Assembly: GCA_903875445.1 (NCBI GenBank)
Contig: CAIQWD010000068.1
Coordinates: forward strand, 1-64,000
DNA from: an uncultured delta proteobacterium
GTDB taxonomy: Bacteria > Desulfobacterota > Desulfobulbia > Desulfobulbales > Desulfocapsaceae
DNA: 64,000 nt
Direction of reading: 5' to 3'
This document shows positions 1 through 64,000 of the stretch, in pieces. The notes below the pieces were generated by a model that was not told where the DNA came from, did no database searches, and saw nothing but the letters and a program-made list of their open reading frames with translations. Every line of letters begins with the position of its first letter. Position 1 is the stretch's first letter. The position numbers were made by a program, and so were the translations under genes.

Positions 1-272
<272 letters not shown>

Positions 273-334
273 TCGTTTCCGACAAAGAAAATATATTGCT
301 TTGCAGCTATATAACTTAATAGCTATATTTGAGC

Positions 335-457
335 GTGGGATGGGAAATTGAAAATACAGATGAATTTAGTGACTGGTGGAATTCTTTGTCCGCAGATGAA
401 CAGGACTCTATTGTCGTAACTGTGGGGCTCCTCGAGAGCTTAAAGGGGAACAAATAA
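335..457 (+). pseudogene. Internally deleted HigB/Gp49-like toxin remnant
   Basis: A 40-codon frame opens at GTG 335 (TTG 329 is an alternative) and ends at TAA 455-457, one base before the antitoxin ATG. Its first ~33 residues (GWEIENTDEFSDWW... VTVGLLE) match the N-terminus of phage-derived Gp49/RelE-like toxins. These are normally about 110-120 residues. The last few residues (LESLKGNK) resemble the usual C-terminal tail of the same family. The simplest reading is an in-frame deletion of the catalytic middle. The frame is intact, so it could still be translated, but it should lack RNase activity. It forms a natural toxin-antitoxin pair with the gene at 459. Confidence 0.72.
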
Positions 458-458
458 C

Positions 459-740
459 ATGGCAAAATCATTCCATACACTAAAAGAAAAAATTTCTGCA
501 GAACGAAAAGTAAAGATTGATGAAAGGATCAACAAAGCCTTGGTGGAAATGCCACTAGCTGAACTTCGTCAAACAAGAAAAATGACTCAGGAACAGATCG
601 CTCGATCAATGAGGATTAAACAGGCCTCGGTTTCCAAAATGGAGGGTCAGACTGATATGTATATCTCCACCCTTCGTAAATACATAGCAGCGATGGGAGG
701 AGAATTGGAGATTGTCGCAAAATTCCCGGACGGAATGTAA
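459..740 (+). CDS. XRE-family antitoxin (HigA-like)
   Basis: This 93-residue protein has a helix-turn-helix of the Cro/CI type at about residues 35-75 (LRQTRKMTQEQIARSM, then KQASVSKME). It belongs to the antitoxin family that partners Gp49-like toxins. In that family it neutralises the toxin and represses the shared promoter. The ATG lies two bases after the stop of the truncated toxin frame (335-457), the usual toxin-first order. Because the toxin has lost its core, this is probably an orphan antitoxin. It may be kept as a repressor or as an anti-addiction factor against related modules. Family assignment is firm; present-day role is inferred. Confidence 0.88.
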   Translation: MAKSFHTLKEKISAERKVKIDERINKALVEMPLAELRQTRKMTQEQIARSMRIKQASVSKMEGQTDMYISTLRKYIAAMGGELEIVAKFPDGM

Positions 741-800
741 GCATTGACAAATTCAACGCCTTTGAATTATTCGAGTAACGCTGCAGGATCTTCAGGCCTG

Positions 801-869
801 TCAGCTATCGCTAGCCTTCTCAATAAAGAATCGAGTCAGCTATCGCCAGCCTTCTCGATAAAGTATCGA
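801..869. repeat. 35-bp imperfect tandem duplication at a gene 3' end
   Basis: Two adjacent copies (801-834 and 836-869) differ at three of 34 positions. The second copy encodes the last residues and stop of the C26 peptidase gene, so the first is a duplicated tail just beyond its stop codon. It looks like a slippage or short duplication event followed by drift. Confidence 0.85.
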
Positions 870-1585
870 AAAAGGTTCCGATGAATGGCGTAGCGTTCCG
901 TCATCATTTCCGGGTGCCACTGCACTCCAAATACGTAAGGGGCCGTGCGGTGCTGAAAGCCCTCCACCAGACCTTCTCGACTGAGTGCCGCGGGCATCAA
1001 CTCCGGCGCCAATATCGCAACTCCCTGGTGATGCAGGCTGTTGACCCACAGGCTTTCCACCCCGTAACACTGCCGCAAAAAGGTGCCTTCAAGAAGCAGC
1101 ACCTCATGCACCAAGGCCTCTCGCCCGAGATGGACACTATGGTGTGGGACCTCGGCACTGTAATATGTAACCAAATCCTGATACAGCGTCCCGCCGAAAT
1201 AGACATTCAGCAATTGAAAACCTCGGCAAATCCCGAGAATCGGAATGCCTTTGGCAAGCGCCGCTTTAAGAAGCGCCCACTCGTACTGGTCGCGTCGCTC
1301 TATTACCGGGCCAAGGCCTGGTCGCACCTCCTGCCTGAAAAGTGCAGGGGCCAGATCCTCACCGCCGGCCAACAGCAGGCCGTCTAATCGCTGCACCAGG
1401 TCCGCCGCTGCCCGGAGATCACAGAGTGTGGGTAAGGCCACTGGGATTCCGCCGCCTTCATGCACACTGCGGGAGTAATCCAGGTTGGACATCAGCATAT
1501 CCTGTCCTTCCGCCCCGCGCGCCCTGCGACCTTGCAGCTCCTTGTCGGCAACAAAATATGTGCTGATACCGATGAGTGGTTTCAT
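836..1585 (-). CDS. Peptidase C26 / gamma-glutamyl-GABA hydrolase-like (PuuD family)
   Basis: This 249-residue class-I glutamine-amidotransferase-fold hydrolase shows the nucleophile elbow GICRGFQLLN with Cys at about residue 120. The His and Glu of the triad are in VQWHPE near residue 226, and an oxyanion-type GGEDLAP loop lies at about 73-79. Relatives such as E. coli PuuD cleave gamma-glutamyl-GABA to glutamate and GABA in the cytoplasm; others act on gamma-glutamyl compounds more broadly. Its length is typical. It starts at ATG 1585 with no strong ribosome binding site and has no obvious operon partner. A role in GABA release would fit the gabT region 17 kb away, but that link is inference. 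The 3' end is duplicated in tandem at 801-834. Confidence 0.87.
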   Translation of the reverse strand: MKPLIGISTYFVADKELQGRRARGAEGQDMLMSNLDYSRSVHEGGGIPVALPTLCDLRAAADLVQRLDGLLLAGGEDLAPALFRQEVRPGLGPVIERRDQYEWALLKAALAKGIPILGICRGFQLLNVYFGGTLYQDLVTYYSAEVPHHSVHLGREALVHEVLLLEGTFLRQCYGVESLWVNSLHHQGVAILAPELMPAALSREGLVEGFQHRTAPYVFGVQWHPEMMTERYAIHRNLFRYFIEKAGDS

Positions 1586-1622
1586 AAGCTATGGTAATTT
1601 TTATAATGAGAAAGGATAGTTG

Positions 1623-2105
1623 CTATCCCCCAATCTTGAATTCCCGTTCATAGCCCACGGTGTATTGGCGGGATGTGGTATTTCGGATACTGAGAAAATG
1701 AGCATTATTTTTATCAAAGGGGCAGAGAGGCAGAGCACAAGGTTCAAATCCGAATTTCCGATAAAATTTGGGGTTCCCGAGAACAAAAATTGTGTTTTCC
1801 TTGATGACCTCCTGCCGCAAGGCAAAGCGGAGTAACTCGGAACCGATCCCCTGATTTTGCACCTGCGGCTTGACTGCCAACGGTGCCAAATGCAATCCAC
1901 AGACCTTTGCGCCATCAAAGGCGTGCGAAAAAGCAATAAAGGCGATAACCGTATTCTGATGAATACACACCCATTCATGGACAATCTTCCCGTTATTATG
2001 AAGTTTTTCGATTAATTGAACTTCATATGTGCTGCGCGGAAATGCCTGCCGCAACAAGGCAAAAACCTTTGTATAATCATCGGGGGTGGGTTTACGTATT
2101 TTCAT
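1623..2105 (-). CDS. GNAT-family N-acetyltransferase
   Basis: This is a 160-residue single-domain GNAT protein. The acetyl-CoA binding motif A is visible as LAPLAVKPQVQNQGIGSEL at about residues 72-90, followed by LGNPKFYRKFGFEP near 110-123, a signature of YhbS-like acetyltransferases. It should transfer an acetyl group from acetyl-CoA to an amine; the substrate cannot be read from sequence. It is transcribed leftward and divergent from the CvfB-like gene at 2206. No clear ribosome binding site precedes ATG 2105. Confidence 0.88.
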   Translation of the reverse strand: MKIRKPTPDDYTKVFALLRQAFPRSTYEVQLIEKLHNNGKIVHEWVCIHQNTVIAFIAFSHAFDGAKVCGLHLAPLAVKPQVQNQGIGSELLRFALRQEVIKENTIFVLGNPKFYRKFGFEPCALPLCPFDKNNAHFLSIRNTTSRQYTVGYEREFKIGG

Positions 2106-2205
2106 GAATGAAATCTATCGTTGAAAATTAAGCCGTTGTCAAATAATAACATGGCCAGGTAACGGGAACAGTTTAACCAGAGAATGACAGTTCATAGAGG
2201 AAAAA

Positions 2206-3039
2206 ATGGTACAGATAGGCAAAATCAACAGGCTGACGATAAAAGGCATGCAGGAGTATGGCATTCATCTTGATGGTGGTGCAGCGGGGGATATTCTCCT
2301 CAGAGGTACCTATGCCGCCGAAAAGTACCAACCAGGTGATAAAATTGACGTCTTTGTCTATGTGGACAGAGAACAGCGCCTGTTGGCAACCACCCAAAAA
2401 CCCACTGCCATGGTCGGGGAATTTGCCGCATTGCGGGTGGTGACAAGTGGAACGGCGGGCGCCTTTATGCACTGGGGACTGGAAAACGACCTCCTGGTGC
2501 CCAAAAGTGAGCAGCAGGACATCATGCGGGAAGGCAAATCCTATGTTGTCTATATCTTCCTCAGTGAAAAATCGAAGCGCATTACCGCCTCTTCAAAGCT
2601 GAATAAATTTCTCGACCTGCAGCCGCCGAAATATAAAGAGGGCGAGAAAGTTGATCTTCTTGTCTATGCCGAGACGGTTCTGGGCTACAGCGCAATTGTC
2701 AACGGCTCGCATGCGGGCATGATCTATGAGAACGAAGTCTTTCAAAAGCTTGCCATAGGCCAGCGACTGCCGGGCTACGTCAAAAAAGTTCGTGAAGATC
2801 ACAAAATCGACCTGCGGTTGCAGCAAACAGGTTTTCAAGGAGTTGATGATATTACAGAAACCATTCTTAGCACGGTCAAGGATCGTGGCGGCATGGTTGC
2901 CGTTACCGATAAAAGCCCGCCGGAAGAGATCTACGCCTTGTTCGGGGTAAGCAAAAAGGTCTTCAAAAAAGCCATTGGCGCCCTCTATAAAAAACGGCTT
3001 ATCGTCATCGACACCGATGGCATCAGGCTTGTCGGGTGA
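2206..3039 (+). CDS. CvfB/YitL-like S1 RNA-binding protein
   Basis: This 277-residue protein follows the CvfB architecture: an N-terminal S1-like domain (IGKINRLTIKGMQEYGIHL), a second and third S1-type barrel (about residues 70-210), and a C-terminal winged-helix domain (about 225-277, with VSKKVFKKAIGALYKKRLI). CvfB proteins bind RNA and affect virulence or stress gene expression in Firmicutes; in Desulfobacterota the target is unknown. ATG 2206 follows a GAGG ribosome binding site. The radical SAM gene starts 34 bases after its stop, so the two probably share a transcript. Confidence 0.85.
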   Translation: MVQIGKINRLTIKGMQEYGIHLDGGAAGDILLRGTYAAEKYQPGDKIDVFVYVDREQRLLATTQKPTAMVGEFAALRVVTSGTAGAFMHWGLENDLLVPKSEQQDIMREGKSYVVYIFLSEKSKRITASSKLNKFLDLQPPKYKEGEKVDLLVYAETVLGYSAIVNGSHAGMIYENEVFQKLAIGQRLPGYVKKVREDHKIDLRLQQTGFQGVDDITETILSTVKDRGGMVAVTDKSPPEEIYALFGVSKKVFKKAIGALYKKRLIVIDTDGIRLVG

Positions 3040-3072
3040 CGAGATGAGACACTCCTTCTGCAAATCAGGTAT

Positions 3073-3978
3073 ATGCGAAATATAGCATTCGGCTACTCAA
3101 CACGCTGCAATATCAAGTGTGCCCATTGTGTGGCCGCCGAGGCTACTCCCGATTATAAAAAAATGGAGCTTGCCAAGGTTAAAGAAATCATCCGAGACCT
3201 GGCCTTGGCCGGCGTTACCGGCATAAGTTTCATTGCCGGGGAGCCGTTTATCTATTACGACGATCTTCTGGAAATGGTGAGCCTCTGCCGGGAAAAGAAC
3301 ATATATACCAGGATCGTTACCAACAGCTTCTGGGCAAAGACCGCGGAAAAGACCGAACAAATGCTCGAAACGCTGAAACAATGCGGACTTTCGCAACTGC
3401 GCCTGAGTTACAGCCGGTGGCATCAGCAGCATGTTCCCCGTCACAATGTGCTGAACGCGGCGCACGGCTGCATGAAAACAGGAATTGACTACTTCGTTTC
3501 CTTTGTCACCGATTTTTCAGAAGAAGACGATGCCTATGAACAATTTCTTCGGGATAATAAACTCAGATTTTTCCCGGAACCGGTCATCTATGCCGGGCGG
3601 GCCGATGCCTTCGCGCGAAAAGCGATCTTCACCGATTACCAGGAAAATCGCTGTGCGATGAACCCCTACCTTGCTCCGGATCTGTCAATGTATGCCTGTT
3701 GTGATGCGGGCAGCCACTTCAACACCGAGTTCTTCCTCCTCGGCAACCTGCAAGACAATACGGTCGAGCAGCTCTTCAGCAAAAGTGAAAGCAACCCTCT
3801 CTACAACTGTATCCGCACCATGGGTGTAACTGCCATCGCCTCTTTTACCGGCATGAAAGCACGAGACATCGTGACATACCGCAAATGTGAGTTATGTAAA
3901 AGGTTGTTCGATTCACCGGAAACCCTGAAAATTCTGCAAGAGGTACGTGGGTTCGAGCTTCGGAGATGGGTGAGGTAA
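3073..3978 (+). CDS. Radical SAM protein with SPASM-like C-terminus
   Basis: This 301-residue radical SAM enzyme has the [4Fe-4S] motif CNIKCAHC at residues 12-19, set very close to the N-terminus. A GEPF motif for SAM binding follows at about 56-59. The C-terminal third carries further cysteines (RCAMNP, YACCDAG, KCELCKRLF), suggesting an auxiliary cluster as in SPASM or twitch domains. Such enzymes modify peptides or sulfatases or build cofactors. No precursor peptide gene is visible nearby, so the substrate is unknown. It sits directly downstream of the CvfB-like gene and ends just before a palindromic repeat pair. Confidence 0.85.
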   Translation: MRNIAFGYSTRCNIKCAHCVAAEATPDYKKMELAKVKEIIRDLALAGVTGISFIAGEPFIYYDDLLEMVSLCREKNIYTRIVTNSFWAKTAEKTEQMLETLKQCGLSQLRLSYSRWHQQHVPRHNVLNAAHGCMKTGIDYFVSFVTDFSEEDDAYEQFLRDNKLRFFPEPVIYAGRADAFARKAIFTDYQENRCAMNPYLAPDLSMYACCDAGSHFNTEFFLLGNLQDNTVEQLFSKSESNPLYNCIRTMGVTAIASFTGMKARDIVTYRKCELCKRLFDSPETLKILQEVRGFELRRWVR

Positions 3979-4005
3979 GGAATCGATTCAGCACTATTGA
4001 CAAAG

Positions 4006-4115
4006 TTCCCCCACCCCTTGCGGGAGGGGGTTAGGGGGTGGGGGAAGCTGCAACGTGTGACTTAGTAGCAAACTCACCCTCCCCTCAATCTCCTCCCGTC
4101 AAGGGAGGGGAGGCT
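4006..4115. repeat. Paired REP-like G/C-rich palindromes
   Basis: The first unit has perfect 12-bp arms (TTCCCCCACCCC at 4006-4017, complement at 4035-4046). The second unit (about 4078-4115) has arms of CCTCCCCTC/GAGGGGAGG. Read on opposite strands, the two share the order C-rich block, TTG(A)CGGGAGG, then G-rich block, so they form an inverted pair like a REP/BIME element. They separate a + strand gene end from a - strand gene end and may act as a bidirectional transcription stop. Confidence 0.7.
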
Positions 4116-4178
4116 AAAACCAATCAGACAAAGTGCGCATACGGTTAAAATAAACTGAATAGTTACAAGGGGGTACTT

Positions 4179-6839
4179 TTAATTTTTCTCCAGTACCATT
4201 CTCACTTTCGTTGCCAGCTCACTTCTTGAAAATGGTTTTTGGAGAAACTGCACCCCCTCATCCAAGATGCCTTGTTGAGTGATAATGTCGGACGTATACC
4301 CCGACATGAACAGGCATTTCAGTTGCGGATAGGTCGGCAGCAGGTTTTCGACCAGGTCCCGGCCATTCATCTCAGGCATGATTACATCGGTCAGAAGAAG
4401 ATGGATTTCGCCGGGGAACTCCCCTACCAAATTGATGGCTTCACGCGGCGTGCCTGCCACCAACACGGTGTAGCCAAGAAGTTGCAGCATCAACCTCGTC
4501 ATTTGCAGGATCATCAGCTCGTCCTCTACCAGCAGGATGGTTTCATGACCGATAAGAGCCGACTCCCCCACGTTTTTAACCGGCACCTGCCCTTTTTCAC
4601 TTACATGACGGGGCAAATAAATCGTAAAGAGTGTTCCTCTACCCGGCTCGCTGGAGGCGTTGATGAAGCCGTTATTCTGTTTAATGGCCCCGTAAACCGT
4701 GGCTAAGCCGAGGCCGGTTCCTTCACCTACGCCCTTGGTGGTGAAGAACGGTTCGAAGATATGGGCAAGCGTCTCCTTGTCCATACCACTGCCGCTATCA
4801 CCGAGCGCTATCCGCACATAGTCCCCGGAGATAAAGCCGGCATGAGCTTCACAGTATTCTTCGTTGAAGGTGTCGTTACCGGTCTCGACGGTCACTTTGC
4901 CGACACCGGCGATAGCGGCCCGGGCATTGACACAGAGGTTGGCGAGGATCTGGTCGATCTGCGATGGATCGATTTTCACAGGCCAGAGATCTGCCCCGGG
5001 CAACCAAACGAGATCTATATTCTCACCGATGAGGCGCCGCAGCATTTTCAGCATCCCCTCTATGGTGTCATTCAGATCGATCACCTTGGGCGCAACCGTC
5101 TGTTTGCGGGCAAAAGCCAGCAGCTGCCTGGTAATATCGGCGGAGCGAACGGCGGCCTTGCGAATTTCTTCCAGATCATTATAAAGCGGCCGGTCCGGGC
5201 CTATTTGCTGCATTGCCAACTCCGAATGCCCGAGGATCACACTGAGCATGTTGTTGAAGTCGTGTGCCACACCACCGGCCAGCTGACCAATCGCCTCCAA
5301 TTTTTGCGCTTGCTGAAGCTGGTCTTCGAGTTTGACTTTCTCCGCCTCAGCCCGCTTGCGCTCGGAGATATCCTCAATGACCGAGATGAAATATGCCGGA
5401 TCATGCAAGGTATGACGAACAATGGAAATTGTCAGGTTCGTCCAGATAATCGAACCGTCTTTGTGGAGGTATCGCATTTCCATGCTGTATGTCTGGATTT
5501 CTCCTGCCAGCATTTGGCGAAAGTGTCCCAGGTCGGCATCCAGGTCCTCATAATAGGTGATTTCCTGGAATGTCTTCTTGAGCAGTTCTTCTTTGTTGTA
5601 GCCGACAATATCGCAGAGCTTCTGGTTGACCCTGATCCATCGTCCATCCGGGGCAACATGCGCAATACCCACCGCCGCCTGTTCAAAAGTGGCCCGGAAT
5701 CGTTCCTCGTTTTCTTGCAGTTCTCGAAGATACAGGGCACTGCTGAGTCCGTCGGAAATCCGCCGGCCAATCTCCTTCAAGAGTTTTTTTTCCTCCTCGG
5801 TCCAGATGCGAGCATGCGAACACTGATGCATGCCGAATACCCAGGGATCACCAAGTTTTGGAAAGATAGGCATAAACATTTGCGATTGAACGCCAAATAT
5901 TTTGGCGGTCGCTACAGGTCGTTCCGTTCCATCGGTGTAGGTTACCGGGCTGTCCGACACCAGAGCTTCCCGCATATTCTCGGCTTCTCCGGGAGACATA
6001 GGCACGTCGATATTGAGAAACTTGGCGCCGGGATATTCAGGTTTGGTAATCTCCACCGGAACACGAAACGATGGCGCCTTCGGATTGCACGGATAGAGGA
6101 GCCAGGCACGATCGCAGTTGAAAATTAAAAACACCGTGTTGACCATATTCCACAGCATCTGCTCAACATCCGTTTCCTGCTTTATCACCCGATCAACCAG
6201 CTCCAGGCTTTCGAGAAAACGGATGTGCGAGGTGTGTTCTTCCTCTCTGCGTTTGTGTGCGGTGATGTCCCGCACGCTGGCGATGACCCCATTGATTGCC
6301 GGTTCGGCGAGAAAACTCTGGGCAATGGCCTCGGAATAGACCCATTCTCTTGTTTTGTGAATATGCCGGTATTGAACGGTGACGGTTTTCTCAGGATGCT
6401 CGACAGCCTCGTTCCAAGCTGCCATGACGTCTTTGAGGTCGAGTGGATGTATGAGGCTGTCAAGCCCTCTTCCCTCTAGTTCAGAAATAGAAAATCCAGT
6501 GATTCTTTGCGCCCCCGGGCTGACGTACCTTTGGCTTCCGTCGGCGTTGATGATGACCAAGCTGTCGGAGGAATGCTTGAGAAGAAAGCTCAACAAATTC
6601 TCACTCTCTTGCAGCGCCTTTGTCGATTTTTTGATCTTGCCGCTCAACCGGGCAATCAGGAAAAACAGAAGAATTGAGGTGCAAATAATAAAGAGAAAAC
6701 CTTTAAATATAGAAATTTTTGTTATGATTTCTTGATCTTGGAAAAACCAAGCTAAAGCCGAATCGGAAAAATAAATCCACGAGCAGCCAAACAGTGCATA
6801 GATAATAACGATTTTCCAAGTTTCTTGAAATTTGCTCAT
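4179..6839 (-). CDS. Membrane PAS-GAF-PAS hybrid histidine kinase with C-terminal receiver
   Basis: This protein of about 886 residues starts at the ATG giving [10 protein letters not shown]; an upstream ATG at 6878 adds 13 unlikely residues. Two membrane helices (about 8-28 and 40-62) are followed by a PAS domain (75-190), a GAF domain (230-375) and a second PAS (380-505). The kinase core has [17 protein letters not shown] with the phospho-accepting His, an ATPase domain with [11 protein letters not shown], and a receiver domain whose Asp lies in [12 protein letters not shown]. It should sense an intracellular or membrane signal and pass phosphate to a separate output protein, as it has no DNA-binding domain. 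The kinase-receiver half closely resembles that of the gene at 42974. It is divergent from the ABC importer at 7129. Confidence 0.93.
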
Positions 6840-7128
6840 CTGTATGAATATAGGTCCGCAAAAATTGACGAAAAACACTCTATTCCTAAGCTATATAAGG
6901 TTGAATGAATTTTGTAAATGGTCTGGAATTATCTATTTGCTATTGGCTGCAGTTATGATGTTTTGGAAATATGTTGACCATATTCGGGTAGAATGGTTGA
7001 ATTGCAGAGAGATTGACTATCCTGGGTATCCGATCAAAGGTTATTACAGTCCATTATCGGCCCTACTCCAGTTCCTTCTCCGTGCAAGATCGTGCCGGGA
7101 TTATTAAATATCACCAAGGAGAAAAACC
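6840..7128. other. Divergent intergenic region, kinase / ABC importer
   Basis: This 289-bp gap between divergent genes should hold both promoters. I see no convincing palindrome, riboswitch or sigma54 element. An open frame at 6832-7107 has no recognisable family or coding character. A weak AAGGAG ribosome binding site precedes the importer gene at 7129. Confidence 0.4.
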
Positions 7129-8124
7129 ATGAAACTTTTGATCGGGTTGTTGACTGCAGCCACCACATTGGCCTTTGGTTTGAACATCCAAGCGGCCGAT
7201 AAAATCACAATCATGGTCGGCGGTATGGATAAGCAAATCTATTTGCCGGCCAAGCTGGCTGAACAACTCGGTTACCTGAAGGAAACAGGTCTCCAGATAG
7301 AATTACTCAGCGAACCGTCCGGGGTCAACGCCGAGACGGAAATGCTTTCCGGTGCCGCTCAAGGTGCGGTTGGTTTTTACGATCACACAATAGACCTGCA
7401 AGCGCGCGGCAAGTACACCGAGTCGGTGGTTCAATTCAGCCATGCCCCCGGAGAAGTCATTCTTGTATCAAAGGCGGCCGCGGGCAGCATCAAATCCCCT
7501 GCCGACTTCCAAGGCAAGACGCTGGGTGTCACCGGTCTGGGGTCGTCCACCAATTTCCTGACGCAATATCTTGCCGCCCAGGCGGGCGTCAAAGAGAGCC
7601 AATTTACTACCTTGGCGGTGGGTGCCGGGTCAACCTTTATTGCGGCGATGACCCAGGGCAAGATCGATGCCGGCATGACAACCGAGCCGACCATTTCCCG
7701 TCTTACTTCAACCGGTGAAGCCGCTATTCTCGTTGATCTGCGCTCCGTGCAGACGACCGAGGCGGCACTTGGCGGCACCTATCCGGCCGCCTGTCTTTAC
7801 ATGACCAATGCCTGGGTCAAATCTCACAAAGAAGAAGTGCAAAAAATAGCAGGGGCCTTCGTCAAAACCTTACAATATATCCATACCCATAGCGCGGCGG
7901 AGATCACCGAACAATTACCGGCAGATTACTACTCGGCAAACAAGCAGTTGTATATCGAAGCTCTCGAAAGCGGAAAAGAAATGTTCACGCCGGATGGCGT
8001 CATGCCGACGGATGGCCCGGCTACCGTCCTGAAGGTCCTGACCGGCTTCAACAAGGCGGTGCAGGGCAAAACCATCAATCTGGCGGATACATTTACCACT
8101 GAATTTGTAAAGGCAGCAAAATAA
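7129..8124 (+). CDS. NitT/TauT-family ABC transporter substrate-binding protein
   Basis: This 331-residue periplasmic binding protein has a clear Sec signal peptide ending in NIQA-AD at about residue 23. The mature part has the SsuA/THI5-like layout: an early GGMDKQIYLPAKLAEQLG segment, a VGFYDHTIDLQARGK loop, and a second lobe with GKTLGVTGLGSSTNF. Relatives bind nitrate, sulfonates, taurine, pyrimidine precursors or aromatic acids; sequence alone does not say which. The ATPase start overlaps the stop (TAATG), so the three genes are translationally coupled as one importer. Confidence 0.9.
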   Translation: MKLLIGLLTAATTLAFGLNIQAADKITIMVGGMDKQIYLPAKLAEQLGYLKETGLQIELLSEPSGVNAETEMLSGAAQGAVGFYDHTIDLQARGKYTESVVQFSHAPGEVILVSKAAAGSIKSPADFQGKTLGVTGLGSSTNFLTQYLAAQAGVKESQFTTLAVGAGSTFIAAMTQGKIDAGMTTEPTISRLTSTGEAAILVDLRSVQTTEAALGGTYPAACLYMTNAWVKSHKEEVQKIAGAFVKTLQYIHTHSAAEITEQLPADYYSANKQLYIEALESGKEMFTPDGVMPTDGPATVLKVLTGFNKAVQGKTINLADTFTTEFVKAAK

Positions 8125-8900
8125 TGCCGACCCCCGTAATTGAACTGATAAACGTCAGCTGTAAATTTGTCAGCCCGGAGGGCAAGATTACCCAGGCCTT
8201 GCGAGAAATGAGCCTCTGCGTCAACGAAGGGGATTTCTGCGCCATTGTTGGCCCCACCGGCTGTGGAAAATCCACCACCCTGGGAATGATCACCAGTCTC
8301 AGTCCGCCATCGACCGGTTTGGTGAAGGTGTTCGGCAAACCGGTTGCCGGAATTGATCCGAATATCGGTTTCGTCTTTCAGACCGATGCGGTCTTTCCGT
8401 GGAAAAACGTGATTGATAATGTGGCAATCGGCCCCATCTACCGTGGGAAAAATGCTGCCGAGGCCAAAAAAATGGCGGCCGACTGGGTGCGCCGCGTCGG
8501 ACTCGCCGGTTTCGAACACCACTACCCGCATCAACTGTCCGGCGGCATGCGTAAAAGGGTGGCGCTTGCTCAGACCTTCATCAACGAACCGAAAATCCTG
8601 CTGATGGATGAGCCTTTCGCCGCGCTCGATGTGCAGACCCGCGCCCTGATGCAGGGAGAGCTTCTCAGTTTGTGGTCCGAGCTAAAAGCCTCGGTCATTT
8701 TCGTCACCCACGACATCGAGGAAGCGATCGCCTTGGCTGACCGTGTTGTGGTCTTATCGAAAGGGCCGGGAACGGTTAAAAGCAGCTACGATATCCCCCT
8801 GGCACGACCGCGCGATGTGTCGGAGGCCCGCTATTCCGAGCAGTTTATACACCTGTCCAAGCAAATTTGGCATGACTTGAAAAATGAAGTGCAAATCTGA
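8124..8900 (+). CDS. NitT/TauT-family ABC transporter ATPase
   Basis: This 258-residue ATPase has Walker A GPTGCGKST at about residue 44, signature LSGGMRKRVALAQ, Walker B ILLMDEPFAALD and the switch histidine in VTHDIEEA. The subfamily matches SsuB/TauB/NrtD-like subunits. It starts by one-base overlap with the binding-protein stop and overlaps the permease gene by 17 bp. It energises import of the same unidentified substrate. Confidence 0.93.
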   Translation: MPTPVIELINVSCKFVSPEGKITQALREMSLCVNEGDFCAIVGPTGCGKSTTLGMITSLSPPSTGLVKVFGKPVAGIDPNIGFVFQTDAVFPWKNVIDNVAIGPIYRGKNAAEAKKMAADWVRRVGLAGFEHHYPHQLSGGMRKRVALAQTFINEPKILLMDEPFAALDVQTRALMQGELLSLWSELKASVIFVTHDIEEAIALADRVVVLSKGPGTVKSSYDIPLARPRDVSEARYSEQFIHLSKQIWHDLKNEVQI

Positions 8901-9780
8901 TGACCACTCTACGACTATGAATATATTTTCGACAACGAGCTCGGGCGGATCAGCCAGTGAAGAAGAGCGCCGGGCGGTAGCTAAAGCTGTCAACCGGAGC
9001 CGCCTGGTGATCTTTCTTCGTATCGGCTTGGCCGTCGTTACTCTCGCGACTTGGGAACTGGCAGTCATTTACGGGTTAATCGATCCCTTCTTTTTCTCAC
9101 GACCGAGCGATATATATACACAATTGGCCGTATGGCTGACTGAAGGCACGGCCCAGGGACCTTTGTGGCGAGAGCTTTTGGTGACCATGGAGGAGACAGT
9201 TATCGGCTTTTTCATCGGCAGCCTGCTGGGTATTTTTTGCGGCATCGCCCTTGGGCGCAATAAACTTGCCGGCGATGTTTTTAGTATTTACATCAAGATA
9301 GCCAATGCTATCCCGCGCGTCGTCCTTGGCTCCATCTTCATTATCATTTTCGGCCTGGGTATGGGTTCGAAAGTGGCACTGGCGGTGGTAATGGTCTTCT
9401 TTGTAGTATTCGGCAATGCCTTTCAGGGCGTACGCGAGGCCGATCGTAATTTGATCGCCAATGCGTATATCCTTGGAGCAAGCAAACGCCAAGTGACATT
9501 CTCGGTGGTGATTCCCTCGGCGTTGACTTGGATCTTGGCAAGTCTGCATGTCAGCTTCGGCTTTGCTCTGGTAGGTGCGGTGGTAGGCGAGTTTCTCGGA
9601 TCGCGCCATGGCATTGGTTTGCTCATAGCGACTGCCCAAGGTACTTTTAATGCGGCAGGCGTCTTTGCCGCGATGATCGTCCTTGCGGTGGTAGCGCTGG
9701 CGGCCGAGTATCTCTTAACCGCCTTAGAGGACAGACTCCTGAAATGGCGTCCTGTGCAGTTCGTTGAACATGGGATGTAA
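8884..9780 (+). CDS. NitT/TauT-family ABC transporter permease
   Basis: This 298-residue inner-membrane permease has about six membrane segments. The BPD-type ATPase-contact loop is visible around NAFQGVREADRNLIANAYILGASKR. A short hydrophilic N-terminus precedes the first helix, and the start is uncertain: ATG 8884 overlaps the ATPase gene, while ATG 8917 lies just after its stop. Neither has a strong ribosome binding site. It completes the importer encoded from 7129; a hairpin follows the stop codon. Confidence 0.9.
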   Translation: MKCKSDDHSTTMNIFSTTSSGGSASEEERRAVAKAVNRSRLVIFLRIGLAVVTLATWELAVIYGLIDPFFFSRPSDIYTQLAVWLTEGTAQGPLWRELLVTMEETVIGFFIGSLLGIFCGIALGRNKLAGDVFSIYIKIANAIPRVVLGSIFIIIFGLGMGSKVALAVVMVFFVVFGNAFQGVREADRNLIANAYILGASKRQVTFSVVIPSALTWILASLHVSFGFALVGAVVGEFLGSRHGIGLLIATAQGTFNAAGVFAAMIVLAVVALAAEYLLTALEDRLLKWRPVQFVEHGM

Positions 9781-9821
9781 ACCGGGAGGAGTTGCAACTT
9801 TCATTGCACCCTCTCGGTTTA
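9778..9821 (+). terminator. Hairpin after the ABC importer operon
   Basis: The stop codon itself begins a TAAACCG / CGGTTTA stem with a further imperfect GGAGG / CCTC inner stem. There is no clear T-tract, so it may be a processed 3' end or a weak terminator. Confidence 0.4.
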
Positions 9822-9854
9822 AGATGTTTGATTGGTCTTAGAAAGGTGCCCTGT

Positions 9855-10160
9855 TTAGCTCCATTTCTTGCCCAATTCGTCAAGCCCGGCTTTCCCAAGA
9901 TCCTCAGGAGACATCGCAATTCTAAATTCACAATCGGCGTTAAAGTTCAGAAAAAACGGTTCTGAAAAAGATGGGATTTGTGAAGACTCCTTGATATCGA
10001 CAATGATCACGGCTCCGCGAGTACCACCCTGCTCCGTGAAATATATGCTTTCCGGTTTAATGTCACTGATAATTTTCTTTATAATTTCTCCCGCTTTGCC
10101 CTCTCTTACAAGGGTATTAAATGGCTCGTGAGGAATTCTTACATTCAATAGTGTTCTCAT
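9855..10160 (-). CDS. Small conserved protein of unknown function
   Basis: This 101-residue soluble protein starts MRTLLNVRIPHEPFN. The second ATG (10160) is chosen because AAGGAG lies at the right distance; the ATG at 10166 is too close to it. The sequence contains YFTEQGGTRGAVIIVD and FNADCEFRIAMSPEDL. I recognise a family of about 100-residue proteins of this type, sometimes labelled as panthothenate-synthetase-like in databases, but I know of no established function. It has no membrane segment or known catalytic motif. It is convergent with the importer operon. Confidence 0.75.
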   Translation of the reverse strand: MRTLLNVRIPHEPFNTLVREGKAGEIIKKIISDIKPESIYFTEQGGTRGAVIIVDIKESSQIPSFSEPFFLNFNADCEFRIAMSPEDLGKAGLDELGKKWS

Positions 10161-10166
10161 TTGCAT

Positions 10167-10501
10167 CTCTCCTTGTTATCTTATGAATTTAAAAGGAAAT
10201 ATTCTTAGAGATTCCTGTAGATATAAACATGTGAAGCTTCCTGCAGTTGCAATATTAGGGGCTGCTTACATATTTATATGTTTCTAAATCTTAGTGACTA
10301 ATAGCCCGTTGTAAAGATCACGCATGGAGAATTACTTTATCTATATAGGGACATTTCCCTTTTTTGAATTTTACATTCATCTCATTTTAATTGAGAGGCT
10401 CCAAATTATCACAATTTAAACGCTGTTCAAAAAGGGTGCCTGTACCCCCCCAGTCAAGTTATAGCCGTTTTTTGACGGGAGGAAGTGCAAAGTTTCAGAT
10501 A
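10167..10501. other. Intergenic region without recognisable gene
   Basis: AT-rich to mixed sequence upstream of the small protein gene at 9855, which presumably includes its promoter. I find no RNA gene or clear repeat. The stretch merges into decayed coding sequence from about 10502. Confidence 0.35.
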
Positions 10502-10640
10502 GTGCGCAAAGAGCCCGGCGCGAACAGTCGCCGGGCTTTGGATAAGAGGCTGCGGTGTTACGAATCCCCATGCCAACAACGCACAGATTATCTCTGTCCG
10601 GTGGCTGAAATCGTAAAAGAAATTGTTATCCCGCTGCCTG
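10502..10640 (-). pseudogene. Decayed cysteine desulfurase and DsrC/TusE-like gene fragments
   Basis: Read on the minus strand, about 10502-10556 encodes AAxSYPKPGDCSRRA-like residues. These align with the N-terminus of the intact cysteine desulfurase at 14162-15298, and the underlying DNA is also very similar. Just upstream on the same strand, about 10585-10640 encodes FYDFSHRTEI, resembling GFLNDFSDWTEE of the intact DsrC/TusE-like gene at 15310-15657. Gene order is the same as in the intact pair but the distance has shrunk from roughly 270 to 30 bp. This looks like a largely deleted duplicate of that pair. The first fragment is clear; the second is shorter and less certain. An 8-bp hairpin (GCCCGGCG/CGCCGGGC, about 10513-10536) lies inside it. 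Confidence 0.6.
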
Positions 10641-10645
10641 AAAAA

Positions 10646-11245
10646 TCATCCCTTTTTAACCCAAGGTTTTCCAACGGGCAGGACATCCCTGCCGAAAACC
10701 TGCAGGTAGATCACATGTGCCATCATATAGAGTGCACCCAGAGCACAGAGGATTAGATCGATAGAAACGAGTGTTTTGATGCTGCTCATCCCGGCCAAAA
10801 TTTCCAGATCAAGACCGATGAAGCCGAGGATAAGGGTCGTGAATGTAAATACCATCGCGGTATGGACGGCAAAAGAACCGATCCACATAAATGCGGTGTA
10901 GACGGTGTAGGCTACCAGGAACCATCCGAGGTCGCCGGTGCCTATTTTGAGGTGTCCGGCAATCCAGGTATCTTTCGCGCCCTGAAAATCTGAGACCATG
11001 AAAATAAGTCCCAACGCAATCCAGAATGCGCCGTATGAACAAAAGGCACTGTATCCAAAGTTGTTGCCGGCTTTGAACTCCTGCAAGCCCGCCATAAGCT
11101 GCGTGAAACCGCCGAAGGCCAGTGCGCAACAGAAAACAACACCTGTACCGCACCATCCGAGGTTATGGAACTGAAGCAATAAAGTAGTGGTACCGAAGCC
11201 TGCCAGACCAACAACTGCCGGATTTCCTAAACTTGTCTCTGCCAT
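10646..11245 (-). CDS. satP: Acetate/succinate transporter, GPR1/FUN34/SatP family
   Basis: This 199-residue protein has six membrane helices. It carries the family hallmark NPAVVGLAGFG near residues 8-18, where NPA starts the first helix and lines the pore, and a second motif FGGFTQLMAGLQEF at about 43-56. Members such as E. coli SatP move acetate and succinate with protons across the inner membrane. In an anaerobe that ends fermentation or incomplete oxidation in acetate this fits export or reuptake. It starts at ATG 11245 with GAGAGG upstream and has no operon partner. Confidence 0.93.
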   Translation of the reverse strand: MAETSLGNPAVVGLAGFGTTTLLLQFHNLGWCGTGVVFCCALAFGGFTQLMAGLQEFKAGNNFGYSAFCSYGAFWIALGLIFMVSDFQGAKDTWIAGHLKIGTGDLGWFLVAYTVYTAFMWIGSFAVHTAMVFTFTTLILGFIGLDLEILAGMSSIKTLVSIDLILCALGALYMMAHVIYLQVFGRDVLPVGKPWVKKG

Positions 11246-12020
11246 CTTATTTGCCCTCTCGTGAATGTTTTTTTATGATACCGTATCAAGCCGTCGGAGA
11301 AGAAACACTCCATTCCTTGTAGTCTTCAACAAAAACATCATGCCGGAAGAAAGGAAATTGCAATTCGTTTGCGGTAAACGAATCAATTCGTTGCTCCCTA
11401 TTTTTCTCAGTGGTTGTAACCTGTTTTCCCCTCCAATATTTTATTTAATAAAAGCACCGCATACTTGCCGATTTCAGTTGCAAAAACAATCTAAACATTT
11501 CTTAAAACCCACCCCAGCGAACACTTGTTACCGATCGAAAAATGATCAGCTAGAGAGAAGGGATATTTTAAGGATGACCTAAAAGCTATTGTTTTCATGA
11601 TCAAATTCATCTAATAGTCGCCTTCGTAACATAAAAATATTCAAAGTGCAATTTTTTTAATTCTATAATTTCGTCTAAATTTATTGATGAGCAGAACACC
11701 TGACAACTTACATGTTAACAATTGCCATTGAAAGCGACTGCATCAGTTTAATTTATTTTTTATTATTTTATTATATTAGTTAGTTATACAATATTTAACA
11801 GTAGACTGGATAGGCCGTTTGCTGCAAAATTGCGACGTTATATAGCTCATGGATGGCGTATAAAAGAACAATGTTACACTGCCATGCGAAACATGTCGAT
11901 CATCAACTTCTTTGTGCTTATATTATGCAGAAATTTTCTTAAGGTAAGCCTCCGGCATTGTCGGAGGGCTCCGACTGCAGTAAACTGCGACTTTTTACCA
12001 ACCTTGGAGGTAACAATTTA
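11246..12020. other. 775-bp AT-rich intergenic region
   Basis: This lies between the divergent satP and arsenosugar operons. It is AT-rich, and open frames inside it show no family resemblance. A small hairpin (CCTCCG-7-CGGAGG, 11949-11967) sits in the probable 5' leader of the arsenosugar operon. A GGAGGT ribosome binding site precedes ATG 12021. I see no convincing ArsR operator, RNA gene or mobile element. Confidence 0.45.
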
Positions 12021-12350
12021 ATGCACTATTATGAGAAGAAGGATTTGGCGGATTTTCCCAACATCGGCGAGTGGACAAGTGAAGAAGCGCAGAAATTTTT
12101 TGATTATTACACCAAGGCCACAGGTGACGGAAAACTCAGCGAACGTGAAAAAACCTTGATCGCCCTGGCCGTTGCCGCCACCCAAAACTGTCCCTACTGC
12201 ATTGACGCCTACACCAATAAATGCCTGTCCTTAGGTGTTGACAAGGAAGAAATGATGGAGGTTTTTCATGTAGGCGCCGCCATGATGGCCGGTATTACCC
12301 TGGCCCATTCCACCCAGATGCGCAAGATTGTAAAAAAGAAGGAACTGTAG
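12021..12350 (+). CDS. AhpD/CMD-like protein of the arsenosugar operon
   Basis: This 109-residue carboxymuconolactone-decarboxylase-fold protein has the AhpD active-site pattern CPYC at residues 57-60 and a downstream His (EVFHVGAAM) typical of the peroxidase-like branch. A variant of this family is habitually encoded beside ArsS and is annotated as an arsenosugar-biosynthesis-associated peroxidase-like protein. Its exact reaction is not established; a thiol-redox or arsenical-handling role is plausible. ATG 12021 is chosen over longer frames because of the GGAGGT nine bases upstream. The ArsS gene starts immediately after its stop. Confidence 0.88.
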   Translation: MHYYEKKDLADFPNIGEWTSEEAQKFFDYYTKATGDGKLSEREKTLIALAVAATQNCPYCIDAYTNKCLSLGVDKEEMMEVFHVGAAMMAGITLAHSTQMRKIVKKKEL

Positions 12351-13355
12351 ATGGATGCCCACGAACAGTTGTCTGTTTTGGACACTAGCTGCCTGCAGAA
12401 ATTTGTCGATACCTTGGCTGTAAATGGACAATACCCCTTAAAGGCTGCCGGCGTTGATGTCTTGCAGATGAATATCTGCCGAAAATGCAACCTTTTTTGC
12501 AAGCATTGCCATGTAGAAGCTGGGCCGCATCGCACTGAAATGATGTCCAAATCTCTTCTCGAAAAATGCCTTGATATTTTGCGAAACAATGCAATATCCA
12601 CCATCGATATTACCGGCGGTGCACCGGAAATCAATCCGTACCTGGAGTGGTTCCTCGATAACGCCTCACAGCTGAAGCGCAGACTCATCGTTCGCTCGAA
12701 CCTGACGCTTTTACTGGAGGATAGCTATCGACATTTTATCGATAGCTACGTCAGAAATAATGTTGAAATTGTCACGTCGCTGCCGCATTACAAGGCAGAA
12801 GGAACCGATAAACAACGCGGCAAGTGCGCGTTTGCAACTATTATTGAGGTCATTAAAAAATTAAATGCCAGGGGATACGGCAAAGAAAATTCCGGCCTCG
12901 TGCTCAACCTCGTGCATAATCCGACCGGCTTTTATCTGCCAGGCTCGCAACCCGCGCTGGCGCGGGAATATAAGTCCCGGCTTTTGAAAGATCATGGAGT
13001 GTATTTTAACGACCTGTTCTGCATCACCAATATGCCGGTCGGCAGATATCTTGAGCATCTTCAAAAAACTGATAGCTTGTCCGATTATATGACGGAGTTG
13101 GTGAATGCCTTCAATTCCGCTGCGGCCGAAAATGTGATGTGCAAAAATACCCTTTCCGTCAGTTATGATGGGCAGCTGTATGATTGTGATTTCAACCAGA
13201 TGCTGGAGTTGCCGACCGAAACCAATGCCCATTTGGATGACTTTGATATCGGCACACTAAGTCACCGCAGGATTGTCCTTGCTAATCATTGTTACGGCTG
13301 TACGGCGGGTTCGGGCAGTTCCTGTCAAGGCAGCACCGAAAAATCGGAGAAATAA
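12351..13355 (+). CDS. arsS: Arsenosugar biosynthesis radical SAM protein ArsS
   Basis: This 334-residue radical SAM enzyme has the cluster motif CNLFCKHC at residues 46-53. The ArsS-specific HCHVEAGPHRTEMM follows directly, then DITGGAPEINP, LVHNPTGFYLPG and the C-terminal HCYGCTAGSGSSC that binds a further cluster. Known ArsS enzymes join the 5'-deoxyadenosyl group of SAM to dimethylarsinous acid, giving 5'-deoxy-5'-dimethylarsinoyl-adenosine, the first dedicated arsenosugar intermediate. It starts directly after the AhpD-like gene and is followed three bases later by a nucleoside phosphorylase, so the three form a tight operon. The methyltransferase ArsM that would make the substrate is not in this window. 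Confidence 0.93.
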   Translation: MDAHEQLSVLDTSCLQKFVDTLAVNGQYPLKAAGVDVLQMNICRKCNLFCKHCHVEAGPHRTEMMSKSLLEKCLDILRNNAISTIDITGGAPEINPYLEWFLDNASQLKRRLIVRSNLTLLLEDSYRHFIDSYVRNNVEIVTSLPHYKAEGTDKQRGKCAFATIIEVIKKLNARGYGKENSGLVLNLVHNPTGFYLPGSQPALAREYKSRLLKDHGVYFNDLFCITNMPVGRYLEHLQKTDSLSDYMTELVNAFNSAAAENVMCKNTLSVSYDGQLYDCDFNQMLELPTETNAHLDDFDIGTLSHRRIVLANHCYGCTAGSGSSCQGSTEKSEK

Positions 13356-13358
13356 ACT

Positions 13359-14138
13359 ATGCAGAAGTGCGATATGGCGGTTATTACCGGTTCCGGGTTC
13401 TATGATTTTCCCGAACTGACGGATCCGCGTGCAGTCGAAATAACCACACCCTTTGGCGAAGTGCAGGCGGTTTGCGGCAGCTGCGACGGCAAAGCAGTAC
13501 TTTTTATCGCCCGGCATAAGAAAGAACACGCACTGCTGTCCAATATGATCAATCACAAGGCCAATATTTACGCCTGCCGACAGGCTCAGGTGGATGTCAT
13601 TATTGCGACCTCCATTGTCGGCCTGACCAACCCCGACTTGCCGCTTGCCAAGATATTGATCTTTAACGACCTCTTTTATCCTGACAACCGCCTGCCGGAT
13701 GGAAGCCACTGTACCTTTTTTACCGAAGAGAATCAAATCGGTCGCGGTCACTATCTTTTTGGATCACCATTTTTTGATGTCTCAGGTGTCCTGAAAGGCG
13801 AAGACGTCATCTCGGATATCACCTACGCCTACGTCAATGGCCCGCGATTTAATTCCAAAAAGGAGATCCGCTTTTTCGCCAACTACGCCGATGCGGTTAG
13901 CCAGACCGCCGGCCCGGAAGCCGTTCTGGCCGGAGAGCTGGAAATTCCCTATGTGCTGTTGGGGTACGGTGTGGACTATGCCAATGGGGTGAAAGAGGAA
14001 CCGACCCCGATCGATGTCTTGACGGAGAATATGCATCGCAGCAAAAATGCTTTTGCGCAAGCGGTCAGACTGCTTCTCGCATATAAGCAATATCATTTCA
14101 ATGGATTCGTATATCGTTTCGACAGTCCCCCGGAGTGA
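13359..14138 (+). CDS. MTAP/PNP-family nucleoside phosphorylase in the arsenosugar operon
   Basis: This 259-residue protein of the methylthioadenosine/purine nucleoside phosphorylase family is recognised by VITGSGFYDFPEL at the start, the phosphate-binding region FIARHKKEHALLS, and HKANIYACRQAQVDVIIATS. Family enzymes split 5'-substituted adenosines with phosphate into adenine and a sugar 1-phosphate. Beside ArsS the obvious substrate is dimethylarsinoyl-adenosine, whose adenine must be removed to give arsenosugars. That assignment is inferred from context. A GGAGAAA ribosome binding site precedes ATG 13359. Divergence from standard MTAP motifs (SGF instead of GTG, HKK instead of HGR) fits an altered substrate. 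Confidence 0.85.
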   Translation: MQKCDMAVITGSGFYDFPELTDPRAVEITTPFGEVQAVCGSCDGKAVLFIARHKKEHALLSNMINHKANIYACRQAQVDVIIATSIVGLTNPDLPLAKILIFNDLFYPDNRLPDGSHCTFFTEENQIGRGHYLFGSPFFDVSGVLKGEDVISDITYAYVNGPRFNSKKEIRFFANYADAVSQTAGPEAVLAGELEIPYVLLGYGVDYANGVKEEPTPIDVLTENMHRSKNAFAQAVRLLLAYKQYHFNGFVYRFDSPPE

Positions 14139-14161
14139 GACGATGGTGGAATGAAAAACCA

Positions 14162-15298
14162 TCACCCGACTATCGTTGTCATGGCCCTTACGGCTGCATC
14201 GATATCGGCCTCAGTGGTGAAGGGACCGAGGCTGAAGCGGATCGTCCCGTCACCTAAGGTGCCGAGAGTCTCATGGACCAGGGGAGCGCAGTGCAAACCG
14301 GTGCGGACAGCGATATCGAAATCACCGTCGAGGATGGCGCCGACATCGGTGGCGGCAATGCCGTCCACCGTGCAGGCAAGGACCGGCAGATGATCGGCAG
14401 GATTGTCGGCCGCGTAAAGCTGCACTCGCGGCAACCGCTTGAGTCTATCTACAAGTTGGGCAAACAGCTGCATTTCGCAGGCATAATGCGCCTTATGATA
14501 GCTTTCGACAAAATCGACCGTCTCAGCCAGGCCGAGGATACCGAGAAGGTTGATGGTCCCGGCCTCAAGACGGCTGGGATAGAACAGCGGCTGCAGGGGA
14601 TTGGCGGAATCGATGCCGGTGCCCCCAAAACGAGTGGGTTGCGGGTTGAGATCCGGGGCAAGCACCAGCCCGCCGATGCCGGTCGGGCCGAGCAGGGATT
14701 TGTGGCCGGTGAAGGCCAGGCCCTGCACGTCCCATAATTGCATGTCGATCGGGATGCAGCCGGCGGTTTGCGCGACGTCGAGAATCAGCGGAATGCCATG
14801 CTGCCGGCAGATGGCGCCGATCTTGGCTATCCTCTGAATAGTGCCGAGGACATTGGAGGCGTGGGTGATTACGACCAGGCGGGTTGAAGGCCGGATGCAG
14901 GCGGCAACTTGGGCGGGATCAATATAGCCTTTGCTATCAAAGGGCAGCAGATCAAAGCTGATGATTCCCTGCTGCTGCAGGTGATGCAGAGGGCGCAGGA
15001 CGGAATTATGTTCGAGGCGGGAGCTGATCACATGATCACCCGGCCGAGCCAGGCCCTGGATCAAGGTATTCAGGGCATCGGTGGCGTTGGCGGCAAAACA
15101 GACATGGGCATCGTCTCCGGCCCCAAAGAATCGGGCAAGTTTCAACCGTACCGCCGAAACGGCCTCCTCCGCCTGCACCGCCCGGTCATAGCCGCCGCGA
15201 CCGGGGGAGGCACCAAGCTCCAGGTAACGTTCAAGAGCTCGGCGAAGGCAATCGCCGGGCTTTGGATAGGAGGTTGCGGCGTTGTCGAGATAGATCAT
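14162..15298 (-). CDS. Cysteine desulfurase family protein (class V aminotransferase fold)
   Basis: This 378-residue PLP enzyme has DNAATSYPKP at its N-terminus, ITHASNVLGT, a PLP-contacting DVAQTAGCIP, the Schiff-base Lys in FTGHKSLLGPTG near residue 197, and the catalytic Cys region RTGLHCAPLVH near 340. It should release sulfur from cysteine as an enzyme-bound persulfide. As the last gene of a run with a DsrC/TusE-like carrier and a molybdenum hydroxylase, it probably supplies sulfur to that enzyme's cofactor (compare NifS4 for xanthine dehydrogenase). This role is inferred. It starts 12 bp after the DsrC-like stop. Confidence 0.88.
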   Translation of the reverse strand: MIYLDNAATSYPKPGDCLRRALERYLELGASPGRGGYDRAVQAEEAVSAVRLKLARFFGAGDDAHVCFAANATDALNTLIQGLARPGDHVISSRLEHNSVLRPLHHLQQQGIISFDLLPFDSKGYIDPAQVAACIRPSTRLVVITHASNVLGTIQRIAKIGAICRQHGIPLILDVAQTAGCIPIDMQLWDVQGLAFTGHKSLLGPTGIGGLVLAPDLNPQPTRFGGTGIDSANPLQPLFYPSRLEAGTINLLGILGLAETVDFVESYHKAHYACEMQLFAQLVDRLKRLPRVQLYAADNPADHLPVLACTVDGIAATDVGAILDGDFDIAVRTGLHCAPLVHETLGTLGDGTIRFSLGPFTTEADIDAAVRAMTTIVG

Positions 15299-15309
15299 CC
15301 TGTCCCCTC

Positions 15310-15657
15310 TCAGCTGCAGGTTTTCGGATTCGGCAACCCGGCCAGTCGCCGCGCCCCGTTTTTGATGCCACCGGGAAAGACCGTCTCCAGTTCGAGGAGA
15401 GACATCCCCGTGCCCTTCTTCAGCTGGCTATTGAGCGGTGCTCGACCATGCCCGGCGTAAAATTCCCGGAGAAAACGGATTACCCGCCAGTGCTTCTCGA
15501 CAAGCTCGGCGAGTCCGCATTCCCCGGCCAGCATTATACAAAGTTCTTCGGTCCAGTCGCTGAAATCGTTGAGAAATCCCTCGTTATCAAAGACGATCTG
15601 CCGTTGCCCGATGATCCGGACAACGGGTTGCAAATCGGCGGCGGAGGAGCCTGTCAT
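15310..15657 (-). CDS. DsrC/TusE-family sulfur carrier with a single C-terminal cysteine
   Basis: This 115-residue protein matches the DsrC/TusE fold: VFDNEGFLNDFSDWTEEL, then KHWRVIRFLREFY, and a C-terminal arm GLPNPKTCS. The near-terminal Cys (residue 114) equals the persulfide-carrying CysA of DsrC. The second Cys of true DsrC, ten residues before it, is missing (ARR there). It therefore belongs with TusE-like sulfur-relay proteins rather than the sulfite reductase substrate DsrC. It lies between the molybdenum hydroxylase and the cysteine desulfurase with gaps of 7 and 11 bp, suggesting it hands desulfurase-derived sulfur to the molybdenum enzyme or its chaperone. Confidence 0.85.
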   Translation of the reverse strand: MTGSSAADLQPVVRIIGQRQIVFDNEGFLNDFSDWTEELCIMLAGECGLAELVEKHWRVIRFLREFYAGHGRAPLNSQLKKGTGMSLLELETVFPGGIKNGARRLAGLPNPKTCS

Positions 15658-15664
15658 CAGGTCC

Positions 15665-18331
15665 TTATTCCTTCCTCGCCAGGGCGGCCTTGACTTTGTC
15701 GGGGGTCGCCGGCAGGTCGCAGATCCATACGCCCGCAGCGTTGTTGATGGCGTTGATTACCGCCGGTGCGGTCGGCACCATGCACATCTCGCCGATGCCG
15801 GTAACTCCGAGGGGTCCCTTCGGCCGCGGGGTTTCGCGGATGATGGTTTCCATCTGAAAATGTTCCTTGATACTCGGGAACTTGAAAGTCACCCAGTCCT
15901 TGGTCTTGCCGGCGACATACTCCTCGCGGAGGGCAAAACCGACCCCCATATCCATGCCGCCTTCCAGCTGGCCGGTGAGATTCTGGGGATTGATCACCGG
16001 GCCGGCATCGACGGCGGTGGTCATTTTCAATACCCTCACCTTGCCGGTCTCGGTGTCGACCTCCAGTTCCGCCAGCTGCACGGCATGCACCTGCGACTCA
16101 AAGGACGGCCCCTGGCCGGTCTGGGTGTCAAGCGGCCCGGCATCCTCGTTCTTCTTGCGACCGAGATAGCGTCTGCTTTTTCCAGCGGCCTCAAGTTCGG
16201 CCCCGGTTTTTGCCCTCGCCTCCTGCATCGCCGCTTTCAGCTGCCTGAGGGCGTCGATCAGGGCGTTGCCGATCATATAGGTGATCCTGCTGCCCGCCGC
16301 AGGACCGCTTGCCGCGGTATTATCGGTATCACGGGTGTGGAGGCGGATACGCTCCATCGACAGGCCCATGAACTCGGCTGTCAACTGGCTGAGCATCGAG
16401 TCGTTGCCCTCGCCCGGGTCGGCCACCGCCGCATAGATGCTGATGCCGCCGTCGTCGTCAAGCTCGACCGAGGCCACCGACACATCGCCCGGACCGCCGA
16501 TGCCGAAGGCGCCGGCGGCAAGGCCGACACCGCGGCGGATCTTGCCCTGGCGAAACGGTGCTGCCTCCTGCACGGCCCGCAGGTAGTGCGGCCGTAGCGC
16601 CTCCAAAAGTTCCGGGAACGGCCATTCGGTGACGGTCCGACCGGTCGATTTGCTCTGCCCTGCTTTCAGGGAATTGCGCAGGCGGAATTCCAGTGGGTCG
16701 ATACCCATCTTTTCGGCCAGCATATCCATGGCGCATTCGAGGGCAAAATTGGCCTGGGGCGGACCGGCCCCGCGGGCGGCGCTGCCCCAGGGGTTGTTGG
16801 TATAGACCAGGCGACCGCGAGCGTCGACGTTGGGAATATTGTACGAGCCGGAGAGCATCAAGAGAGCCCGGTGCACCACCACATGGCCGATGGAATAATA
16901 GGCGCCCTTGTCGACCACGAAATCGTTGCAGTAGGCAGTCAGTTTGCCTTCCTTATCCGCCGCCAGCTTGACATCGAGGGCAAAGGAATGGCGCTTCGAG
17001 GTCATCTGCATGCTTTCGGCAAGGCTCGGAATATAGCGGACCGACCGACGGAAATGAAGCGCCGCGGCCCCGGCGATACCCTCGGAGATGACATCGATCT
17101 TGATACCGAATTGGCCGCCGGAATAGGCCTCGACATACTTCATATTCTCCCAGCCAAGTGCCGCCTGGAGCATCGCCAGGTGAAAGTGGATATTGATGCT
17201 GCGGCCGATGATGACCAGCTTATCCTCTTCCTCGGCATCCTCGCTTTTTTCCCAGTAGGCGATGGTCGCCTCGGGTTCAAGCGGGGCCTGGTGGTTGATC
17301 TGGGTCTTGAACTTGGCCTCGATTACCGCAGCCGAACTACGCAGGGCCTCCTGCGCATTGCCTTTCACCTGCGGCTGATTGAAGCAGAGATTGGGAAAGT
17401 CCGGGTGCAGCTGGGCCGCGCCTGGCGCAAGCGAGGCCTCGGGGCTGTCGAGAACCGGCAGGGGTTCAAGCTCGACCTTGACCGCGGCCAGGGCCGCTTC
17501 GGCCTGGGCACGGGTTGTAGCCGCCACCGCCAGGATCGGATCGCCGATATAGCGAACTGTATCGCGGCAGAGCACCGGCCGGTCGGCCACCAGATATTTC
17601 AGGGTATTGGTACCTTTAATATCGGCGGCGGTCATGACCCCGGCGACACCCGGCATGGCTGCGGCGGTAGTAGCATCGATGGAAACGATCCGCGCATGGG
17701 GAAGAGCACTGCGCAGCACCGCCAGCTCAAGGGCGCCCTGCAAACGGAAATCGGCGGTGAAATGGGCAGTGCCGCAGGCCTTGGCCAATGCAGAGGGCCG
17801 TGGGTGGGAAACGCCCAGCCCGCCCTGATCCGGCAGAGGTCGGAGACTATCCGGGCTCAGTTCACCGCGGAGAAAACGACCGGCCAGCTGTACCGCCTCG
17901 ATGATCTTGGTATAGCCGGTGCAGCGGCACAAATTGCCACGCAAGGCCTTAATGATCTCTTCTTCGGTCGGATCGGCATTGCTATCGAGCAGGGCCTTCG
18001 TCGCCATAATCATCCCCGGGGTGCAGAAACCGCACTGGATGGCCCCGGAGAGGACAAAGGCCTCCTGGATGAGATGCGGATTTTCCGGCGTCCCCAGGCC
18101 TTCGACGGTGATGACCTCCGCCCCGTCGAGATCGGCGATACGGGCAAGGCAGGCACGCACCGCCTTCTTGTTGACGATGACCATGCAGGCGCCGCACTGG
18201 CCCTTGCGATCACAGGATTGCTTGGCGCCGGTGAGCCGCAGATCCTCGCGCAGCAGATCGAGTAAGGCGGTTTTCGGCTCGGCGATCCATTCATGCCAGG
18301 TGCCGTTGACGCTGATTCGAACTTTTTTCAT
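15665..18331 (-). CDS. Molybdenum hydroxylase, fused 2Fe-2S / Mo-cofactor aldehyde oxidoreductase
   Basis: This 888-residue single-chain xanthine-oxidase-family enzyme lacks an FAD domain. The N-terminal plant-type 2Fe-2S domain has CDRKGQCGAC (about 40-49); the second 2Fe-2S helical domain has CGFC and CRCTGY (about 100-140). The two molybdopterin domains follow from about 175 to the end, with the catalytic Glu in GVTGIGEMC near residue 857. This is the architecture and near length of Desulfovibrio gigas aldehyde oxidoreductase (907 residues). It should oxidise an aldehyde with water as oxygen source and pass electrons to a ferredoxin- or flavodoxin-like acceptor. Encoded 57 bp after gabT, it may oxidise succinate semialdehyde. 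GAGGAG precedes ATG 18331. Confidence 0.9.
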   Translation of the reverse strand: MKKVRISVNGTWHEWIAEPKTALLDLLREDLRLTGAKQSCDRKGQCGACMVIVNKKAVRACLARIADLDGAEVITVEGLGTPENPHLIQEAFVLSGAIQCGFCTPGMIMATKALLDSNADPTEEEIIKALRGNLCRCTGYTKIIEAVQLAGRFLRGELSPDSLRPLPDQGGLGVSHPRPSALAKACGTAHFTADFRLQGALELAVLRSALPHARIVSIDATTAAAMPGVAGVMTAADIKGTNTLKYLVADRPVLCRDTVRYIGDPILAVAATTRAQAEAALAAVKVELEPLPVLDSPEASLAPGAAQLHPDFPNLCFNQPQVKGNAQEALRSSAAVIEAKFKTQINHQAPLEPEATIAYWEKSEDAEEEDKLVIIGRSINIHFHLAMLQAALGWENMKYVEAYSGGQFGIKIDVISEGIAGAAALHFRRSVRYIPSLAESMQMTSKRHSFALDVKLAADKEGKLTAYCNDFVVDKGAYYSIGHVVVHRALLMLSGSYNIPNVDARGRLVYTNNPWGSAARGAGPPQANFALECAMDMLAEKMGIDPLEFRLRNSLKAGQSKSTGRTVTEWPFPELLEALRPHYLRAVQEAAPFRQGKIRRGVGLAAGAFGIGGPGDVSVASVELDDDGGISIYAAVADPGEGNDSMLSQLTAEFMGLSMERIRLHTRDTDNTAASGPAAGSRITYMIGNALIDALRQLKAAMQEARAKTGAELEAAGKSRRYLGRKKNEDAGPLDTQTGQGPSFESQVHAVQLAELEVDTETGKVRVLKMTTAVDAGPVINPQNLTGQLEGGMDMGVGFALREEYVAGKTKDWVTFKFPSIKEHFQMETIIRETPRPKGPLGVTGIGEMCMVPTAPAVINAINNAAGVWICDLPATPDKVKAALARKE

Positions 18332-18349
18332 TGTATCTCCTCTTTTTCA

Positions 18350-18374
18350 GGAGGGTGCATACAATGCACCCTCC
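18350..18374 (-). promoter_or_regulatory. Perfect 11-bp hairpin between gabT and the Mo hydroxylase gene
   Basis: GGAGGGTGCAT, loop of three, ATGCACCCTCC. On the transcribed minus strand it sits 8-10 bases before the GAGGAG ribosome binding site of the molybdenum hydroxylase and just after the gabT stop. No T-run follows, so it may be an RNA-processing or stability element or partial terminator that sets the gabT to hydroxylase ratio. Confidence 0.55.
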
Positions 18375-18388
18375 GATACCAACTTGAA

Positions 18389-19699
18389 TTAGGCGCGGAT
18401 AGCTGCAAGCCCGTCGCGGACGATAGCCAGCCCCTTTTCGAGCTGCGCATCGGTAATTACCAGCGGCATCAGAAACCTGATGATATTACCGTAGGCACCG
18501 CAGGCAAGGATGATGAGGCCCCGGTCAAAACAGAATTTCACCAGCGCCTTGGTTTCCGCCGCCGCCGGCTCCTTGGTCTTGCGGTCTTTCACCAGCTCCA
18601 TGGCGATCATCGGCCCGAGGCCGCGCACATCGCCGATTATTGCATTCTCTTTTTGCATGACCTGCAGGGCTTCCCGCAGCTTGTTACCAAGCTTTTTACC
18701 TTTTTCCAGCAGATTTTCCTCGGTAAAAATATCAAAAACTGCAAGTGCGGCAGCGCAGGCCAGCGGATTGCCGTTATAGGTGCCGCCGATGCCGGAGGCG
18801 TGGACGCTGTCCATGATCTCCTTTCTGCCGACCACGGCGCTGAGCGGCATGCCGGCGGCCAGACTCTTGGCGACGGTGGTCAGGTCGGCGGCGACGCCGT
18901 ACTGCTCCATGGCAAACATCGTTCCGGTACGACCGATACCACTCTGCACCTCATCGGCGATGAGGAGAATGTTGTTGGCCTTGCAGATGGCTTCCAGTTT
19001 CTTAAAATACTCGGGTGGCGGGGCAACGAAACCGCCTTCGCCCTGTACCGGTTCGAAAATGATGGCGGCGGTTTGTTCGGCCGGTACGTAATTGACGAAG
19101 AAGTCCTGCAGCCGGTCGGCGCATTCAACGCCGCATCCTGGATACTGCAGATTATACGGGCAGCGGTAGCAATTGGCAAAGGGCATCCGGTACACTTCCG
19201 GGGCAAAGGGCCCGAGGCCGAGCTTGTAGGGTTTGACCTTGGAGGTCAGGGTCATGCACATCAGGGTGCGTCCGTGAAAGCCGTTTTCAAAGGCGATGAT
19301 CGCCGGTTTCTTGGTGTAGTAGCGGGCAATTTTCACGGCGTTTTCCACCGCCTCGGCGCCGCTGTTGGCAAACATCGCTGCCTTGGGGAAATCCCCCGGA
19401 ACCGCCGCGCAGAGCTTCTCGGCGAGCCGGACCGGTCCCTCGTAGGGGGTCACCATAAAGCAGGTATGGGTGAATTTTTCCGCCTGATCTTTTATCGCCT
19501 GAACCACCTTCGGATGCGAGTGGCCGACGTTCATCACCGCGATGCCGCCGCCGAAATCGATATACTCCCGGCCCTCGACATCGGTGAGCAGCGCTCCCTT
19601 GGCGTGGGCGATATAGCGATCGGTGCCGCTGACATTGCCTTTGGCGATAACGTTATTGCGACGTTCGTGCAAGCTGCTGTTGGTTTGTTTGGTATTCAT
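18389..19699 (-). CDS. gabT: 4-aminobutyrate aminotransferase
   Basis: This 436-residue class III aminotransferase shows YIDFGGGIAVMNVGHSHP, the PLP-contacting FANSGAEAVENAVKIAR, FENGFHGRT, IFEPVQGEGGF, LLIADEVQSGIGRTG, and the Schiff-base Lys in VAKSLAAGMPLSAVVG near residue 275. The IGGTYNGNPLACAAAL end is typical of GabT. It transfers the amino group of GABA to 2-oxoglutarate, giving succinate semialdehyde and glutamate. Closely related omega-amino acids such as 5-aminovalerate remain possible. It is the first gene of the operon 19699 to 14162 and has a strong sigma54 promoter at 19786-19803. Confidence 0.92.
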   Translation of the reverse strand: MNTKQTNSSLHERRNNVIAKGNVSGTDRYIAHAKGALLTDVEGREYIDFGGGIAVMNVGHSHPKVVQAIKDQAEKFTHTCFMVTPYEGPVRLAEKLCAAVPGDFPKAAMFANSGAEAVENAVKIARYYTKKPAIIAFENGFHGRTLMCMTLTSKVKPYKLGLGPFAPEVYRMPFANCYRCPYNLQYPGCGVECADRLQDFFVNYVPAEQTAAIIFEPVQGEGGFVAPPPEYFKKLEAICKANNILLIADEVQSGIGRTGTMFAMEQYGVAADLTTVAKSLAAGMPLSAVVGRKEIMDSVHASGIGGTYNGNPLACAAALAVFDIFTEENLLEKGKKLGNKLREALQVMQKENAIIGDVRGLGPMIAMELVKDRKTKEPAAAETKALVKFCFDRGLIILACGAYGNIIRFLMPLVITDAQLEKGLAIVRDGLAAIRA

Positions 19700-19785
19700 G
19701 GTCTTCCTCTCTTTTTTTTAAAACAGTCATCTGACAACGGTCCGGAGCTCCCGGATCATTATGATAAATAAGCTAGTCCACGTAT

Positions 19786-19803
19786 TGCAAAATTTGCGCC
19801 AAC
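19786..19803 (-). promoter_or_regulatory. Sigma54 promoter of the gabT operon
   Basis: On the minus strand the element reads TTGGCGCAAATTTTGCA, with GG and GC exactly ten bases apart, matching the sigma54 consensus TGGCAC-N5-TTGCA at -24/-12. Transcription would start about 75 bases before the gabT ATG. An AAA+ activator must drive it; the regulators at 23168 and 26998 are candidates. I could not see a shared enhancer site. Confidence 0.75.
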
Positions 19804-19825
19804 TTCTCTGATCTCATTGAGCAGG

Positions 19826-22800
19826 TTATGGGCAATTGGCCATCGCCCTCCTCTCTAAATGCGCGGCAACCGCTTCAAGAAAAGCCTCCTCCCTGTTGCC
19901 GTGATACACCATCGACGAGGCGATTTCACTGGCCAGGATGGCAAATTTAATCTTCTCCGGCAACCTCCCTAGCCTATCCCGGAAGTGGCTGCCCTCCTTG
20001 GTCAGCATCTCGGGGAGGTGTTCGAGGATGGCCTGACGATACAATGGCTGGTCGCAAACCTCCGGATGTGCCCGGAAGTAGCTGAACAGGCGAGCATAGC
20101 AATCGTTGATTTCCCGGCTGACCGCATTGGAGATATCGGTGTAGAGAAGTTCTCCGGCTGCCTCCCGGTGCCGACTGAAGATCACCTTGGCCTCTTCCTC
20201 CGCCCGTTTTTCCAGGATTTTCAAGACATCCGCGACATATTCCGGTTTATTTGCGAGAAACTCCTCCTCGCTCAGCAGGAGGTTGGCGATTATCTCGTAG
20301 GAGGAAGAGATAACCCCGCATTTATTGGCGGAGGCATCGCGCATCAGGATAATTCCACCTTTCTGCAGGGCCGTCCTCGCCTCAGGGGTGATAAACGAAT
20401 TAGCACCCTCGACAATAACCCGGCACAAGGGCTCGCCGGTCTCCGTAAAAAAGCCCTGCCAGTTACCGGCATCGATCGTCTCCGGTCTGCCGCCCGCCGG
20501 GATAAACAGGTCGGCCGGCACGGTGAAGATAAGGGAGTTGTACTCCTTGTAGAACTCATCATTGGAGATCCACTGCTCAACCAGGCCACCCTCGGTGCGA
20601 ATCACCTTCTTGAACAACTCCTGCATACCTTGCCGCCGGGTGATGCTGCGGTACAGGAGATAGCCGCCCGGATGCAAGGCCTGGGGGTTAAAGGCACTCA
20701 CATCGTCTTTGAGAATAATCGCCCGCAGGGCCTCATGGTCGGCACCCTGCGGATCTACAAGGGCTGCCGAACCGTCGAGGATCAGGGGTATCTGCACCTT
20801 TTGGCAGCGGTCGAGAAGGATGGCCAGGCAGTTGCCGGCCACATCGCCGTTCGGACCGCCGGTAAAGATCACCCGGAAGGGATCGCGGGCCATCTTGATG
20901 CCAAGGGTCGCGAGACAGACCTCGGCGAAGCGGATCACGCCGGTCGAGGTCACCCCGTAATCCTTATGGTTGATTCCCACCTTTTTGCTGGACATGATCC
21001 CGGCGCCGAGGATGTAGCCGCGGCGCACCGCCTCCCGCGCCACCAACTCGATCATGGAGTCGTGCATGTTCTCATCCGGCCCGAGTTCAATGGGTTCCTC
21101 CTCCCGGTAGTAGTCGACCACCCGTGGGTCACGGGCCTTGCCGTCTTTTGTGACGAAGAGATCAAGAAAACCGCTGATCAGGGCGTACTGGAGGAGATGG
21201 AGCCGGCGGCGCAGTTGCCGCCCGTCCAAACCTGTCTCTGCCTCCAGGACGGCGACCATCTTCGAGCCACCCTCATAGATATCCTTGTTTTTCAGATGCT
21301 GGGTATGGGCCAGGACATAGGTCTCGCGAAAGAGGCTGTTGGCGGCGGTAACATAATCGTCGCGGCCCTGGGTGAGGATCGTCCGCCAGCCGCCCCGGGC
21401 GATATCCGAGAAGCCGATATGGTAGGCCGAACCCGACCTGCTGGAAAAATAGGTCACCCGGAAAGGTCGGTCGGCCGGCAGGTCGCCGGTGAATTCGCTG
21501 TCCAGGTGGCCGAGATAAGCCGGATCGAGGCGAAAGGCCAGGGCTCGTTTCTCGGCAATGAAGAAATTGGTCTTCAGGGTATGGGTGATAAATAGCAGGC
21601 AGCAGCGGAAGATGGTCCGCCGGAACTGATCGAGAAAGCGGCGGCCGGTGGTGAAGTTTTCGACCATCTCGGTGGTTTCCAGCCTGGCAATGGCATAGCG
21701 GTTGTCCCGACCCGCATCCTCTGGGTCGAAGCGGACGTGAAAGAGACGTACCAGCTGCAAAGTGAGTTCAGGATGGTTGTGAAAGGCCCGCGACACCCCC
21801 TCCAAATCGAAACTGTCCGGGTGGGCATGGGCGAGATTGGTGTGACAGAAACCAATAAAGGCGCGCACCAGGGTGACATCCGGGCCACCGGCGATGCCAC
21901 CGGCAATAAAAGTGTCGTAGGAAAGCGAGGTCATCGGCAGGAGCAGGGTGGTATACATCTCCGCTCGAAGCCTAGCAAATAGCTCTGATTTTTTATCGAC
22001 CAGCTGGCCCCCTTCCGCCCTGACGTAGAAAGTTGCCAGCAAAAACGGCTGCTCCCCTTCATGGATAGTCAGACAATAGGCGCGGTGCACATGCAGCTCC
22101 AGACGCCGGAAGACCTCGAAGATCTGCAGCAGAAATCCCTTGTCCGGCGGATTGGCAACCCCGAAGAGTACCCGCGACTCCGGCACGCCAGCCACTCCTG
22201 CGCCCTCCTCCACATCGAGAAAAATGCCGCCGAGGGTGCGGCATTCGCCGAACAGCCGGAGCAGGCGGGCAATCCTCTGGGGTGGCGAGGTGCGGACATA
22301 TTTTTTATTGTTACTCCACAAAAGATCGAGCAAGGACGGCACATCGCCTGCAGCGACTGTACTCTCTTTTGCGGCGACCTCGGCCAGCACCGCCCGGACG
22401 ATCTCCTCCGGGATAGCCGTTTCCTCAGTCTCCGGAAGAACGCTCTGATCCGCTACGCAGTTGAAGTCAAACTCCAGCACCTCAAGGGGAAAAGCGGTGT
22501 TCGGGATAGGTCCGTAAGAGGTGTGCAGCTGGGCATAGGCAATCGGCCTCTCCGGCAACGAACGCAGGGCCGAATGCAAGGCCCCCGGCACCCCCAGCTG
22601 GGCGATGCTGATGTTTTTCTCATTGTCCGCCAGGGTGAAGCGGCGGTTGCGCTCCAAGAGGTGAAGATCGGCGGCCAGAACCGCCACTTCCTCGATATCC
22701 TCACTGTTGCAGAAAAAGAAATAGGGATGCATGCCGGTCTTCAGCCAGGCGAGATTCTCCGCCAGCATGGCCCTGGTATTGGCAATAGAATTTTCAACCT

Positions 22801-22834
22801 GGGCAAGTATCAGCCCGTGATCCTTGACGACCAT
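19826..22834 (-). CDS. Large NAD-dependent glutamate dehydrogenase
   Basis: This protein of about 1002 residues belongs to the large GDH family (GDH2/NAD-GDH, 115-kDa type). The catalytic core is recognised by SSRSGSAYHIGFSDIARGGWRT, SKKVGINHKDYGVTSTGV, the dinucleotide-binding FTGGPNGDVAGN and VEGANSFITPEAR. The N-terminal ~400 residues form the regulatory region. It oxidises glutamate to 2-oxoglutarate and ammonium with NAD+, the catabolic direction. Next to gabT it would regenerate the 2-oxoglutarate that GABA transamination consumes. ATG 22834 is chosen because GAGAGGTGG precedes it; an ATG at 22855 lacks a ribosome binding site. Confidence 0.92.
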   Translation of the reverse strand: MVVKDHGLILAQVENSIANTRAMLAENLAWLKTGMHPYFFFCNSEDIEEVAVLAADLHLLERNRRFTLADNEKNISIAQLGVPGALHSALRSLPERPIAYAQLHTSYGPIPNTAFPLEVLEFDFNCVADQSVLPETEETAIPEEIVRAVLAEVAAKESTVAAGDVPSLLDLLWSNNKKYVRTSPPQRIARLLRLFGECRTLGGIFLDVEEGAGVAGVPESRVLFGVANPPDKGFLLQIFEVFRRLELHVHRAYCLTIHEGEQPFLLATFYVRAEGGQLVDKKSELFARLRAEMYTTLLLPMTSLSYDTFIAGGIAGGPDVTLVRAFIGFCHTNLAHAHPDSFDLEGVSRAFHNHPELTLQLVRLFHVRFDPEDAGRDNRYAIARLETTEMVENFTTGRRFLDQFRRTIFRCCLLFITHTLKTNFFIAEKRALAFRLDPAYLGHLDSEFTGDLPADRPFRVTYFSSRSGSAYHIGFSDIARGGWRTILTQGRDDYVTAANSLFRETYVLAHTQHLKNKDIYEGGSKMVAVLEAETGLDGRQLRRRLHLLQYALISGFLDLFVTKDGKARDPRVVDYYREEEPIELGPDENMHDSMIELVAREAVRRGYILGAGIMSSKKVGINHKDYGVTSTGVIRFAEVCLATLGIKMARDPFRVIFTGGPNGDVAGNCLAILLDRCQKVQIPLILDGSAALVDPQGADHEALRAIILKDDVSAFNPQALHPGGYLLYRSITRRQGMQELFKKVIRTEGGLVEQWISNDEFYKEYNSLIFTVPADLFIPAGGRPETIDAGNWQGFFTETGEPLCRVIVEGANSFITPEARTALQKGGIILMRDASANKCGVISSSYEIIANLLLSEEEFLANKPEYVADVLKILEKRAEEEAKVIFSRHREAAGELLYTDISNAVSREINDCYARLFSYFRAHPEVCDQPLYRQAILEHLPEMLTKEGSHFRDRLGRLPEKIKFAILASEIASSMVYHGNREEAFLEAVAAHLERRAMANCP

Positions 22835-23167
22835 GCTCCACCTCTCATTTTGCATTTATTGGTTTTTGAAGACTGCCCGTTGAAGCCACCGGAGGCGATC
22901 AACAGGGAGTGAAAATGCAAACTGCGGGCCGGAAACAACATTTCCAATATTTCTTAACCATTACTTATTGTTACAAGAAATATGCCGACATCCTGGATAA
23001 AATTTTGATTAGAAAATGAATCGATTTTTCTCGAAATGACCGATAAATATACTGTATATGTCGATCTAATTATGGATCATCGAATTATCAAAATTTGTGT
23101 TGATATTTCTGCTCGATATATTCAAGACTGATCTGCATGCGAATCAAAAGACCATCCCCAGAGTCTT
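22835..23167. other. Intergenic region upstream of glutamate dehydrogenase
   Basis: This region contains the sigma54 element at 22916-22932 and, about 170 bp upstream of it, an inverted repeat TATCAA-N8-TTGATA (23086-23105). That repeat is a possible enhancer site for the adjacent activator. The region is AT-rich. Confidence 0.5.
22916..22932 (-). promoter_or_regulatory. Sigma54 promoter of NAD-glutamate dehydrogenase
   Basis: On the minus strand it reads CCGGCCCGCAGTTTGCA, with GG and GC ten bases apart and a consensus TTTGCA -12 box; the -24 box departs from TGGCAC at two positions. The predicted start of transcription is about 70 bases before ATG 22834. The sigma54 activator gene lies immediately upstream. 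Confidence 0.65.
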
Positions 23168-24592
23168 TCAACCGATCTTATACTGCTTGAATTTGCGGAC
23201 CACCGACGGCTGGCTGATGCCGAGCTGTCGGGCGACCTCGCGGGTCGTTCGGCAGTGTTTTCGCGCCTCAAGCAACAACTCTTTTTCATAGGCCTGCAAT
23301 TTTCCGCCAAGATCCTCCTCTTCTCCTCCGGTAGAAAAGGCATGGCCGTTGCGGCAATCCCGGACGGAGGTGGCCGAGACGGTGTCGAGAATAAACTCAT
23401 TGATCTGCTCGTCGTTACTCATGACCACCGCATTTTCGAGTATATTGCGAAGCTCCCTGACATTACCGGGAAACCGGTAATCCTGTAGGCTGCGAATGGC
23501 CCGCGGGCTGATGCTCTTGGCGCATTTATAGGTGCGGTTGGCCTCGGCCAGATAAAAGCGCGTCAGCCCGGCGATGTCCTCCCGCCGTTCCCGTAAGGGA
23601 GGAATCTGCAGGATAAAGGAGTTGAGACGGTAGTAGAGATCCTTGCGAAATGCCTTTTCCCCGACCAGGCCGAGCAGATCCTTGTTGGTGGCGGCAATAG
23701 TCGCGCATTCGACCTTGATCGAACGGGTGCCGCCGACCCTGCGGATCTCATGGTTATCGAGGTATTTGAGGAGCTTTGCCTGAAGCGGCAGCGGCATGTC
23801 GCCGATCTCATCGAGAAAGAGCGTGCCGCCCTGGGCCAGTTCGAATAAACCGATCTTGCCCTTTTCGTCGGCACCGGTGAACGCTCCTTTTTCGTAGCCG
23901 AAGAGCTCCGCCTCAAGCAGGTTTTCCGGCAGGGCGGCGCAGTTGATCTCGACCAGGGGATGGTTATTGCGGGAACTGTTTTTATGAATGAGTCTCGCTA
24001 AAAGGCCTTTGCCGGTTCCCGACTCGCCAAGGATGAGAATATTCGAAGCCCCTATCTGCGAGAGCTTCAGAGACATCTGGAGAATCCGCCGCATAGCGGC
24101 ACTCTCGGCGATGATGTCGTTGCGCTCAAGTTCGAGCAGGGAGATGCCGGTCAGCTCCTCGCGGTATTTTTCTCGCGCCTGCTGGCTCTCTTCGAATTCT
24201 TTTCTGAGGGTGTTCAACTCGGTCATATCCCGCTCGTTGACGACGATCAGGACAATCCGCCCATCTTCGGCAAGCGAAGGCGTTCCGGTTGACAACAGAT
24301 ATTTGCCGGTCTTGGCAATATGCTGCATCACCGTCTGCCGGCGACCGCTGCCGAGGACCCTCGTTGTCACCGACTGGTCGAAGATCTTGCGGGCCACCAG
24401 GTCCTTGATATTGTGGCCGATGACATCCTCCGCCCGAATGCCGTTCAGGGTCTCGGAAGCCTTGTTGATGTTGATAACCACGCCCTTGCCGTCGCAGACC
24501 CAGATCCCGTCGGAAGAGGAATGGAAGATGGTGGCAAACTGGCGACTTAAGGTCTCAAAGGAAATTTCAGTGTAATTTTCGGCGGTATGCAT
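23168..24592 (-). CDS. PAS-domain sigma54-dependent transcriptional activator
   Basis: This 474-residue one-component enhancer-binding protein has an N-terminal PAS domain (about 15-130; SDGIWVCDGKGVVININKA) and an AAA+ domain with Walker A GESGTGKGLL (about 190) and the sigma54-contacting GAFTGA in YEKGAFTGADEKG. The Fis-type helix-turn-helix at the C-terminus (TTREVARQLGISQPSVVRKF) is of the RocR/TyrR style. It has no receiver domain, so it is probably switched by a ligand in the PAS pocket. It lies directly upstream of, and in line with, NAD-glutamate dehydrogenase and the gabT operon, both with sigma54 promoters, and is the likeliest activator of both. GGAGGTGG precedes ATG 24592. Confidence 0.92.
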   Translation of the reverse strand: MHTAENYTEISFETLSRQFATIFHSSSDGIWVCDGKGVVININKASETLNGIRAEDVIGHNIKDLVARKIFDQSVTTRVLGSGRRQTVMQHIAKTGKYLLSTGTPSLAEDGRIVLIVVNERDMTELNTLRKEFEESQQAREKYREELTGISLLELERNDIIAESAAMRRILQMSLKLSQIGASNILILGESGTGKGLLARLIHKNSSRNNHPLVEINCAALPENLLEAELFGYEKGAFTGADEKGKIGLFELAQGGTLFLDEIGDMPLPLQAKLLKYLDNHEIRRVGGTRSIKVECATIAATNKDLLGLVGEKAFRKDLYYRLNSFILQIPPLRERREDIAGLTRFYLAEANRTYKCAKSISPRAIRSLQDYRFPGNVRELRNILENAVVMSNDEQINEFILDTVSATSVRDCRNGHAFSTGGEEEDLGGKLQAYEKELLLEARKHCRTTREVARQLGISQPSVVRKFKQYKIG

Positions 24593-24739
24593 CGCACCAC
24601 CTCCGCTGCAAGCTTTGATTTGGATGGTTATCGGTTCTTTGATTTTTTCTCGCTGCCTTCGCTGACTCTGCAGTCGAGGGCTTTAAATTGTCGAGCAATA
24701 ACCGTGCCGTCCGACCCTGCAGGACGTCTTATACAGTTA

Positions 24740-24756
24740 TGGGCGTAATTATTGCA
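24740..24756 (+). promoter_or_regulatory. Possible sigma54 promoter of the dCache kinase/regulator operon
   Basis: TGGGCGTAATTATTGCA has GG and GC ten bases apart and a consensus TTGCA box. It lies 115 bp before the kinase ATG at 24871, within the divergent gap 24593-24870. The -24 box is only partly consensus, so this is tentative. Confidence 0.4.
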
Positions 24757-24870
24757 GTGGTTCATCACGCTTTGTTGTTCGCTAAAAAGATGCAAAATCC
24801 ACCTTTCTTTCCCTCCTGAAGTAAGGTTTACTACCGCTATTCCCCACCGCCACATCCGCGAAGGTTTTAG

Positions 24871-26994
24871 ATGAAATACAACAGCAAGAAAACAATAGGC
24901 TTAATCACCGTCTGTTCCATTGTGATCGTGATCGCCATGCTGGTCAATTACCGGATCACCCAGCATGTGGTGGAACGTACCGTCATCGCCCAGCAGGAGG
25001 ATATCGCCGGCAAAGCCGCCAATACCGTCGAGATATGGCTCAAACAACAGATGAAAATTCTTGAGGCCGCGGCCAACTCCATCTCCCCAAGCGATCTCAG
25101 TCAAAATCCGGCAACCATGCTGCCCCTGCAGATGGCGATGAAGGCCGGCCATTTCACCGATGTCTATATCGGCACCCCGGCGGGCGAACTGATCGACGGT
25201 GCCAAGTGGCAGCCTCCGCCCGGCTATGATCCCCGCAACCGGCCCTGGTATAAACGGGCGGTAGAGACCGGAACCATCAGCTTCACCACCCCCTATATCG
25301 ACATGGTGACCAATAAACTGGTCATTGCCCTGGTCACACCGCTCTTTGCCGACGGCAAATTTGTCGGAGTCATCGGAGCCGATACAGTCCTCGAGTCACT
25401 TGTCGAAAATGTCCTCAATTATAAGCAAAGTGAATCGGGCTTTGCCTTCATCGTCGAGAAAAGCGGCACGATCATCGTCCATCCGAACAAGGACTATATC
25501 ATGCGGGCCAAGCTGCAGGTCATCGAGCCGGAGCTGGAACAGAAGGTCGGCACCTTCAACACCTCCGGCAGCGGCACCATCTTTTACCGAAGTGCCGACG
25601 GCCGGGAGCACATCCTCTCGTCGAAGCAGATAAGCGGTTCGGACTGGTTTCTCTGCGTCACCGTCCCCCGTGATGAGGCCTATTCGATGACACGGAAGAC
25701 AACCATGGTCTTTGCCATGGAGATTGTCTTAAAACTCCTCGGCATCCTCCTATTCATCGTCCTCCTCGGCCTTGGCTGCAGCAGCATAGTCGTCTTTCTC
25801 TTCAGCAAACGCTACAGTACCGCCGTCCAGCAACACCGCGAGGAACTATCCGGAATCAATAAAGATCTTGAGTGGAATATCACCAAGAGGATGGAGGTCG
25901 AGACCTATTACAAAACGCTTTTCAACGTCGCCAACGATGCGATTCTCATCAGCAATGACCTGGCCTATGTCGAGTGCAACCAGAAGGCGGTGGAGATGTT
26001 CGAGCTGTCTCGCGAGCAGCTGCTGCAAAAGACCATCCTCGACTGCTCTCCGGAATTGCAGCCGGACGGCGCGCGCAGCGACGAAAAACTGGCGATGATC
26101 CTCCAGGACTCGCGGAACGGCAAGCAGAATGTCTTTCGCTGGTCCTTTCTCCGCGCCGGCGGCATCGAGTTCCCGGCGTCGGTGAGCCTGACCAGTTTCA
26201 GGCTGAAAAACCGCGATCTGGTGCTGTCGAGCATCCGCGATATCTCCAAGCGGGTCGATGCCGAAGGCCAGCTGATGCAGGCCCAGAAAATGGCCGCCGT
26301 CGGCGAGATGCTCGGAGCCATCGCCCACCAGTGGCGGCAGCCGCTCAATACGCTTGCCACCTATATTTCCAGCCTCCAGGCCGCCTATTACAACCAGGCG
26401 CTGTCAAAGGAGGTAGTGGAACGGGTGGTGGCCGGGGCAAGCGACCAAATCACCTTCATGTCGAAGACCATCGACGACTTCCGCAACTTCTTCAAACCTT
26501 CAAAAACCAAGGGTCCCATTGACCTCCTCAAGGCGATCATCAGTGCCGTTAAGCTGATGGAGGCGCAGATGCGCCACAACCGCATCAAGCTGACGGTGAA
26601 AAACCTGACCGGCGCCAATTCGCTCATGGTCTTCGGCTACGAGGGTGAATTTATCCATGTCCTCGTCAATATCCTCGCCAACGCCAAGGACGCTATCCTG
26701 GAAAACGGCAGCAAGACTGAAGGCTTGGCCGAGAGAAACATCGACATCCTCATCCTCGGCAGCCGCGACCTGGCGATCGTCGAGATCATCGATAACGGCG
26801 GCGGCATCCCCAGCCATCTCTTGATGAAAATTTTCAACCCTTACTACACCACGAAAAGCACCTCCGCCGGTACCGGCATGGGCCTCTATATGTCGAAAAT
26901 GATTGTTGAAAAAGAAATGGATGGGGAACTCCGGGCGGAAAATACCGAGACCGGGGCACGCTTCACCATCCGCCTGAAGAAGATGGAGGCCTAA
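24871..26994 (+). CDS. dCache-domain sensor histidine kinase
   Basis: This 707-residue membrane kinase has membrane helix 1 (about 8-25), a periplasmic dCache domain (30-275), helix 2 (about 285-315), a PAS domain (345-470), and a kinase core with the phosphorylated His in GAIAHQWRQPLNTL and an ATPase domain with GTGMGLYMSK. The distal Cache pocket carries YDPRNRPWYKRA followed by TTPYIDM and IGADTV. This resembles the R-x-W-Y ... Y-x-D ... D pattern known from amino-acid-binding dCache sensors, so an amino acid or GABA-like ligand is plausible. The stop and the start of the response regulator are three bases apart. It should phosphorylate that regulator. Confidence 0.9.
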   Translation: MKYNSKKTIGLITVCSIVIVIAMLVNYRITQHVVERTVIAQQEDIAGKAANTVEIWLKQQMKILEAAANSISPSDLSQNPATMLPLQMAMKAGHFTDVYIGTPAGELIDGAKWQPPPGYDPRNRPWYKRAVETGTISFTTPYIDMVTNKLVIALVTPLFADGKFVGVIGADTVLESLVENVLNYKQSESGFAFIVEKSGTIIVHPNKDYIMRAKLQVIEPELEQKVGTFNTSGSGTIFYRSADGREHILSSKQISGSDWFLCVTVPRDEAYSMTRKTTMVFAMEIVLKLLGILLFIVLLGLGCSSIVVFLFSKRYSTAVQQHREELSGINKDLEWNITKRMEVETYYKTLFNVANDAILISNDLAYVECNQKAVEMFELSREQLLQKTILDCSPELQPDGARSDEKLAMILQDSRNGKQNVFRWSFLRAGGIEFPASVSLTSFRLKNRDLVLSSIRDISKRVDAEGQLMQAQKMAAVGEMLGAIAHQWRQPLNTLATYISSLQAAYYNQALSKEVVERVVAGASDQITFMSKTIDDFRNFFKPSKTKGPIDLLKAIISAVKLMEAQMRHNRIKLTVKNLTGANSLMVFGYEGEFIHVLVNILANAKDAILENGSKTEGLAERNIDILILGSRDLAIVEIIDNGGGIPSHLLMKIFNPYYTTKSTSAGTGMGLYMSKMIVEKEMDGELRAENTETGARFTIRLKKMEA

Positions 26995-26997
26995 GCC

Positions 26998-28404
26998 ATG
27001 ATCACCTCGGAAATGAAAAACTGCCATATCCTCCTGGTTGACGATGAGCAGTCGGAACTTGACGCCTACAGCCTCTTGCTCAACTCCATGGGCATAAAAA
27101 ACGTCGTCACCCTCGCCGACAGCCGCATGGTCGCTACGACGCTTGCGAAGATGCAGTCGCCGGTCCTGTTTCTTGACCTCAACATGCCGCACATGACCGG
27201 CCAGGACGTCCTGCGGGAGCTGAAGATCACCCATCCGCAGGTGCCGGTAATCATCATTACCGCCAATTCCGAGATCGAGACCGCCGTCGAGTGTCTCCGC
27301 CTCGGCGCCCATGATTATCTGGTCAAACCGATCGACCTGAAGATGTTCAGCTCCGCCCTGCGCAACGCCCTGGAGATCAGCCTCTTGCGCAACGAAGTAA
27401 TGTCCTTGAAGGGCATTTCCTTTGCGGCCCATGCCCCGCGTCATAGGGCCTTCGAACGGATCGTCACCCGCAGTCCGGGCATGCTGTCGATCTTCCAGTA
27501 TATCGAATCCATTGCCGCAAGCGGCATGCCGGTCCTGATCCTCGGTGAAACCGGCTCGGGCAAGGAATTGATCGCTAAAGCCATCCACGAAGTCAGTGAT
27601 CTTACCGGCAATTACGTGGTGGTCGATGTCTCGGGCCTTGACGATACGCTCTTCTCCGACACCCTCTTCGGCCATGCCAAGGGGGCCTATACTGGAGCCG
27701 AAGGCGTCCGCGCCGGGCTTCTTGAAAAGGCCGCGGGCGGCACTATTTTTCTTGACGAGATCGGCGACTTAAGCGAGATGTCCCAGGTGAAACTGCTCCG
27801 TCTCCTGCAGGAAAATATCTACTATCCGCTCGGTTCCGACCAGCCGAAGCAGTGTCATGCGCGGATCATCACCGCCGCCAATAAAGACCTGACCATGCTG
27901 GCCGGACGGGACGGCGAGTTTCGCATGGATCTCTATTACCGACTGAGCACCCATCTCATCCGCCTGCCGCCGCTCCGCGAGCGCCGCGAGGATATCCCGG
28001 CTCTGGTTGCCTTCCTGGCGACGGAGGCGGCCGCCGCCATGCACAAAGAGACACCATCCGTCAGCGACCAGGCGATGAACCTCCTGCTGCATCACCCCTT
28101 CTGGGGCAATATCCGGGAGTTAAAGACCTATATCGTCGATGCGGTGGCCCGCTGCGAAAACGGCAGGATCGAGGAAGATCTGATCTCCGGCCGGCTGGTG
28201 GCCCAGGTCTCTGCCGGCCACGAACCCGCTTCCGGTGCCTCCTCCCTGACCTCTCTCTTCGGCCGTTTCCCGAGCCTTGAAGAACTTGTGGAATATGCCA
28301 CCAGCGAGGCTCTCGCCAGCTCCGACAACAACCAGAGTCAAGCCGCTCGTCTCCTCGGCATCTCCCGACAGGCTTTGCACAAGCGCTTGCGAAAACGCGG
28401 GTGA
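26998..28404 (+). CDS. NtrC-family sigma54-dependent response regulator
   Basis: This 468-residue regulator has a receiver domain (about 8-125) with its phospho-Asp in VLFLDLNMPHMTG, an AAA+ domain with Walker A GETGSGKELI near 183, a GAYTGA form of the sigma54-contacting loop, and a C-terminal Fis-type helix-turn-helix (QSQAARLLGISRQALHKRL). It pairs with the dCache kinase at 24871. GATGGAGG overlaps the kinase 3' end and serves as ribosome binding site. Palindromes GTCAAC-N4-GTTGAC occur just downstream, in front of the ABC importer, and again in front of the chemoreceptor at 37326. It is the natural candidate to bind them and switch on both sigma54 promoters. Confidence 0.93.
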   Translation: MITSEMKNCHILLVDDEQSELDAYSLLLNSMGIKNVVTLADSRMVATTLAKMQSPVLFLDLNMPHMTGQDVLRELKITHPQVPVIIITANSEIETAVECLRLGAHDYLVKPIDLKMFSSALRNALEISLLRNEVMSLKGISFAAHAPRHRAFERIVTRSPGMLSIFQYIESIAASGMPVLILGETGSGKELIAKAIHEVSDLTGNYVVVDVSGLDDTLFSDTLFGHAKGAYTGAEGVRAGLLEKAAGGTIFLDEIGDLSEMSQVKLLRLLQENIYYPLGSDQPKQCHARIITAANKDLTMLAGRDGEFRMDLYYRLSTHLIRLPPLRERREDIPALVAFLATEAAAAMHKETPSVSDQAMNLLLHHPFWGNIRELKTYIVDAVARCENGRIEEDLISGRLVAQVSAGHEPASGASSLTSLFGRFPSLEELVEYATSEALASSDNNQSQAARLLGISRQALHKRLRKRG

Positions 28405-28454
28405 GAAAAACTCTCGGCGAAGGTGCACAACCGTCGCGGCGGCCCCTTTCCTCC

Positions 28455-28501
28455 GTCAACTCTGGCTGACATCGTCAACCAGGGTTGACGTCAGAGTTGA
28501 C
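28455..28501 (+). promoter_or_regulatory. Cluster of GTCAAC-N4-GTTGAC enhancer sites upstream of the ABC importer
   Basis: A perfect palindrome GTCAACCAGGGTTGAC lies at 28474-28489. It is flanked by an imperfect copy (GTCAAC-TCTG-GCTGAC, 28455-28470) and a half-site (GTTGAC, 28496-28501). They sit 100-145 bp upstream of the sigma54 promoter at 28601, the classical enhancer distance. The same palindrome recurs upstream of the chemoreceptor gene (37507-37553). Confidence 0.75.
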
Positions 28502-28600
28502 ACTCCTTTTTATTCCCAACCCGGCAACCCTCCTCCCAGCCTCTCCTTTTCCGCCTTGTAACCAACCACCGGCAGGAAAATCGCATACAAGTCGAACTCC

Positions 28601-28617
28601 TGGCACGCAATTTGGTA
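28601..28617 (+). promoter_or_regulatory. Sigma54-type promoter of the amino-acid ABC importer operon
   Basis: TGGCACGCAATTTGGTA has a perfect -24 box and correct ten-base spacing, with GG in place of GC at -12. It agrees at 15 of 17 positions with the element in front of the chemoreceptor gene (37418-37434), which supports a shared regulator. The transcription start would be about 80 bp before ATG 28707. Confidence 0.65.
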
Positions 28618-28706
28618 TGTCCTCCTCCAGGAATACCGTCATCGTCGATCTTGGCGATGGACCATACGCCGCTTGGGCACAACACTTTTCACCATGAGGA
28701 TTATCT

Positions 28707-29942
28707 ATGAACATGTTCAGCAGATTCACCCTTCCCGTCGTTGCCTTGTCGCTGGCTTTCGGCACCTTGGCCGTAGCCAATCCCACCACCGTCAAGATCG
28801 GTAACATCGAACCCATGTCCGGACCCTCGGCAACCCTCGGTAAACAGGGCAAGGCCGCTCGCGAGATGGCGGTGGAAGAGATCAACGCCGCCGGCGGCGT
28901 CAAGTCCCTGGGTGGCGCAAAACTCGAACTGATCTACGCCGACTCCGAATCAAAACCGGAAAAAGGTGTTGCCGAAGCCGAGAGATTGATCAATACCGAG
29001 AAAGTAAATGTCCTCACCGGCTGCTGGAACAGCGCCGTAACCTATCCGACCACCGCAGTGGCCGAGCGCTACGGTATCCCCTTTGTCGTACCGGTCTCCG
29101 TCTCCGATAAAATCACCGACCAGGGTTTTAAGAACGTCTTCCGTATTGCCGCCAAGGATTCCTGGTGGACCAAGGATCAATTCACCTTCCTGAAAGATAT
29201 CCAGACCGAGTTCGGCACCAAGGTTGAAACCCTTGCCTTCGTTTATGAAAACGGCGATTGGGGCAAAGGCTTTGCCACCCAATGGAAAAAGCTCGCCGAG
29301 GAGGCCGGTTACAAGGTAGTCATGGACGAACCCTATCCCTCCACCACCACCGACCTCAGCCCGGTAGTCCAGAAGATCAAAAGAGCTAACCCGGATGTCC
29401 TGATGCTCGTCTCCAACGCCGCCGACGCCATCCTCCTCACCAACACCATCGCCGAGTATAAAGTCAAAGTAAAAGCAATCGTTGCCAGCGGCGGCGGCCA
29501 TGCCGATCCTTCCTTCATGAAGGCGGTCGGCAAGAACGCCCAATACCTCTTTGACATCGTCGAGTGGGAGACCGATGTCAACAAGCCCGGCGCCAAAGAG
29601 GCCAATGACAAATACAAGGCCAAAAACGGCGAGAACCTGACCGGTGAGGCAGTTGATGCCTATCTGGCAATGTATGTCATCAAAGACGCCCTGGAGCGTT
29701 CCGCTTCCCTGGAGCCAGCCAAAATCCGCGAGGCCCTGGCAGCCACCAACCTGACCAACGGCCCCGGCATGATCGTCGGTTATGATGCTGTCAAATTCGA
29801 TGCTACCGGTCAGAATGAAAATGCCTCCCCGGTCATTGTCCAGGTCAACGACATCGGCAAAGGCCTGGAGCGCATCACCATCTGGCCCAAAAATGCCCGT
29901 CGCGCCGGCTACACCCCGGTATTCCCGATGCCATCCAAATAA
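28707..29942 (+). CDS. Branched-chain-type amino acid ABC transporter, substrate-binding protein
   Basis: This 411-residue periplasmic binding protein of the LivK/type I fold (Peripla_BP_6) has a signal peptide ending in LAVA-NPTT near residue 25. The mature start TVKIGNIEPMSGPSATLGKQGK and the ligand-site region GCWNSAVTYPTTAVAERYGIP are typical. Family ligands include branched-chain amino acids, other amino acids, GABA, amides and urea; I cannot fix the ligand. The neighbouring dCache kinase, GABA aminotransferase and glutamate dehydrogenases favour an amino acid or GABA. First gene of a five-gene importer operon with enhancer sites and a sigma54 promoter upstream. Confidence 0.92.
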   Translation: MNMFSRFTLPVVALSLAFGTLAVANPTTVKIGNIEPMSGPSATLGKQGKAAREMAVEEINAAGGVKSLGGAKLELIYADSESKPEKGVAEAERLINTEKVNVLTGCWNSAVTYPTTAVAERYGIPFVVPVSVSDKITDQGFKNVFRIAAKDSWWTKDQFTFLKDIQTEFGTKVETLAFVYENGDWGKGFATQWKKLAEEAGYKVVMDEPYPSTTTDLSPVVQKIKRANPDVLMLVSNAADAILLTNTIAEYKVKVKAIVASGGGHADPSFMKAVGKNAQYLFDIVEWETDVNKPGAKEANDKYKAKNGENLTGEAVDAYLAMYVIKDALERSASLEPAKIREALAATNLTNGPGMIVGYDAVKFDATGQNENASPVIVQVNDIGKGLERITIWPKNARRAGYTPVFPMPSK

Positions 29943-30036
29943 GGCCGGTGGTGAGCAATCACCATTTTTTTCAGGCGGGTCCAGATCGTAGCGGCCCCGC
30001 CTGCCCCCTTCGTTTTGGTTCTTCCGGGAGGTAGCA

Positions 30037-30924
30037 ATGCTCTATATTATCGAGGACATGATCAACGGTGTCCTGATGGGGTCGATTTATGGCTTGACTG
30101 CCATGGGCCTCACCATCATCTTCGGGGTTCTTAAGGTTATCAATTTCGCCCACGGTTCGCTCCTCATGGTCGGTATGTATGCGACCTACTGGGCGATTAC
30201 CCTGACCGGGGTCCATCCCTATCTTGCCCTGGCCATGGTCATCCCGGCCATGTTCATCTTCGGCTACTATCTGCAGGCCATCGTCATCAAGCCGATCTTT
30301 ATTGCCGAGAAAAACGTCCGTGAGCCGATCACCGTCATTATCGTCACCACCGGTATCTGGTATATCCTCGACAACCTGGCCCTCCTGGTGTTCGGGCCGC
30401 AATACCGGTCACTTGCCGATAATCCGCTGAAGGGCAAGATGCTCGAAGTGGGCGGGATGTTCGTCTCGCAACCGAAACTCTTCGGCTTTATCACCGCCAT
30501 CATCACTGCCTCTACCATCCACTGGTTCCTGCAAAAAACCGTGATGGGCAGAGCGATCCGGGCCACCAGTATGGACCGTGAGGCCGCCAGCCTGATGGGT
30601 ATCAACCAGTACCGCATCTATAACGTGGCCTTCGGCATCGGCGCCGCCACAACAGGCATCGCCGCGGTTACCCTCCTGCCGTTTTACAATGTCTTTCCGA
30701 CGGTTGGCGTGCTCTTCGACATCAAGTGCTTCATCATCGTGGTCCTTGGCGGACTCGGTTCGATCAGCGGCGCCCTGCTCGGCGGCATCATCATCGGCCT
30801 GATCGAGTCAGTGGGCCCGCAATTCATGACCGCCACCTGGACCGAAGCCATCGTCTACGGCCTGTTCCTCTTGGTCCTGTTTGTCAAGCCCTCAGGTCTT
30901 TTCGGGCAGAAACACGACTGGTAA
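30037..30924 (+). CDS. livH: Branched-chain-type ABC permease, LivH
   Basis: This 295-residue inner-membrane permease has about eight hydrophobic segments. The N-terminus (INGVLMGSIYGLTAMGLTIIFGVLKVINFAHG) is the hallmark of LivH subunits, and the cytoplasmic coupling region follows GRAIRATSMDREAASLMGI. It pairs with the LivM-type permease to form the pore. GGGAGG precedes ATG 30037, 94 bp after the binding-protein stop. Gene symbol reflects family, not proven substrate. Confidence 0.92.
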   Translation: MLYIIEDMINGVLMGSIYGLTAMGLTIIFGVLKVINFAHGSLLMVGMYATYWAITLTGVHPYLALAMVIPAMFIFGYYLQAIVIKPIFIAEKNVREPITVIIVTTGIWYILDNLALLVFGPQYRSLADNPLKGKMLEVGGMFVSQPKLFGFITAIITASTIHWFLQKTVMGRAIRATSMDREAASLMGINQYRIYNVAFGIGAATTGIAAVTLLPFYNVFPTVGVLFDIKCFIIVVLGGLGSISGALLGGIIIGLIESVGPQFMTATWTEAIVYGLFLLVLFVKPSGLFGQKHDW

Positions 30925-31024
30925 CGGCAACTGATCGGGCGACCCGACGGGCAAGCAACACAACCAATCCGGGCGAGGATAAACCATCTCGCGTACCCCT
31001 CCCCAACGATAAGGACAGAAAGTA

Positions 31025-32029
31025 ATGAACCATCAACATTTCAATAAAGTCATGATTGTCGGGCTTCTGGTGGCCGCCTTCGCGCTGCCGCTGGTCGTTC
31101 GCAGCGCCACCTACATGCATATCCTGGTTCTGCTGTTGTTCTACGCCTATTTGACGACAAGCTGGAACATCGTCGGCGGTTTTGCAGGTGTCTTGCCGCT
31201 TGGCCACGCCGCCTTCGTCGGCATCGGCGCCTATACCTCAACCATCCTGTCGCTGCAATACGGGGTCAGTCCATGGCTTGGCATGCTGGTCGGCGGGGTG
31301 CTGGCGACCATCGCCGGAGTCATCATCGGCCTGCCGACCCTGAAGATGCGCGGCGCCTACTTTGCCCTTGCCACCATTGCCTTTGCCGAAGGCTTCCGAG
31401 TGATGGTTGAGAACATCGATTATATCGGCCCGTTGAAACTCAACGGCCCGCGCGGACTGCAGATTCCGCCTCTCGAAACCGGCCTTACCAGTTTCATGTT
31501 CGCCACCAAAGAGCCCTACTATTATATCATTCTGGTCATGCTCCTCGCCGTCATGCTCCTTACTTATATCATTTCCCGGTCGAAACTCGGTTACTATCTG
31601 ATAGCCGGCGGCGAGGAACCGGAGGCGGCTATGGCGCTTGGGGTTAACGTCGCCCGCGCCCGACTTATTGCCATGGCGGTCAGTTCCTTTCTCACCGCCT
31701 TGGCCGGCACCTTTTATGCCCAGTTTTCCCTGTATATCCACCCGAAAAGCATTATCTCTCTGGATATGTCCTTTGAGATCGCCTTTATCGCTCTGATAGG
31801 CGGCCGCGGTTCGATCATCGGACCACTGCTTGGCGCCATGCTCCTCCGGCCGGTGAGTGACTTTTGCCGCATCTATTTCGGCGACACCCTGCCGGGGATG
31901 CACCTCATTATTTTCGGACTGGTTCTCATATTTGTCATGTATTACCAGCCACGCGGCCTGCAGGAACCGCTCAGCCGGATGTACCAGCGGCTGTTCACCC
32001 GAAAGACTCTAGCCACCACCGGGAGATAA
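31025..32029 (+). CDS. livM: Branched-chain-type ABC permease, LivM
   Basis: This 334-residue LivM-type permease is identified by TSWNIVGGFAGVLPLGHAAFVGIGAY at about residues 39-65 and by the coupling segment YLIAGGEEPEAAMALGVNVARARL. About eight to ten membrane segments are present. A GGACAG ribosome binding site precedes ATG 31025. It forms the transmembrane heterodimer with LivH. Confidence 0.92.
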   Translation: MNHQHFNKVMIVGLLVAAFALPLVVRSATYMHILVLLLFYAYLTTSWNIVGGFAGVLPLGHAAFVGIGAYTSTILSLQYGVSPWLGMLVGGVLATIAGVIIGLPTLKMRGAYFALATIAFAEGFRVMVENIDYIGPLKLNGPRGLQIPPLETGLTSFMFATKEPYYYIILVMLLAVMLLTYIISRSKLGYYLIAGGEEPEAAMALGVNVARARLIAMAVSSFLTALAGTFYAQFSLYIHPKSIISLDMSFEIAFIALIGGRGSIIGPLLGAMLLRPVSDFCRIYFGDTLPGMHLIIFGLVLIFVMYYQPRGLQEPLSRMYQRLFTRKTLATTGR

Positions 32030-32033
32030 GGCC

Positions 32034-32759
32034 ATGACCATGCTGCAAGTAGACAATATGACCAAGGAATTCGGAGGATTGCGAGCAATCGACTCCCTCG
32101 ATTTGACAATCAAAAAAGGCATGATCCTCGGCCTCATCGGCCCAAACGGTGCCGGCAAGTCCACTGCCTTCAACTGCATCGCCGGCTCCTTTGCCCCGAC
32201 GAGAGGAGAAATCACCTTCGACGGCACGCGGATAACCGGCGAAAAACCCTGGAATCTCTGTAAGATGGGCCTGGCCAGGACCTTCCAGATCGTCAAGCCC
32301 TTTGCCTCGAAAAGCGTCCTCTACAACGTCACGGTGGCAAGCTTTGCCACCACCGGCAGCCGGAAGATCGCCGAGGAAAAGGCGGTGGCGGTGCTGGAGT
32401 CGCTTAATTTCGGTGACAAAAAAGACATCCTTTCCGGCAACCTGACCATCGCCGACCGCAAACGTCTGGAGATAGCCAAGGCTCTGGCCACCGAGCCGAA
32501 GCTGCTGCTCCTCGACGAGGTCATGGCGGGCCTCAGGCCGAACGAGGTGGATGAGATGGTTGACATTCTCAAGGCTCTCCGCGACCGAGGCATCACCATC
32601 TTCGTCATCGAGCATATCATGCGGGCGATCATGGCCCTGTCCGACCGGATCGTCGTCATCCAGTTCGGCAAGAAGATCGCTGAAGGCTTACCGAGTGAAA
32701 TCGCCAATAACGAGAAGGTTATCAAGGCCTATCTGGGAGAAGACTATGTCGTTGCTTGA
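32034..32759 (+). CDS. livG: Branched-chain-type ABC ATPase, LivG
   Basis: This 241-residue ATPase has Walker A GPNGAGKST, Walker B LLLLDEVMAGL, and switch His in IEHIMRAIM. The signature region reads LSGNLTIADRKRLEIAKAL, the slightly unusual LivG form. It overlaps the next ATPase gene by 14 bp. Confidence 0.92.
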   Translation: MTMLQVDNMTKEFGGLRAIDSLDLTIKKGMILGLIGPNGAGKSTAFNCIAGSFAPTRGEITFDGTRITGEKPWNLCKMGLARTFQIVKPFASKSVLYNVTVASFATTGSRKIAEEKAVAVLESLNFGDKKDILSGNLTIADRKRLEIAKALATEPKLLLLDEVMAGLRPNEVDEMVDILKALRDRGITIFVIEHIMRAIMALSDRIVVIQFGKKIAEGLPSEIANNEKVIKAYLGEDYVVA

Positions 32760-33456
32760 AATCCATAAAATCGACGCCTTCTATGGCGATGTCCAGGTTA
32801 TCTATGAAATGTCGCTCAGGGTTGATAAGGGCGAGGTAGTGAGCATCATCGGCGGCAACGGCGCCGGCAAATCGACGTTGTTGCGCGTCATCTCCGGACT
32901 GATGCAAGCCTCCGCCGGCAGAATTACCTTCCAGGGCACGGATATTCACACCGAGCCCCCCGAGAACATCGTCACCCACGGCATCGTCCATGTGCCGGAG
33001 GGGCGGAGGCTCTTTCCGCTGATGTCGGTCAAAGACAATCTTCTGGTCGGGGCCTATAACAAACGAGCCCGACCCGATGTTGAGAAGACCTTGCAGGAGG
33101 TCTACCAACTCCTGCCGCGCCTTGCCGAACGGGAAAGCCAACTGGCCATGACCCTTTCCGGCGGTGAGCAGCAGATGGTTGCCATCGGCCGCGGCTTGAT
33201 GTCCAAACCGCATCTCTTGATGCTCGATGAACCGTCCCTTGGCCTGGCCCCGATTCTCATCAAGGACATCTTCGAGACGGTGCGCAAGATCGCCGATCTG
33301 GGCACCACCGTGCTCATGGTCGAGCAGGACGTTCGTCACTCGCTGAGTCTCAGCGACCGCGGCTACGTCCTCGAACACGGCCGGGTGGTCATGGAGGGCA
33401 AGGCGAGCGATTTGATCGACGATCCGCATATCAGGACTGCTTATTTGGGGATGTAG
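32746..33456 (+). CDS. livF: Branched-chain-type ABC ATPase, LivF
   Basis: This 236-residue ATPase has its start at ATG 32746 inside the end of livG (MSLLEIHKIDAFYGD); longer frames in this phase are antisense-like noise. Walker A GGNGAGKST, signature LSGGEQQMVAIGRG, Walker B LLMLDEPSLGLAP and VEQDVRHSL are present. It ends PHIRTAYLGM, the usual LivF tail. Last subunit of the importer; the dCache-HAMP gene follows after 36 bp and may be co-transcribed. Confidence 0.92.
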   Translation: MSLLEIHKIDAFYGDVQVIYEMSLRVDKGEVVSIIGGNGAGKSTLLRVISGLMQASAGRITFQGTDIHTEPPENIVTHGIVHVPEGRRLFPLMSVKDNLLVGAYNKRARPDVEKTLQEVYQLLPRLAERESQLAMTLSGGEQQMVAIGRGLMSKPHLLMLDEPSLGLAPILIKDIFETVRKIADLGTTVLMVEQDVRHSLSLSDRGYVLEHGRVVMEGKASDLIDDPHIRTAYLGM

Positions 33457-33492
33457 GGGAGTGGCTCGGCGCCGATACTTCACAGCAAGAGC

Positions 33493-34740
33493 ATGACTAT
33501 GATTTCAATACGAACAAAATTAACGGCGATAATCGTTACCCTGGTATTATTTTCCTTGTCGACCGTCGGATTCCTGACAATATCGGAATTCACACGAACT
33601 ATTTCCGACCACATGAATTCCTATCTTATGCAGTTTGCAACGCAAAAGGCAAAAGAATACGGAATGTCGTTTTATCGAATCCAGAACAAGGTCGACATGA
33701 TCGTCCAATACAGTTCGTCCGCATACGAACGTGAGGCTCCGGTTGATCTCGGTCTGAACGATCACCTTCTCCTGCCATGGAATGGTAAGGGTTTTGGTGG
33801 TATTGAGTTGGAAACTCAATTAAAAAATGAACGTCTTCTGCTCCAGCGTGTGGTAACATTCATCCAACGGGTAGTGAGTGGCGATCCTATTGTCACTAGT
33901 GGTTATCTCGGTACTGCAACCTCCATCTTTGCATGCGACAATCTCAACGCCATTGCCAGCCTCGCCAAACTCGATGGTTACGATAACACAAAACGTGCCT
34001 GGTATAATAAAGCTCTCAGTGCCGGTAAAACCGTTTGGACCAGGCCGTATGTGGACGCAATTACCAAAAAACTCTGTATCAGTGCGGTTTCCCCGGTCTT
34101 CCTGAAAAACAGATCCCTCCTTGGTGTTGCCGGTCTCGACGTGCTTATGTCCACTCTGCAGGAGGATGTCATGAAACTTGATATCGGCTACAAACACAGC
34201 TATGCATTTCTCGTGGATAACGAGGGAAAAGTGCTGGCGCATCCGGGGATGAATACATCTGGTGATGCCCGCTGGGATGAAAACTATAAAGCCGATGATC
34301 TCTTGAAAACCGGCAACCCCGAGTTCACCAACATCATCCAGGATATGATCATGGGCGGCACGAGACTGGGCACCTACATCGCCGATGGCGGCGAGAAAAA
34401 GATAATTGCCTACGCACCCATCCCGTCAATCAAGGCGAGTCTTGGAATCGTCCTCGACAACAACGAAGTGATGAAACCGATTACCAGGATTAAGCAGATT
34501 ATTCTGGTTATCCTGGCAATCGTATTTGTCGTTTCTATCGCTGTCGGAATCGTCTTCAGCACCACAATCACTCGCCCGATAAAGCATCTCACCGAGATAT
34601 CCGATCTTATCAGTAAAGGCAAGATGGATCTTGACACTATTCCCGAAGATCGCAAGGATGAAATCGGCATGCTGATCCGCTCCATCAACCGTTTGATCAT
34701 TAGCCTGAAACTGGCGATTGACTATCGAAACAGGCAATAA
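33493..34740 (+). CDS. dCache-HAMP transmembrane protein with no output domain
   Basis: This 415-residue protein has a membrane helix (about 10-32), a large periplasmic dCache domain (35-325), a second helix (about 332-357) and a HAMP domain (358-410), then stops. No methyl-accepting, kinase, GGDEF or PP2C domain follows. The Cache pocket contains YDNTKRAWYNKA, then TRPYVDAITKK and AGLDVL, again resembling the amino-acid sensor pattern. It follows livF by 36 bp and precedes a UspA gene by 31 bp. It may modulate a partner receptor or transporter by protein contact. Start may be ATG 33493 or 33499. Confidence 0.85.
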   Translation: MTMISIRTKLTAIIVTLVLFSLSTVGFLTISEFTRTISDHMNSYLMQFATQKAKEYGMSFYRIQNKVDMIVQYSSSAYEREAPVDLGLNDHLLLPWNGKGFGGIELETQLKNERLLLQRVVTFIQRVVSGDPIVTSGYLGTATSIFACDNLNAIASLAKLDGYDNTKRAWYNKALSAGKTVWTRPYVDAITKKLCISAVSPVFLKNRSLLGVAGLDVLMSTLQEDVMKLDIGYKHSYAFLVDNEGKVLAHPGMNTSGDARWDENYKADDLLKTGNPEFTNIIQDMIMGGTRLGTYIADGGEKKIIAYAPIPSIKASLGIVLDNNEVMKPITRIKQIILVILAIVFVVSIAVGIVFSTTITRPIKHLTEISDLISKGKMDLDTIPEDRKDEIGMLIRSINRLIISLKLAIDYRNRQ

Positions 34741-34771
34741 ACCTTAGTACTGCAACCGGAGGTATCGAATT

Positions 34772-35164
34772 ATGAAAATACTCGTTGGTTATCGCGGCTC
34801 CAATGTCGGCAAGGATCTCCTTGAACTTGCCGTGCAGCACGCCAAAGCTTTTTCCGGAGAGGTGCTGCTCGTCACCTCGCTGCCCGGGGGTGATAAAACC
34901 ACAACGGAGCATGTGTATGAGGCTGAAGAGAAGCTGGAGAAGGCAAAAGAGTTTTTCAACAAACTGGGCATCAAAAATGAAACCCATCTGTTGGTCAGAG
35001 GAAAGACTGCGGGCGAGGATATTGTTGCCTTTGCCTCCGACAAAGGGTGCGACGAAATACTTATCGGTGTAAGAAGCCGATCTAAGGTCGGAAAGATTTT
35101 GTTTGGTTCAACGGCACAATTCGTTATCCTCAAGGCCCATTGCCCTGTAACTTCGATAAAATAG
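34772..35164 (+). CDS. Universal stress protein (UspA family)
   Basis: This 130-residue USP-fold protein begins MKILVGYRGSNVGKDLLELAVQHA and ends with GSTAQFVILKAHCPVTSIK. The nucleotide-binding G-x2-G-x9-G-S/T pattern is seen as GVRSRSKVGKILFGST, so it probably binds ATP. GGAGGT precedes ATG 34772. It lies downstream of the dCache-HAMP gene in the same direction, which suggests a link between the nutrient sensor/importer operon and stress or starvation signalling. Confidence 0.9.
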   Translation: MKILVGYRGSNVGKDLLELAVQHAKAFSGEVLLVTSLPGGDKTTTEHVYEAEEKLEKAKEFFNKLGIKNETHLLVRGKTAGEDIVAFASDKGCDEILIGVRSRSKVGKILFGSTAQFVILKAHCPVTSIK

Positions 35165-35186
35165 TGCCCTGAATCTCCTCGAAAAA

Positions 35187-35221
35187 TGTCCGGCAGCGTG
35201 AGGAGCGCCGCCGGGCAGACA
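35187..35221. terminator. Possible bidirectional hairpin between convergent genes
   Basis: TGTCCGGC(a)GCG and CGC(c)GCCGGGCAGACA form an imperfect GC-rich stem between the convergent uspA-like gene and the chemoreceptor gene. There is no strong T-tract. Confidence 0.35.
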
Positions 35222-35235
35222 TCCCCGCGTCTGTC

Positions 35236-37326
35236 TCACACCGTAAACCTTCCCACCAGCCTCTTGAGACCCTCGGCCATGCCGGAGAGATCGGCGGCAT
35301 TGCCGTTGACCTCGGAGCTGGAGGCGGAGATCCGCCCCGAGTCCTCGCGCAGGGAGCCGATATTCTCGCTGATGCCGATGGCGAGGTCGGCGCTCCGCCT
35401 GGCCATGTCGTTGACGCCGCCGATAGCCTCCGACACATACTGCACCTTGCCGACGATCTCCCGGGTGGCGGCCGACTGTTCCTCGACCGCCGAGGCGATG
35501 GAGGAGACGATCTGGTCGATCCCGTGGATTACCTCGGAGAGATGGCCGATCGAATCGGCGCTGCTGGTCGTAGTTCCCTGGATCTCCCCAACCATGGCGG
35601 TGATGTTTTCCGTGGCTGAAGTGGTTTGCCGAGCCAACTCCTTGATTTCGCTTGCGACCACGGCAAATCCCTTGCCGGCATCCCCGGCTCTCGCCGCCTC
35701 GATGGTGGCGTTCAAAGCAAGGAGATTGGTCTGCTTGGAGATAGCCGTGATCTCTGCGGTTATCTTGCCGATTTTCTCTGCGGCGCGACTGAGCCTCCCC
35801 ATGTTTTCCGATGTTTCCTCAGCTTGGCTTACCGCGCTGTCGGTTACCGTCCGTGCTTGCTCTGAATTCCTGGCGATCTCATCAATGGTGGCACTCATTT
35901 CCTCCGAGGAGGCGGCGACTATATTCAGATCGTCCGTTGCCCGGTCCATGGATTCCGCCACTCCGTTCATATGCATCTTCAAGTCCTCCGAGGCCTCGGC
36001 CACCGAAGCACAACGATCGAGGTTTTTTTCGGCGGTCTCGGAAAGATGCCGGGAAACCCCCGATAGACCGATCGAGGCCTGGGCGACGATATCGGCATTG
36101 CCGGCGATCTCCCGGATCAACTCCTGCAAGGAGGTGATGAAGATATTAAACCATTTGGCCAATTCACCGATTTCATCCTTGCTCTTCATTTCCAGCCGAA
36201 TAGTGAGATCACCGGCCCCCTCGGCAATATCCTTCAGTCCGCCCACCACCGTGGAAATGGACCGGGTCATCGAGCCGGCAAAGAGCAGAACCACCGGAAT
36301 GGTCATGAGGGCGCAGATCCCTCCCGCCACGACCAAAAGTTTCACCATCTGCCAGGTATTGGCTCGGGCGACGGCATGGGACGACAAGGCGGCTAGGGTA
36401 CCGGCCTGTCGATCCCCGGTTCCGAGGGCAAGGACGCCCCAGGCATATTCCTCGTCTCCCACCCGGATATCCCCCAGGCGAATCACCATCCGGTCCCGCT
36501 TGATCTCACGCTCCACCTTCTCCATCGCACCTGGTCGCTTGTACGTCGAAAGTGTCCCGGCCACGAGCTGATCGCCGCAAAAAACATTGATATCCGTCCG
36601 TGTATAGGAGGAAATTCGCTCGACAAAGGACTGGTCAAGCTGTTTCGCCACCACGAGGAAACCGAAGATTTTGTCCATTTCCCGATCCGTCTCCGGATCA
36701 AAATAAGTGGCGGTTATTGGAATCCTGGCAATGAGACAGAGACTACCGTCGATCTCCCCGACAAAACTTGTCTCGACATCTCTCGCCCCCTCCATCATCT
36801 TGCCCGGGTCTTTCACCGGAAGAGTGTTTTCGAAGCCCCAGGCGGTGTTTTGTCCGGTTGTGGTCGCCTCGGTGCGGGCCACCTGGAAGCCCTTGCCCTT
36901 CGCGGTGGAGTCGGAATAAGCAAGGAGTGCCCGATTATCCGAAAGCCGCACAAAGAGTTCCTGTTCGCCGGTGACGTTCACCACCTCGAGCTGCCACAAT
37001 CCGTTCGCCACTGCTAAATTGTGGAGTTGGGCGATGAGCCGTTGCCGGGTATCCCGGCCCATGTCGGGATTATTTTTAAAACCGTCGAGAAACTTGAGTG
37101 CCCCACCGAGTTCCGCAGCCTTGGCGATCTGTCGACCGTTATTGGCGATGCGCTCGCGGCCCTCGCCCAACTCGCGCACTACCACGGAGAAAGCCGACTC
37201 CAGCCCTTGATAGGCCATGCCGCTATTCTGCCGGCGGATGGTCAGGGAAGCGATGACAATGGCTGCGGTCAGTGAAAAAATCACCAGGGAAAGACAAAGC
37301 AAGATCAATTTACTCTTAAATTTCAT
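35236..37326 (-). CDS. Methyl-accepting chemotaxis protein
   Basis: This 696-residue receptor has helix 1 (about 7-30), a periplasmic sensing region of about 280 residues (sCache/dCache-like, ligand unknown), helix 2 (about 325-350), HAMP (350-405) and a long coiled-coil signalling domain. The hairpin tip reads [35 protein letters not shown] in several overlapping canonical stretches. It has no C-terminal pentapeptide for CheR tethering. The gene has its own sigma54 promoter at 37418-37434 and palindromic enhancer sites at 37507-37553, identical in type to those of the ABC importer. It probably guides swimming toward the nutrient that importer takes up. Confidence 0.94.
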
Positions 37327-37417
37327 GGTGTCTTCCTCTTGTTCACCGCCACGGTTTATTATATGGCCTCTTCTCCGCTTGGCGGCAAGCGGAGAAGAGC
37401 AGCCCCATGCTCATTGG

Positions 37418-37434
37418 TAACAAATTACGTGCCA
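37418..37434 (-). promoter_or_regulatory. Sigma54-type promoter of the chemoreceptor gene
   Basis: On the minus strand TGGCACGTAATTTGTTA has a perfect -24 box and correct spacing; -12 has GT in place of GC. It is nearly the same sequence as the importer promoter at 28601. The transcription start would be about 80 bases before ATG 37326. Confidence 0.65.
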
Positions 37435-37477
37435 GAACCGGAGCATTCAACTGGAGCCGACGGCACGGCCCGCGACT

Positions 37478-37553
37478 GTCAACCGGCGGCAGCCACACCC
37501 GGTGATGTCAACCACATCGTCAACCCTGGTTGACACCGTCAACCAGGGTTGCA
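37478..37553 (-). promoter_or_regulatory. GTCAAC-N4-GTTGAC enhancer cluster upstream of the chemoreceptor
   Basis: The perfect palindrome GTCAACCCTGGTTGAC lies at 37519-37534 and a near-perfect copy GTCAACCAGGGTTGCA at 37538-37553. Half-sites GTCAAC occur at 37507 and 37478. They lie about 45-120 bp upstream of the sigma54 promoter. The core is the same as at 28474-28489. Confidence 0.75.
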
Positions 37554-37730
37554 AGACCGCGAAATCTACAGGTTATAGTGTTCCCGGTCCGGTAATTGCT
37601 CAGGGTAAGAAATATATTTCAACAAAAAATGGGGACAGACAAGAGGTGCAACTTTCTTCACAGGAAAATTACCTATGAGTCACCCCGCACAGATAGTCAC
37701 TGTAGCGGGGCGACTGAATCCAGAGGTTGG

Positions 37731-38006
37731 TTACTGCTGTGGCTGTGCCTGGCAGCAGTTTGCGGTAAAGGTCATCTGCTTGAGCCACTCTATCCCTTCC
37801 TGGGTAATCAGGGAATACTGCCCTTCCATATTGCTGATTATCACTCCCGAGGCGTGCAAGGCCTTAAGCAGTTGTGTGGTTTCCGGCAGACTGATACCGA
37901 GCATGCCGGCAATGGTATCGCTATCCATAACCTGGGGAGAGCTGTTGTTTGTCGCATTTTCAGCCAACAGCCTCAAGACCTTGTGTTTTAACGCTTGTAA
38001 GCGCAT
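37731..38006 (-). CDS. Small winged-helix DNA-binding protein
   Basis: This 91-residue protein starts at ATG 38006 (MRLQALKHKVLRLL), preceded by GAGGG; a longer frame to 38063 lacks a ribosome binding site. The middle has a helix-turn-helix (MDSDTIAGMLGISLPETTQLLKALHASGVI) followed by a wing (MEGQYSLITQEGIEWL), the layout of MarR/ArsR-like small winged helices. It ends in two Cys (ANCCQ) that could sense redox or metal, which is speculative. It lies downstream of gdhA in the same direction, beyond a strong hairpin. Confidence 0.7.
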   Translation of the reverse strand: MRLQALKHKVLRLLAENATNNSSPQVMDSDTIAGMLGISLPETTQLLKALHASGVIISNMEGQYSLITQEGIEWLKQMTFTANCCQAQPQQ

Positions 38007-38071
38007 GATACCCTCATTTTCAATTTTTTCCGCTTTGCCCGGCCGGCATGGAGTTACCGGCATGTGTAAAC

Positions 38072-38107
38072 CGGCGTCATGCTCCGCTTCATGGCAGCAT
38101 GACGCCG
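38072..38107 (-). terminator. Hairpin after gdhA
   Basis: A perfect 12-bp stem (CGGCGTCATGCT / AGCATGACGCCG) with a 12-nt loop begins eight bases after the gdhA stop on the minus strand. No long T-tract follows, so read-through into the winged-helix gene is possible. Confidence 0.6.
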
Positions 38108-38114
38108 AACTTTC

Positions 38115-40135
<2,021 letters not shown>

Positions 40136-41389
40136 ATGAATTATATTCCGCGAGATATCGAGAGCCGCTTGCAACGCCTGCTCGGTTCGTCACCCTGCAT
40201 CGCCGTCACCGGACCCAGGCAGGCTGGGAAATCGACCCTCCTGCGCCACTGCCTCCCCGAGTACAACTATGTGACCCTGGACGATCCGCTTTCCCGGGAA
40301 CAGGCGCACAACGATCCGCTCTTCTTCCTCGATTCACTGGGGGAGCGGGCGATCATCGATGAAATCCAACTGGCACCTGGCCTCCTTTCCTATGTAAAAA
40401 TCCGGGTGGATAACCGGCGGGAGGTGAAGGGGCAATACCTCTTCACCGGTTCGCAACAGTTCGGCCTGATCAAAAATCTGAGCGATTCCCTGGCCGGCAG
40501 AATCGCCCTTCTCGAACTGCTGCCGTTCTCGACCACCGAGAAACGACGGCATCTCGCCATTTCTGAAACAACCGAGCTGTTTTCCCACGCCACCCTGATC
40601 GGTTCGTATCCGGAACTGGTCGTCGATCCGTCCATCGATCTCTCATCATGGTACGGCTCCTACCTGCAAACCTATCTGGAGCGCGACATTCGCACCGTAT
40701 ATAATATCGGCGACCTGCGCGATTTCCAACGTTTTGTCCGATTGCTCGCGACCCGCTGCAGTCAGCAGCTCAATATGTCCGATTATTCACGAGATCTCGG
40801 CGTCTCCGTACCGACGATTAAAAGCTGGCTCTCCATTCTCGAGGCCTGCCGGATCGTCTTCCTCCTCCCCCCCTATTACACCAATCTGGGGAAACGAATC
40901 ACAAAATCACCGAAAATCTATTTTCTCGATGTCGGTCTGGCCTGCTATCTGACCGGGGTTCGGGACGAAAGCCACCTTTTCAAGGGCCCCATGGCCGGGC
41001 ACCTTTTCGAAAATTTCTGCATCCAGGAAACGGTCAAACACTATCTCCACCGTGGCCAACAGCCACCTCTCTACTATCTCAGAACGGGCAACGGCCTTGA
41101 GGTGGACTTACTTATCGAGCCGGTAGCCGGCACACTCATCCCCGTGGAGATCAAGCTCTCCAAGACACCATCGACCAACTTGGCAAGCAATATCACCGCC
41201 TTTTCCGAGTCTTTCGCCGGTCTCCATCCCGCTCCCGGCTATCTGCTGTCGCTCGCCTCATCAAGCCGGGCACTGACCCGCGGGGTGAGGTCCGTCACCT
41301 TCGATGATTATCTCCTCCTTCTTGCCTCGCTCGATCCCCCTTCGACATCCCCCGCCTCTTCCAGAGCAGGTAAATTGCCGGATAGATGA
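40136..41389 (+). CDS. AAA-family ATPase with DUF4143 domain
   Basis: This 417-residue protein has Walker A GPRQAGKST at about residues 26-34 and Walker B RAIIDEIQLAPGLL near 71. A helix-turn-helix-like segment (SDYSRDLGVSVPTIKSWLSIL) follows, then a C-terminal DUF4143 nuclease-like region with ENFCIQETVKHY and GNGLEVDLLIEP. Such proteins are widespread, often mobile or defence-adjacent, with no settled function. The last ~19 residues (PSTSPASSRAGKLPDR) are read from antisense cusA remnant DNA (41346-41452), so the native C-terminus has been replaced. A second member lies at 61664. Confidence 0.87.
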   Translation: MNYIPRDIESRLQRLLGSSPCIAVTGPRQAGKSTLLRHCLPEYNYVTLDDPLSREQAHNDPLFFLDSLGERAIIDEIQLAPGLLSYVKIRVDNRREVKGQYLFTGSQQFGLIKNLSDSLAGRIALLELLPFSTTEKRRHLAISETTELFSHATLIGSYPELVVDPSIDLSSWYGSYLQTYLERDIRTVYNIGDLRDFQRFVRLLATRCSQQLNMSDYSRDLGVSVPTIKSWLSILEACRIVFLLPPYYTNLGKRITKSPKIYFLDVGLACYLTGVRDESHLFKGPMAGHLFENFCIQETVKHYLHRGQQPPLYYLRTGNGLEVDLLIEPVAGTLIPVEIKLSKTPSTNLASNITAFSESFAGLHPAPGYLLSLASSSRALTRGVRSVTFDDYLLLLASLDPPSTSPASSRAGKLPDR

Positions 41390-41452
41390 TAAGTTCAAGG
41401 ATGGTCGAGGTGATTACGCCTCCAACCATGGGGGCGGCGATCCGTTTCATCA
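41346..41452 (-). pseudogene. Fragment of a cusA-type RND pump 3' end
   Basis: These 107 bp match the intact cusA gene (50911-51017) with five mismatches and no gaps. On the minus strand they encode the MKRIAAPMVGGVITSTILE segment near the pump's C-terminus and continue past it. The match stops abruptly at 41452 where the ~58-bp repeat begins. The fragment overlaps, antisense, the end of the DUF4143 ATPase gene. Confidence 0.85.
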
Positions 41453-41508
41453 AGCCGCCAGCCCGCTTGATCCATTATTAAATCGTCAGCATGGGGATAC
41501 TGAAAACC
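41451..41508. repeat. ~58-bp interspersed repeat, copy 1
   Basis: Starts CAAGCCGCCAGCCCG and continues through TTGATCCAT and GGGGATAC. It matches copy 2 at 42895-42951 at roughly 50 of 58 positions, same orientation. A 15-bp core (CGCTTGATCCATTAT) is identical at 39938-39952. The two full copies bracket the HigBA/metallopeptidase segment. Confidence 0.75.
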
Positions 41509-41523
41509 TCTTGACGATGCGGC

Positions 41524-41562
41524 CTCATCGACAAGCCTCATATTCGGACCGCTTATTGGGGA
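41524..41562 (+). pseudogene. Fragment of a livF-type ATPase 3' end
   Basis: One frame reads LIDKPHIRTAYWG, nearly the same as the LIDDPHIRTAYLGM tail of LivF at 33456. DNA identity to that gene is lower than protein identity, so it derives from a different LivF paralogue. It is 39 bp only and flanked by non-coding DNA. Confidence 0.5.
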
Positions 41563-41647
41563 GAGGTCGCTGGAGACACCTCTTCCGATGAAACCTTTTC
41601 TCTCAGTTTTTTGATCCTTCTGCTATTTTCCAGACCTCGACAAAAAA

Positions 41648-41677
41648 CCCGAAAGCCAATAAAAATTGACTTTCGGG
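41648..41677. terminator. Hairpin at the 3' side of the HigBA module
   Basis: CCCGAAAG / CTTTCGGG arms with a three-base extension form a stem, with CTGACTTTT on the + strand side. On the minus strand it follows the higA stop by about 45 bp. Confidence 0.5.
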
Positions 41678-41723
41678 CTGACTTTTAAATGGTGCAGGTC
41701 GATCATCATAAAACAGCTGACAA

Positions 41724-42155
41724 TCATTTCTGTTGCAGTATTTCGGCAAGAGGGAATTCTCGCCATTCCATTCCTGCCGGAATCTCCGGTAACCGAGCTG
41801 CAGGTTCCTGCAACAAGACCTCAACTGGGATGCCAAGTCCGGCATGAAGGCCTCTAATCATGCTCAAGCTCAGTGGTCGTTGCCCGGAAAGCACCTCGGA
41901 CACCTTGCTTTTACTGCCGATAAAGGGGACCAGGTCCTTTTGCTTCAAGTCCTGCTGTTCCATGCGGAACCTGATGGCACTGACGGCATCGGGGAGATCG
42001 ATGGGATACTTCTTTTCTTCATAGAGTTCTACCAAGGTAGCAAGCAATTCCAACTCATCACCTTCCCTTGTGCCCGGCAAAGCATCCATAAGCTCATCGA
42101 TACGGGAAAGCGCTAGATCGTATTCAATTTCTGTTTTTATTAACTTTGCTTGCAT
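41724..42155 (-). CDS. higA: HigA-type antitoxin
   Basis: This 143-residue antitoxin has a helix-turn-helix in the C-terminal half (MEQQDLKQKDLVPFIGSKSKVSEVLSG) and an N-terminal acidic helical region (ELLATLVELYEEKKYPIDLP), the layout of E. coli HigA. It binds and inhibits HigB and represses the module. ATG 42155 shares its A with the toxin stop (TAATG), so translation is coupled. Toxin-first order is normal for hig loci. Confidence 0.92.
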   Translation of the reverse strand: MQAKLIKTEIEYDLALSRIDELMDALPGTREGDELELLATLVELYEEKKYPIDLPDAVSAIRFRMEQQDLKQKDLVPFIGSKSKVSEVLSGQRPLSLSMIRGLHAGLGIPVEVLLQEPAARLPEIPAGMEWREFPLAEILQQK

Positions 42156-42448
42156 TAGATTTCCTCCGCGTCAATGAGATCGTATTCCCGATGGGTCCCG
42201 ATAAAACGAATATAGACAACGGAATATGGGTAATTTATTTTAACGATCAAACGATATTTGTTGCCGTGGATATTGAAAACCACTCTGGAATCCTTGAGAA
42301 TGCTGGCATTGCCGTACTGTGCCTTTATCTCTGCCGAGTTTTGCCAATGAGCGGCCTTTGCCTCGGCGTACCATGCTTCGAGAGGTTTTTTGGCATCTCC
42401 GTTCCTTTGCCAAAATTCCTGGAGGGTTCGTTTCTTGATCACTCTCAT
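42155..42448 (-). CDS. higB: HigB-type mRNA interferase toxin
   Basis: This 97-residue protein matches the HigB_toxin family: VIKKRTLQEFWQRN, LEAWYAEAKAAHWQNSAEIK, VVFNIHGNKYRLIVKINY and IRFIGTHREYDLIDAEEI. Length and key basic/His residues are intact, so it should be active. Members cleave mRNA on the ribosome. It is the first gene of the higBA pair, flanked by copies of the ~58-bp repeat, which suggests the module arrived as a unit. Confidence 0.93.
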   Translation of the reverse strand: MRVIKKRTLQEFWQRNGDAKKPLEAWYAEAKAAHWQNSAEIKAQYGNASILKDSRVVFNIHGNKYRLIVKINYPYSVVYIRFIGTHREYDLIDAEEI

Positions 42449-42517
42449 AAGCAGTATATGCAGGTTCCCCTATATTGTAAAGAAATAATGTTCCCATAAT
42501 GGGAACAAAACAACGTC

Positions 42518-42844
42518 TTATAAATCCAAGCCAGCGCCCTGTTTCCGTAGCCACATCTTTCGCTCTTGATAATCGGGCATAACTTTCTCGACCTCATTCC
42601 AGAAGTCACCGCTATGATCCCTGATGTGCATATGACAGAGTTCATGCACAACCAAATAGTCGATTATCTTGACTGGAACCATCATACATTTCCAGTGGAA
42701 ATGCAGCATGTTATTCCTTGTGCAGCTGGCCCAGCAATAGCCGATATCTTTTACTTTTATTCCAGCAGGTTTCACACCCACCTTTGCCGCAAAATATTCA
42801 ACCCGTGGACGAATACGCCTCTCACCCTTTTCAATGAAAAACAC
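42518..42844 (-). pseudogene. N-terminally truncated YgjP-like (DUF45) metallopeptidase
   Basis: The remaining 108 residues hold the zinc site VVHELCHMHIRDHSGDFW and the typical VEKVMPDYQERKMWLRK end. Relatives are about 230 residues, so roughly half is missing from the N-terminus. The upstream sequence soon runs into the ~58-bp repeat (42895-42951), which may mark the break. The metal-binding part is intact, but without the N-terminal half function is doubtful. Confidence 0.75.
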
Positions 42845-42894
42845 ACAAACTCAGAGCGGGAAAATATTTGTGCCGAAACACGAAGAGAACCGAC

Positions 42895-42951
42895 CAAGCC
42901 GCCAGCCCGGTTGATCCATCATTGAATCGTTAGTCTGGGGATACAGAAACC
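42895..42951. repeat. ~58-bp interspersed repeat, copy 2
   Basis: Direct-orientation partner of 41451-41508, starting with the same 15 bases CAAGCCGCCAGCCCG. It lies between the truncated metallopeptidase and the hybrid-kinase gene, ending just beyond that gene's stop side. Confidence 0.75.
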
Positions 42952-42973
42952 CGAGAGGATCAGAAAGTATCTT

Positions 42974-45418
42974 TCAGCCCTTTTCAAGAGCCAATCTAAC
43001 TTTGATTGCCAGATCTTTTTTTGAAAATGGTTTCTGGATAAACTGAATTCCCTCATCCAGTATTCCATGCTGAGCTATAACATCGGACGTATATCCCGAC
43101 ATAAAAAGGGATTTGAGGTGCGGACAGGTAGGTAATAGTTTTTCAACCAACTTCTGGCCGTTCATCTCGGGCAGGATCACATCAGTTAGGAGCAGGTGAA
43201 ACTCACCGGTGAGCTCCTCTGCCAAATGGATGGCCTCGCCCGGTGTACTTGCAGTAAGCACGGTGTAGCCTAGGTGTTCGAGCATTGTCGCAGTCATTTG
43301 TATGATTGCCGGCTCGTCCTCCACCAACAAAATTATCTCATGACCACCCACGGGAGGTTCCTCCACGCTTTCTCTCTCCAGCTGGTCTGAAACACCCACA
43401 TACCGGGGAAGGTAGATTGAAAATGTTGTTCCTTGTCCCGGCTCGCTGTAGACATTGACGAACCCGTTGTTTTGCTTAACAGCACCGTACACCGTGGACA
43501 ACCCGAGGCCGGTTCCTTTGCCGACACCTTTGGTGGTGAAAAAAGGTTCAAAGATATGAGACAGAGTCTCCTTTTCCATGCCACAGCCGTTATCGCTCAC
43601 AGCTATTCGCACATACTCCCCCGACACCAAGCCCGCATGAACGGCACAGGATTCCTCTTCTAAAATCGCATTTCCCGTCTCAACAATCATGTTGCCGACG
43701 CCTTTAATGGCATCCCGAGCATTAACACAGAGATTGGCGAGGATCTGGTCGATTTGCGATGGGTCCACCTTAACCGGCCAGAGGTTTGCTCCGGGCAACC
43801 AGGCAAGATTGATGCCCTCACCGATGAGCCGCCGCAGCATCTTGAGCATTCCTTCCAAAGTTTCGTTCAGATCGAGCATCCTGGGCATGATGGTCTGTTT
43901 TCGTGCGAAAGCCAACAGTTGCCTGGTAATATCGGCGGAGCGCATGGCCGCCTTGCTGATTTCTTTCAAATTGGCAAAGATCCGCTGGGTCGGGTCTATT
44001 TGTTCCATTGCCAACTCGGCATGACCAAGGATCACCCCGAGCATATTGTTGAAGTCGTGCGCTACGCCGCCGGCAAGCTGACCTACAGCTTCCATCTTCT
44101 GGGACTGTTGGAGTTGGGCTTCGAGCTTGACTTTCTCCTCTTCGGCTCGCTTACGTTCGGTGATGTCTCGCCCAATACCGAGCACACCGATAAGCATTCC
44201 CCTGTCATTGTACATCGGGGTCTTGATGGTCTCCAGCAGGAGACGATTCCCATCGTCTGCGAAGGTAACCCATTCCTCATTGACAGATAATTTTCCTGCT
44301 GCAATGGCTTGGCGATCATTCTCAAGAAAGAAATCGGCAAGTTCCCTGTCGACAAAGTCGTAATCGGTTTTGCCTATAATATCCGCTTCTTTGGCACCAA
44401 AAAAACGCTCGAATATTGAATTGCACGAGAGATACACACCATCTTTGTCTTTCAACCAGATCAAGTCGGGGATTGTTTGCACAAGCGTTCGCAGGTGACT
44501 TTCATTTTTGCGCAACTCTTCTTCTGCCTGTTTAATCTCGGTGATATCCCTGGCTGTCGATAATGCACCCGTTACCATGCCATGCTGATTTTTCAAGGCC
44601 TTGCAACGCCATGCCAGAAGTCGAGCCTCCCCATCCTTCCGTCTCTGCAGGCTTTCGACATAAATTATTTTTTCTGTCCCTTCAAATAGAGGTTGAACCA
44701 CCTCATATGTGTTTTGCGGGCCTTCAAAAAAAGACGCTACTTCCTTACCTACAATATCTTCACCGTAGAATGCCAATCCGGCATTGTTCGACCACCTGAC
44801 AATTTTTCGGGTATCGACCTCCAGGATGATATCCGGGACAGCGGAAAGTATAGCATTTTGGCGTATTGTAAGGCTTTGCAACTCATTTTCGCTTTGTTCG
44901 CGTGTGATGATTTCAACATGAAGTGCATTGATTGTCCGGGCCAGCTCAGCAGTTCGTTCTTCAACCCGGGCTTCAAGAAGGTCATTGGCTTCCTGGAGCC
45001 GTGTAGTGAGCTCCCGGTTATGGAGATGCACGGTAATACGGGCCAGGAGTTCTTCCCGTTGAAGGGGTTTGGTAATATAGTCCACTCCTCCTGCTTCAAA
45101 GCCTTTTACCTTGTGCCCCGTTTCTGCAAGGGCTGTCATGAAAATAACCGGGATATCTCTGGTTTTCTCCTGAGATTTCAACCTGCGACAGGTTTCGAAC
45201 CCATCTATTCCCGGCATCATGACATCCAGGAGAATGAGGTCGGGCCGGGTATACGCCGCTCTGACCATCCCGCTTTCGCCGGAGTCGGCAACGAGGATGG
45301 TATACTTGCGCTCCCTGAGGTGCTCAGTCATAATCGCCAAATTATTCGGATCGTCATCGATAATCAGGATAGTGGCTTCCTGCAGACCGGTTTTGGCATG
45401 TGCATGCATGTCGGACAT
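42974..45418 (-). CDS. Cytoplasmic REC-PAS-PAS hybrid histidine kinase with second receiver
   Basis: This protein of about 814 residues has no membrane segment. An N-terminal receiver has its phospho-Asp in DLILLDVMMPGIDG and is followed by a coiled coil. Two PAS domains (about 180-300 and 305-430), a kinase core with [17 protein letters not shown], an ATPase domain with GTGLGLSTVYG, and a C-terminal receiver with LLTDVILPEMNG complete it. ATG 45418 overlaps the stop of the upstream kinase by one base (TGATG); a GTG at 45421 is a less likely start. The N-terminal receiver is a natural phosphate acceptor from that kinase. No DNA-binding output domain is present. Confidence 0.93.
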   Translation of the reverse strand: MSDMHAHAKTGLQEATILIIDDDPNNLAIMTEHLRERKYTILVADSGESGMVRAAYTRPDLILLDVMMPGIDGFETCRRLKSQEKTRDIPVIFMTALAETGHKVKGFEAGGVDYITKPLQREELLARITVHLHNRELTTRLQEANDLLEARVEERTAELARTINALHVEIITREQSENELQSLTIRQNAILSAVPDIILEVDTRKIVRWSNNAGLAFYGEDIVGKEVASFFEGPQNTYEVVQPLFEGTEKIIYVESLQRRKDGEARLLAWRCKALKNQHGMVTGALSTARDITEIKQAEEELRKNESHLRTLVQTIPDLIWLKDKDGVYLSCNSIFERFFGAKEADIIGKTDYDFVDRELADFFLENDRQAIAAGKLSVNEEWVTFADDGNRLLLETIKTPMYNDRGMLIGVLGIGRDITERKRAEEEKVKLEAQLQQSQKMEAVGQLAGGVAHDFNNMLGVILGHAELAMEQIDPTQRIFANLKEISKAAMRSADITRQLLAFARKQTIMPRMLDLNETLEGMLKMLRRLIGEGINLAWLPGANLWPVKVDPSQIDQILANLCVNARDAIKGVGNMIVETGNAILEEESCAVHAGLVSGEYVRIAVSDNGCGMEKETLSHIFEPFFTTKGVGKGTGLGLSTVYGAVKQNNGFVNVYSEPGQGTTFSIYLPRYVGVSDQLERESVEEPPVGGHEIILLVEDEPAIIQMTATMLEHLGYTVLTASTPGEAIHLAEELTGEFHLLLTDVILPEMNGQKLVEKLLPTCPHLKSLFMSGYTSDVIAQHGILDEGIQFIQKPFSKKDLAIKVRLALEKG

Positions 45419-47769
45419 CACTCTCCTTGCTTTATATACCGTTCGACGAGATTCAGGATAGCCGATACCCTGAACCCTCCGGTCAGCTCACAAAGTATCG
45501 TAGAAAATTCACCGTATTTTTTTTCTCTCTCTTTAAGTTGCCCGGCCCAGGCCTCAATCCTCTGCAGATCTCCCCGCATGGCCAAATCATATAACTCTTT
45601 CAGGTCTTCCAGCGGCGGCACCGTGACAGGATCTTTTCCCCTCTCTCGCTCCGGTCGTATTGTCGCGGAAAGGCTTTCCGGCGTCGCGGTTTTCCACGCC
45701 AGAGAGAGTAGCACCCTGATTTTCTCCAGCAATTGGTCGATGCGGATCGGCTTTACGACGAAATCATCGCAGGCCGCTGCGAACTCTTGTTTAAATAGAG
45801 TATCGGTAACCGTGGCCGATGTGCCGATAAAGCGAATAGCCATCCATTCCTTGTTTTGTCGCATTTCCTTGAGGGTTGCCAACCCGTCCTTCTCCGGCAT
45901 TACCAGATCGAGCAAAACGAGATCAGGGCGATGTTCTTCGGCATGTCGAATTGCAATTTCCCCGTTCTCCGCGGTGGCAACGGAGAAGCCCAGCGGTTCC
46001 AGTAACGAAACCAGCATCGACGTGTTGCTGATATTATCATCGACTACCAGGATGCTCTTGCGTTTGCCTTCGTACCCGATAATGGAATTTTCCGTTCTCT
46101 CCAGGACTATCCCGCCCTCCGCCACCATCGACAGCGGCACCTCCACCCAAAACATGCTCCCCTTTCCAAGGGTGCTTTTAACCCCAACTTTCCCCTGCAT
46201 CATCTCCGCCAGGTGCCTGGTAATATTCAATCCCAGACCGGTCCCCTCGCGGACCTGTCTGTTAGCTACCAGTTGGGTAAACGGTTCGAAAATAGTTTCC
46301 AGCTTGTCCGGGGGAATACCGACCCCGGTATCGTGCACCTCGCACAGGAACAGCCCGGAGGCCGTCCGGTGGTAACCGACCCGCAAAATAACGTCGCCAT
46401 GGCGCGTGCACTTGACCGCATTACTCAAAAGGTTAAGGAGGATCTGTCGGAGCTTACGCTCATCTCCCCACACATAATCCGGCAGCGGGGAGGATGTCTC
46501 GTAATGAAAGCGCAGATCCTTTTCCTCGGCCTGCAACCTGGTCAGGTTGTAGACCTGCCGCATCAGTGCGGAGAGGTCGAAGGAAGCATTCTCAAGCTCC
46601 ATTTTACCCGCTTCGATCTTGCCCACGTCGAGGATATCGTTAATGAGCGTGAGAAGATGCTCGCCACTGCTGTGCATGATTTCCAACTGCTGCTGTTGGG
46701 TCTCGGTCAAGTTGCCCTGGCGTTTAAGTATCTGGGCATAGCCCATGATCGCATTGAGCGGTGTGCGAAGTTCGTGGCTCATACTGGAGAGAAAATCGCT
46801 CTTTGCCCGGCTTGCCGATTCCGCTGCATCCTTTGCTATCCTCAGCTCCCCATGTACCTTGGCAAACGAGTCGGTCAGGTTGTTGACGCCGTCAACCAGC
46901 GTTCGCCATTCCCCTTCGAAAACCCTCGCATCGCTGCGGGTTTCCAGCCTGCCTTTCCGAACTGCCACGATAAGGGCGTCGGTCTCGCCCAGCACCTGTT
47001 GGATGGTGCTCTTCATGGAGGAAAAAGTTCTGGCCAGCGTCCCGATTTCATCCCCTTGATCGATCCTGATTTCCCGGCTGAAATCGCCATGCGAGATATT
47101 ATCGGCAACCTGAGCTATCTGGACGAGAGGACGGGTCGCCATACTGATCAGAAAATAAACGATGAGACAACTGCCCAGGGTAAATACAACCGCCAGCGTC
47201 AGGCCGCGCACGACGATTATCCGCTCGTTCTCCTTCATGGAGGATTTTGAAAAGCTGAGTCGTATCCAGCCGATGATCTCCTCGACCTTTTTGACATTCG
47301 GCGATTGCTCAAAAATGTCGTATTCTTCCTGGGTCCTTACGGTATGAACAGGCGCGTAAAAGACAAAGGAGTCTGTTTCTTCGGTCATGGAGACAGGCAG
47401 ATCAGGCCCCATAGCGGGCAGGGCGGCGGAAACCGGTGCACCGTCATGAATGAGCAAGATCATCGCTTTGTCGTAGAAGGTAACGGAGGAAACTTCCGAG
47501 TTGGCTCGTAGAAATGAGACGGTGCTTTGCAAAAGCTCGGGATTGCCGGAGAGAATCGGCAACTCGCCGGTTTTTGTCGCCAAAGTCGTGATGGTTTCAG
47601 CTCTCTTGATAATCTCTTTTCTTGTTATATCCTTTTCGTTTTTGATCGATTGGTAGGTAAATATCAGGGACATGAAAATCAGGACCGGTATCATGAAGAG
47701 CAGTGCCTTCATCCTGAATGAATTTAAAAATTGCATTTTCATGCCTGTCCTGTCCGCTAGCCGTGTCAT
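45418..47769 (-). CDS. Membrane HAMP hybrid histidine kinase with receiver and Hpt-like tail
   Basis: This 783-residue kinase has a membrane helix (about 18-38), a periplasmic sensor of about 150 residues, a second helix (about 195-220), HAMP (220-275), a HisKA domain with SHELRTPLNAIMGYA, an ATPase domain (GTGLGLNITRHL) and a receiver with LVLLDLVMPEKDG. A ~100-residue tail (about 675-783) may be Hpt-like but lacks an obvious phospho-His motif. AAGGATG precedes ATG 47769. It lies between the COG2984 binding protein and the second kinase in one tight run, so its periplasmic domain could read the binding protein or receptor state. Confidence 0.92.
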   Translation of the reverse strand: MTRLADRTGMKMQFLNSFRMKALLFMIPVLIFMSLIFTYQSIKNEKDITRKEIIKRAETITTLATKTGELPILSGNPELLQSTVSFLRANSEVSSVTFYDKAMILLIHDGAPVSAALPAMGPDLPVSMTEETDSFVFYAPVHTVRTQEEYDIFEQSPNVKKVEEIIGWIRLSFSKSSMKENERIIVVRGLTLAVVFTLGSCLIVYFLISMATRPLVQIAQVADNISHGDFSREIRIDQGDEIGTLARTFSSMKSTIQQVLGETDALIVAVRKGRLETRSDARVFEGEWRTLVDGVNNLTDSFAKVHGELRIAKDAAESASRAKSDFLSSMSHELRTPLNAIMGYAQILKRQGNLTETQQQQLEIMHSSGEHLLTLINDILDVGKIEAGKMELENASFDLSALMRQVYNLTRLQAEEKDLRFHYETSSPLPDYVWGDERKLRQILLNLLSNAVKCTRHGDVILRVGYHRTASGLFLCEVHDTGVGIPPDKLETIFEPFTQLVANRQVREGTGLGLNITRHLAEMMQGKVGVKSTLGKGSMFWVEVPLSMVAEGGIVLERTENSIIGYEGKRKSILVVDDNISNTSMLVSLLEPLGFSVATAENGEIAIRHAEEHRPDLVLLDLVMPEKDGLATLKEMRQNKEWMAIRFIGTSATVTDTLFKQEFAAACDDFVVKPIRIDQLLEKIRVLLSLAWKTATPESLSATIRPERERGKDPVTVPPLEDLKELYDLAMRGDLQRIEAWAGQLKEREKKYGEFSTILCELTGGFRVSAILNLVERYIKQGE

Positions 47770-47778
47770 TACATCCTT

Positions 47779-48675
47779 TTATGGATAAACTCGCTTAGCC
47801 ATTGCGAGCACCTCGTCGGGAATCCTGATCCCCATTTTCATGGCGGTGGAGGTATTAAGGAAAAGGTCGAACTTTGCCGGTGGTGTCGGCTTTATCTTGC
47901 CGACATCGATTCCATCGAGCGCCTTTGTTGCCGACTCGCCGATCATCCGCCCCACATGGACCATATCTACCACCAGAGCCGCAAGAGCACCCTCCCTGAC
48001 ATTGCGCTCCGAAACGCCCAAAAGTGGGATTCCCTTCCTGAACGAGAACAAATATGCCTCATTCATAGCGGTTGCCGTTAGAACTGTCGTATCCGGTAAG
48101 AGGAGGACGGCATCGGTGGTTTCGAGCCGATTGACGGTTTTGACGAAATCGACGGAGTCGTTGACGCTATATACCGTCGCTTGCGGCGCATCCGAAGCCA
48201 AAACATGTAACTGAGCACTGCTCCCCAAAACTGCAATCCGTTTTATGGAGTTGAGATGGTCTCTCATCAGAGAGGTGTATTTCTCGGTTGGGGTGGCCAG
48301 GTAAAAGCCGGTGGTATTTGGCCTGGTGGTGGCGGGTGGGAGAACGACAAGGTCATAGATAACCGGAATGGTCGGTGGCAACTTCAAGGCCTCGTCCAGT
48401 GCAGTGTGCCCGAGGGTGATGACCACCTTGGCCTTTTCCTGGCCCACGATTTCGTTCAGCCTGCCTTTTACATCGGCAGGTGCATATATCTCAATAGAGG
48501 CGAACAGCGGCAACGTTTTCCTAATCCCTGAAATAATCTCCTCAACCGGCCTGAGCTGGGTATCAGCGACAATGACGATCTCGGCTGCCTTGCCCGGGGA
48601 CGGGAAAAAACCGGCGAGAAGGGAAAGAAAGATGAAAATCTTTGCTGTGATCCGTTTATTCATTCGAGCTTTCAT
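47779..48675 (-). CDS. ABC-type periplasmic binding protein, COG2984-like
   Basis: This protein of about 298 residues has a signal peptide (ITAKIFIFLSLLAGFFPSPGKA-AE). The fold is that of the uncharacterised substrate-binding family COG2984 (type I periplasmic): IVADTQLRPVEEII, VVITLGHTALDEALKLP, PVIYDLVVLPP, a third lobe with LLLPDTTVLTATAMNEAYLF, and DMVHVGRMIGESATKAL. No ABC permease or ATPase accompanies it; it is sandwiched between a TonB receptor and two kinases. It may deliver ligand information to the kinase sensor domain. Start is uncertain: GTG 48726, ATG 48675 or ATG 48663; the signal peptide favours the latter two. Confidence 0.85.
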   Translation of the reverse strand: MKARMNKRITAKIFIFLSLLAGFFPSPGKAAEIVIVADTQLRPVEEIISGIRKTLPLFASIEIYAPADVKGRLNEIVGQEKAKVVITLGHTALDEALKLPPTIPVIYDLVVLPPATTRPNTTGFYLATPTEKYTSLMRDHLNSIKRIAVLGSSAQLHVLASDAPQATVYSVNDSVDFVKTVNRLETTDAVLLLPDTTVLTATAMNEAYLFSFRKGIPLLGVSERNVREGALAALVVDMVHVGRMIGESATKALDGIDVGKIKPTPPAKFDLFLNTSTAMKMGIRIPDEVLAMAKRVYP

Positions 48676-48728
48676 TTTGGACGAATTTGTTCTTTCGATG
48701 TGCTGTTGCGCGAGACCTGTCGTCACTC

Positions 48729-50753
48729 TCAGAACTTAAACCTGAGCCCCGCCTCCACCCACTCGTTTGCGTTCGGATACCCGTAATAGGTATAACTGGC
48801 ACCGCTGAACAGGTTGTGGACGGTCATGAATAGATCCATGCTCGTTGTTTCGGTAGCATAGACCTTTTTATTGATGTTGAAGTCCCAGATAAGGTCAAAC
48901 TTGGCGTTGGCGCTGGCCGGCTGCTCCATCCACACATAGGTGCCGGTCAACTGCGCCACCCAAGAGTCGTGGTCGTCGTATTTTAGCCCCGCCAGATATG
49001 CATAGTCATCCCACTCCCGACCATAACCTGTTGGTGGATTTTCGGCATCCATATGGGCATAGCTGTAGGATGCCTGCAGGGAGAGGTTGTATACGGGAAC
49101 GGTCTCGACCTGCAATTCACATCCCTGACGGATGACGTTGCCGATATTGGTGACCTGCTTAGCCGCATTCAGCCTATCGCTGATGGTATTTTCCGTGTCA
49201 TGCCTAAAGAGAGTCCCCTTCACATGCAAGTAATCGGTCAGGCCGGACTCCATCCCCACTTGGTAGGACCACCCTTCCTCCCTTTTCAGGTCCGGGTTGG
49301 CAACCAGGAATGTCCCGCCGCCCGAGGTGTAACCGAGGGGTGGAGAGGTAAAGCCTCGGGCCACCGACGCCCGGGCTACGGTATGTTCGGCCAATTCGTA
49401 GGTGGTGCCGAGGCTCGGGCTGGCAAAGGAGCCGCCGATGGTGTCGTGGTCGAGCCGGGCACCGGGAGTAACGGCCAGCTTACCAAGGTTAACGGTATCA
49501 TTGGCAAAGATGCCCCATGTATCGCTGGACGGCTTGGTGACGCTGGTTGCCGGTACACCGAATGATTGGTAGAGAGGGCCGACATTGGTGGTCTGGATCA
49601 GTTCGCCGTGGTTGTAGTCCATGCCGAGTACGGCAGTGTGCATGGACCCCGCGTATTTCAGCTTTATATCTCCTCCCTCCAGCTGCTCATCAAAGATGGA
49701 TTCCTTGAACAATTCACCCGGCAAGGCAGTCTGGAAGGGAGTTGCAAATTTGACCGGCAGGTCGACTTTCTGCTGCAAGACGTGTCCCGAGGCATTCAGG
49801 TTCAGGTTCTGCGAAATGCGGTAATCGAGGCTGCTTGTGGCAAAAAAGGAGGTTAACTGCGACCTTGAATTGAAGGTAGCACCGTTGCCGGTAACATCCC
49901 CGGAATATTCCGAGGGGTTGCTGTAACCGGTGGTGAGCTGTATACCCAGATCTTTGGTGGCGGCGATGTGCACCTTGGCGTAGCCCCTGTCCTGGTCCAT
50001 GTTACGATCATTGCGCAACCCGTCCGACTGCTGGCGGCCGCCGAAGAGGTAGTAGCCGACCTGACCCTCCTTGCCGGACACCTCGGCGTTGTAATCCTGC
50101 GAATTTGCCTGACCGTAGGAGGCGCTGACGGTCCCCTTGGGATTGCTGCTGTTGCCCGTACCCTTGGTGATGATATTGACCACCCCCCCAAGACCCGAAC
50201 CCCAGGCCGATGAGGCCGGCCCCTTGATGATCTCGATCCGGTCGATGATCCTGACTGGAATAGTGGAGGTTTCCGCATTGCCGCCGGAAAGAAAATTCAA
50301 GGCGATACCATCCAGCAGCACCGTGACAAGGCGCTCGGACGACCCCTGACTGTGGAGCAACGACCAGCGGGCGAAATCCTGTCCTTGAAAATCGACGAAC
50401 ATGCCGGGAACCCGGCTCAATACCTCCGCCACGGTATGGGCATTCATATCCTCGATCTCCTTGGCCGTAATAATAGTCATATTTTCGGCTACCTGGGAAA
50501 TCGGCTTTTCGATGCGCGTGGCGGTCTGGACGTAGAGTTCTTTTTCCTCCCAAAACATCAGTAGTTCTTCTTTTGTGGAAGATCGCATCGCCACGACATC
50601 CGTGTCCTTAACAATGGGCGTTTCCTCGGCGGCAATACTGAACAGAGGGGAGAACAACCCGAGTATGAGGGCACCAAAAAGATTCGCTGCGTACCCATTT
50701 TTCCTTCCGGCAGGGATGCATGGCATTCTGGAAGATATGGTGATTTTTTTCAT
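48729..50753 (-). CDS. TonB-dependent outer membrane receptor
   Basis: This protein of about 674 residues has a signal peptide (start MKKITISSRM at ATG 50753; an earlier start is less likely). The plug domain shows MTIITAKEIEDMNAHTVAEVLSRVPGMFVD and IEIIKGPASSAWGSGLGGVVNIITK, followed by a 22-strand barrel region ending in ...GLRFKF with the terminal Phe needed for barrel assembly. It resembles the vitamin B12/colicin-I type branch. Substrate may be a siderophore, cobalamin, heme or another large nutrient. First gene of an operon with a COG2984 protein and two hybrid kinases. Confidence 0.9.
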   Translation of the reverse strand: MKKITISSRMPCIPAGRKNGYAANLFGALILGLFSPLFSIAAEETPIVKDTDVVAMRSSTKEELLMFWEEKELYVQTATRIEKPISQVAENMTIITAKEIEDMNAHTVAEVLSRVPGMFVDFQGQDFARWSLLHSQGSSERLVTVLLDGIALNFLSGGNAETSTIPVRIIDRIEIIKGPASSAWGSGLGGVVNIITKGTGNSSNPKGTVSASYGQANSQDYNAEVSGKEGQVGYYLFGGRQQSDGLRNDRNMDQDRGYAKVHIAATKDLGIQLTTGYSNPSEYSGDVTGNGATFNSRSQLTSFFATSSLDYRISQNLNLNASGHVLQQKVDLPVKFATPFQTALPGELFKESIFDEQLEGGDIKLKYAGSMHTAVLGMDYNHGELIQTTNVGPLYQSFGVPATSVTKPSSDTWGIFANDTVNLGKLAVTPGARLDHDTIGGSFASPSLGTTYELAEHTVARASVARGFTSPPLGYTSGGGTFLVANPDLKREEGWSYQVGMESGLTDYLHVKGTLFRHDTENTISDRLNAAKQVTNIGNVIRQGCELQVETVPVYNLSLQASYSYAHMDAENPPTGYGREWDDYAYLAGLKYDDHDSWVAQLTGTYVWMEQPASANAKFDLIWDFNINKKVYATETTSMDLFMTVHNLFSGASYTYYGYPNANEWVEAGLRFKF

Positions 50754-50871
50754 ACGAATATTGAGATCAGTATATGGACATGATCGGATTGCAGAAGCTC
50801 TCAACACCTTGCTCGTAAAATCTTATCTTCTGCGGGAGTGGGGCCTAAACAGGTTTTCATAGCTTGCGTGT

Positions 50872-53800
50872 TCACGGCTGTACGCGAGTTATTTCCGAAG
50901 CAACATATCGCATCCCCCGTCTCTTCCAAAGCAGGTAAATTGCCGGATAGATGATAAGTTCGAGGATGGTCGAGGTAATTACGCCGCCAACCATGGGGGC
51001 GGCGATCCGTTTCATCACGTCGGCACCCGTACCGGTGCTGAACATGATCGGCACCAGACCGGCTAAAATGACACTGACGGTCATGATCTTCGGCCTGATC
51101 CTCTTGACCGCGCCGTGCATAATCGCTTCTTTCAGGTCGGCAGTGGTTTTGAGACGGCCCTCTTCTTTCCACTGCTCGTAGGCGAGATCCAGATAGAGGA
51201 GCATTATTACCCCGGTTTCCGCGTCAAGCCCGGCAAGGGCAATCATGCCGACCCACACGGCGATGCTCATGTTGTAATTGAGGAGATACAGAAACCAGAA
51301 GGAACCGACAAGAGAAAACGGCACGGCAAGAAGGACGATCAGCGTCTTCGTGACGGATTTGGTGTTAAAGTAAATAAGCACGAAAATAATGAGCAAGGTC
51401 AGTGGGATGACCAGCTTCAACCGCTCATGGGTCCGAACCAGATATTCGTATTCACCACTCCACTGGAGGCGATAGCCGTCAGGGATCTTGATCGAGGCAA
51501 CCTTCGCCTTGGCCTCATCGACATAGCCGCCGACATCTCGCCCGGAAAAATCGATGTACACATACGAGGTCAGCAGCCCCTCTTCACTCTTGATGACTGT
51601 CGGGCCTTTGGCAATACTGATGTCGGCAAGTTCACCAAGCGGTATCTGCAGCACATTGGCCGAGGTCGAGGGCGTGGCGGGAACCGCCCCCATTCCTCCC
51701 GCAGCAGTACGGCCGCCACCTGCGCCCATGGCGGGGATCAAGACCCGCTTGAGACTTTCAATATCGCTCCTCAAGGCCCTGGGATAGCGGACATTGACGG
51801 AATAGCGCTCGCGTCCCTCGATGGTGGTCGTAAGACTCATGCCGCCGATCGCCGACTGAATGATCTCCTGCACGTCGTCTATGGAAAGTCCGTAGCGGGC
51901 AGCCTCCTCTCTTTTTACCTTGAAGTCGAGGAAATAGCCGGTTGTTGCCCGTTCCGCGTAGACGCTCCTGGTTCCCTTGATATCTTTGATGGCATTTTCC
52001 AGCTCTTTGCCGATTTTTTCGATTTCCAGGAGATTCGGACCCAGCACCTTGATGCCAACCGGGGTCCTGATGCCGGTGGCCAGCATGTCGATCCGCGCCT
52101 TGATCGGCATGGTAAAAGAATTGGCCACGCCGGGAATCGATAATTTGTCGTTCAACTCATCGATCAAGCGGTCCACCGTCATGCCCGGACGCCACTCCGC
52201 TTCGGGTTTTAAGTTGATTATCGTTTCAAACATCTCAAGAGGCGCCGGGTCTGTAGGAGTCTCGGCCCGTCCGGCTTTGCCGAAGACCTGCTCAACTTCC
52301 GGGACGGTTTTTATCAATTTATCCTGTAAGTTTAGGAGCTTTGCAACCTCGGTGACTGAGGCGGCGGGGACTGTTACCGGCATATAGAAGAGAGTCCCCT
52401 CGTACAGGGGTGGCATGAACTCAGAGCCGAGCTTGATAAAGGGATACACCGACGCCGCTAAAATGAGTATTGCGATTATGATGACCAACCTTGGTACGCG
52501 TAGCGAAAGCCTGGCAAAGGGTTCATAGATCTTGCGAAGAATGAAACTGACCGGATTTTTTTCTTCCGGACGGATCTTGCCTTTGATCAACAGCGTCATA
52601 AGGACCGGAGTCAGGGTAACCGCAAGGAATGAGGAAAAGAGCATCGCAAAGGTCTTTGTGAATGCCAGAGGTTTGAAAAGCCTTCCGGCCTGGGCTTCAA
52701 GAGTAAATACCGGCAAAAACCCGACGGTGATCACAAGAAGTGAAAAGAACAACGATGGTCCCACCTCCTTGGCCGCATCGACCAGGACACGGAATCTCGC
52801 TTCCGGTGGGCAATGACCCTCTGCCTCGGGATGGAGATGGAGCCAATCTTCAAGTTTTTTATGGGCATTTTCGACCATGATAATCGAGGCATCGACCATG
52901 GCACCGATGGCGATGGCGATCCCGCTGAGACTCATGACGTTCGAGGTCACCCCGAGGTAATACATGCAGATAAAGGAGATGATGATGGCGATAGGCAATG
53001 TCAGGATGACGACGAGGGCACTCGGCAAATGAAATAAAAAGACGGCACAGACGACACTTACGGCAATCGACAGTTTGATGATCTCGTCTTTCAGGGTATC
53101 GATGGAGCGGTGGATAAGGTCCGATCGATCGTAGGTGGTAATAATTTTCACCCCTTCAGGCAAGGACGGTTGGATCTCGGTCCTTATCTTCTCTTTGACC
53201 CTGTCGATAACATTCAGGACATTCTCTCCAAACCTGACAACGACGATGCCGCCAGCGACCTCCCCTTTGCCGTCAAGCTCGGCCAGGCCACGCCGGATAT
53301 CCGGCCCGATCTGGATGCCTGCGATATCTCTTAAGAGAATGGGGGTGCCGGCGCCGTTCGTCCCGACGGCAATATTCTGGAGATCCTCGATATCTTTGAG
53401 ATAGCCGCGGCCCCGAATCATGTACTCGATCCCGGAAAATTCGAGGACCCTGCCCTCGACATCGCGGTTGCTCTTTCTGACCGCGTCCATAACCTTGGTG
53501 AGCGGGATGTTATAGGCAAGGAGCCGATTCGGGTCAACTGTAATCTGGTATTGCTTGACAAAGCCACCGATACTGGCTACCTGCGAGACTCCCTTGACGC
53601 TCTCCAATGCAAGTTTTATCGAATAGTCCTGGATGGAGCGGAGTTTCGCCAGGGAATTATTGCCCGATTCATCGACCAGGGCGTACTCGAAGCCCCAGCC
53701 AAGGCTTGTCGCATCGGGGCCGAGCACCGGATTGACCTCGGCAGGGAGCTTGTTCCGCACCGCCTGGATATATTCGAGTATCCTGCTCCGCGCCCAGTAG

Positions 53801-54108
53801 ATATCGGTCCCTTCTTCAAAAATGACATAGATGAACGAGCTGCCAAGATAGGAGAAGCCCCGGACCGCCTGTACTTTTGGCGCTGCAAGCAAGGTCGAGG
53901 TAATGGGATAGGTTACTTGGTCTTCGATGAGATCAGGGCTTCGTCCGGCCCATTCGGTGAAAATGATGACTTGGGTATCGCTCAGATCCGGCAGCGCATC
54001 GAGCGGTGTTCTTTGTAAGGCCCAGTAGCCCCACATTATCAGAAAGCTCACGAGCAAGAAGACAATGAATCTGTTGCGGGAGCTGTATTCTATTAATCGC
54101 GGGATCAT
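50872..54108 (-). CDS. cusA: CusA/CzcA-family heavy-metal RND efflux pump
   Basis: This 1078-residue inner-membrane pump has twelve membrane segments, two large periplasmic loops and the heavy-metal-type family motif GAMVDASIIMVENAHKKLE in helix 4. The N-terminus (IPRLIEYSSRNRFIVFLLV) and methionine-containing periplasmic segments match the Cu(I)/Ag(I) group. It exports copper or silver with CusB and CusC using the proton gradient. Part of the operon 56941 to 50872, in reversed cusC-B-A order after a small FixH-like gene. A 107-bp copy of its 3' end lies at 41346-41452. Confidence 0.94.
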   Translation of the reverse strand: MIPRLIEYSSRNRFIVFLLVSFLIMWGYWALQRTPLDALPDLSDTQVIIFTEWAGRSPDLIEDQVTYPITSTLLAAPKVQAVRGFSYLGSSFIYVIFEEGTDIYWARSRILEYIQAVRNKLPAEVNPVLGPDATSLGWGFEYALVDESGNNSLAKLRSIQDYSIKLALESVKGVSQVASIGGFVKQYQITVDPNRLLAYNIPLTKVMDAVRKSNRDVEGRVLEFSGIEYMIRGRGYLKDIEDLQNIAVGTNGAGTPILLRDIAGIQIGPDIRRGLAELDGKGEVAGGIVVVRFGENVLNVIDRVKEKIRTEIQPSLPEGVKIITTYDRSDLIHRSIDTLKDEIIKLSIAVSVVCAVFLFHLPSALVVILTLPIAIIISFICMYYLGVTSNVMSLSGIAIAIGAMVDASIIMVENAHKKLEDWLHLHPEAEGHCPPEARFRVLVDAAKEVGPSLFFSLLVITVGFLPVFTLEAQAGRLFKPLAFTKTFAMLFSSFLAVTLTPVLMTLLIKGKIRPEEKNPVSFILRKIYEPFARLSLRVPRLVIIIAILILAASVYPFIKLGSEFMPPLYEGTLFYMPVTVPAASVTEVAKLLNLQDKLIKTVPEVEQVFGKAGRAETPTDPAPLEMFETIINLKPEAEWRPGMTVDRLIDELNDKLSIPGVANSFTMPIKARIDMLATGIRTPVGIKVLGPNLLEIEKIGKELENAIKDIKGTRSVYAERATTGYFLDFKVKREEAARYGLSIDDVQEIIQSAIGGMSLTTTIEGRERYSVNVRYPRALRSDIESLKRVLIPAMGAGGGRTAAGGMGAVPATPSTSANVLQIPLGELADISIAKGPTVIKSEEGLLTSYVYIDFSGRDVGGYVDEAKAKVASIKIPDGYRLQWSGEYEYLVRTHERLKLVIPLTLLIIFVLIYFNTKSVTKTLIVLLAVPFSLVGSFWFLYLLNYNMSIAVWVGMIALAGLDAETGVIMLLYLDLAYEQWKEEGRLKTTADLKEAIMHGAVKRIRPKIMTVSVILAGLVPIMFSTGTGADVMKRIAAPMVGGVITSTILELIIYPAIYLLWKRRGMRYVASEITRVQP

Positions 54109-54119
54109 GGCAGTTGCGA

Positions 54120-55229
54120 TTACTGTTTATGCAGAGGCGCTATGCCTTTCAGTTGCGCCTCCGAATCGATCAGGAAATTTGCCGTCGCCACAACCTTTTC
54201 ACCGGGCGTAACCCCCATCAAAAGCTCGGTCAGGCCGCCGGCTTTCAGTCCCGTCATTACCTCCCTCGGTTCAAACACCCCCGCTCCTTTACCGATATAA
54301 ACGATCTTTGTAGCCCCCGTATCGATGACGGCATCGTCAGGAACGGCCAGTCTTTCACCTTGTTCCGCCTTGATCTCCATCTTGGCGAACATCTGCGGTT
54401 TCAACAGCCCATCGGGGTTAGGCAGGATGCATCTCGCTTTCGCGGTTCTTGTCTCTCCGGTCAAGGTCGGATAGATAAAGTCGATTGTTGCGGTAAACAC
54501 TCTGTCAGGAAAATTGTCAAAGGTTATGGTCGCCTTCTGGCCGATCTTAACTTGAGCCATCTGGGATTCGTACAGATCGGCAACAAGCCATAATGTGGAT
54601 AACTCGGCAATATCGAACATCTTTTCCCCCGGCATCAGGCGCATCCCTTGGACCACTGGTTTTTGGATGATAGATCCGCTCACCGGACTCTGAATCACCA
54701 AGGTTCGAATGGGTTTGCCGGTTTCCGCTATGGTCTTGATCTGCGCCTCGGAGATATCCCAGAGCAACAACCGCTGTTTCGCTGCTTCGATCATCGTCTC
54801 GGCATCCCTTGCCAGCATTATTTGAATGTTTTCACTGCCGGCCCCTTTGTTTTTCTTTGCCCAGCGGAGGGTGTTGAGGAATTCCTTTTGCGTGGCGTAG
54901 AGTTCGGGACTGTAAATTTCGGCAAGCGGCTGACCCTTCTTGACATAGCTGCCGGTGGCATTGACAAAGAGTTTTTCTACCCATCCTTCAAATTTGGTGT
55001 TGATGGTGGCAAGTCCTCGTTCATCATATTCAACACGTCCCACTGTCCTGACAATGCTCTGCATCGGCTGCATCTTTGCGACCACGGTACGAATGCCGAT
55101 CAGTTGCTGTTTTTCCACCGGGATCTCAAGGGCAGGGGCATCTTCATCGGCCCGCGCACTTCCGAAGGGAGATAGAATAGCAGCAAAGGAAGCGACACAT
55201 GCAATAATTAGAATGTACGTTCTCTTCAT
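54120..55229 (-). CDS. cusB: CusB-type membrane fusion protein
   Basis: This periplasmic adaptor of about 369 residues has a signal peptide (MKRTYILIIACVASFAAILS... ARA-DE). It shows the barrel-sandwich segment VEKLFVNATGSYVKKGQPLAEIYSPEL, a helical hairpin, and the beta-barrel domain WLVADLYESQMAQVKIGQ. It links the CusA pump to the outer-membrane channel. The start is taken at ATG 55229 rather than ATG 55247 because the signal peptide follows directly. It lies 11 bp before cusA. Confidence 0.92.
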   Translation of the reverse strand: MKRTYILIIACVASFAAILSPFGSARADEDAPALEIPVEKQQLIGIRTVVAKMQPMQSIVRTVGRVEYDERGLATINTKFEGWVEKLFVNATGSYVKKGQPLAEIYSPELYATQKEFLNTLRWAKKNKGAGSENIQIMLARDAETMIEAAKQRLLLWDISEAQIKTIAETGKPIRTLVIQSPVSGSIIQKPVVQGMRLMPGEKMFDIAELSTLWLVADLYESQMAQVKIGQKATITFDNFPDRVFTATIDFIYPTLTGETRTAKARCILPNPDGLLKPQMFAKMEIKAEQGERLAVPDDAVIDTGATKIVYIGKGAGVFEPREVMTGLKAGGLTELLMGVTPGEKVVATANFLIDSEAQLKGIAPLHKQ

Positions 55230-55257
55230 GTCCTCGCATCTCTCCACGTATTTTGCC

Positions 55258-56568
55258 TTACTTCCCGAATTCGAACATTTCGGCCATGGTTGTCAGTCGT
55301 ATAATAGCCTTCTCTCTGTTTGCGAACTGTTCCCAGTAGAGGGTCTCAAAATCTATCAGTGCTTTGAGTCGCAAGATCACTGTGATCGCCTCAACCTTTC
55401 CTGTGACGTATCCCGAAAGGGCGGCCTCGATATCCTGTGATGTCTTCGGGATCAATCCATTTTTATAGAGGTTCATCAGTCTTTCGGCTGATTTTGCCAT
55501 CGAGTAGCTGTCCTGGATCGCCGAGGAGACCATCAACTTCGTCGCCTCAAGTTCGTTATTCGCCACCACAAGCAAGGCCTCGGCCTCGTGGAGCGATTCA
55601 TCCTGTTTAGTGCGGTAATAAAGCGGTATGTTGATCTGGGTGGTCAGGCTCCACATGTCCTCTGCCCCGCCGCCGCGATTCGCATAGTTGGCCGTGACGG
55701 TAAGGTCTGGGTAGTACTCTTTTTTTGCCATCTCAACCCGTGCGGCAGCAGCCTCGACCATCATCTTTTTGGCGACGATATCGTGTGAATTATTCTGGGC
55801 AATCTCTATGGTCTCGCTCAAGCTGTATGCGAATGGATGAGGAACTGGGTCTGCAGGTCGATCGAACGAGGGCGGGCTATTTCGGCCCAGAGTTGCATTA
55901 AGCATCGCCTCAGTGGATTGAATCCGCTGTCGTTGCATCTCTTCGCGTTCGAGTACCATGTATTTTTCGGTCTGGGCCATTAATACTTCCTGCTGGCTCC
56001 CCATCCCCGAAGAATAGCGAGCGGTTGCGGCGTCTTCAATGCGGGTAAAGAGTGCAACCCTGTCTTCGAGCAGAACGAGGGTCTTATAGGCAAGGAGCAG
56101 ATCATAATAGAATCCGGCAACCTTGGATATCGTTCTCAGCCGCGCAATATGATAGCCCGCCTGCACGCTCTCGGCTTCTTTTGCCGCCATTTCGCCTTTC
56201 AGCGAGCGCTTCCCCGGATAGGGAAACATCTGCGACGCGGAAAACAGCCATTGGGCATCCTGGGAATCTCCGTAGGTATATTTGTTAAATCCCTCGTTCT
56301 GATACCCAACCATAACCGTCGGGTCGGAAAGACTCTGTGCTTGGGAGATGCGGTGTTTGGAAGCCGCCACCCCCGCACCGGCGGCTTTAATCTCGGGACT
56401 GTTCTGCAGGGCCTCGTCGATCAACGCATCGAGCTGTAACTCGCCCGCCGAACCAAGCCTCACAGACAGCAAAAACATGACGCCCAGAAGCAGCATGTTC
56501 CTAACCGGACATTCAGCTTTGCCGACGAATGTCCGGATGATGTTTAAAGAATTAATGGGCAGTGACAT
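55258..56568 (-). CDS. cusC: CusC/TolC-type outer membrane channel
   Basis: This 436-residue TolC-fold protein has a signal sequence (MLLLGVMFLLSVRLGSAGE, from an internal Met 24 codons in; the true start could be there at 56496). Two repeated long helical hairpins with beta hairpins are typical: ALQNSPEIKAAGAGVAASK, SDPTVMVGYQNEG, YYPDLTVTANYANRG. It provides the outer-membrane exit for copper or silver. The ATG at 56568 overlaps the upstream FixH-like gene by 17 bp. Confidence 0.88.
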   Translation of the reverse strand: MSLPINSLNIIRTFVGKAECPVRNMLLLGVMFLLSVRLGSAGELQLDALIDEALQNSPEIKAAGAGVAASKHRISQAQSLSDPTVMVGYQNEGFNKYTYGDSQDAQWLFSASQMFPYPGKRSLKGEMAAKEAESVQAGYHIARLRTISKVAGFYYDLLLAYKTLVLLEDRVALFTRIEDAATARYSSGMGSQQEVLMAQTEKYMVLEREEMQRQRIQSTEAMLNATLGRNSPPSFDRPADPVPHPFAYSLSETIEIAQNNSHDIVAKKMMVEAAAARVEMAKKEYYPDLTVTANYANRGGGAEDMWSLTTQINIPLYYRTKQDESLHEAEALLVVANNELEATKLMVSSAIQDSYSMAKSAERLMNLYKNGLIPKTSQDIEAALSGYVTGKVEAITVILRLKALIDFETLYWEQFANREKAIIRLTTMAEMFEFGK

Positions 56569-56941
56569 TGAATTTCACGGTTGCCGTTGCATCGCCGCGG
56601 GTTATCTTGATTGCGACATTCCAGGCCCCTGCCATAGAAAAATTCAGCATAGCCTTGTACTCATCACCTTTCAACTGGCCATCTGCCTTGTAATTCATCG
56701 CCGGCATGCCGGGCATTGCCGGCATTGAGTAGTCGATCACCACCTTAGCGTCGGTTACCGCCTTGCCGGTCGAATCTTTGACAGTGACGACAGCAGCGTT
56801 GTCACCGGCAACGGGTGGATTTTTGTCGATGATCATCGTCACGTCATACTCCCCCGCCTTCTTGTTCACCTCATAGTTTTTCGCAAACGCCACTCCGGTC
56901 GCAACAAGCAGCATCAGCAAACTAATAGCTATTTTTTTCAT
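56552..56941 (-). CDS. FixH/YtkA-like periplasmic protein with Met-rich motif
   Basis: This 129-residue protein has a signal peptide (MKKIAISLLMLLVATGVAFA-KN) and a single immunoglobulin-like FixH/YtkA domain: YDVTMIIDKNPPVAGDN, then DYSMPAMPGMPAMNY, then AGAWNVAIKITRGDATATV. The four-methionine loop MPAMPGMPAM is the kind of soft ligand set that binds Cu(I) or Ag(I). As the first gene of the Cus operon it stands where CusF would be, so a periplasmic metal chaperone role is plausible. That role is inferred from context and the motif. Confidence 0.87.
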   Translation of the reverse strand: MKKIAISLLMLLVATGVAFAKNYEVNKKAGEYDVTMIIDKNPPVAGDNAAVVTVKDSTGKAVTDAKVVIDYSMPAMPGMPAMNYKADGQLKGDEYKAMLNFSMAGAWNVAIKITRGDATATVKFNVTAH

Positions 56942-57653
56942 TGTGTTCCCTTCCTTGTTTTGATTTTTAATGTTGGGTCTTACCTCACTCTCCTGAAATC
57001 AAGAGAGTGGTACTTCAAATTTTGTTGTTTTTACGATAACATACAAAATAAACTAAAGTCAAATGGCAGATACAAATTTGCAAAAAGACTCTTTTTGATA
57101 TTATGCGAGTGAAAGCTGCACATTTCCATTATTTTCTATTCCATCTCATAATTGAATTTGGTTAGCTCACTTACCTTCAACGAATATCTCGAATTTCTTG
57201 CTTCGCTCGATCCCTCAAATTTCTCCTTTCATACCCTAGGCAAGGTCAGGTAATTCCTGAGTTCCTTTTCAGGTTTGCACCGATTGCCTTCCATCTTCAC
57301 ACACGCTAGTGTCTCCCAAGATATTGAAACAACGCAGTATGTAGTATAAAGGAGTTTTGCGATGGCGAAGGAACACACTTTTGTAACCCCCGCACCGACC
57401 GACCTTGGTGCCCTTGATGCCTGTTTCATCTGAGGGTCTTGCAAAAATCTTGAAGAGCTTGTTATAGTCTTTCCCGAGTAGACGGGAAACCGATAGGTGA
57501 AGTTGAATCTTCACAGACCCGAATCCCGCCTGCCTGCGTAGAAATGACGACTTTTGCAAGAGGTTCATTTGTCTTTGACGAGAGCGTTTTCGGTGGGTCG
57601 GCTATCCGGACCGCCGTAACATCCTTTCCCCAATGTCTTAAAGGAGATCCCCC
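56942..57653. other. 712-bp intergenic region upstream of Cus operon and acyl-CoA synthetase
   Basis: The divergent promoters for both operons must lie here. The left part is AT-rich. The right part holds an inverted-repeat element (57438-57560). Short frames across 57229-57568 show no coding character. An AAAGGAG ribosome binding site precedes ATG 57654. Confidence 0.45.
57438..57560. repeat. ~120-bp element with CTTGCAAAA inverted ends
   Basis: CTTGCAAAA (57438-57446) and TTTTGCAAG (57552-57560) bracket a segment containing CCCGCCTGCCTGCGTAGAAATGACG. On the other strand this resembles the GTCATTxCTACGCAGGC repeats common in genomes of this group. It could be a small non-autonomous element or REP-type repeat. 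No coding content. Confidence 0.5.
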
Positions 57654-59264
57654 ATGAACAAGTCGAGTGTTAATTATGATGTCCTTACCCCGGTGAAATT
57701 CCTCGTGCGCAGTGCCGAGGTTTATCCGCAAAAGACCGCGGTCGTCCACAATGACAAACGTTATTCCTACGCCCAGTTCCTCGATCGCGTCTATCGCTTG
57801 GCCAATGGCCTTCGCGCCAGAGGCATAAAGAAAGGCGACAAGGTTGCCTTCCTCTGCCCCAATATTCCGCCGATGTTGGAGGCCCATTATGCCGTGCCGA
57901 TGATCGGCGCGGTCCTGGTCAGCATCAATGTTCGCCTTGCTCCCGGAGAGATCAGTTATATCGTTCGCCATTCCGATGCCAAGGCCGTCTTTGTCGACAA
58001 CCAACTAGCGGCATCGATCAAGCCGGCGGTGAGCGAACTTACCGACGTGGCGTTCTATGTCAACATCTGCGACGCGACTGCCGACCTGCCGCTCGCCGGC
58101 CCGGAGTATGAGGATTTTCTTGCCAAGGCGTCGCCCGCGCCGATGGCCATAGAGGTGGACGATGAATATCAGCCCATCACCATCAACTACACGAGCGGCA
58201 CGACCGGCCTGCCCAAGGGAGTTGTGTATCACCATCGCGGCGCCTATCTCAATTCCCTGGGCGAGATCCAGGAGGCGGGGATGACCTGCGACTCGACCTA
58301 CCTCTGGACCCTGCCGATGTTCCACTGCAACGGCTGGTGCTTCACCTGGGCGGTCACCGCCATCGGCGGCACCCATGTCTGCCTCAGGCAGTTGTCGGCA
58401 CCGGAGATTTTCCGCCTGATCGAGGGCGAGAAGGTCTCGCATATGTGCGCTGCCCCGACCATTCTCATCATGATGCTCTCCGACCCCAGAGCCAAGGAAT
58501 TCAAAATCGACCATCTGCTGACCATTCTCACCGCCGGGGCACCGCCCTCGCCGACGGTCATCGAACAGATCGAGGGCATGGGGGCCAACATTGTCCATGT
58601 CTACGGCCTGACCGAGGTATATGGCCCCCATTCCGTCTGTGCCCGCCAACCATCCTGGGGTAAGCTTGACAAGGAGGAACTCGCCCGGATCAAGGCGCGA
58701 CAGGGCGTCGCCTACCTCACCGCTCTGTATTTGGACGTGGTAGACCTCGCGACCATGCAGCCGGTGCTGCGGGACGGCAAAACCATGGGCGAGATCGTCA
58801 TGCGCGGCAACAATGTCATGCTCGGCTACTACAAGGATGAGGAGACCACTGCCAAGGCCTTCCGCGGCGGCTGGTTCCATAGCGGCGATTTGGCGGTGAT
58901 CCATGCCGACGGCTATATCCAGATCATGGATCGGGATAAGGATATCATTATCAGCGGCGGGGAAAATATCTCCTCGGTCGAGTTGGAGAATGTCATCTAT
59001 CGCCATCCAAAAGTACTGGAAGTCGCGGTGGTGTCCACGCCGGACGCGAAATGGGGCGAGGTGCCCAAGGCCTTTATCACCCCCAAACCGGGGAGCAATT
59101 TGACCGCCGAGGAGATCGTCGAATTCTGCAAGCAGAACCTGGCCAGATTCAAGGCACCCAAGGATATCGTCTTCTGCGACCTGCCGAAGACCGCCACCGG
59201 CAAGATCCTCAAGTTCAAACTGCGGCAGAAGGAGTGGGAGGGACGGGACAAGAAGGTGAATTAA
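57654..59264 (+). CDS. Acyl-CoA synthetase, AMP-binding family
   Basis: This 536-residue adenylate-forming enzyme has the P-loop TINYTSGTTGLPKGVVYHHRG (in parts), VYGLTEVYGP, GWFHSGDLAV, DRDKDIIISGGENISSVE and the C-terminal catalytic Lys in KTATGKILKFKLR. It converts a carboxylic acid, ATP and CoA to acyl-CoA, AMP and pyrophosphate. The family includes medium/long-chain and methylmercaptopropionate CoA ligases, so the acid is not certain. AAAGGAG precedes ATG 57654. It is monocistronic; a hairpin follows. Confidence 0.92.
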   Translation: MNKSSVNYDVLTPVKFLVRSAEVYPQKTAVVHNDKRYSYAQFLDRVYRLANGLRARGIKKGDKVAFLCPNIPPMLEAHYAVPMIGAVLVSINVRLAPGEISYIVRHSDAKAVFVDNQLAASIKPAVSELTDVAFYVNICDATADLPLAGPEYEDFLAKASPAPMAIEVDDEYQPITINYTSGTTGLPKGVVYHHRGAYLNSLGEIQEAGMTCDSTYLWTLPMFHCNGWCFTWAVTAIGGTHVCLRQLSAPEIFRLIEGEKVSHMCAAPTILIMMLSDPRAKEFKIDHLLTILTAGAPPSPTVIEQIEGMGANIVHVYGLTEVYGPHSVCARQPSWGKLDKEELARIKARQGVAYLTALYLDVVDLATMQPVLRDGKTMGEIVMRGNNVMLGYYKDEETTAKAFRGGWFHSGDLAVIHADGYIQIMDRDKDIIISGGENISSVELENVIYRHPKVLEVAVVSTPDAKWGEVPKAFITPKPGSNLTAEEIVEFCKQNLARFKAPKDIVFCDLPKTATGKILKFKLRQKEWEGRDKKVN

Positions 59265-59295
59265 GCCAACAGAGGCCTGGAGAAATCAGGGTCAG

Positions 59296-59332
59296 ATTTC
59301 AACAATTGACATACCTTGTTGCTTGTTGAAAT
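59296..59332 (+). terminator. Hairpin after the acyl-CoA synthetase gene
   Basis: ATTTCAACAA and TTGTTGAAAT form a 10-bp stem with a 17-nt loop, 31 bp after the stop codon. It lacks a clean T-tract and may serve both converging genes. Confidence 0.5.
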
Positions 59333-59345
59333 TTGGCCCTCTTCT

Positions 59346-59906
59346 TTAGAGTGGCAGCATCGTTTGCGGATTACACCCTTCCCGCAAAATGCATTGTAAA
59401 AAATGATACGGTGCTATTTCACCTCTTCGTGTTTTCCAACTGTACGGCGTCGATGCAGAGGAAATTCCGAAATGGAGATGCGTCGGCGTATCTTTGGCGT
59501 TCCCGGAATTGCCGACATATCCGAGGATCTCTCCCCTCTGCATATGCTGACCCACCCTTATTTTTTCCGAGACCCTCTCCAGGTGGCTGCCGTAATAGCG
59601 AAACCCATCATCCCCTAGAAGGCTCACCCATTTGCCCCCTTTTTTGTCCGGGTCACTCACCTTCTTATCCCATTCATCGTTTTTCTGCAGATCCTCGACC
59701 ACCCCTGATACGGGGGCAACGAAAGTGCTGCCCCGTTTACCGAAGATATCTATGGCCGGATAACTATGGCCACCCTCTGAAAAAGCTGCCTTTTCGACAG
59801 GATGAACAGGAAAACAATATTGAATTTCAACGGCTTGGGATATTGAGGTGACAAGACAGAGAGATGTATATATAACAAAAAATAATGGCGATAATTTGTT
59901 GCTCAT
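59346..59906 (-). CDS. M23-family peptidoglycan endopeptidase-like protein
   Basis: This protein of about 186 residues has a signal peptide (MSNKLSPLFFVIYTSLCLVTSISQA-VE) and one LytM/M23 domain. Zinc ligands are visible as the His and Asp of GGHSYPAIDIFG and the HxH of THLHFGI, with the conserved GYVGNSGNAKDTPTHLHF context. It is probably exported to the periplasm and cuts peptide cross-links or serves as an activator domain. The start is taken at the Met before the signal peptide. It runs just after the MazF-type gene on the same strand. Confidence 0.87.
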   Translation of the reverse strand: MSNKLSPLFFVIYTSLCLVTSISQAVEIQYCFPVHPVEKAAFSEGGHSYPAIDIFGKRGSTFVAPVSGVVEDLQKNDEWDKKVSDPDKKGGKWVSLLGDDGFRYYGSHLERVSEKIRVGQHMQRGEILGYVGNSGNAKDTPTHLHFGISSASTPYSWKTRRGEIAPYHFLQCILREGCNPQTMLPL

Positions 59907-59922
59907 TTTTCTTACTGTTTTT

Positions 59923-60234
59923 TTAGAGATCGAGTGCAAAACGGATTGCCCGTCCAATCTCTAATAGTTTTGCGCAAGGCAAGGATGTGATCAACGATCC
60001 GAGTTTCCCCTTCGAAACAGTCCGCAAATGGTCACAATTGACAACACAATCTTGGGGCATGCCGTCAGTTGTTGAAAGAAACACTTCGGAAGGTATATCG
60101 CGAACGGTAGTTGTGATGGGTGCGATGGTAACCTCCCCCAGATACTCCAACACGGAATCACGCGTCAGGATAAGAACCGGTCGATTTTTATCCGGCGACA
60201 AGAACTTATACCAACGTATTTCTCCATGTTTCAT
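59923..60234 (-). CDS. MazF/PemK-type mRNA interferase toxin
   Basis: This 103-residue protein has the MazF fold markers GEIRWYKFLSPDKNRPVLILTRD, with the catalytic Arg and the conserved RPVLIL strand. TIAPITTTVRDIPSEVFL and a VNCDHLRTVSKGKL segment carry the second catalytic residue pattern. It should cut RNA at specific short sites. ATG 60234 overlaps the antitoxin stop by four bases (ATGA), the standard antitoxin-first arrangement. It appears complete. Confidence 0.93.
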   Translation of the reverse strand: MKHGEIRWYKFLSPDKNRPVLILTRDSVLEYLGEVTIAPITTTVRDIPSEVFLSTTDGMPQDCVVNCDHLRTVSKGKLGSLITSLPCAKLLEIGRAIRFALDL

Positions 60235-60464
60235 TCGTCACCCCACACCTGCTCGAACTCCCAAAGCGAAAACTCATCGGTGGCCACCGGATTTTGTTCG
60301 TACCCCCGACGATGCTTGCTCTCTAACTGTTCTTGTTGGTAACGAACAAGCGCTTCTTGAAGAGCCTTTCTTGTGAATGCAGAACGATTTGTGTGGAGTT
60401 CCTTTGCAACACGATCGACCGCTTTGACAAGATTGTCATCAAGAGTCATCTGAATGGTTCGCAT
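60231..60464 (-). CDS. Ribbon-helix-helix antitoxin of the MazF-type module
   Basis: This 77-residue protein starts at ATG 60464 (MRTIQMTLDDNL), where GGAGG sits at good distance; an upstream ATG at 60482 adds six unlikely residues. Residues 1-45 form a ribbon-helix-helix DNA-binding domain (MTLDDNLVKAVDRVAKELHTNRSAFTRKALQEAL). The acidic tail (DEFSLWEFEQVWGDE) is the toxin-binding part. It neutralises the MazF-type toxin and should repress the operator at 60482-60507. Confidence 0.9.
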   Translation of the reverse strand: MRTIQMTLDDNLVKAVDRVAKELHTNRSAFTRKALQEALVRYQQEQLESKHRRGYEQNPVATDEFSLWEFEQVWGDE

Positions 60465-60481
60465 AGTGCACCTCCGTAGCA

Positions 60482-60507
60482 TGGATTATCATAGCTATAA
60501 TAATCCA
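60482..60507 (-). promoter_or_regulatory. Operator of the MazF-type toxin-antitoxin module
   Basis: TGGATTAT and ATAATCCA, spaced by ten bases, form a perfect 8-bp dyad directly upstream of the antitoxin start. The spacing suits two ribbon-helix-helix dimers and fits autorepression. Confidence 0.65.
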
Positions 60508-60586
60508 CATCACAGGCCAAGTCAAAACAATCGATTCGGTGAAATGCTGCATCATGGCCATGGGATCTTATCTGTTGGAGAAGGTG

Positions 60587-61645
60587 TTACTTCATTTGTT
60601 TCTTTGCAGTTTTGATGAAGCGTCCAAAGGCTTTATCCTTCTTCCGTTTGTCTAGGTACGACAGTTCATGGTATTCCGACTCATTCTTGAGCTTTGTATA
60701 GCTTCTATAGCGCTCTTCAGTCAAGGCACCGCTTGTTACTGCGGCTCGGACCGCACAGCCGGGTTCCTGCGTATGGCCACAATCCGGATAGCGACAATTC
60801 AGGGAAAGCTGAACGATGTCTTCAAAGCCTTGGGTGACCCCTTCGCCCATACCGAGAAGGCCCAGTTCCCGCATTCCAGGGGTATCAATCATCATGGAAC
60901 CTTGATTAAGAACAATAAGTTGGCGGCGCGTAGTTGTATGTATGCCTTCTCCCGTTGCACTCACGGCCTTTGTCTCAAAAGCGTCTTGCCCGATCAGGCG
61001 GTTGAGGAGCGTTGTTTTGCCAACCCCCGATGAACCGAGCAGACAATATGTTCTTCCCGAAACCAACACCTGCTGGAATTCGTCAAATCCGCTGCCCGTG
61101 ATATTGCTGAGGGCAAGGACTCTGGCTGTAATGGTGCTCGATTTAATGGCGGCAAGCTTCTGTTCCAGTTCTTCGGGGTCGATCAAGTCCGTCTTGGTGA
61201 GAACAACAATCGGTTCAACACCCCCATCGGCTGCCATCACCAAGTACCGATCCATCCTCCGCAGGTTGAAGTCAAAGTGGCACGACTGGACAATGAAAGC
61301 GACGTCGATGTTGGCGGCAATCATCTGCAAATCCACCTTTTCACCGGCGGATTTGCGGCGGAGAAAGGTCTTTCTCGGAAACACCTCATGAATAATTGCT
61401 TCAGTGTCGTTGTTGTGATATTGCACTGTTACCCAATCGCCGACACACGGCAGGTCAATCGAAGATTCTACCTGGAAAGAGAACTTCCCTGCAAGTTCGG
61501 CCGGGATTTCCTTTGTGAGATTTCTAATGAGGTATGAGCCGCGGTCAACTGCCGATATCCGCGCAATATCCAGGCCCTTTTGACGCAAATCGCCGACCTG
61601 CGATTGAAACCATTGGTCGAAACCCATATCACTCAATTTTATCAT
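60587..61645 (-). CDS. rsgA: Ribosome small-subunit-dependent GTPase RsgA
   Basis: This 352-residue circularly permuted GTPase has an OB-fold N-terminal domain (about 20-95) and the G motifs in permuted order: G4 VVLTKTD near 152, G1 GSSGVGKTT near 208 and G3 MIDTPGMREL near 252. A C-terminal zinc finger holds CRYPDCGHTQEPGCAV. RsgA helps mature the 30S ribosomal subunit and is released by GTP hydrolysis. It is usually about 300-350 residues. Transcribed alone, between two toxin- or mobile-associated genes. Confidence 0.94.
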   Translation of the reverse strand: MIKLSDMGFDQWFQSQVGDLRQKGLDIARISAVDRGSYLIRNLTKEIPAELAGKFSFQVESSIDLPCVGDWVTVQYHNNDTEAIIHEVFPRKTFLRRKSAGEKVDLQMIAANIDVAFIVQSCHFDFNLRRMDRYLVMAADGGVEPIVVLTKTDLIDPEELEQKLAAIKSSTITARVLALSNITGSGFDEFQQVLVSGRTYCLLGSSGVGKTTLLNRLIGQDAFETKAVSATGEGIHTTTRRQLIVLNQGSMMIDTPGMRELGLLGMGEGVTQGFEDIVQLSLNCRYPDCGHTQEPGCAVRAAVTSGALTEERYRSYTKLKNESEYHELSYLDKRKKDKAFGRFIKTAKKQMK

Positions 61646-61663
61646 ATGTTGGCACCGAAAGGC

Positions 61664-62989
61664 TCATTCCTCCAACCCCAGCAACCAGCCGATCACATCA
61701 ACAACAGAAATCTTCAGCCCATCCTGCCGAACCGCTTCGCCCTGCCCGTGCGACAGAATCATCAGGCGGGCATCACGGCAATGAGGAATCTCGGCGACTG
61801 CCTTGAGAAGCGCCCTGATCTCCCGATTGCGGGTTTTTGGGTCACTTATTTCCTGGCAGACTTGCAGCAACAGTTCAATCCGCCCATCCTTTTGGACGAT
61901 GCAATCCACCTCAAGAGCTTTGCTGGTTTTGCCATAGTACAATTCCCCGCCACGGCGGAGCAGTTCATTGACAACCACCGTTTCCAGCATCTTGCCGCTG
62001 TCTCGCCGGGAAAAACCACGCGCCACTGCCGCGAGTCCTGTATCAACGGCATGGATCTTTTTGGGGTTGGCGGACCGCCGTTTCTGTGACCAGTCGAAAA
62101 GGGGCAGGCGATGAATAAGAAATGCCCCCTCTAGATATTCCACATAATTGTTCAGCAGGTGATACGAATTGCCGAAACTCCCCTTGAGCGAGTTGAGGGA
62201 AAGAATGGTTGCGCTGTTCGCCAGCAGATAACGGGACAGGTTGAGCAGGGATTCGACGTTGTCCAGTCGGTGCCGCGCCGCCACATCACGGAGCAGGATG
62301 GAATCGAAGTAGGCTCGCAGCTCCAGCCTCTTTATCTCTAGGTCTTCGATTCGAACCACCCGCGGGAAAGCTCCCCAGAAAAGATAATCGTCAAAGGCAG
62401 CGGCGATCTCAATCCGCTGCTGGACACGATCAAACGGAGTTGTCACCGACATGCCGCGAAAGGCAAGGAATTCGGTAAAGGAGAGCGGGTGAACCATGAG
62501 CGGCAGATAACGGCCGCTCAGGACTGTGCCGATTTCCCGTCCAAGCAGGTGGGCATTAGAACCGGTTACATAGAGACGCGACCGCTGCAATTCATATTCG
62601 GTGAGCAACCACTTATCGAATCCGGCGATGTTCTGCACCTCATCCAGAAAAATATGGGGAGTGCCGACCGGCCGAAAATGACGCTGGTGCAATTCGCGGA
62701 TACGGGTAAGGAGCCTCGGCGTCAAGCTACCCATAATGCGAGGATCTTCCAGATTGACAAAGAGGATGTCGCTCCGGGGCACTCCTTCCGCCAGCAGGCG
62801 CCGCACCGCGTTGCGAAGGATGGTTGATTTGCCGCAACGCCGAACTCCCTGCAGCACCACTATCTCCCCCGTTGCACTCAGTGCTCGCAAACGCTCTTCG
62901 TAGAACGGACGGGGCACCGTTGCCGATTCGGGACGGGACCAATCGTTCCAGTCCGCCAGGGCCTGGAGAATTTCATTGTCGGATATCAC
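61664..62989 (-). CDS. AAA-family ATPase with DUF4143 domain, second copy
   Basis: This protein of about 441 residues has Walker A GVRRCGKST, Walker B HIFLDEVQNIAGF, an arginine-finger-like region and a C-terminal DUF4143 part with ETVVVNELLRRGG and ALEVDCIVQKDGR. Function of the family is unsettled. An ATG at 63025 would add MNRRIFFVSRTL, but those codons lie inside the insertion-sequence end at 62991. The native start is more likely GTG 62989 (VISDNEILQAL) or was lost to the insertion. It shares family with, but is clearly diverged from, the ATPase at 40136. Confidence 0.85.
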   Translation of the reverse strand: MISDNEILQALADWNDWSRPESATVPRPFYEERLRALSATGEIVVLQGVRRCGKSTILRNAVRRLLAEGVPRSDILFVNLEDPRIMGSLTPRLLTRIRELHQRHFRPVGTPHIFLDEVQNIAGFDKWLLTEYELQRSRLYVTGSNAHLLGREIGTVLSGRYLPLMVHPLSFTEFLAFRGMSVTTPFDRVQQRIEIAAAFDDYLFWGAFPRVVRIEDLEIKRLELRAYFDSILLRDVAARHRLDNVESLLNLSRYLLANSATILSLNSLKGSFGNSYHLLNNYVEYLEGAFLIHRLPLFDWSQKRRSANPKKIHAVDTGLAAVARGFSRRDSGKMLETVVVNELLRRGGELYYGKTSKALEVDCIVQKDGRIELLLQVCQEISDPKTRNREIRALLKAVAEIPHCRDARLMILSHGQGEAVRQDGLKISVVDVIGWLLGLEE

Positions 62990-62990
62990 T

Positions 62991-64000
62991 AGTGTCCGGC
63001 TAACAAAGAATATACGTCTATTCAAGTTTATGATTTTTCATTAGAAAACAGCAAAAAATGCCAAGAATCGACTTGAAAATCTATCCCTTTATACGGCACT
63101 CTTCCAGGACCATCCTGGAGGGGGGTACACATGTATACCGGAAAATTGATTTTCTCACAGATTATGGACTTCATGCCACTGCAAACCTTTCGTCGCTGTG
63201 TGGAAAAGTATCGTGGCAATTTCAAAGTCAGAAAATTCTCTTGTCTCGATCAATTCTTTTGCATGGCGTTCGCACAGATCACCTACAGGGAAAGTCTTCG
63301 GGACATCGAGGTCTGCCTTCGTTCTCAGAACAACAAGCTTTATCATATGGGTATTCGCGGGGACATATGTCGTTCAACTCTGGCAAATGCAAACGAAAAT
63401 CGAGACTGGCGAATCTATGCCGAACTGGCCCATTCGCTTATCGCCACAGCTCGTACTCTTTACAGCAAAGATGCATTCATCGAAGAATTAGACGAAACCG
63501 TCTATGCTCTCGATTCTACGACCATCGATCTTTGCTTATCAGTTTTCCCATGGGCCGCTTTCCGCAAGAACAAAGGGGCCATCAAGCTTCACACTCTTCT
63601 CGATTTGAAGGGAAATATCCCAACATTCATTCACATTTCCGACGGCAAACTCCACGACGTCAACGCTCTCGATCTCATTTCCTTGGAACCTGGCGCCTTT
63701 TATGTCATGGATCGTGGCTATGTGGACTTCAAGCGTCTCTATACTTTCACCGAGATAGCAGCTTTTTTTGTCACTCGCGCCAAAATCAACATCAAGTTCA
63801 GAAGGCTCTATTCCTATCCGGTCGATCGAGATACCGGTTTGATTTGCGACCAAACCATTTTACTCACCGGTACTGCTTCGCGGAAAAGCTATCCCGACAA
63901 ACTCAGGCGGGTCAAATTCCACGATCAGGCAACAGACAAGACCTTGGTGTTTTTAACGAACAATTTCAAACTGCCGGCGTTGACGATAGCTCAGTTGTAT
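62991..64000 (+). mobile_element. IS4-family insertion sequence, left part
   Basis: The transposase gene starts at 63131 and runs off the window. The left terminus is placed at AGTGTCCGGCTAACA (62991-63005), a sequence of the type found at ends of this IS4 subgroup. The right end and target-site duplication are outside the window, so the boundary is provisional. The element abuts the start of the DUF4143 ATPase gene. Confidence 0.75.
63131..64000 (+). CDS. IS4-family DDE transposase, 3' end outside window
   Basis: The frame is open for 290 codons from ATG 63131 (GAGGGGGG upstream) to the window end. The N-terminal DUF4372-type region (FSQIMDFMPLQTFRRCVEKY, then KFSCLDQFFCMAFAQITYRESLRDIE) is followed by the catalytic domain with the first Asp in YALDSTTIDL (residue 128) and the second in YVMDRGYVDF (residue 194). 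The catalytic Glu would lie beyond the end. It cuts and joins the element's inverted ends. No frameshift or stop is seen, so it may be active. Confidence 0.93.
   Translation, partial: MYTGKLIFSQIMDFMPLQTFRRCVEKYRGNFKVRKFSCLDQFFCMAFAQITYRESLRDIEVCLRSQNNKLYHMGIRGDICRSTLANANENRDWRIYAELAHSLIATARTLYSKDAFIEELDETVYALDSTTIDLCLSVFPWAAFRKNKGAIKLHTLLDLKGNIPTFIHISDGKLHDVNALDLISLEPGAFYVMDRGYVDFKRLYTFTEIAAFFVTRAKINIKFRRLYSYPVDRDTGLICDQTILLTGTASRKSYPDKLRRVKFHDQATDKTLVFLTNNFKLPALTIAQLY

Follow-up and report, generated by a model that had tools for sequence, protein, structure and literature searches.

The sequence analyzed here (the window) comprises positions 1-64,000 of contig CAIQWD010000068.1 in assembly GCA_903875445.1, from an uncultured delta proteobacterium (Desulfobulbales; Desulfocapsaceae). 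Its minus strand carries, in this order, gabT and the genes for a D. gigas-like Mo aldehyde oxidoreductase, a DsrC/TusE-like carrier, and a TIGR01977 cysteine desulfurase, with intergenic gaps of 57, 7, and 11 bp (Table 1). Curated profile scores and PDB matches bear out the order, strand, and families that a first-pass annotation had given these four genes. Features beyond that annotation are a large glutamate dehydrogenase (GDH) and a PAS-type sigma54 activator, both upstream of gabT on the same strand, a Liv-type ABC transporter, and a perfect stem of 11 bp in the gap that follows gabT.

Table 1. Features of the gabT-Mo oxidoreductase locus (window coordinates)
Feature	Position	Strand	Remarks
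Class V cysteine desulfurase or selenocysteine lyase, TIGR01977	14162-15298	-	378 aa; 412 bits, cut-off 377
DsrC/TusE-family carrier, CysA only	15310-15657	-	115 aa; TIGR03342 70.9 bits, cut-off 53.5; PF04358
Mo aldehyde oxidoreductase, D. gigas AOR type	15665-18331	-	888 aa; two [2Fe-2S], no FAD domain
Perfect 11-bp stem, GGAGGGTGCAT-TGT-ATGCACCCTCC, gabT/Mo gene gap	18350-18374	-	RNA fold z -2.92
gabT, 4-aminobutyrate aminotransferase	18389-19699	-	436 aa; TIGR00700 558 bits, cut-off 506.65
Sigma54-type site before gabT, TGGCGCAAATTTTGCA	19786-19801	-	GG-N10-GC; 10/12 consensus bases
Large glutamate dehydrogenase-like protein	19826-22855	-	1009 aa; PF05088, PF00208
PAS-type sigma54 activator (bEBP)	23168-24592	-	PF00158 215 bits, PAS, HTH_50
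dCache histidine kinase and sigma54 response regulator	24871-28404	+	Between activator and transporter; linked by position
Liv-type ABC transporter	28707-33456	+	PF13458, PF02653 twice; Pfam on three of five genes

The gabT product, which is the single match in the window's genome at E 1e-60, has E. coli GabT as its best PDB match (E 4.1e-125) and scores above the cut-off of the TIGR00700 equivalog; at this family level of assignment, it is predicted to convert GABA. The Mo enzyme resembles D. gigas AOR (Mop/AOR, XO family), its best PDB match (588.8 bits; 1sij aligned), in combining within a single chain two 2Fe-2S domains with the hammerhead, MoCoBD1, and MoCoBD2 domains. Across 11 sequences of the enzyme, including that of the window, all eight cysteines of the Fe-S clusters are invariant, as is the catalytic Glu, E848. 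However, its score of 771.4 against the AOR equivalog NF045668 falls under the curated cut-off of 1100, indicating that it is related to D. gigas AOR but belongs to another equivalog. It differs further in having the carrier and desulfurase genes adjacent to its own and in its phylogenetic position: in a quick tree the Mo enzymes with these partners form one clade, with a support of 100, apart from D. gigas-type paralogues.

The carrier has, besides its family score, the conserved C-terminal cysteine (CysA) that it shares with DsrC and E. coli TusE, and it and its counterparts show the motif GARRxxGLPNPK[ST]C. Unlike DsrC, these carriers have no CysB: all 11 that were read have Arg at the corresponding position and keep CysA, whereas CysB is present in all 12 DsrC proteins from the same genomes. 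The window's genome likewise has a separate DsrC of its own elsewhere. By its sequence, the carrier is set apart from DsrC proper, the two-cysteine carrier that serves sulfite reduction. In the desulfurase, K200 and C337 (the latter within RxGLHC) are invariant in 11 sequences; we take these to be the PLP lysine and the reactive cysteine, respectively, as is usual for the family.

The claim of a sigma54 promoter ahead of the run is upheld insofar as a sigma54-type site is present there, agreeing at 10 positions with the 12-base consensus that we assumed for scoring, a score equalled in about 0.3% of 300 shuffles of the same gap (rate 0.003). Ahead of gabT, a 10/12 match occurs at 4 of 13 loci, against 0.11 expected, three of the four being the window and its two nearest relatives. 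Ahead of the Mo gene, 3 of 37 loci (L116, L117, and L120) have one, against 0.39 expected; these are close relatives, and a site in that position is no general feature. The PAS-type activator is likely to regulate the gabT operon. Homologues with 66% identity directly precede gabT in two genomes (G297 and G298), and 19 of 51 gabT places have a homologue at 39-55% no more than 7 kb away, though activators of this sort are common. In 8 of the 51, gabT has a GDH gene, large or small, downstream in the same orientation. The Liv-type transporter might import GABA or an amino acid related to it; 79%-identical binding proteins are encoded in three gabT clusters (L174, L177, and L183), and one of its two presumed ATPase genes, which together span 32034-33456, clusters with an ABC ATPase family, an assignment that derives from clustering and not from Pfam.

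The hairpin at 18374-18350 may split the expression of gabT from that of the Mo gene. A role as a terminator was rejected, as it has no T tract and a terminator scan gave no match there. In relatives the region before the Mo gene shows no stem of this kind; in five of them it has stems of 8-9 bp that are unrelated. A Mo-cofactor riboswitch was also considered and set aside, an Rfam scan of 13000-34000 having returned no match above the gathering score.

Two units are to be distinguished in the run, namely, a strongly conserved three-gene module of Mo enzyme, carrier, and desulfurase, and gabT, which lies outside it. Module loci were counted by tblastn because a codon-usage gene caller missed some of the short carrier genes (39 of 44 called), stretched some starts, and gave no genes for two loci (L171 and L172). 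When loci were retrieved through the carrier alone, both partners were adjacent in 39 of 39, from Thermodesulfobacteriota, Chloroflexota, and Actinomycetota, with Mo orthologues of 57-88% identity; two of the desulfurase matches are short, one of them at a contig end. A survey of the phylum found the module in 11 of the 12 genomes with a Mo orthologue, the window included. Eight loci with a different XO-family gene (39-43% identical, or partial) have neither carrier nor desulfurase. What had been described as the enzyme's own sulfur relay is thus well supported as a conserved gene module, with sulfuration as its predicted function.

The four-gene order, in contrast, is not conserved as the first-pass annotation had supposed: gabT heads the module in the window only (1 of 44 loci, with six offering no upstream sequence to judge). 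A GabT is encoded within 5 kb of the module in at least 5 of the 44 loci (the window, L114, L116, L117, and, as a contig-end fragment, L118), a lower bound since several contigs end close to the module. In a close relative (L112), the module is present with no gabT in 20 kb, and a close GabT is missing from 5 of 12 genomes at E 1e-60 and from 14 of 29 at E 1e-100; so many module genomes without it point to further uses of the module. In favor of a GABA link, besides the loci with GabT within 5 kb, is L111, the module most similar to that of the window (88%), which is preceded at 28 bp by a gene for 4-aminobutyraldehyde dehydrogenase. Aldehyde dehydrogenase genes of several types constitute the commonest neighbor cluster (9 of 44 loci, with eight of the nine scanned), and CoA-transferase pairs lie beside the module in three loci (L125, by Pfam; L114 and L135, by clustering).

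The neighborhoods of gabT offer a second line of evidence. The phylum offered 51 further gabT places for comparison. In 12 of them, a gene for a tungsten-type oxidoreductase of the AFOR family lies downstream on the same strand, within 163 bp in 4 cases; no AFOR is nearby in 36, and in the remaining 3 it is distantly related and upstream. It follows gabT by 10 bp in G325, and in the close relative G297 the order is activator (66%), gabT (79%), AFOR, and GDH, the last being 95% identical to the product of a window gene at 38115-39461. AFOR matches are found in 36 of 41 genomes and not in the window's own. From these gene orders, the Mo module appears to occupy the slot held by AFOR in relatives. 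The Mo enzyme would presumably catalyze the same reaction; AFOR is of an unrelated protein family and presumably uses a different metal. The GabT-GabD form of the GABA shunt has in common with the window GabT and, presumably, succinate semialdehyde; in contrast to that form, 1 of the 51 places has an aldehyde dehydrogenase gene at up to 7 kb from gabT, on the opposite strand. The usual succinate-semialdehyde dehydrogenase (SSADH) is not absent, as one is encoded elsewhere in the window's genome (C110; TIGR01780 677.8 bits, cut-off 646.35). The further claim that GABA is taken to succinate by a low-potential metal oxidoreductase gains indirect support from the 12 AFOR places, the slot in G297, and the genome without AFOR, with succinate semialdehyde as the presumed substrate.

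Our principal proposal, to which we give a probability of about 0.48, is that these genes make up an operon for GABA catabolism under sigma54 control, and that the Mo AOR module in it replaced the tungsten-type AFOR of relatives. GABA would enter through the Liv-type transporter, and GabT would convert it, together with 2-oxoglutarate, to succinate semialdehyde and glutamate, with the upstream GDH regenerating 2-oxoglutarate. The Mo enzyme would then oxidize succinate semialdehyde with water to succinate, with flavodoxin or ferredoxin receiving the two electrons by way of both [2Fe-2S] clusters. The desulfurase is envisaged as transferring cysteine sulfur to the C-terminal cysteine of the carrier as a persulfide, and the carrier as delivering it to the Mo cofactor, either held by XdhC or bound to the enzyme, to form the Mo=S ligand. 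In a wider and more tentative form, the DsrC/TusE protein might be a dedicated chalcogen carrier for an entire Mo-AOR clade in at least three phyla, and in anaerobic GABA breakdown one such module might have displaced AFOR in the role of a succinate semialdehyde oxidase linked to ferredoxin or flavodoxin. Points against this proposal are the SSADH at C110, the hairpin between gabT and the Mo gene, and the activity of D. gigas AOR, which needs no sulfido ligand (PMC3877041). To these are added the single module locus headed by gabT, the genomes with no close GabT, the module of L112 far from any gabT, the 36 gabT places with no AFOR nearby and the 3 with a distant one upstream, and the wide occurrence of SelD, which leaves room for selenium. 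Also counted against it are the E. coli tusBCD tusE deletions, for which no Moco phenotype is reported (PMC3831636).

Several other readings deserve consideration. The module might serve other aldehydes, such as 4-aminobutyraldehyde or glutamate semialdehyde, or general detoxification, its place behind gabT being incidental and succinate semialdehyde being oxidized by the SSADH at C110. The single module locus headed by gabT, the frequent aldehyde dehydrogenase neighbors, the canonical SSADH itself, and the many aldehydes that D. gigas AOR accepts (PMC3877041) all favor this; we nevertheless regard it as rather unlikely, given AFOR in the same slot in G297 and G325 and downstream of gabT at its 12 places, the window's genome without an AFOR match, and the several module neighbors that represent C4-C6 semialdehyde steps. 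Alternatively, GabT could act on 5-aminovalerate or another omega-amino acid, with the Mo enzyme oxidizing glutarate semialdehyde or a similar compound. Enzymes of the GabT family are often promiscuous, and the CoA-transferase pairs at three module loci would suit an acid-activating route; yet the score above the TIGR00700 equivalog cut-off, with no CoA-transferase among the identified genes of the window's cluster, makes this improbable.

Of a similarly low probability is the possibility that the carrier and the TIGR01977 enzyme pass selenium rather than sulfur, which would make the Mo enzyme a selenium-dependent molybdenum hydroxylase. For such systems, the TIGR01977 protein EF2568 has been described as probably a selenocysteine lyase (PMC2276186). 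In our comparison, SelD is above cut-off in 39 of 41 genomes, against 2 of 14 control genomes. As in those EF2568/SelD/YqeB clusters, a TIGR01977 enzyme and a small sulfurtransferase-like protein are here linked to a Mo hydroxylase; but the small protein described there is TIGR03527, a family different from that of the carrier, and the marker YqeB (TIGR03309) exceeds its cut-off in 25 of the 41 genomes and has no match in that of the window (G000), G295, or G297. The selD gene of the window's genome, moreover, itself contains a TGA codon in frame, consistent with selenocysteine being used in the ordinary way, and two draft genomes (G300 and G317) have no selD over the cut-off. We think it slightly less probable again that carrier and desulfurase are mere passengers supplying another target, such as tRNA thiolation or molybdopterin synthase. 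E. coli TusE does act in tRNA thiolation, and IscS with TusA in molybdopterin synthesis (PMC5372717), but the carrier, without CysB, is unlike the genome's own DsrC, and linkage to one Mo enzyme clade in 39 of 39 loci across phyla, against 0 of 8 at other XO-family loci, speaks against this reading.

If the GABA operon reading is correct, GABA catabolism in such anaerobes would yield low-potential electrons instead of NAD(P)H, and AFOR in several lineages with Mo in that of the window would amount to a naturally occurring exchange of metals at a single pathway step. The relay would likewise represent a new way of bringing sulfur to the Mo cofactor, by a DsrC/TusE-type carrier. Within the open-licence PMC literature, no article was found that joins TusE, DsrC, and aldehyde oxidoreductase, nor one that joins AFOR, GABA, semialdehyde, and anaerobes. 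It would also become possible to test directly a long-standing question, namely, which enzymes of the D. gigas type hold Mo=S and which Mo=O; the prediction is that clades with the module carry Mo=S and clades without it do not.

A parallel for a dedicated desulfurase as the source of the Mo=S sulfur is the XdhC-NifS4 system for sulfuration of xanthine dehydrogenase in Rhodobacter capsulatus, where NifS4 acts directly on XdhC-bound Moco, the relevant part of PMC2997495 naming no DsrC/TusE-type carrier. The idea that the module substitutes for XdhC was dropped, as 38 of 41 genomes, the window's among them, have XdhC. In L112 and L121, genes for XdhC and a MobA-like nucleotidyltransferase lie no more than 4 kb from the module, and genes of molybdate-transporter type are near it in L115, L119, and L124.

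The gabT, Mo aldehyde oxidoreductase, DsrC/TusE-like carrier and cysteine desulfurase genes lie in this order on one strand, each recognized by its profile or reference score, and a sigma54-type site precedes gabT, which bears out the first-pass annotation on both gene order and promoter. The Mo protein falls under the cut-off of the D. gigas AOR equivalog (771 versus 1100). A perfect 11-bp inverted repeat at 18350-18374, devoid of a T tract, separates gabT from the Mo gene and was not found 5' of the Mo gene among the relatives examined; operator, processing site and expression break are candidate roles, and because this stem intervenes, a single gabT-Mo transcript should not be assumed. Convergent with this cluster is an arsenosugar-type pair (12351-14138), comprising an arsS-type radical SAM gene (TIGR04167, 402 versus 300) and, after it, an MTA phosphorylase-like gene (TIGR01694, 126.6, under its cut-off).

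Features of the gabT-Mo region and the score supporting each assignment
Feature	Position	Strand	Score
PAS-type sigma54 activator	24592-23168	minus	
Glutamate dehydrogenase, 1009 aa	22855-19826	minus	
Sigma54-type site, 5' of gabT	19801-19786	minus	
gabT	19699-18389	minus	TIGR00700, 558 bits (cut-off 506.65, passed)
Mo aldehyde oxidoreductase, D. gigas AOR type	18331-15665	minus	588.8 bits vs 1sij
DsrC/TusE-like carrier	15657-15310	minus	TIGR03342, 70.9 (cut-off 53.5, passed)
Cysteine desulfurase	15298-14162	minus	TIGR01977, 412 (cut-off 377, passed)
Convergent neighbor gene beyond desulfurase	13359-14138		

Among the 297 genomes of the phylum searched, Mo orthologs of 58 to 78% identity occur in 11 besides the window's own (one being divided between two contigs), below which identity falls to 44% or less. 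The Mo gene is followed by the carrier and desulfurase in 10 of these 11, and neither partner was detected (E 1e-4) at eight loci with XO-family genes of other kinds, of which seven are 39 to 43% identical and one is partial at 32 to 40%. The genome with the most divergent ortholog, G033, gave no carrier match and has, downstream of its Mo enzyme (L043:7657-12177), a class V PLP enzyme of a different kind (27%), making it a natural test case for the role of the carrier. A scan of genome contigs for the carrier alone, using patterns built on its own motifs so that motif-less carriers escape detection, returned 39 loci, six of them from genomes also in the phylum survey. A Mo ortholog (57 to 88%) and a desulfurase adjoin the carrier in all 39, in the order Mo-carrier-desulfurase in 37 and with the desulfurase first in L114 and L121; two desulfurase matches are short, one leaving its contig (L141) and the other a fragment (L134). 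Adding the window and another four loci of the survey gives a set of 44, distributed over Thermodesulfobacteriota, Chloroflexota and Actinomycetota, mostly as MAGs, so that part of these assignments may be in error. A quick tree groups the 46 Mo enzymes at least 55% identical to that of the window in a single clade (support 100) against 22 paralogs; they include that of G033 and a second copy in L119, both without a carrier match of their own. This second copy (L119:827-3490, 63%) also lacks its own desulfurase match, and part of a third module-clade enzyme begins at 14092, at the end of the same contig.

gabT stands outside this conserved three-gene module. The proposed conservation of the four-gene order did not hold up: gabT heads the module in the window alone among the 44 loci, six of which lack upstream sequence for this comparison. 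The module has GabT within 5 kb in at least 5 of the 44 (L114, the mutually related L116 and L117, the window, and L118, where it is a 48-residue fragment at a contig end), against a rough chance expectation of about 0.2, taking two gabT genes per 4.5 Mb and 10-kb windows. No GabT was detected in 5 of 12 survey genomes (E 1e-60) or in 14 of 29 carrier-scan genomes (E 1e-100). Upstream neighbors at other loci include a 4-aminobutyraldehyde dehydrogenase at a distance of 28 bp in L111, the closest relative (PRK13473, 644.4 versus 615), a P5C dehydrogenase at 21 bp in L144 (TIGR01236, 762 versus 613.6) and a P5C dehydrogenase-like gene at 9 bp in L123 (404, under the cut-off of 648). Other neighbors are a gene resembling piperideine-6-carboxylate dehydrogenase in L149 (695.9, under the cut-off of 730), CoA-transferase-type pairs in L114, L125 and L135, formate-dehydrogenase-like molybdopterin oxidoreductases (at the Pfam level) and further genes without a clear theme. 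Because these neighbors vary, the module clade may serve several amino-acid-derived aldehydes.

The carrier differs from DsrC in having one C-terminal cysteine rather than two. Outside the module, all 12 survey genomes carry a single DsrC-family gene, whose product has in every case a GAC...GC C-terminus retaining both cysteines; a second, within the module, is present in 11, G033 having just the former. The C-terminus of the module carriers reads GARRxxGLPNPK[ST]C in all 11, Arg occupying the CysB position. The internal CysA-CysB bond of DsrC is impossible for a one-cysteine protein, and persulfide transport can be accomplished by such a carrier.

Do the partner genes then sulfurate the Mo cofactor (Moco), as the first-pass annotation suggested? 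XdhC and a MobA-like nucleotidyltransferase are encoded within 4 kb of the module in L112 and L121, molybdate ABC transporter-type genes are nearby in L119, L124 and, by clustering, L115, and XdhC is present in 38 of 41 genomes (12 survey, including the carrier-less G033, and 29 carrier-scan). In R. capsulatus, NifS4 directly sulfurates XdhC-bound Moco, according to PMC2997495, whereas the module places a DsrC/TusE-family carrier beside its desulfurase; in E. coli, no Moco phenotype results from the loss of TusBCD and TusE (PMC3831636). In light of these two cases, a carrier of this family acting between the desulfurase and XdhC or the Mo enzyme would be an apparently new role. PMC3877041 and PMC10223205 describe D. 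gigas AOR as active without a sulfido ligand, which speaks against a simple sulfuration story. An alternative is that the maturation genes supply selenium: the desulfurase's family, TIGR01977, is called a probable selenocysteine lyase of selenium-dependent Mo hydroxylase systems in PMC2276186, and selD exceeds its cut-off in 39 of the 41 genomes, but the marker YqeB does so in just 25 and has no match in the window's own genome. In that genome, selD is present in two full-length copies, both carrying a single in-frame TGA (C113:107288 and C28:125645).

The substrate assignment is likewise qualified. The Mo gene does follow gabT, as the idea that it stands in for the usual succinate-semialdehyde dehydrogenase supposed, but a canonical form of the latter is encoded on contig C110 of the same genome (TIGR01780, 677.8 versus 646.35; PRK11241, 715 against 828), which leaves room for a route besides the Mo one. 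5-Aminovalerate could also be the GabT substrate. As for the electron acceptor, no ferredoxin or flavodoxin gene was noticed among the genes annotated in the cluster. A lysine route of this genome runs via an ordinary aldehyde dehydrogenase, with a piperideine-6-carboxylate dehydrogenase (762 versus 730) beside a lysine 6-transaminase (679 versus 520.8) on contig C89 (L171:6558-9488).

A wider sample of 395 genomes yielded GabT (E 1e-140) in 45, at 52 or more places, with at most four candidates per genome scored. Around the 51 places outside the window, searched by tblastn (1e-10) with queries from gabT loci, so that weaker homologs would escape, a member of the tungsten-using aldehyde oxidoreductase family (AFOR) is encoded on the gabT strand within 7 kb downstream in 12 (e.g., L179, L185, L187, L189, L212, L217 and L220), a distant AFOR (28 to 32%) lies upstream in 3, and none was found in the searched surroundings of 36. 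Four of the 12 have AFOR within 163 bp of gabT, and six of the remaining eight have a LivK-like gene in between. In G325, a gap of 10 bp separates gabT from an AFOR behind it. One place has an aldehyde dehydrogenase in the 7-kb range, on the opposite strand. The phylum apparently has a recurring GABA cluster that is linked to AFOR and lacks an aldehyde dehydrogenase. The genome with the closest module, G297, has the order activator (66%), gabT (79%), AFOR and a small glutamate dehydrogenase (95% to the gene at 38115-39461 of the window), with its module on a separate contig adjoining the aminobutyraldehyde dehydrogenase. The window's genome, rated 95% complete, gave no AFOR match; some AFOR is found in 36 of the 41 genomes. 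The simplest reading is a replacement of AFOR by the Mo module behind gabT.

All component proteins belong to known families. Searches of open-license PMC text turned up nothing joining TusE, DsrC and aldehyde oxidoreductase or linking AFOR with GABA and semialdehyde in anaerobes, and, for tungsten and aldehyde oxidoreductase with aminobutyrate and semialdehyde, nothing beyond one unrelated biosensor paper; within those searches, the way the genes are combined, the role presumed for the carrier and the exchange of AFOR for the Mo enzyme all appear to be new.

Sigma54-type sites matching at least 10 of 12 positions occur upstream of gabT in 4 of 13 loci against 0.11 expected, three of the four being the window and its nearest relatives. 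Members of two common families, LivK-like proteins and sigma54 activator homologs, lie near gabT in 25 and 19 of the 51 places, respectively, and several gabT-AFOR clusters have both a Liv-type transporter and an activator close by. The window's Liv transporter is tied to the gabT system, since 79%-identical relatives of its LivK (28707-29942) occur inside the gabT clusters L174, L177 and L183. Another kind of gabT operon is seen in L165 (and, by similar gene lengths, L166), where the genes after gabT encode a carboxyltransferase-domain protein and then a biotin carboxylase.
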